From a virus: DNA of 23,466 bases. Below are positions 1 to 23,466 of the stretch, in pieces. Below the pieces are notes generated by a model that saw only the letters and a list, made by a program, of their open reading frames with translations, made no database searches and was not told where the DNA came from. The DNA lies in IMG/VR virus record IMGVR_UViG_3300027969_002932, positions 1 to 23,466 of that record. One strand, written 5' to 3'. The translations under genes were made by a program, and so were the position numbers. How positions within the stretch are numbered: position 1 is the first letter of the stretch; each line of letters opens with the position of its first letter.

Positions 1-2161
1 AGTCAGCATAGTTACCACTTGTGGCCACTGTGGCTAGCGTAGGAGTTCCTGTTACATTGGCATAGGCCACACTACCAGTCCAGGCAGTAGATTGTACAGT
101 AGAATCTGGGAATGTTAATGTACCAGTGTCATCAAATGTCCATGCCTTTGATGTTCCATCAGTATTGGTCCTAATTTGGATACTTGTATCAGCGTATAAC
201 TCAGCAGTTGCCGCACCCATAAACAATGCAGTAGAATCAGTATCAGTAGTTGTTAGATATGCGGAGTTGGCTCCGTAAGTAGTAAAGTCTAGTTTAGCAT
301 TACCTAATCCACTAATCGGTCCTGGTACTGTTAACTCGCCAGTAGGATCAAATGTCCAGATTCTCGCAGAACTATCCGCCGCATCAACGGTTATCTTTAC
401 ACTTTCTGTAGAAGTTAGATAGACATCACCGGAGGCAGCTTTGATTTCTATAGCGTTGGCATCTCCGGCATTGTTGCCTGCTGATGAGCCAAATATAAGT
501 TTACCACCACCAGGAACACCATCGGGAAAGTAGCTCAGGCTCTGATCAGTGCCATCAAGGAATAGATACTTGCCAGTAGTGCTGTGTGTTGTACCAATGT
601 AGAAACCAGCGGTGTCTGATGCTAAAAGATTCCAGTTTAGTGTTATCCTATCGCTGCCTAAGCTATTGTCGCTGAATTCCCAAACAAAACTGTTTGTATT
701 GCCAATAGTAGTAGTTGGCATTGTAACAGTCTGTCCAGCGTAGTTAGCACCGTCTGGAAATGTTAACTTGCCATCCTCACCAAACTGCCATCTACGCAGT
801 GTTGAGTCCGAAAGATTGATGTCGATGTTGATATTACCGTTGCTCTTGATATCACCTGGGATAGTTAATACACCATCTAAGCCAAAGTTCCATGTGTTCG
901 TGCTGGTTGAATATATCTCAATATAAAAACCATTGTCATTATCCATACCAACATTTAAACGTTCATCGGCCAGTGTTGTTCTATCATCTGCAAAGACTCT
1001 GAGCATATTATTTTGACCGGTCATATTCACCCACTTGATGCTAGTGCCATTGGTGCCTAGGCCATCTTGATAGATATGTCCGCCATTGTTGCCAACAATA
1101 ATATCTTTGGCCAAAGTTAACGCACCATCCTCACCAAAACTCCATCTATGCAGTGTGGAATCACTCAAGTTGATGTCAATGTTGATATTGCTGTCGCTGC
1201 GGATATCGCCTGGAATGGTTAAGCTACCACCTGTGCCAAAGGTCCACTCATTGTTGTTATTGATAATTTTACCTGCTGGAGGTAATGTCAAACTGCCAGT
1301 ATCTCCTCGAAAGGCCCAAGTACTGGTGTCAATCCATTGATCGTTACCGCCTGTGTAATTTCCTATTGCTAACCTAATATTTCCGTTGTCTAGATCAAGT
1401 TCAAGTTTAGCAATCGTACCCGTAGTAGGAGATGATTCTATTTTCTTTTCTAACTTGGTTCTACTACCACTGTTATCTGTATATAATCTATCAATAAATC
1501 CGCTAGTGCTGGGTAGTGTTAGATCGCCATCTTCACCAAAACGCCATCTACGCAGAGTTGAATCTGCAAGATTGATGTCAATGTTGATATCGCCTTCACT
1601 TTGTATATTGCTGATGTTACCGACTGAAGTTAAGAAACCACTGTCGTTAGCCAGTTGACTAACAAGTGTTGGTATAGTTGGCTTGCCAGTTAGGTCAGCA
1701 TAGGCGCCTGTAGTGGCCACAGTAGTCAATGCTGGTTTACCTGACAAGTCAGCATAACTTGTGGCACCAACTCTACTGCCGTTGACTGTTAGGTTATTGC
1801 TGGCGTCTAAAGTTAGTGGAACACCACCAATATAAATTGTGTTGTTGCTGACATAGAGGCTGCGCCAAGGCAGTGTGCTTGAACCTAGATCGCCACCGTG
1901 AGCAGTCTGCGGCAGAATGTCTCCACCCACTGACAGGTTGCTGGTTATGGTAGCAGCTTGATCAATCACAATGGCAGTACTGTCTGTGGTAGTCATCACA
2001 CTACCAGTGAATTCAAACGCCCCTAGATTTAACAAATCTGCATCCAGGCCCAATGCATTGTACAGTTCAGTAAAATTGTCATTTACTTTTATAAAGGCAT
2101 TTTTAAGGCTATCACCAGTTGGGTCAGCAGTTGTGCCAGTTCTAATTATTTTCTTTGCCAT
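1..2161 (-). CDS. Phage tail fibre / baseplate appendage protein, gp10-like N-terminus (partial, C-terminus off window)
   Basis: The frame is open from an ATG at 2161 to the left edge (720 codons, no stop), so the protein is incomplete. It begins MAKKIIRTGTTADPTGDSL and then VNDNFTELYNALGLD, the same N-terminal module as its two upstream neighbours and similar, from memory, to the start of T4 baseplate wedge protein gp10. After about residue 190 it carries at least eight copies of a W-x-F-x3-G-x-L-T-x-P motif. Three of these follow a longer unit, GDINIDINLADSTLRRW or close variants (near 1600-1510, 1190-1120 and 840-770). Such short beta modules are usual in trimeric fibres. The ATG lies 1 nt after the stop of the 586-residue gene, with AGGA about 11 nt upstream, so translation is probably coupled. 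It is probably a virion appendage; the receptor-binding end is not visible. Confidence 0.85.
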   Translation of the reverse strand, partial: MAKKIIRTGTTADPTGDSLKNAFIKVNDNFTELYNALGLDADLLNLGAFEFTGSVMTTTDSTAIVIDQAATITSNLSVGGDILPQTAHGGDLGSSTLPWRSLYVSNNTIYIGGVPLTLDASNNLTVNGSRVGATSYADLSGKPALTTVATTGAYADLTGKPTIPTLVSQLANDSGFLTSVGNISNIQSEGDINIDINLADSTLRRWRFGEDGDLTLPSTSGFIDRLYTDNSGSRTKLEKKIESSPTTGTIAKLELDLDNGNIRLAIGNYTGGNDQWIDTSTWAFRGDTGSLTLPPAGKIINNNNEWTFGTGGSLTIPGDIRSDSNINIDINLSDSTLHRWSFGEDGALTLAKDIIVGNNGGHIYQDGLGTNGTSIKWVNMTGQNNMLRVFADDRTTLADERLNVGMDNDNGFYIEIYSTSTNTWNFGLDGVLTIPGDIKSNGNINIDINLSDSTLRRWQFGEDGKLTFPDGANYAGQTVTMPTTTIGNTNSFVWEFSDNSLGSDRITLNWNLLASDTAGFYIGTTHSTTGKYLFLDGTDQSLSYFPDGVPGGGKLIFGSSAGNNAGDANAIEIKAASGDVYLTSTESVKITVDAADSSARIWTFDPTGELTVPGPISGLGNAKLDFTTYGANSAYLTTTDTDSTALFMGAATAELYADTSIQIRTNTDGTSKAWTFDDTGTLTFPDSTVQSTAWTGSVAYANVTGTPTLATVATSGNYAD

Positions 2162-2162
2162 T

Positions 2163-3923
2163 TTATGTTAGTCCTGTTCCGTTAATGTACCATGCTGTAG
2201 CTGACACTTTGATAGCAGTGGCAGTACCGTATGCAGCTAAGGTTCTTGATCCTGTAGTTCCAGTGCCCACCAAGTACATAATATCTGTTGTAATAGCAAT
2301 AGTAACTGTGCCAGCACTTGGCCCAGCAACAAATGTAATAGCAGTTCCTATAGGATAAGGTACTGCACTGTTTGCCGGAATAGTCATTGTCTGACTTGCT
2401 GTATTCACATAAATGTGTTTGCCAGCATCACCTATAGCCAATGTAGCAGTGGTAGTAGTAGCACTCTGCGGCAAGCCCATGTAACCAACACTTGCGGCAG
2501 TACTTGATGTGGTAGCGGTAGCAGCAGGACCAGTAAAAGAAGCAGCCGCGATACCAATGTTAGCTGTCCATAGACCCGTGGAGTTTACATAATTAAATGT
2601 CTTGTCTGTGGTGCCTTTGAGTGTGATACCTCCACCGTCGGCAGTGGCGTCTGTGGGAGATGCAGTTGATCCTAGTTCTATGTTTTTGTCATCTACTGTG
2701 AGTGTGACAGAGTTTATGGTAGTAGTGGTGCCGTTGACAATTAAATTACCAGTTACAGTCAGTTCATTATCTATAGTAACATCACTATTAAAAGTTGTTG
2801 CAGTGACAACAGTTATACCGCTGGAGTCAGTGGTAGAAATTGTGCTGCCTGTTAATCGAACAACACCCCCTGTAACTGATGTACCACTGACAGTGTTATC
2901 AATGCCGTTGATAATTACCGTTGAATCATCTCCAAACACGCTGCCAATTATGTCAATTCTATTATTAAAACTAACGGTAACGGCACCTGTGGCAGCAGAT
3001 ACTGTGAGACCAGCGCCAGCAGTTAAACTCAGCACTCCTGTGTTTTCAAAAGTCACTCGGTTAGTTAGTGCGCCTGATGCCAATGCTGTGGTAATGTTCA
3101 TACCAGCACCTTCAATCAGTGTTAGCGTACCAGCAAGACTGGGAGCAGTTAATGTAGCTTCTCCCGAAACAGCGATAATTCTATAGGCATTACCTGCAGG
3201 AGCACTGTTGGTAATAATAATTTTTCCATCGCCGTCCGGTAAACCACCGTTGCTTAATGTAATACTAGGACCAGCCTCTAATCTCAATACACCGTTGTTA
3301 TGTATAGTGATGTCGCCTGTTGCTGAGCTGTCAACAATTTCCATACCATCGCCGGCAGTAACTGAACGAACACCTTCATTGCTGATGATATAAACTCCAG
3401 CAGTGCTGTCCGAATTAACACCAATTCCTATACCGGCTTGTATACCGTTCACCCCGTCGTTGGCTATAATAATAGTATCTGAAGCCGAGTCTGTAAATAG
3501 TCGTATGCCATTTCCTGGTTCGAGATTAAGTATATCACTAAATTGATCTGCGACAATTGAGCTGCCACCAACGATTGCTACTTCTTTAAAGAATGATTTA
3601 TTTTGATCAATAATAAGTTGACCGGCAACAGTAGAACCGCTAGGAAGATCTATAGTTAACCCTTCGTTGGTAATGGCTGCTCCTCCTAAACTCAAAGATC
3701 CGCTGAGATATAAATTGCTCCATCGTTTACTTGGATCGCCTAAATTATAAGTGTCGTTTTGATTTGGAATTAAATCACTTACAAGCGCATCAAAGCCGAT
3801 ACTACCAGCGTCACCAATGCTGGCATAGAGCTCAGTGAAGTTGGCATTGATTTTTTCAAATGCCTCGTCGACTGTGCTCCAAACTATGGGAGCCGATCTT
3901 GATGTAATTGTTTGTCTAGTCAT
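2163..3923 (-). CDS. Phage tail fibre / baseplate appendage protein (586 aa), gp10-like N-terminus
   Basis: The protein starts MTRQTITSRSAPIVWSTVDE and has the FEKINANFTELYASIGD form of the gp10-like docking motif by residue ~40, then a YNLGDPSKRWSNLYLSG segment typical of marine phage fibres. The middle is Gly/Thr/Val-rich beta repeat sequence. Residues ~383-406 (VTIDNELTVTGNLIVNGTTT) are of a kind I associate with cyanophage-type fibres. The last ~108 residues (from GYMGLPQSA, with GKHIYVNTASQTMTIPAN) resemble a C-terminal beta domain found at the end of many phage fibres. Its ATG overlaps the stop of the giant gene by 1 nt (TAATG), indicating coupled translation in one late operon. The virion role is well supported by composition and context; the exact position in the tail and the ligand are unknown. 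Confidence 0.85.
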   Translation of the reverse strand: MTRQTITSRSAPIVWSTVDEAFEKINANFTELYASIGDAGSIGFDALVSDLIPNQNDTYNLGDPSKRWSNLYLSGSLSLGGAAITNEGLTIDLPSGSTVAGQLIIDQNKSFFKEVAIVGGSSIVADQFSDILNLEPGNGIRLFTDSASDTIIIANDGVNGIQAGIGIGVNSDSTAGVYIISNEGVRSVTAGDGMEIVDSSATGDITIHNNGVLRLEAGPSITLSNGGLPDGDGKIIITNSAPAGNAYRIIAVSGEATLTAPSLAGTLTLIEGAGMNITTALASGALTNRVTFENTGVLSLTAGAGLTVSAATGAVTVSFNNRIDIIGSVFGDDSTVIINGIDNTVSGTSVTGGVVRLTGSTISTTDSSGITVVTATTFNSDVTIDNELTVTGNLIVNGTTTTINSVTLTVDDKNIELGSTASPTDATADGGGITLKGTTDKTFNYVNSTGLWTANIGIAAASFTGPAATATTSSTAASVGYMGLPQSATTTTATLAIGDAGKHIYVNTASQTMTIPANSAVPYPIGTAITFVAGPSAGTVTIAITTDIMYLVGTGTTGSRTLAAYGTATAIKVSATAWYINGTGLT

Positions 3924-6900
3924 TATGCTCTCCCTACAACAATTTCAATTGTGCCTATGTGATCTGAGTCATAGTCCTCAAGTGCTTTTCCTATCATAGA
4001 TCCCATCCTTGGATTATCTGTGGCCACAGCTATACCTGCTATGCCACTGCTGACCAGCATGTCACCTTTCTTGATCTTACCAACCACTCGACATGGCACA
4101 CGACCTGCCAGCGCAACATAAGGATGTGTAGCATCACTACCTGCTTCGCAGTTCATCATGTATGCAGGATTTGCAGATATAACACCTGCAACTCTAGTAT
4201 CCATTTTGATGTTGCTGACTGTGATTTCTTTCTCGCCACCAAATACCACAACAGTACCCACTGGGTATTCTTGATCTGTAGCATAGCGTTCTGCTAAGTC
4301 AGCGTAGCGTGCCGCTGTGGCCGTACCAGTCATAACACCTGCACTGAAGTTTCCACTTGAATCACGGAATACAATTGTGTTGGCAGTATTGAGATTGGTA
4401 GCATTTGATGTGACTGTGAATGTTCCAGCTTCGCTGTTTACACTGCCGCTGAGACCGTTGCCACTGGTTGTACCTTGTTGTACATAACTACCAGTTGTGT
4501 CAGTTCCTAATTCTACTGAATTAGCAGCAATGGTTGTGGCAAAACTAAGATTACCACTGCCGTCAAATAGTGCTGATGTTCCAGTTACATCACCTGTTAG
4601 AGTAATTGTTCTGCCTGTGGTCCACGCTGCCGCTGTAGTAGCAGTACTTGCGTTGCCGCTTAGAGCAGCAGTAATAGTTCCTGCTGAGAAATTACCAGAT
4701 GAATCACGGAATACCAGTGTACTAACAGTGTTGAGATTGGTAGCATTGCTGGTAATGGTATATGCTGTGCCGTCAGTACCATTAGGAGTTGTACAGCTTA
4801 ACCCATTGCCACTAACACCAACGGTACTTGCGTATTGACCTGTTGTATCTGTGCCTAGGACTGTGGCATCTGCTGATATAGTTGTAGCAATACTGATGTT
4901 ACCACTTCCAGTCCATGCAGCAGACACACCAGTTACATCACCAGTTAAGGTAATTGTTCTGCCAGTGGCCCACGCACTGGCTGTGCTGGCATTGCCACTT
5001 AAAGACGCAGAGATTGTAGCAGCACTGAAGTTTCCGCTGGCATCTCTTAGAACAATGGTGTTTGCTGTGTTGGCATTGGTTGCCGTGATTGTAGCAGAAT
5101 TTGCTTGGCTTGCAATAGTTGATGCAACCAAGGTGCTGCCTGATGCCAATGTCCATGCACCAGTTATAAGACCAGCAGTAGCAGTATCGCCAGAGTGCAA
5201 TGTATCAGTATACAATGTGCCTGTTCTAGCATCAATCGCCCCAGTACCTAAGGTTAGATTACTAGTGGTAGCCATACTCCAGTTGCCGGTAATAACACCA
5301 GCTGTTCCAGCGGCGCCTGTTGTTAGAGTATCTGTATAGAATGTGCCTGTTCGCATATCTAAATAGCCAGTACCCCATGTTAGGTTACTTAGACCAACCA
5401 TTGACCAATCACCTGTGATTGTACCTGTGATTGCTTCACCGCCTGTAGTGATGTCTCTAGTGGTAAATGTTGTGGTGCCTAAATTTATGGTACTGCCAAC
5501 AGCGGTACTCCATTGACCGGTGATTACACCGGCTGTGGCAGTTGCGCCTGTGGTCAATGTTGTTGACTGCAATGTACCGCTGGTAAAATCAATCTTACTT
5601 CCAGAGGTCATGGTCCAGTTACCGGTCATGTTACCTGTTGTGGTATTTGCTCCTGTAGTAAATGTTCTTGACTTGATAGTACCTGTGCTAAAATCAATTT
5701 CACTGCCAGTCTGCCCTATCAGCTTGCTTGTGGTATTCAAACTCCAAGCACCAGTTAGTGTACCAGCTGTGCCCACAGCACCTGTGGTAAGTGTTGTAGA
5801 TTTTAGTGTACCTGTAGTAGCATCAATTGTGCCAGTACCCAGTGTAAGGTTACTAACCCCACTCATGCTTAAATTACCAGTTATTGTACCTACAGTTGTT
5901 GCACCACCTGTGGTAAATGTATCTGAAATAACCGAGCTGACCTGTATAGGAGCAAAGGCGCTGTCATCATATAAACGGAATCTATGACTGTTGTTTCTGT
6001 ATGATGAAACTTTGTCAGTGGTTAAACTACCGTCACCAATTGATACCCCTAGTGTGCCGTTAAATCCGTAAATGTTGATTTGGCCACCAGTAGCAGTTAG
6101 AGCAGTATCTACTAACTTCTTATTGACATTTGCACTGGTTCCGACATAGAATGATCTCAAAGCGTAGATGTCTCTGGATCCAATATCTCCACTTGGATCT
6201 CGTATTACAAGTTTTCCGTTGGCGTCAGTATCGGTAAAATTAATTCCAGAATAAAAATCTTTTGCTAGAATTGTTTCAAAATTTCCATCAGCGGAAAACG
6301 TTGAGGCATCTGTTTTTCTACGTAAGAATGCACCTGCCGAACTGTATTGGCTCTTTTTAATACCAAGTCCGGTGTTGACAACATCAGAGAATGCCACAGC
6401 ACTAACATCACCAGTTCCACTGATAGTACGTCCTAGTACAGTTTCTGTGGCAATCTGTGCTAGTTTACCAACAGCAATACCGTTGGTTTTTAATTCTGCC
6501 CAGCCGCTGGTCAATGTAAATTCAGCTGAGTTAAAACTTACCAATCCTCGATCTGCCTGGGTTATACTTGTAGCATTGGCTCTAGTACTGGCAGCAACCA
6601 TTGACAGTTTACTCTGTACAATGGCCGCAGTACTGTTGATATTTGCATTATCGATAACGTCATCTTTGATGTAAATGTTCCATGCGTTTTGTGTTGAATC
6701 AAGTCCTGTGGTAATAGCATTGTCGCCTGGTACACTTAGGTCACCAGATATGGTAACTGCACGACCTTCGTTGCCTGTACCTGTAAATGCAATGGCCATA
6801 CCCGCAGACACCTGCTGACCTGGGAAGCTGTTGGCAATAATAGCATCAAAGCTGATACTACGACGATTAACAGCATCTTGAGGATCTACTGGATCGGCCA

Positions 6901-9900
6901 CGTTTCTAATTCTATTCTGGTCAAGATTCAACGAACCTTTCATGCCTAACTGGCCAGTCAACGCCAAGAAACCTCCTGTAGTAACAGGAAGCAATCTTCC
7001 GCTGTCAACAGTGATTCCGCTGTGGTCTACTCCTAGACGACGGTCGATATATGTTCTAGTTGCGTTTTCTGTTGGTACAGTGTCAGTGGCATTGTCAGAC
7101 ATTGCACTGTCTGTGGAGAATTCAGCAATAGGAACACCACGCTTGAATCCTAATCCGCTTAGGTTACTCAACGCCAAACTGGCTGAGAATGTAACAGTAC
7201 CAGTACCTTGGTCAACTCTAAAGAATGGACCAACGGAGAAGTTACCGAATTGATCCGTGGTTACAAAGAAGCAGCGTCCTTCACCACGTTCTACAATCTG
7301 TGCATACTCGACTTCACCTGTGGTATCCAACAATGTTTCAGTGGCAATACGTACAGGTGGTCCGTAAATTTCGTTTGGATAGTTTGTATCAGCATAGCTA
7401 CCTGTACCAATTTCCAATAGGTCATGTGATGTAACACGAGTCAACGCAATACGAATTGTCAGTGTACCCTGTGAACCATCTGTCCTAGCAGCAACACCAG
7501 CAAACAGTGTTACTGATCCATAGACTGTGACAGCACTGGTTTCTAGTGCCGGAGTAAAATAAACATTGGCATATGACTCACCTGTAATGGCAGGACTGTC
7601 ATACTGTGTTACTTCGTGAACACGACCCTTCCAGCCAAACTTTGTTCCGACCAATCTAGGAACATCATTGGTTCCAACCTCAACAATGGCAAGTTTTGTG
7701 CTGCCCGCACCGCCATTGACCAAGTCAACTACAAATGTTCCACTACCATTGTCGCTGAAATCAATGACTGTGGTACTGCCCAGATACCCAACAAGTTGGA
7801 ACGTGTTGGTACCTTTGTTGTAAACAATGTACTGTATAAATGCAGTCAAGCCTGGATCACCGCCTGGCAGCGTTCCATCGGTGTCAAATCTAACAACATC
7901 CCCGTCAACAAACCCGTGACTATTTCTGGTGATGGTGTTGGTTGTATGATCAAATGTACAGGTAGCACTATTGACCACGCAGGTGCCTGTTCCGTAGTCT
8001 GCTAAACTTGTACTGTTTCTAGTAAATGTACCGCCCACTGTGGGAGACCCTACATAACCAATTGAGTTCCATGCTGTGGTCCCTACCGATAAAACCTTAT
8101 ACACATAGGTAGATACTGTTTCTCTAGGACCAACAATCAGTCTAGCACCACCAGGACTACTGGTTCTAACAGCGTACTCTTGACGAGGAGACAGCGTCAT
8201 CTCTGCCCAGTTATAGCCGTCTTTTAACAGTGTATTAGCCAGTTTGGTTGCAGTGAAATAATGACTGCCGACTCCTGCATCTGCTATTGAAATAGGGCTT
8301 CCGTTTTTGCTTAAAGAAATTTTAAACGTAGTTGTAGTATAACCCTCGTCTATGATCCAATAGGTATCATCTTGTATAAGCCCTGCTGGTAATGTGCCGC
8401 TGGTATAAAATCTCACAGCGTAACCAGGCAGCTGATTGTGAGCTGTAACAGTAACAACAGCTTCGTTGGCTACGCTAAATGTACAGGTTCTGTTTTCGTA
8501 GGTTGGAGGAAAGTAATCTGTAAACTGTAGAACACGATATAGCTGACTTGTATACAGCTCGTATAATTTCAATGCAGTACTAGGACGAACAGCAACCCCA
8601 ACAACACCACCTGTTAGAATAACTTCGGTGTTCATTCTCAGCGTGACTCGAGTACCATTTGCAATTGTTTCAGCCAGTCCATCTGTATCTGAACTTAGGT
8701 TTAGTCGATAAAGTTTTTGTCCAGTACTGTCATTTGGGAAATCACTTTCCGATACTGCAGAAATTACAGGATATCGTACCAGTCCAATTTGGCCTCCATG
8801 GTCAACTTCAACCTCGCTGAAACTTCTTGGATTGTAGTCGTAATCTGTAACATACACAATAAACCCTGCTTTGGCATTGTTATAGAGACCACCTACATTG
8901 TAGACCACAGCACCTTGTGTGAGTTCATAGTATAAGTCGACTGGTGTTGGAACTTCTAATGGATCTGAACCTTCAGCAGCCAAAGCATAAACACCGTGGG
9001 CACTAGAACCACCAATACTTCGAATCTGTCCACCAGTCAGTGAGTAATAAGAAGTATAGCAGTAGTAGGTGAACATGGATACTGCTTCAGTTAATCCACC
9101 GTTGGCTGCAATTAGACCGTAGCCCATGTCACAAATCTGTGTAAAGTCGTTGCTCAACATTGATCTGTTACCAGGCATCAGAATTTCAAATATGTTAGAG
9201 TTGTCATTGACCCATGCTACAGTGCCTGTTTGAATACTAGTCTTAGCTGTAGTTAAACTAGTTCTTGCTAATTTTTTATAGGTATCGTAGGTTCTGCCTG
9301 CAGAATCAGTGACCAAATCCGGATATGTAGAAGCTGCAATATTAGCAGCGGCAACACCAGCTGCAAGTTTCTGTGCTTCAGTTCCACCATTGGTTCTATA
9401 AGCTGTTAGGGCATTGATCACAATAGAAAACAGTGTTTCTAGAACGGCTACAACAGTACTATCACTGGGGTTGGATAGGTCGTATCTCTGAGTTGTTGTA
9501 GCACCATAGGTTGTTGCCACTGTGGTGTTGACAATAACCTGTTTAGCAGCATTTTTGACCGCAGTTAGAGCATTTTCACAAGCCTGATATTGTGTAGACA
9601 ATACTTGTAATTCTAGTGTATCACCTACTCCGTTGAAGTATCTGTAGGCAGCATCTCTAGTTTCGCTGTCTCCGCCATAGTTCAAATCATAACAGATGGC
9701 CGAAATAATATATTCAATATCACGTTGCGAGCTAGGTGAAGAAAACACCAACAGTGGATAGGTAGTTGTAATATAACCTGTTCCTAATTCCTTTAAGAAA
9801 TCACTGTTGTTTATCAACAATGCCTTGGCGTTGATCCTATTTGAAGGAGCACCTGCCGGAGTGGGCAGGCTTAGGGTAGGAGCTGCGGTTGTTCCTCTAC

Positions 9901-12900
9901 GAATAATGTTGCTGAAGTTTAATTTACTTTGAGCAACAACAGCTCTACTGGCATCGTAGAATGATGTAGGTGCAAGGGCAGCTAACGAATCATCTGCAAG
10001 ATCGTGAGCATATTCAATAGCACGTATAGTTAGGTCCAATTGATCATTGAGGACCACAGCAGCATTGGCCTGACGATAGGTCAGTCCAGCTTTTCTACTC
10101 CAATAGTTTCCGCCTTGAACAACATCATAACCTAGTCCTTCAATGATTAATCCAACGTCTCGACTACATATAGCTTCATTGTAACTAAACACTGGATAGG
10201 GCCAGGGAGTGGTTTCGTCCAAGACCAAAGTGGCAGTACTGCCACTGGTACCATAGGTAAAATCTCTAACGTAGTTAATTCTATATACAGTGTCTTCAAC
10301 AATAAAAGATGCTGGCAGTTGAGGCAAGCGTTTCAATTCGCTGACAACTAGTCTAGTGGTACTGATTTTCTGTGTAATTCTAAATTCTACGTTACCAGAA
10401 AACCCGTCAACAAACATACCACCATTAAATTGATGTTGTCCGTTGCTCTTTGAGAACACAGCACCTTCTTGAGCATATGGAGATTTAGCAAGAATTTGTC
10501 CTTCTGGGTCAAGAACCAAACCAAATCCACCATGGCCTTGTATCGTTATTGCACGAAGAATAGTAGCATCGTTCATTAAGAAAACGTCCATTAGGTCGTT
10601 ATCTAAGGGTTCGTTGAACGACGAACTTGCAGAGTCGATGATATCAACTATGACATCTGTAAGTCTTGCAATAACTCCACCATTAGGTATTACATCACCA
10701 GAACTTGCTGTGTAGGCTGCAAAGTTTACGCTGTTAACAGGAGTTGAATCACCGTATTCGTAGATTACAAAAGATGAGGTTGTGGCCACAGCAATGGTAA
10801 AGCTACGACCATTGAGATTGGTCATACCTCCCATATTGCGGAATGTCACAGTTTCGCCTGTGGACAGTCCGTGTAGACCAGTAGTTGTGATGGTACAGTT
10901 GCTGTCTCTGGTAACAGACAAAACAGTTATTGCGGCACCGCCTGCACCAGTTTCTGCTGTGTAGGCACTGTCAACAATCTGTGGCTCGCTGTAGGTTATT
11001 AGTGTACCTGTATTGGGGTTAGTATAACTAGAAGGTGAAACAGTTACATTTTTAATTACCGCCTGCGCCACAGTTTCTAATCTTCGTATAGCCGCAATGG
11101 TTTGATCTAATTGATCAGGACCAATAGCAATAGCAGGATCGCCTAGATCAGTTGCTGATCCTCGGTATTTTAACGCTGCTGAAATAGTTCTAGGAGCACT
11201 GCCGTAGCGCAGGTCAAATACCATAGCATCAATCAATAGACCAACATCTCGCTTGCATAAGTCTTGATTGTAGGTAAAACCAGTTCCAAACGGAGACACG
11301 TCTTCAACAGTATTTTTATTAATCCAAGTGATAACTTCTTCTTGTATAAATTTTTTGTTCAATGACAACAGATCTGCTGCTGATCTATAATAACCTTTGT
11401 TGTTAATAGATGCTTCTGGATAAATTGGTTCATCGGCATTGCCCAGGTAATGATAACCAAACACATCATCTCGGGCAGCATTATAATCGTTTCGAGCTGT
11501 GTTTAATCCGTCAATTATTTTATCTCTTCTAAAATACTGGAAGGCCCAAGGACTTGAGCTCATGCCTTTCTTTGGACGTATAATAGTTCTACGGAATTCA
11601 TCCCCGTTAATGGCCACGTTTTGTGGAACTCTTAATGGTAAATTTTCGTAATATATACCGGCTTCAACAAACACACACAGTTGTCTAGTATTGGCTACAT
11701 CACCGTAGCTGATACTCTCGCCAATTTTAAAAACACCGTACTTGATATCAATGTCAAATAATTCATTACCGCTGGTATCTAATTCTCCGCTGTGTGCTAG
11801 AATCTGAGCCAGTGCTCCGGAAGTCTCTCCATATAGGTATAGTCCTTCTCTGATATCTCGGCCACGTCTTGCAGCGGCACTATCTGTAGTTACATCTCCA
11901 GTATAGTCTGTTCGTTGGTGTCCTGTGTAAATTGCAAATCTAGGAAGATTAACAACAAGTTCTGGAAACTCAGTAAAGCCTTCACCACCATCTGTAATGG
12001 TAATTCCAACTATTGTTCCACTAGATACATCAGCAAAACCAAATCCTGCTGTAGCACCTGTGTCAGTCACAGTGGGGCTTACTCGAACTGACACTAGACT
12101 GAAACCACTACCCGGTGATTCAATAATAGCTGTACTAACTCGATATTTCACTAGGAACAGTGCATTAGTACCATAGGTACTTCCTGGCACTGTGCTAGGC
12201 CAATACACATAACCATTAGCATTGGTCTCTGGCAATCCAGTTCCAGTTCCGCCTAGACCTTCATCAAATCTACCACCTGTTACAATTCTATAGGTTAAAA
12301 TTGGACCATTAGGTGTTCCGGGTTGACTGTTAACTGTTAAAATTTGAACAGTGGCCGCATCAGCATCGGACCCTCCTGTTGGTTTGATCTTTAATATTTC
12401 ACCTGCTTGGAAATTAAAACCACTATCGATTAACTGTACGCTGTCAACGGTCAAGGTAACACGACCTGCAAAACCTGTGCCAGAGTCTGGAGATACTTGT
12501 ATTTCAGTTAGATTAGCATTGCTTCTAACTCCTGATTCCGGATTGGTCCAGGTTAAAACTTTCTTGTAAGGCCCAATTTCTGGAGGGCTTGCTTTGATAA
12601 TCTCTTCTGCTCTTTTCAACGCAGCTTCTAGAGTTCTGTAGGCAAAGGCCAGGGCACGACCCTGTGTGCTAGAGCCAACACCAATACGTTCGTCACTGCC
12701 CGCTGTAGAAACATATAAATTAATACGGCTAGCATAACCTGCATTGTCTACGTAATTTTTAGTAGCAGCAACAAGACCGCCATAGGTTACATCGTCTTCT
12801 GGTCTAGGATCTCTAGAAAGAACTAATGGACCAGTCATAGTACCAAATGCAGAATTTACAATACCAACCGCCGGATCTATGGCATTTACGCCAGCTAATG

Positions 12901-13363
12901 CGATCTTGGTATCTGTATAGGCTTTATTGGATGCTTCGTCAGAAGTTATAGGAGTAGCTAGTTCTTGTATTCTAAACTGTGTACCACCCGATTGACCTTT
13001 TAAATTTCCACCTAATCTTGGACTTGTATCTGCAGAAATAGTGCTTCGAGTATTGGTAATTGTGATTTCATTTTCTTGGTCAAATACCAAACTTATACCA
13101 GTACCAGCAACTAATTGTTTAAACACCAACCCAGATTCGTTGGCATTAACTGCAACTAAAGAATTTTCAAATCCTTGATAGTAGGCATCGCCCTCGCCAC
13201 CAACTGGGGCGTCTTCTAGAGTAGAAAATTTTAGTCTACTGCCTAGGCCTAATGCTCCATAGAGTTCTCTGAAGTTGTCATTTACTTTTCTAAATGAGTC
13301 GCGAATACTGTCGCCTGTACCGTCATTACCGACAATACCTATATCAATCGTTTTTCTTGCCAT
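3923..13363 (-). CDS. Giant phage fibre/baseplate protein (3146 aa) with gp10-like N-terminus and beta-helix region
   Basis: Residues 1-45 (IDIGIVGNDGTGDSIRDSF, then VNDNFRELYGALGLG) match the gp10-like docking module. Residues ~560-600 (VFVEAGIYYENLPLRVPQN, then GDEFRRTIIRP) look like a pectin-lyase-type beta-helix entry. A C-x-RDVGLIID-type motif occurs near residues 700, 1065 and 1210, the last degenerate. A TxxHGLxxGxxVxF module recurs near 820, 1640 and 1815. Residues ~1400-1465 (ICDMGYGLIAANGGLTE and TGGQIRSIGGSSAHG) form a block I recognise from T4-like marine phages. Residues ~2480-2745 hold seven ~40-residue repeats and ~2760-3010 two and a half ~115-residue repeats. The last ~130 residues (from ADLAERYATDQEYPVGTVVV) form a compact C-terminal domain seen at the end of phage fibres, perhaps self-cleaving or chaperone-like. 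The start has AGGA 10 nt upstream and a CTAAATA late element. No enzymatic residues could be assigned. Confidence 0.85.
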   Translation of the reverse strand: MARKTIDIGIVGNDGTGDSIRDSFRKVNDNFRELYGALGLGSRLKFSTLEDAPVGGEGDAYYQGFENSLVAVNANESGLVFKQLVAGTGISLVFDQENEITITNTRSTISADTSPRLGGNLKGQSGGTQFRIQELATPITSDEASNKAYTDTKIALAGVNAIDPAVGIVNSAFGTMTGPLVLSRDPRPEDDVTYGGLVAATKNYVDNAGYASRINLYVSTAGSDERIGVGSSTQGRALAFAYRTLEAALKRAEEIIKASPPEIGPYKKVLTWTNPESGVRSNANLTEIQVSPDSGTGFAGRVTLTVDSVQLIDSGFNFQAGEILKIKPTGGSDADAATVQILTVNSQPGTPNGPILTYRIVTGGRFDEGLGGTGTGLPETNANGYVYWPSTVPGSTYGTNALFLVKYRVSTAIIESPGSGFSLVSVRVSPTVTDTGATAGFGFADVSSGTIVGITITDGGEGFTEFPELVVNLPRFAIYTGHQRTDYTGDVTTDSAAARRGRDIREGLYLYGETSGALAQILAHSGELDTSGNELFDIDIKYGVFKIGESISYGDVANTRQLCVFVEAGIYYENLPLRVPQNVAINGDEFRRTIIRPKKGMSSSPWAFQYFRRDKIIDGLNTARNDYNAARDDVFGYHYLGNADEPIYPEASINNKGYYRSAADLLSLNKKFIQEEVITWINKNTVEDVSPFGTGFTYNQDLCKRDVGLLIDAMVFDLRYGSAPRTISAALKYRGSATDLGDPAIAIGPDQLDQTIAAIRRLETVAQAVIKNVTVSPSSYTNPNTGTLITYSEPQIVDSAYTAETGAGGAAITVLSVTRDSNCTITTTGLHGLSTGETVTFRNMGGMTNLNGRSFTIAVATTSSFVIYEYGDSTPVNSVNFAAYTASSGDVIPNGGVIARLTDVIVDIIDSASSSFNEPLDNDLMDVFLMNDATILRAITIQGHGGFGLVLDPEGQILAKSPYAQEGAVFSKSNGQHQFNGGMFVDGFSGNVEFRITQKISTTRLVVSELKRLPQLPASFIVEDTVYRINYVRDFTYGTSGSTATLVLDETTPWPYPVFSYNEAICSRDVGLIIEGLGYDVVQGGNYWSRKAGLTYRQANAAVVLNDQLDLTIRAIEYAHDLADDSLAALAPTSFYDASRAVVAQSKLNFSNIIRRGTTAAPTLSLPTPAGAPSNRINAKALLINNSDFLKELGTGYITTTYPLLVFSSPSSQRDIEYIISAICYDLNYGGDSETRDAAYRYFNGVGDTLELQVLSTQYQACENALTAVKNAAKQVIVNTTVATTYGATTTQRYDLSNPSDSTVVAVLETLFSIVINALTAYRTNGGTEAQKLAAGVAAANIAASTYPDLVTDSAGRTYDTYKKLARTSLTTAKTSIQTGTVAWVNDNSNIFEILMPGNRSMLSNDFTQICDMGYGLIAANGGLTEAVSMFTYYCYTSYYSLTGGQIRSIGGSSAHGVYALAAEGSDPLEVPTPVDLYYELTQGAVVYNVGGLYNNAKAGFIVYVTDYDYNPRSFSEVEVDHGGQIGLVRYPVISAVSESDFPNDSTGQKLYRLNLSSDTDGLAETIANGTRVTLRMNTEVILTGGVVGVAVRPSTALKLYELYTSQLYRVLQFTDYFPPTYENRTCTFSVANEAVVTVTAHNQLPGYAVRFYTSGTLPAGLIQDDTYWIIDEGYTTTTFKISLSKNGSPISIADAGVGSHYFTATKLANTLLKDGYNWAEMTLSPRQEYAVRTSSPGGARLIVGPRETVSTYVYKVLSVGTTAWNSIGYVGSPTVGGTFTRNSTSLADYGTGTCVVNSATCTFDHTTNTITRNSHGFVDGDVVRFDTDGTLPGGDPGLTAFIQYIVYNKGTNTFQLVGYLGSTTVIDFSDNGSGTFVVDLVNGGAGSTKLAIVEVGTNDVPRLVGTKFGWKGRVHEVTQYDSPAITGESYANVYFTPALETSAVTVYGSVTLFAGVAARTDGSQGTLTIRIALTRVTSHDLLEIGTGSYADTNYPNEIYGPPVRIATETLLDTTGEVEYAQIVERGEGRCFFVTTDQFGNFSVGPFFRVDQGTGTVTFSASLALSNLSGLGFKRGVPIAEFSTDSAMSDNATDTVPTENATRTYIDRRLGVDHSGITVDSGRLLPVTTGGFLALTGQLGMKGSLNLDQNRIRNVADPVDPQDAVNRRSISFDAIIANSFPGQQVSAGMAIAFTGTGNEGRAVTISGDLSVPGDNAITTGLDSTQNAWNIYIKDDVIDNANINSTAAIVQSKLSMVAASTRANATSITQADRGLVSFNSAEFTLTSGWAELKTNGIAVGKLAQIATETVLGRTISGTGDVSAVAFSDVVNTGLGIKKSQYSSAGAFLRRKTDASTFSADGNFETILAKDFYSGINFTDTDANGKLVIRDPSGDIGSRDIYALRSFYVGTSANVNKKLVDTALTATGGQINIYGFNGTLGVSIGDGSLTTDKVSSYRNNSHRFRLYDDSAFAPIQVSSVISDTFTTGGATTVGTITGNLSMSGVSNLTLGTGTIDATTGTLKSTTLTTGAVGTAGTLTGAWSLNTTSKLIGQTGSEIDFSTGTIKSRTFTTGANTTTGNMTGNWTMTSGSKIDFTSGTLQSTTLTTGATATAGVITGQWSTAVGSTINLGTTTFTTRDITTGGEAITGTITGDWSMVGLSNLTWGTGYLDMRTGTFYTDTLTTGAAGTAGVITGNWSMATTSNLTLGTGAIDARTGTLYTDTLHSGDTATAGLITGAWTLASGSTLVASTIASQANSATITATNANTANTIVLRDASGNFSAATISASLSGNASTASAWATGRTITLTGDVTGVSAAWTGSGNISIATTISADATVLGTDTTGQYASTVGVSGNGLSCTTPNGTDGTAYTITSNATNLNTVSTLVFRDSSGNFSAGTITAALSGNASTATTAAAWTTGRTITLTGDVTGTSALFDGSGNLSFATTIAANSVELGTDTTGSYVQQGTTSGNGLSGSVNSEAGTFTVTSNATNLNTANTIVFRDSSGNFSAGVMTGTATAARYADLAERYATDQEYPVGTVVVFGGEKEITVSNIKMDTRVAGVISANPAYMMNCEAGSDATHPYVALAGRVPCRVVGKIKKGDMLVSSGIAGIAVATDNPRMGSMIGKALEDYDSDHIGTIEIVVGRA
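4318..5080 (-). repeat. Two and a half ~115-residue repeats in the giant fibre gene
   Basis: The unit begins with (V/F)RD(A/S)SGNFSA and continues with LSGNAST, GRTITLTGDVTG, GSGN(I/L)S(I/F)ATTI and GTDTTG. Copies start near 5048, 4704 and 4360, spaced about 345 nt. The third is cut short by the C-terminal domain. The copies differ at many codons, so this is an old protein repeat, not a recent DNA duplication. Confidence 0.75.
5131..5917 (-). repeat. Seven ~40-residue repeats in the giant fibre gene
   Basis: The unit is of the form TTGAxGTAGxITGxWSMxxx followed by SNLTLGTGxIDxxTGTLxxxT. Seven copies can be followed in tandem; copies 3, 4 and 7 are shortened. The pattern suggests a regular beta shaft, each unit adding one or a few turns. 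Confidence 0.75.
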
Positions 13364-13394
13364 AGTTGAATCCTAAGATTTAAGGTTGCTCTAC

Positions 13395-13401
13395 TATTTA
13401 G
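13395..13401 (-). promoter_or_regulatory. Late-type promoter element CTAAATA for the fibre operon
   Basis: On the minus strand GCTAAATAG lies 31 nt before the ATG of the giant fibre gene. It resembles the T4 late promoter core TATAAATA, and the same CTAAATA form recurs at 14951. The T4 geometry puts the transcript start near 13389, leaving a ~26-nt leader with an AGGA ribosome-binding site. There is no -35 box, as expected for late promoters. Confidence 0.55.
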
Positions 13402-13424
13402 CTCCAAAGTTTTATAAGCCGAAT

Positions 13425-13431
13425 GTAAATA
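13425..13431 (+). promoter_or_regulatory. Possible late-type element GTAAATA before the zinc-ribbon gene
   Basis: TGTAAATATAG sits 4 nt before the ATG at 13436. By T4 late-promoter geometry the transcript would start at about 13437, so translation would be leaderless or begin at the second Met (13445). In AT-rich sequence a TAAATA hexamer also arises by chance, so this site alone is weak. Confidence 0.35.
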
Positions 13432-13435
13432 TAGA

Positions 13436-13723
13436 ATGTTCCTAATGACAGAATTTCAAGAAAGTCAATATGTTAGACTCAGTAAGCTAGGGGAAGAACA
13501 CACGTATACTCGTAATAAAACTCTGGCAGTGTTTCGGTGCGACAATTGTGATGAGACATTCAAAAGAGATCTTAAACACGTAGATCGTAAAAGACTAAGC
13601 AACAACTATTTTCATTGTTGTAGTAATTGTGATCACAAAAGATTTGCTCAACGCAAAGGTGTTGAGCGTAAAAAGATATGGGACTTGCCTGCTAGCAGTA
13701 CTCTACCTGTTGGTAGATACTAG
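13436..13723 (+). CDS. Small zinc-ribbon phage protein (95 aa), function unknown
   Basis: Two Cys pairs (C35-x2-C38 in FRCDNCDETF and C62-x2-C65 in CCSNCDHKRFA) form a likely zinc ribbon, followed by a basic stretch (RKGVERKKIW) and the tail DLPASSTLPVGRY. I recall similar short proteins with SNNYFHxCSNCDxKRFAQ in T4-like marine phages, some annotated as HNH-endonuclease-like, but no catalytic HNH triad is evident. It is one of only two plus-strand genes here. There is no clear Shine-Dalgarno before Met1 (13436) or Met4 (13445), so the exact start is uncertain. Its stop overlaps the convergent iscA stop in one CTAG. DNA or RNA binding is the most likely activity, by inference. Confidence 0.7.
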   Translation: MFLMTEFQESQYVRLSKLGEEHTYTRNKTLAVFRCDNCDETFKRDLKHVDRKRLSNNYFHCCSNCDHKRFAQRKGVERKKIWDLPASSTLPVGRY

Positions 13724-14046
13724 ACTCTAAAACTTTCACCGCAACCGCATCGATCACGTTCGTTTGGATTGATAAAATCAAATCCTTCATTGAGCCCATT
13801 GCGAACCCAATCCATTGTTAGTCCGTTTAAGTATACCAGGCTTTTTGCATCAACTAGTACTACAAAGTCTTTTTGAGCAAAATTAGTTACTCCCGATTCA
13901 GCTGTGTATTGGTCTACATATTCGATGGTATATGCTAGACCACTACAGCCAGTAGTTCTTACACCTATGCGGATGCCAACGCCCTTGCCGCGGCGCTGTA
14001 AATTTTGTTTGATCTTTTTATACGCTGTGTCGGTTACGGTAATCAT
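13720..14046 (-). CDS. iscA: A-type Fe-S cluster assembly protein, IscA/HesB family
   Basis: At 108 residues it has full family length and the three conserved cysteines: C34 in RTTGCSGLAY and C100/C102 in RCGCGESFRV, preceded by NEGFDFINPN. A-type proteins bind Fe or Fe-S clusters through these cysteines and pass clusters to client enzymes. The start MITVTD aligns with bacterial IscA (MSITLSD), so the ATG at 14046 is preferred although it lies inside iscU (29-nt overlap). It is the last gene of the sod-iscU-iscA operon. It could equally be an ErpA-type carrier; Cys spacing alone does not separate the two. It is an apparently intact auxiliary gene in a phage setting. Confidence 0.92.
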   Translation of the reverse strand: MITVTDTAYKKIKQNLQRRGKGVGIRIGVRTTGCSGLAYTIEYVDQYTAESGVTNFAQKDFVVLVDAKSLVYLNGLTMDWVRNGLNEGFDFINPNERDRCGCGESFRV

Positions 14047-14404
14047 TTACGGCTGCTTTGATGGCATCTTCAGCCAATATACTACAATGTATTTTAACTG
14101 GCGGTAGGGCTAGTTCTTCGGCAATTTCGGAGTTTTTAATTGATCCGGCTTCGTCGAGTGTTTTTCCTTTGACCCATTCTGTAATAAGGCTCGAGCTCGC
14201 AATAGCCGATCCGCAGCCATACGTTTTAAATTTTGCATCTGTAATAATACCTGTATCATGATCTACCTTTATCTGTAAACGCATAACATCACCGCAGGCA
14301 GGAGCACCAACCATGCCAGTACCAATGTTATCATCATCTTTTCCAAACGATCCGACATTGCGGGGATTTTCATAATGGTCAATAACTTTGTCACTGTAGG
14401 CCAT
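14018..14404 (-). CDS. iscU: Fe-S cluster scaffold protein IscU (NifU N-terminal family)
   Basis: The 128-residue protein retains all scaffold residues: C37 and D39 (GAPACGDVM), C64 (TYGCGSAIASSS) and C107 (PPVKIHCSIL). It also has the L100-P-P-V-K104 motif that in proteobacterial IscU is the binding site for the HscA chaperone. IscU assembles 2Fe-2S clusters with sulfur from IscS; no iscS, hscA, hscB or fdx is in this window, so host partners would be needed. The start codon lies 14 nt inside the end of sod, and the end overlaps iscA by 29 nt, so the three genes are translated as a coupled set. Conservation of every ligand and of the HscA motif argues for an active protein. Confidence 0.95.
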   Translation of the reverse strand: MAYSDKVIDHYENPRNVGSFGKDDDNIGTGMVGAPACGDVMRLQIKVDHDTGIITDAKFKTYGCGSAIASSSLITEWVKGKTLDEAGSIKNSEIAEELALPPVKIHCSILAEDAIKAAVNDYRNRHSV

Positions 14405-14936
14405 TTATTTTCTCCCAATTAATAATCTTCCACTGGTTTTCTAGATACTTTTGTTTGTCAGCTTGATAGTCCAATGCCCAAGCATGTTCCCACCAATCAA
14501 TCAGCAGCACAATATCTTCTTTGATTTCGTGATTAATAATGGTTTTAATACTGCCATTACGTGCTAGGTACACCCAACCACTGCCCTGTATGCCCATAGC
14601 CACCTTAAGAAATTCTTCTTTAAACGCTTCAAACGTTTTAAATTTGCTTTCTATTAGTTCTAATACAGCACCGTCGGGCTTGTTAGAGCCAGAAGGACTT
14701 TGGTATTGATCAAATAAAATATCATGTAAAAACGCCCCTGCTTCATTGAAGTCTCTGTCACCTTCTCCTTTGTTGTAACGATCCACATAGGCTTTATATA
14801 GTGTTCCAAAGTGATAGTCTAGAGTTTCTTCACTTATAACAGGATTTAGATCTGTGCGAGAGTAAGGCAACGTTAATTGAACTAACTTGTCTTTTTTACC
14901 TTCAACAATGAAGTTTTGAATGAATTTAAATGCCAT
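14391..14936 (-). CDS. sod: Fe/Mn-family superoxide dismutase (181 aa)
   Basis: The family is identified by the metal ligands H42 (LDYHFGTLY), H71 (AGAFLHDILFD), D147 and H151 (LLIDWWEHAWALDYQ), the gateway Tyr (Y50), and GSGWVYL. It converts superoxide to peroxide and oxygen in the cytoplasm. The ATG at 14936 (MAFKFIQNF) is chosen over the upstream TTG-type start at 15011 because the extra 25 residues overlap the divergent promoter and match nothing in the family. It diverges from standard enzymes: L46-Y47 replace the usual His-His pair after the first ligand, G67 occupies the position of the FeSOD Gln, and N135-H136 lies about where MnSOD has Asn-Gln. Metal preference is therefore open. It is the first gene of the sod-iscU-iscA operon. 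Confidence 0.88.
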   Translation of the reverse strand: MAFKFIQNFIVEGKKDKLVQLTLPYSRTDLNPVISEETLDYHFGTLYKAYVDRYNKGEGDRDFNEAGAFLHDILFDQYQSPSGSNKPDGAVLELIESKFKTFEAFKEEFLKVAMGIQGSGWVYLARNGSIKTIINHEIKEDIVLLIDWWEHAWALDYQADKQKYLENQWKIINWEKINGLQ

Positions 14937-14941
14937 ACGTG

Positions 14942-14957
14942 TATTTACCGCTAAATA
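14942..14957. promoter_or_regulatory. Palindromic divergent late-promoter pair TATTTA-CCGC-TAAATA
   Basis: The 6-bp arms are perfectly inverted around CCGC. Plus strand: CGCTAAATA, predicted start near 14963, then AAGGAG (14965-14970) and the ATG at 14977. Minus strand: CGGTAAATA, predicted start exactly at the A of the sod ATG (14936). The two elements are 4 bp apart, so one polymerase would exclude the other. Confidence 0.55.
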
Positions 14958-14976
14958 AATTCCTAAGGAGATTAAT

Positions 14977-15288
14977 ATGCTAGGATTAATTAAAAAACTA
15001 TTTGGAGCCAAAGATGCTGCACCTGCACCTGTAGAAGCTGCACCCGTTCCATATAAAGTTGAGGCAGCACCTGCCCCGGCAGTTGAGGCAGTAGTTGTTG
15101 TTCCAGAGGCAGTTGTTCCAGCGGCTGTGGTTGAACAAGCACCTGCTAAAAAGCCTGCACCTAAAAAGCAACAGTTCGCTAAAAAGCCTGCTGCTCCAAA
15201 GACTGCAACGCCAAAAGCACCACCTAAGCCAAAAGCACCACCTAAGCCAAAAGCACCACCTAAGCCAAAAGCAAAGCCGGCTGCTTAA
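14977..15288 (+). CDS. Ala/Pro/Lys-rich low-complexity protein (103 aa)
   Basis: The protein has a short amphipathic start (MLGLIKKLFGAKD), an Ala/Pro/Val/Glu-rich middle (residues ~14-55), and a very basic tail of KKPAPKK and KAPPKP units (residues ~58-103). It resembles the C-terminal tail of histone H1 or other flexible nucleic-acid-binding tails in composition only; no fold can be assigned. A strong AAGGAG site 6 nt before the ATG and a CTAAATA late element just upstream support a real, late-expressed gene. Its end overlaps the convergent uvsE end by 29 nt. Possible roles are DNA packing, a virion-internal protein, or membrane association through the N-terminal helix; all are inference. 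Confidence 0.7.
   Translation: MLGLIKKLFGAKDAAPAPVEAAPVPYKVEAAPAPAVEAVVVVPEAVVPAAVVEQAPAKKPAPKKQQFAKKPAAPKTATPKAPPKPKAPPKPKAPPKPKAKPAA
15211..15273 (+). repeat. 18-nt tandem repeat, 3.5 copies, encoding KAPPKP units
   Basis: The unit CCAAAAGCACCACCTAAG is repeated exactly three times, followed by half a copy. It encodes PKAPPK in the Ala/Pro/Lys-rich protein. Read on the other strand it supplies the last codons and the TAG stop of uvsE. Exact identity of the copies suggests recent slippage-type expansion. Confidence 0.9.
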
Positions 15289-16306
15289 GACTTTGTTCAT
15301 AAAGTGCAAAGCTGGCTAGATTCTTAGCCTTGCTTTCGCACATTATGTCAAATTGGTCTCGAAAGCTCAAAGCCCATTCATTCACTGCTGTATTCCAGTA
15401 GAAGTTTGAGTGAGCTCTGAGCTTTGATTTTTTATGCCCGGTTTCTAAGAGGGACGAAAGATCGGGGCGGATGTGTCGGGGATGCTCAACAATACAGTCT
15501 TCCCGTGAAACACTGTAATGTATAACAGGTCGCACACCACGCCAACTATCAATAATCCGCTTAACACGGTCGTCAGTCGGTTCAATATATTCTCCTGTGT
15601 GTATCCAATGATGGTGTATGTCTAGCACCAATGCGCAGGTATTTACCAACTCAAGGCTTGAGTCAATACCCCACGAGATTTCGTCGTTTTCGATTGTGAT
15701 ACAGTTGCGAGCTTCGGGGCTCAACCTCTGCATCACACGCTTAATTCCATCAGGACCTTGCCGGCCACTGATATGTACATTGATTTTAAAGTCTTGAAAG
15801 GTTTTGCCATAGCCCATCCAGCGAGCCATGTCAGTGTGATACTCAAATTCTTCAATGCTTCTGCTTACAATATCGTCACTAGCAGATGCCAGCACAGTAA
15901 ACTGACCAGGGTGAAAAGACAACCTAACACCCCTCTCGCGAGCCAAATCTCCCACGGCTCGAAATCCTCTTTCACAAGTGTCACGGACAGAGGGAATCCG
16001 CCAAAACCTGCTCCAAGTTGGCTCAGTGTACACAGGCAGAATATCGCTGCCGAGTCGTACCATTCTAAGATTTTCATCAAGGGTTCCTACTTTCTCAACC
16101 AACTTGCGAACCGCTTCAATATTACCTACCATTAGGTCATAGAGCTTTTGTTCGGCTACTTCTGTTGTTTGTCTATTTAACCAGGCAACAGTGGTACTGC
16201 CAGTATTATACTGTTTGCAGTTGTCTTTTTGTTTAATGCCGTTGATTTGACTAGGTCCGTCAATCCATTTGCAGGCAAAGCCTATGCGTCTGTGTGTAGT
16301 GTTCAT
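15260..16306 (-). CDS. uvsE: UV-damage endonuclease, UvsE/UVDE family (348 aa)
   Basis: The start RRIGFACKWIDGPSQINGIK and the body are typical of the UVDE TIM-barrel repair nuclease, which nicks 5' of cyclobutane dimers and 6-4 photoproducts. Visible metal-site motifs are RLSFHPGQF, NVHISGRQG, ITIENDE, VLDIHHHW, IHYSVSRED and RAHSNFYWN. The length is normal for the family. A host-like promoter (16313-16341) predicts transcription from the A of the ATG, so early, leaderless expression is likely. There is no good Shine-Dalgarno. The last residues (KQPALLLA) are the antisense reading of the convergent gene's tandem repeat, so the C-terminal tail may differ between relatives. Its likely job is repair of sunlight damage to the incoming phage genome. 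Confidence 0.93.
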   Translation of the reverse strand: MNTTHRRIGFACKWIDGPSQINGIKQKDNCKQYNTGSTTVAWLNRQTTEVAEQKLYDLMVGNIEAVRKLVEKVGTLDENLRMVRLGSDILPVYTEPTWSRFWRIPSVRDTCERGFRAVGDLARERGVRLSFHPGQFTVLASASDDIVSRSIEEFEYHTDMARWMGYGKTFQDFKINVHISGRQGPDGIKRVMQRLSPEARNCITIENDEISWGIDSSLELVNTCALVLDIHHHWIHTGEYIEPTDDRVKRIIDSWRGVRPVIHYSVSREDCIVEHPRHIRPDLSSLLETGHKKSKLRAHSNFYWNTAVNEWALSFRDQFDIMCESKAKNLASFALYEQSLKQPALLLA

Positions 16307-16312
16307 ACATAC

Positions 16313-16341
16313 AGTATAACATCTTCACCGCCAGTTGTCAA
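16313..16341 (-). promoter_or_regulatory. Early sigma70-type promoter for uvsE (TTGACA-17-TATACT)
   Basis: The -35 is TTGACA (16336-16341) and the -10 is TATACT (16313-16318), with a 17-nt spacer. The -35 overlaps the last codons of the glycosyltransferase gene. The expected start, 7 nt past the -10, is 16306, the A of the uvsE ATG. It shares TTGACAACT and GATGTTATA with the promoter at 22627-22655. Confidence 0.75.
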
Positions 16342-17143
16342 CTACAAAAGGATCCGGAACAACATCGGGATTTGGGTCACCGTGAAACACAGCAATAGAA
16401 CACTGGGGATTAACCTGTAGATTGTGCGCTACGGTTTTAAACCCGCTCTTGCCAGTTCTCACAACCAGTTCTTCACGACTACGGATTTCCCATTTATAAC
16501 TCTGTATCCATTCTATAGGCCAAAATCTAATACGATCCTTGGCCACATGCCAAGTCCAATCTTGATCTCCGTGCATCCTTTGAGCGGTTGCGGGATTGGC
16601 AACAAATCTATCCCAGATATCTGTTTGCGTTCCATGTATCCAACTCATTACACTGCTGTTAAGCATACGCCAACTAGGATGAAACTTTCGATTGAAGTCT
16701 TGTATACCCATAAAATTATTTCCCAGATTAAACACAATTTTATCTAGGGTTCCGCAGATTACAACATCGAGATCGAGGTATAGTATTCTTCCTGCAATAT
16801 TTAAATTGGGATCAAACATGTGAACCTTATGCCACCAAGGTTTAGTATATCCGGCACTTCTTTGATAGATTGTTCTTACACCTGAAATTGGGTTTGGATC
16901 ATCGGTAAGGCAGGCAAATTCATAAGGAACAGTCATATGTCTACTGACCATGTTCCTTAATCTTTCTACATATTCTGAGCCGTACTTGTTACCAAATTTA
17001 ACACAGAGAACAGTTATCTTGTTCGAATTATGATCTACTGGATGGACAACAGTCTGTTCTAAAGGAGGAAGGTATCCGTTTTGTTTATAAAAACGAAACT
17101 GCTCTTTAGTTAGACTGTCTCTTACTTCTTTTGACAATTTCAT
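16325..17143 (-). CDS. Putative GT-A-fold glycosyltransferase (272 aa)
   Basis: A Rossmann-like strand (ITVLCVKFG, residues 43-51) is followed by [10 protein letters not shown] (74-83), WWHKVHMF (103-110) and the DxD motif D124-L-D126 in [14 protein letters not shown]. Then come MLNSSVMSW (160-168), HGDQDW (191-196) and a C-terminal VFHGDPNPD. This order fits a nucleotide-sugar transferase of the GT-A type like those in many marine phages; DxD would bind the metal and sugar-nucleotide. Residues 1-40 are an extra N-terminal piece. The gene begins 38 nt inside the end of kdsA, so it is read from the same transcript. Acceptor (host surface glycan, phage protein or phage DNA) and donor are unknown. 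Confidence 0.75.
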
Positions 17144-17948
17144 CGATAGCTACCATTTCTTCTAATATGTCTTTGAGATTGTCTAACTGTATCATGTTAG
17201 GACCATCGCTAGGAGCATTGTCCGGATCTTCGTGTGTTTCCATAAACACAGCAGCAACACAGCCTGTGGCTATAGCAGCTCTCGCCAGGTAGGGTACCAT
17301 AGTCCTATCTCCCCCAGAGACTGTTCCAAGTCCTCCAGGTTGCTGAACGCTATGTGTGGCATCAAAGACCACTGGATACCCGGTGCGAGCCATAATGGGT
17401 AGGCTACGCATGTCAACAACAAGATTATTATATCCATGAGTGTATCCCCTTTCGCACAACATGATGTGTTCGTTGCCTGTGCTGGCAATCTTCTCCGCAA
17501 CATTTTTCATATCGTGGGGAGCAAGGAACTGACCTTTTTTTACATTGATTGCTTTACCAGTCTGCCCAGCGGCCAATAACAGGTCTGTCTGACGACACAA
17601 GAAAGCGGGAATTTGTAAAATATCTACACCAGCATCGCTGACTTCCTGTGCTTGCCAGGTTTCGTGAATGTCGGTGAGAATCGGAACCCCAAGTTTGTGC
17701 TTGACTGTGTTGAGTATTTCTAATCCTTCTTTGATACCTACACCTCGTTTAGTGCCCACACTAGAACGATTGGCTTTATCAAAGCTGCTTTTGTAAACGA
17801 ATTTAATTCCTAGCTCACTACTAATTTGTTTAATTCGTTCAGCTGTATCGAGAGCATGTTGTTGACTCTCAATTTGACAGGGTCCGGCAATCAACACAAA
17901 AGGTTGATCGTTGCCTACAGTAATATTATGAATGTTAAATCTACGCAT
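17106..17948 (-). CDS. kdsA: 3-deoxy-8-phosphooctulonate (Kdo-8-phosphate) synthase, metal-dependent class
   Basis: It condenses phosphoenolpyruvate with arabinose-5-phosphate to Kdo-8-phosphate, the precursor of the Kdo in lipopolysaccharide. The 280-residue sequence is complete: AGPCQIES (21-28), [11 protein letters not shown] (53-63), [12 protein letters not shown] (113-124), VKKGQFLAP (136-144), [10 protein letters not shown] (172-181), [11 protein letters not shown] (196-206), METHEDP (236-242) and SDG (247-249). C24, H199, E237 and D248 match the four metal ligands of the Aquifex-type (class II) enzyme; E. coli KdsA has Asn in place of the Cys. No kdsB, kdsC or kdsD is visible, so host enzymes would complete the path. 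GTAAATA lies 5 nt before the ATG; no clear Shine-Dalgarno is present. It overlaps the downstream glycosyltransferase. Confidence 0.94.
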
Positions 17949-17953
17949 ATTAT

Positions 17954-17960
17954 TATTTAC
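17954..17960 (-). promoter_or_regulatory. Possible late-type element GTAAATA for kdsA
   Basis: GGTAAATAATAAT directly precedes the kdsA ATG. T4-like geometry places the transcript start on the A of the ATG (17948), as at sod. The TAA inside the element is also the stop codon of the upstream membrane-protein gene, so part of the match may be accidental. Confidence 0.4.
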
Positions 17961-18148
17961 CAGTGCCTAATGGTGTTGGCAATAATAAAGCAACAGGTTA
18001 TAACATGAATAACTACCCAAAAAGTTTTTAAGAACAATGCTATGCGGGCTTCTCTTAAAGAAAGAATAGGCACATCTGGCCTATCCTCGTCTGTCTGTCC
18101 CATTAGGTGCCCGGTTGCCCGGGCCCAAATTCGTTCAAGCGAGTTCAC
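17957..18148 (-). CDS. Small single-helix membrane protein, phage conserved type (63 aa)
   Basis: The soluble N-terminal part (residues 1-36, with [13 protein letters not shown] and [16 protein letters not shown]) precedes one hydrophobic helix at about 37-58 ([20 protein letters not shown]) and a short RHW tail. There is no cleavable signal peptide, so an N-in inner-membrane protein is likely. I recall similar short proteins in T4-like marine phages, without known function. The GTG start overlaps the queD TGA stop as GTGA, which implies translational coupling and supports the unusual start codon. The stop lies 8 nt before kdsA. Confidence 0.72.
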
Positions 18149-18651
18149 GCAAATAGATCCTCATTCCATTCACGATGACCTTCACGGAATGCCATATTAG
18201 CCTGTGTCTCACGTACTTCTACACGATAACACCATAAGCGTTTGCTTTCACCATCACCCCACATGTCCGGAATGTAAACACCGTTGACATACTTGTAGAG
18301 CATGTCGCTTAGTGCTTCACAACCTAGTGCTGGAAGGATAGTCAGCTTTGCCAGCTTTCGGCGTTCCATTTCTTTGTAGAACTCCAGTTCCGGATCATCA
18401 GCTGAAACCAATGTGGTGTGATCAAATTGATCTTCTAGGATCTTTTTAAGTTCTTTTAGACCACCATAGTCGGCCGCCCAATTGCGGACATCTAGGTCGT
18501 TGGTGCCAAAGTAAAACTTCATGCTAAATGAATAGCCGTGATTTAGATTACAGTGACTATCAGCTCGCCATTGTCTGTATGCACAGGGAAAGGCGTCGTG
18601 ATATTCTTTGGTGCTTGTGTACTTGTATTGTACTGGTTGAAGATTTGCCAT
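18145..18651 (-). CDS. queD: QueD / 6-pyruvoyl-tetrahydropterin synthase family protein
   Basis: The family makes 6-carboxy-tetrahydropterin from dihydroneopterin triphosphate, the second step toward preQ0 and queuosine or 7-deazaguanine DNA bases. Visible features are the CAYRQWRADSHCNLNHGYSF block (residues 23-42) with the likely catalytic C34, then WAADYGGLKELKKIL (58-72) and FDHTTLVSADDP (76-87) with the D-H pair of the active site. The canonical zinc HGH is HGY here (38-40), and the residue before RQW, often His in relatives, is Y25. The zinc site is therefore either the variant used by the RQW subfamily or partly lost. A strong AAGGAGA site precedes the ATG. A sigma70-like promoter and an ~83-nt leader lie upstream. 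The rest of the pathway is not in this window. Confidence 0.8.
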   Translation of the reverse strand: MANLQPVQYKYTSTKEYHDAFPCAYRQWRADSHCNLNHGYSFSMKFYFGTNDLDVRNWAADYGGLKELKKILEDQFDHTTLVSADDPELEFYKEMERRKLAKLTILPALGCEALSDMLYKYVNGVYIPDMWGDGESKRLWCYRVEVRETQANMAFREGHREWNEDLFA

Positions 18652-18737
18652 CTCTAGTCTCCTTTGTAAGGTAGCAAGTTTGACGACATGCAGAGTTTAT
18701 ATAGCGGGATGAATGGCGTTGAAAGACCGCTGTGTCT
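18652..18737 (-). other. Leader region of queD with a small hairpin
   Basis: This 86-nt gap holds the untranslated leader predicted from the promoter at 18741-18769. AGCGG and CCGCT (18727-18731 and 18703-18707) can pair around a 19-nt loop and are followed by the A-rich AUAUAAACU, which recalls a preQ1-I riboswitch tail. However, no second helix between loop and tail was found. The end carries the AAGGAGA ribosome-binding site. Confidence 0.3.
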
Positions 18738-19385
18738 TTAATTATACATAGTATTTAATTCTTTTGCAACCTCTGTATAGAATTTATCTAGCTCAAAAAC
18801 TTCTACATTGGGCAACCGCCAATCTTCGGGACATTGCCAAGTATCGTGGTTGAAAATTTTAAAATTCTTATCTGAGTAGTGTAAGAATACTTTTCTCATT
18901 TGATAGATCCAATAGCTAGGATCAACGGCTGATTTGTTTTCTGGAAGATAGTTTATACTGCCTTTATATACATTGTTGACCAAAGTGTTCTTTCCGTAAA
19001 GATCGAATCCGATTATCAATATATTTTTGAAATTCAATTCGGCTGCTAGTAACACAGCATACGGCCCACTACCCCAATGTTCGGCCTGATCAGGTTTGAG
19101 AACTCCCTCATAGGGCAACGCAGGTAAATTTTTTACTTTTTCTTTTTGTAAAACTTTATAGAAGTCATTGTAATATCTAGGCCTGGTATAGATATGGGAT
19201 ACTTTTTTGTTGTTGACTGCTTCTCGAACCATTCTATGATCGCAGCAGACAAGATGATTAACTCTCATGTCTCGATGAATGGCGTTACAGCCTATTAGCG
19301 TGACTTTGTCCCAATAGGATCTAATATCTAAAGATATTCTACTTTCGCCGTTGCCAATGACAATGGCAGCATTGTCACAGTGCAT
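18738..19385 (-). CDS. Rossmann-type DUF115/GT42-like putative glycosyltransferase (215 aa)
   Basis: The protein opens with a nucleotide-binding-like AAIVIGNGESR (6-16), then LIGCNAIHRD (30-39) and LVCCDHRMV (45-53). It then has HWGSGPYAVLLAAELNFKNI (103-122) leading to LIIGFDLYG (123-131). This order (GNGxS, a CN step, SGxYA, IxGxDxY) is that of GT42 sialyltransferases of the Campylobacter CstI/II type and of the related DUF115 domain found in Maf flagellin glycosylation proteins. The match is by motif from memory, so the assignment is tentative. Its ATG follows the stop of the second fibre-like gene by 1 nt (TAATATG), making it the third gene of a virion-fibre operon. That context suggests modification of a phage fibre or of a surface glycan. 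Confidence 0.6.
   Translation of the reverse strand: MHCDNAAIVIGNGESRISLDIRSYWDKVTLIGCNAIHRDMRVNHLVCCDHRMVREAVNNKKVSHIYTRPRYYNDFYKVLQKEKVKNLPALPYEGVLKPDQAEHWGSGPYAVLLAAELNFKNILIIGFDLYGKNTLVNNVYKGSINYLPENKSAVDPSYWIYQMRKVFLHYSDKNFKIFNHDTWQCPEDWRLPNVEVFELDKFYTEVAKELNTMYN
18741..18769 (-). promoter_or_regulatory. Sigma70-like promoter for queD (TTGCAA-17-TATAAT)
   Basis: The -10 is a perfect TATAAT (18741-18746) and the -35 is TTGCAA (18764-18769), with a 17-nt spacer. It lies within the last codons of the upstream gene. The predicted start is near 18734. It lacks the TTGACAACT and GATGTTATA extensions of the other two early promoters, so support is weaker. Confidence 0.5.
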
Positions 19386-19386
19386 A

Positions 19387-20247
19387 TTAACCGCTTTGTT
19401 TTATTTCACCGAAGGGCATCCATGTTCCGGGACTTCCGGCACGTACACATACCCATCCAACACACCGGCCCACTTCTGGTTCTGTATTCCATACTATAGA
19501 TCCTCGGTCGTAGGTCCCATTATCAGGAACAGCATTTAGATATTGATGTAGTCTTTCGTTGAATTTGATTGCACCTGCTACATGAAGATCTGCACGACTG
19601 TCTAGAGTTTTAACTCCCACAGACAATTTGCCATGCACAGTGACCTGTATAGGACCAAACGCTTTGTTACCCAATTTAATGTTGCCACCACCTTCTATGG
19701 TAATTCTGGCTGTGTTGTCAGTGACAATGTCTAGGTCGTTGCTGGCAAAGGTTCCAATTTTTCCTGTAGATCCATTTGCTGTACCTATTAAAATCTCAAC
19801 TCCGTCTTCAGCAATGCTCAAAGCAGCATTTGGTTGTTCTGTTCCTAGACCTAGTCTATCGGTTGAAGAGTTGTAATAGAGATATTGATTAACACTTAGA
19901 TCTCCATCTACAATTAATCCTCGTAGTCTACCTAGTTCTCGTAGATTGCTTTTAACAACAGTAGCACCTAGCTGTGTTTCTGACAATACCGGGTTGTTGT
20001 TGATTCTAAATTCTTGATCTTTTAATAGTTCTAAAGACTCGCTGCTGATAAATTTATCGCCTTTGGCAAAAATAAATTGTCTTGTACGTCCTTGGCCCTT
20101 CCACATCAGGCCTTTGCCGTAGTTATTTCCATCTGGGTCAGCATTGAATTCTACAACACGATCATCTGAAACTGTTGTATTTTCTTGAGTTATTTCTCTA
20201 AGAGCCTGCGATAGCAGTTCTGCGGCTTGTGTTAATTTATCTGACAT
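19387..20247 (-). CDS. Fibre-like virion protein, paralogue 2 (286 aa)
   Basis: It aligns with the 378-residue gene just upstream over about 230 residues, from GKGLMWKGQGRTRQFIF through the identical block KSNLRELGRLRGLIVDG, RLGLGTEQPNAALS, IGTFAS, TDNTARI and DLHVAGAIKF to the C-terminal GWVCVRAGSPGTWMPFG. The last motif is common at the ends of marine phage fibres and structural proteins. The N-terminus is a short amphipathic helix (KLTQAAELLSQALREI) without the gp10-like module. It probably forms trimers as a fibre, collar or head decoration; the location is unknown. It sits 1 nt after its paralogue and 1 nt before the GT42-like gene (TAATATG at both joints). Confidence 0.75.
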   Translation of the reverse strand: MSDKLTQAAELLSQALREITQENTTVSDDRVVEFNADPDGNNYGKGLMWKGQGRTRQFIFAKGDKFISSESLELLKDQEFRINNNPVLSETQLGATVVKSNLRELGRLRGLIVDGDLSVNQYLYYNSSTDRLGLGTEQPNAALSIAEDGVEILIGTANGSTGKIGTFASNDLDIVTDNTARITIEGGGNIKLGNKAFGPIQVTVHGKLSVGVKTLDSRADLHVAGAIKFNERLHQYLNAVPDNGTYDRGSIVWNTEPEVGRCVGWVCVRAGSPGTWMPFGEIKQSG

Positions 20248-20248
20248 A

Positions 20249-21385
20249 TTATCCTGCTTGCGTTATTGCGCCAAACGGCATCCAGTCGCCGGGACTACCA
20301 GCACGTACACACACCCAACCTACATTGCCTCCTGCTCTAGGAGCAGTGTTCCAAACTATGTCACCAGTTTTATATGATCCTGCATCAGGAGCAGCATCTG
20401 CATAAATGTGTAGGTGGCCGTGGAATCGAACAGGGCCGTTAACATGAAGATCAACATCTGGGTCAGGAGTATTTACTCTGATGGCCAGCTTGCCGTGTAT
20501 AGAAACTTGAACTGGTCCTTCGCTGGTATTACCTAAAAGAATGTTGCCTGCTGATCCTATGCTGATTCTAGCTGTGTTGTCTGTGATGATATCAAAAGGT
20601 GTGCTGGCAAATGTACCAATCATTCCACGAGTTTGATCTCTAGTACCTACTAACACTTCAACACCATCTTCACAGACACTTAAAGCCGCATTTGGTTGAT
20701 CTATTCCTAGCCCTAGTCTATTGGTATTGTTGTCATAATAGATGTACTGACCAAAACTGGCACTCCCATCAACAATCAAACCTCTCAATCTACCTAGCTC
20801 TCGTAGATTGCTCTTTACTACACCTTGCCCTAGAGCAGTGGCCGACAATACTGAATCACCACTTATTCTATATTCTCTATCTTTGATTAATTCAAAATTC
20901 TCAGTGCTGGTAAACTTGTCTGGATTGATCGTAAAAATCAACTGTTTAGTAGGGCCTTGCCCTTTTAATAAAATGCCTTTGCCTACCAATGTTTCGCCGC
21001 CACTGACTGTGATCTCTAATGGAGCACTTTGCCCTAGCTTTAAATCAGTTTTTAATTCTTTAACTTCCAAAACATCTACGATCATAGACTTTGCTGTAAT
21101 AGAATTTTCTACAGCAAGATTGCCTTTGACCTGCGCTATAGAAATAGTTCCAAGTTCTACTCCAGAATCTTTTACAGTAATCTGTTGTTTGGTAGCTTCA
21201 TCCTTAATGCCTGTGCTGGCAAAGTTAATGATAGTGCCACCGTTGAGATGATCTCCTGTAAGACTGCGTTTAGCAATCTTTGTATGTAGATGTTCAAGGT
21301 CTACAGGGCCGTTGGCCTGCTGTACCAGTGTTTGTAAACTAGTGCCTAAATAGGCGATTGCTTTGTCGAGGTTGTTTTCTGCCAT
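20249..21385 (-). CDS. Fibre-like virion protein, paralogue 1 (378 aa)
   Basis: Residues 1-25 form a short helix (DKAIAYLGTSLQTLVQQ). Residues ~30-130 are a beta-rich segment missing from the shorter paralogue (GIKDEATKQQITVKDSG, then VENSITAKSMIVDVLEV). From ~135 on the two proteins match: GKGILLKGQGPTKQLIF, KSNLRELGRLRGLIVDG, RLGLGIDQPNAALS, IGTFAS, TDNTARI and GWVCVRAGSPGDWMPFG. This is a tandem duplication with later gain or loss of the N-terminal segment. The start codon lies in the 3' arm of a 13-bp hairpin whose loop contains a late promoter, and no Shine-Dalgarno is visible, so late-only translation is suggested. Confidence 0.75.
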   Translation of the reverse strand: MAENNLDKAIAYLGTSLQTLVQQANGPVDLEHLHTKIAKRSLTGDHLNGGTIINFASTGIKDEATKQQITVKDSGVELGTISIAQVKGNLAVENSITAKSMIVDVLEVKELKTDLKLGQSAPLEITVSGGETLVGKGILLKGQGPTKQLIFTINPDKFTSTENFELIKDREYRISGDSVLSATALGQGVVKSNLRELGRLRGLIVDGSASFGQYIYYDNNTNRLGLGIDQPNAALSVCEDGVEVLVGTRDQTRGMIGTFASTPFDIITDNTARISIGSAGNILLGNTSEGPVQVSIHGKLAIRVNTPDPDVDLHVNGPVRFHGHLHIYADAAPDAGSYKTGDIVWNTAPRAGGNVGWVCVRAGSPGDWMPFGAITQAG

Positions 21386-21414
21386 AGTCTAGTATTTATT
21401 CGACTATGGCAGAA
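21377..21414 (-). promoter_or_regulatory. 13-bp hairpin with late promoter in its loop, start codon in the 3' arm
   Basis: On the minus strand TTCTGCCATAGTC (21414-21402) and GACTATGGCAGAA (21389-21377) are perfect inverted repeats around a 12-nt loop. The loop contains AATAAATA (21400-21393), close to the T4 late core. The ATG of the 378-residue gene is within the 3' arm. Read-through RNA from the upstream early unit would fold and hide the start codon. RNA begun at the late promoter (predicted near 21387) lacks the 5' arm. T4 uses this layout for genes e, soc and 49. Confidence 0.7.
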
Positions 21415-21425
21415 GGGTCTACATC

Positions 21426-22595
21426 TTATTGTACCTTGAGCAGTACAGTTTCCTCGTTGATACGACCGTTCATACGAGCGTCTGTAGCACTGATATCGTC
21501 TAAGAACTTACGCAGAGCTACCTTGCCCGCAGCCTTAAACTCTTTGAGCTTTTCTTCAGGCTTGCGAATAGTCTTTTGAATAGACTTGCTTTCATTAAAG
21601 CCCGTAATTGTAGTACCTTTAACGCCCAATTCTTTGAATTCTTCTGCAACATATTTGCCCAACTTGCGGGTTTTGCTGTTGTAGATCCAAAGTTCTTGGG
21701 CTCCGATGATGTCTTCAGGATTGATACTGACCAATTTTAATGGCTCGTTGGTCTTCATGTATTTGAGTTTGCCAACAACTTTGCTCTTGTCTGTGGGCTT
21801 TTTGGCACGTGGCTTGCGATTAACCTTGGCTTCTTGTCCTAGCATGTCGCAGGCACTGACAACTTCTTGATAAAAAGCAGTGATCTTTTTCAATTGTGCT
21901 TTAGTCAAATGACTGTAGCCCTCTTTGAGCTGTTCATCTTTGGTGGTTGCGGCCTCAACAAGCTCTGCAAGATCTCGCTCGTAAAAGGTTTTAATGATTC
22001 GAGTGTGAGCTGCCTTGGCTTCTTTGGCCTTTAACACATTGAGAACTTTGAAAGCCTTGGGATCAAAAGACTCTGGATCTGTTTGAAATGCGTCGATAGC
22101 GGATTCAATTTCTTCAGTCATTTTATAACTGGCTTCACGAACACGCTCTTGAATGCTAGGAGTATAGACATCCTTTTTAACTTCAACAACTTCTTCGCTG
22201 TCGTCTTTGTCGTCTTTGCCTTGTTCAATTACTTTAACGATCTCTGCACGAAGCCAAACGGCTGTATCTCGTCCGTCGTTAAAGTCTGCACGTATTGTAG
22301 GCATACCTTTGATTAAACAGGCTGCGATTGACCCCATGGTCATTCCACAACGATTGTCTTTGGTTTTCTTAAATGCTTGAATGTCTTCTTTGGCGCAGCC
22401 TTGACGACCCATCCAATCAATGACCTTGGGTTTAAGTTCTTTAGCTGAACTTTCCAAACGATACCAAGCCATACTAGAGTGAAAATGACGCAAGAATTGA
22501 TTGGTATCCCAAGTCTCGTGGTCGTCCCATTTTGGACTTAGGTCGCGGCCTTTTTTAGCACGAACGTCTGCTAAGTGTTTTGCTGTAGTCGCCAT
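21426..22595 (-). CDS. Conserved-type phage protein of unknown function (389 aa)
   Basis: The ATG at 22595 (MATTAKHLADVRAKKGRDL) is chosen over a TTG at 22655 because AGGAG lies 9 nt upstream and the 20 extra codons are a perfect promoter, not protein. The sequence is charged and largely helical: an N-terminal part with WDDHETWDTNQFLRHFHSS and WMGRQGCAKEDIQAFKK, an acidic DDKDDSEEVVEV stretch (~128-140), a helical middle, a basic RKPRAKKPTDKSK linker (~257-270), and a C-terminal part with IIGAQELWIYNSKTRKLG. There is no signal peptide or membrane segment. I recall similar proteins in T4-like marine phages but no function. An early promoter suggests a takeover or DNA-metabolism role rather than a virion part; that is inference. 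Confidence 0.8.
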   Translation of the reverse strand: MATTAKHLADVRAKKGRDLSPKWDDHETWDTNQFLRHFHSSMAWYRLESSAKELKPKVIDWMGRQGCAKEDIQAFKKTKDNRCGMTMGSIAACLIKGMPTIRADFNDGRDTAVWLRAEIVKVIEQGKDDKDDSEEVVEVKKDVYTPSIQERVREASYKMTEEIESAIDAFQTDPESFDPKAFKVLNVLKAKEAKAAHTRIIKTFYERDLAELVEAATTKDEQLKEGYSHLTKAQLKKITAFYQEVVSACDMLGQEAKVNRKPRAKKPTDKSKVVGKLKYMKTNEPLKLVSINPEDIIGAQELWIYNSKTRKLGKYVAEEFKELGVKGTTITGFNESKSIQKTIRKPEEKLKEFKAAGKVALRKFLDDISATDARMNGRINEETVLLKVQ

Positions 22596-22626
22596 AGTAT
22601 CACTCCTGTGTGTTAACAATATGTAT

Positions 22627-22655
22627 ATTATAACATCGTTTTGACGAGTTGTCAA
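22627..22655 (-). promoter_or_regulatory. Perfect sigma70 consensus promoter (TTGACA-17-TATAAT)
   Basis: The -35 TTGACA (22650-22655) and -10 TATAAT (22627-22632) are both six of six, with an ideal 17-nt spacer. The predicted start is about 22620, giving a 25-nt leader with AGGAG before the 389-residue gene. The TGA inside the -35 is the stop codon of the upstream 64-residue gene. TTGAC and GTCAA (22641-22655) form a small inverted repeat over the -35. Confidence 0.85.
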
Positions 22656-22846
22656 CCGTGTTCAAAACGTTGAACCTCTTTCAATTCACCTTCTTCGGTT
22701 TCTTGATATACAGTTGCATACAGGAAACCCTGACTTAATAATGATTCTGCTATTTCACAGGCTTGTTTTTTACTAGCTGTTGTTTCTTGCAGTTCCTCGT
22801 GGCCGTCTTCATCCTCGGCCCAAACTTCATAAAGTTCAAAGTTCAT
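22652..22846 (-). CDS. Small acidic phage protein of unknown function (64 aa)
   Basis: It begins MNFELYEVWAEDEDGHEELQ, then SKKQACEIAESLLSQGF, which reads as a helix between beta strands (YATVYQETEEGELKEVQRF), a small alpha/beta fold. It is strongly acidic with no membrane segment. AAGGAGA lies upstream with a rather long 13-nt gap to the ATG. An in-frame TAG just before the ATG rules out an earlier start. It is probably co-transcribed with the 188-residue gene. Short proteins like this are common in the early region of T4-like marine phages; no function is known to me. Confidence 0.7.
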   Translation of the reverse strand: MNFELYEVWAEDEDGHEELQETTASKKQACEIAESLLSQGFLYATVYQETEEGELKEVQRFEHG

Positions 22847-22869
22847 TTTGGACTACTATCTCCTTTTGG

Positions 22870-23436
22870 TTACTCGTCCATTTCATCGTCTTGGACCACC
22901 CAGCCTAGACGAAACAGATCCTTTTGGATCTCATCAGTGACTACACTTTCCGGAACATAGGCATCGTATTCCTTTGCCCGAGCTTGTTCTTCCAGTGATA
23001 GTGCTTGAAATTCTTCTTCAGTTGGTGGAAGTTGTTTGATACCACTGCAATACCAATCAATGTAGTCGCCTTGTTGTTGCATATCTGCAATGATACCACC
23101 GGCATATCTCCAACTGCAATGCCATCGTTGATTCTTAAGGATTGGCATAACATCGTGTTTGATAAAATCTCTATTACACATGGCCGCATAGAGATTCTGC
23201 GCATAGATGTCACTTTCACGAACCTTCTCCAGAATCCAATCAGTGGTCAATAGATCGTATTCCATATTCTCAACACGACTTGCCGGATCTTCAAATTTGG
23301 CCTTGTGCTGTTCTGCATAGGATTCATACATGGCCAGATAGTCTTCGTTTACAGCTTCACCTTTTTCTTTCATTCGTTCTATGTACTGTTCTTTTTGAAA
23401 GGTGTGCCGTTCAGGGCTTTTTGAAATTTTTGACAT
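22870..23436 (-). CDS. Conserved-type phage protein of unknown function (188 aa)
   Basis: A charged helical N-terminus (HTFQKEQYIERMKEKGEAVN) is followed by the likely core, WILEKVRESDIYAQNLYAAM and CNRDFIKHDVMPILKNQRW, then CSWRYAGGIIADMQQQGDYI with DWYCSG. An acidic tail follows (LGWVVQDDEMDE). I recall the QRWxCSWRYAGGI block from hypothetical proteins of T4-like marine phages. There is no membrane segment or signal peptide. Its ATG lies within the end of another reading frame that enters from the right edge. The Shine-Dalgarno is weak (AGAAG directly before the ATG), so it may rely on coupling to the upstream gene. Confidence 0.78.
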   Translation of the reverse strand: MSKISKSPERHTFQKEQYIERMKEKGEAVNEDYLAMYESYAEQHKAKFEDPASRVENMEYDLLTTDWILEKVRESDIYAQNLYAAMCNRDFIKHDVMPILKNQRWHCSWRYAGGIIADMQQQGDYIDWYCSGIKQLPPTEEEFQALSLEEQARAKEYDAYVPESVVTDEIQKDLFRLGWVVQDDEMDE

Positions 23437-23466
23437 CTTCTACTGCTTTCTTTAGCGTCTCGGCAT
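23411..23466 (-). CDS. 3' end of an upstream gene (partial)
   Basis: One frame entering from the right edge reads AETLKKAVEDVKNFKKP and stops with TGA at 23411-23413, overlapping the 188-residue gene by 26 nt. The residues look like a normal charged helical C-terminus, and an overlap of this size matches other joints in the window. Only 17 complete codons are visible, so it may be chance. Confidence 0.35.
   Translation of the reverse strand, partial: AETLKKAVEDVKNFKKP

Follow-up and report, generated by a model that had tools for sequence, protein, structure and literature searches.

In phage T4, the genes e, soc, 49 and I-TevI carry translational locks that act on long early RNA: a hairpin hides the translation start, and a late promoter lying between the hairpin arms or beside them yields RNA that lacks the 5' arm (PMC3014915). 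The logic of the lock is proven for gene e, whose long RNA is translated 100-fold less (PMC3014915). Leaderless phage mRNAs are another known class, and a remark in the paper on phage AR9 describes phage transcripts as often leaderless (PMC5312081).

Here we describe a locus at which features of both kinds appear to occur together. The DNA analyzed, hereafter the window, is the 23,466-nt stretch at positions 1 to 23,466 of IMG/VR record IMGVR_UViG_3300027969_002932, and the group to which we compare it consists of environmental viruses of bacteria that are distantly related to phage T4. We consider it likely that the locus is an early/late boundary with a translation lock like that of T4 e, wherein a hairpin buries the AUG of a fibre-like gene in read-through early RNA and late RNA from a promoter in the hairpin loop escapes.

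A hairpin over the fibre start codon encloses the window's only ATAAATA

On the minus strand, positions 21414-21377 read TTCTGCCATAGTC-GAATAAATACTA-GACTATGGCAGAA, an inverted repeat of 13 perfect pairs with a 12-nt loop. The hairpin and its surroundings comprise the following features.

22627 to 22655, minus: TTGACA-17-TATAAT and an extended -10, taken to be an early sigma-70 promoter, ahead of the phrog_11903 gene
21426 to 22604, minus: upstream gene, an ORF of 392 codons matching phrog_11903 (E = 2e-72)
21402 to 21414, minus: non-coding 5' arm of the hairpin, TTCTGCCATAGTC, the perfect complement of the 3' arm
21393 to 21399, minus: ATAAATA within the loop, presumed to be the late promoter
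21386 to 21388, minus: ACT, where the late RNA is predicted to begin from T4 late start spacing
21377 to 21389, minus: 3' arm of the hairpin, GACTATGGCAGAA, with the fibre start codon (21385-21383), from the repeat search and RNA folding
20249 to 21385, minus: fibre-like gene 1, 378 aa, with weak matches to tail fibre/structural PHROGs over its C-terminal part
19387 to 20247, minus: fibre-like gene 2, 286 aa, directly downstream of gene 1 and matching the same PHROGs
18738 to 19385, minus: third gene of the run, 215 aa, matching phrog_30607

A preliminary description of this DNA had reported a perfect 13-bp inverted repeat around a late-promoter motif, with the ATG of a 378-residue gene in the 3' arm, and the sequence bears this out. 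The repeat is the only perfect one of at least 10 bp in the window (loop of up to 30 nt), and 20 dinucleotide shuffles gave 0.1 repeats of at least 11 bp per window and none of at least 12 bp. ATAAATA likewise occurs once on the two strands of the window, at 21399-21393 within the loop. When a 101-nt RNA was folded, the hairpin was the predicted minimum-energy structure (z = -5.25), with 0/200 shuffles as stable. The AUG that opens the 378-codon fibre ORF falls within the 13 pairs of the predicted long-RNA fold, and in RNA starting at ACUAUG it is predicted to stay open.

The same description had placed a perfect early promoter at 22627. That promoter is indeed a 12/12 match to consensus, and its type, TTGACA-17-TATAAT, recurs before the upstream gene in seven further loci. 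The stop codon of the upstream gene lies 40 nt ahead of the fibre ATG, and no minus-strand terminator-like site was found between the promoter (22655-22627) and the fibre gene. Because no terminator separates the phrog_11903 gene from the fibre genes, early transcription could read through into them. Downstream, the proposed operon of three genes holds as two fibre-like genes followed by a third; the GT42-like identity suggested for the third found no support, as that gene has no Pfam or PDB sequence match.

Elsewhere on the minus strand, a second near-consensus sigma-70 promoter (11/12, extended -10) stands at 16341-16313, just before a gene for a UvdE-like UV endonuclease. The surrounding region (13720-17948) is a run of host-like metabolic genes, with Fe-S_biosyn, NifU_N and UvdE endonuclease domains by Pfam and ORFs that by eye resemble superoxide dismutase and KDO-8-phosphate synthase. 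Three ORFs at positions 2-13363 are very large, one reaching 3146 aa, and at least two of them have a common N-terminal module of the type GNDGTGDSIRDSFRKVNDNFRELY.

A model of the locus as an early/late boundary

In the model that we favor, a host-type polymerase would start early at the sigma-70 promoter, transcribe the phrog_11903 gene and be able to continue into the fibre genes. On the resulting long RNA the 13-bp hairpin would form and hide the fibre AUG, so that ribosomes could not initiate. Later, a polymerase of T4-type late specificity would start at the ATAAATA in the loop, giving an RNA that begins about 3 nt before the AUG, lacks the 5' arm, forms no hairpin and would be translated as a near-leaderless mRNA.

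Folding predictions for the homologous leaders described below are in line with this model. The cost of opening the start region, computed for the stretch -3 to +12 around the AUG, is predicted to be 14.5-22.3 kcal/mol in the long RNA of 11 hairpin leaders, 0.2-1.5 kcal/mol in the late RNA of hairpin members and 0.1-10.6 kcal/mol in the long RNA of members that carry a terminator.

Relatives carry a hairpin, a terminator or neither

Homologous loci were collected from IMG/VR in a first scan (26 loci) and in an alignment-based scan (126 relatives, 80 kept), and the leader set comprised 45 distinct leaders and the window. ATAAATA lies exactly 5 or 7 nt ahead of the fibre ATG in 46/46 leaders, a count that is partly non-blind in that the script favored ATGs with ATAAATA at most 20 nt away. 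The chosen ATG is consistent with the aligned N-termini in the members that were aligned; for L350, the aligned ATG was taken instead of an upstream in-frame ATG. In all hairpin members the loop contains ATAAATA, at a spacing of 7 nt from the ATG, and nearly all homologues with the 7-nt spacing keep the ACT that precedes the ATG.

Eleven leaders in two clades, seven in the window clade and four in the MTDQ clade, have a strong stem across the AUG and no terminator. Against shuffled upstream DNA, the enclosing stem of each of them stands at 1/301. In another 25 leaders ATAAATA is closely preceded by an intrinsic terminator, a device found in 0/11 hairpin leaders, and none of the 25 has a stem as strong, although L296/297 and L345/347 show weaker, different stems over the AUG besides their terminator. 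Neither device is seen in L281 and L295, where the neighboring gene is divergently transcribed, or in L284, which has no same-strand gene within 220 nt. With a same-strand neighbor, the L328 lineage and L351 still have neither a terminator nor a strong stem, and protection is thus not universal. In the tree the two hairpin clades fall apart, each at 100/100, and their fibre proteins are about half identical.

This comparison indicates that in two clades the hairpin stands where most relatives carry a terminator, an association without a meaningful p-value because the independent evolutionary switches are few. Terminators occur at 0/42 other near-ATG late sites of the group's contigs, which marks the fibre locus as a special boundary. 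A DNA-level search of cultured phages for the locus found nothing, and among these phages the fibre protein has no more than partial matches.

The non-coding arm is under selection

Members of the window clade share 95% identity over the non-coding 5' arm. Identity is 49% for the 8 nt ahead of the arm, 38-41% for the bases flanking ATAAATA and 57-58% for third codon positions of both neighboring genes. Between the clades, GCA gives way to ACA as the second codon, and a C to U change in the 5' arm re-forms the pair, a compensatory replacement of C-G by U-A; the innermost pair goes from C-G to U-G, a wobble, and L290 has extra outer G-C pairs. Sliding the register lowers the paired cells from 99% to 22-45%. 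As the preliminary description had anticipated, the stem is kept in relatives, in two clades and with one compensatory change, but covariation is thin and 8/11 core pairs are invariant. We regard the covariation as real but limited, given a coding 3' arm and pairs that for the most part are invariant.

ATAAATA next to start codons points to leaderless late mRNAs

Motif statistics came from the group's contigs, 1.01 Mb in total. Of the 180 ATAAATA copies there, 116 have an ATG-started ORF no more than 45 nt away (11-37% for permuted motifs), in line with the core of T4-type late transcription, TATAAATA/NATAAATA, standing before late genes. As many as 56/180 copies are only 3-8 nt ahead of an ORF that opens with ATG, the distances peaking at 4, 5 and 7; permuted motifs reach 0.4-5% at this distance, except TAAATAA, which is able to overlap ATAAATA. 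The corresponding counts are 0/28 in the T4 late region examined (minimum 12 nt), 0/8 in the 50 kb examined of cyanophage Syn1, 0/33 in PA5oct and 1/8 in 121Q. On the large contigs an SD-like core precedes 0/41 genes of the near-ATG class, 27/40 of the class with longer leaders and 242/552 of all ATG genes. For one homologous structural gene, the PA5oct copy has AGGAG in a leader of 19 nt, and IMG/VR loci of another contig set have the arrangement ATAAATA-N4-ACT-ATG. In contigs of relatives such as L353-L369 and L377-L381, many genes without a Shine-Dalgarno have ATAAATA 4, 5 or 7 nt ahead of their ATG.

In T4, late RNA begins a few nucleotides past the motif. By this rule RNAs of the near-ATG class would carry leaders of 0-3 nt, and these genes point to a class of leaderless late mRNAs in the phage group. 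At the fibre gene, where no Shine-Dalgarno precedes the AUG, ATAAATA would be a late promoter whose RNA has a predicted leader of about 3 nt. The preliminary description had proposed a late promoter in the loop and an AUG hidden in early RNA and free in late RNA; the homologues speak for this arrangement, and what falls away is a leader like that of T4 e. The literature that we searched holds no description of leaderless T4-type late mRNAs.

T4-type homologues of gp43 (1e-64) and gp44 (4e-22) are present in the group. The late sigma factor gp55 was undetected by HMM in group contigs of up to 163 kb, which may be incomplete, and a phrog_234 search run without a positive control found no gp55. 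A T4 gp45 query gave no phmmer match, and searches of the contigs for the T4 portal and Gp23 families, again without a positive control, found neither.

The hairpin is not part of the general near-ATG pattern. Among distinct ATAAATA-N4-ACT-ATG sites in IMG/VR, 9/155 have an enclosing stem at p<0.05, which is the chance level, and in the group's genomes the count is 7/51 sites, some of which are fibre homologues. Hairpins in the MPRLSLYRP gene family were also rejected (2/48, not significant). Separately, a hairpin much like that of the fibre gene, CATAGTC..ATAAATA..GACTATG, holds the start codon of an unrelated gene, a TnpB-like ORF (MLKAYKYRIYPS...) in L395 near 1896 and in L405 (minus strand). 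Small late genes starting MSTESTIL, MSNENTIL or MPNKNYYL (L030, L377, L362; G014 45099, G021 17153, G017 7248) have short stems across the AUG, TGGGCA/TGTCCA and GGGTATAC/GTATGCCC, with only the last below p = 0.01.

Other explanations of the hairpin

The hairpin lies at the end of the upstream gene, where relatives carry terminators, and could for that reason be taken for an intrinsic terminator itself. We give this hardly any credence, since no U-tract follows the stem (the next bases are AAACAACC) and two intrinsic-terminator scans did not flag it. The shared position of hairpin and terminator stems, along with the high stability of the hairpin, would also suit a structure whose main task is to mark or shield the early mRNA's 3' end, as a processing site or exonuclease barrier, with burial of the AUG as a side effect. 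A 3' barrier need not pair with the start codon or enclose a late promoter, yet the non-coding arm tracks the change in the second codon, and the four leaders with weaker, different stems over the same AUG have these while keeping their terminator. We consider such a role unlikely. A near-perfect palindrome around a promoter is also what an operator usually looks like, which would have a dimeric protein bind both arms as DNA and repress the late promoter between them. The arm sequence, however, is dictated by the coding region and differs among lineages, the spacing between the arms is variable, and the stem tolerates G-U pairs, which RNA allows and a DNA palindrome has no need of, making an operator quite improbable.

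A different possibility is that promoter position alone regulates the gene: the fibre AUG would work only at a 5' end, on a leaderless mRNA, and the hairpin would be a minor reinforcement. Near-ATG late promoters without a Shine-Dalgarno are common in the group and mostly have no hairpin. Against this, the strong selection on the 5' arm and the presence of terminators at this locus, when the 42 other near-ATG sites have none, imply that a missing Shine-Dalgarno is insufficient here, and we think regulation by position alone rather unlikely. Weighing on the translation lock itself are the possible redundancy of the hairpin, given that an internal AUG lacking a Shine-Dalgarno may be weak to begin with, the small number of independent clades, the single compensatory event, the undetected gp55, and the L328 lineage and L351 with neither device. 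We are evenly divided over a wider reading, in which the group places many late promoters against the AUG, the resulting leaderless late mRNAs have AUGs that work mainly at the 5' end and so separate early from late RNA, and the fibre hairpin, exchanged with a terminator in evolution, seals the remaining leak.

Comparison with known systems

If the translation lock is as we propose, a textbook T4 trick extends, on directly comparative evidence, to a lineage of uncultured phages, and two devices, a terminator and a start-codon hairpin, serve one early/late boundary in different relatives. The near-ATG sites further predict that leaderless messages are numerous among the late mRNAs of these phages. 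If so, T4-type late control would gain a layer at translation, with consequences for gene calling in phages of this kind.

The T4-like cyanophages have the same promoter core, NATAAATA, before presumed late genes, and the portion of their description considered here mentions no start-codon hairpin (PMC2984593); in the 50 kb of Syn1 examined the near-ATG arrangement is also lacking. Like leaderless phage mRNAs, the late RNAs predicted here have a 5'-terminal or near-terminal AUG and no Shine-Dalgarno. Unlike leaderless phage mRNAs in general, they are apparently tied as a class to T4-type late promoters, and the hairpin clades add a stem for which the long RNA alone has both arms. The closest likeness is to T4 e, soc, 49 and I-TevI, with a long-RNA hairpin over the translation start and a late promoter whose RNA would lack the 5' arm (PMC3014915). 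The late promoters of T4 e, however, lie upstream of a ribosome binding site, whereas the fibre gene has no Shine-Dalgarno to hide, and its lock would thus act on an AUG suited to a 5' end. The gene under control also differs, a fibre here and a lysozyme, a capsid protein and a nuclease in T4, and relatives here have a terminator in place of the hairpin. From its sequence features, the fibre hairpin thus appears to work like T4 e-type control without being an exact member of that class, as its late RNA would lack a leader with a ribosome binding site.
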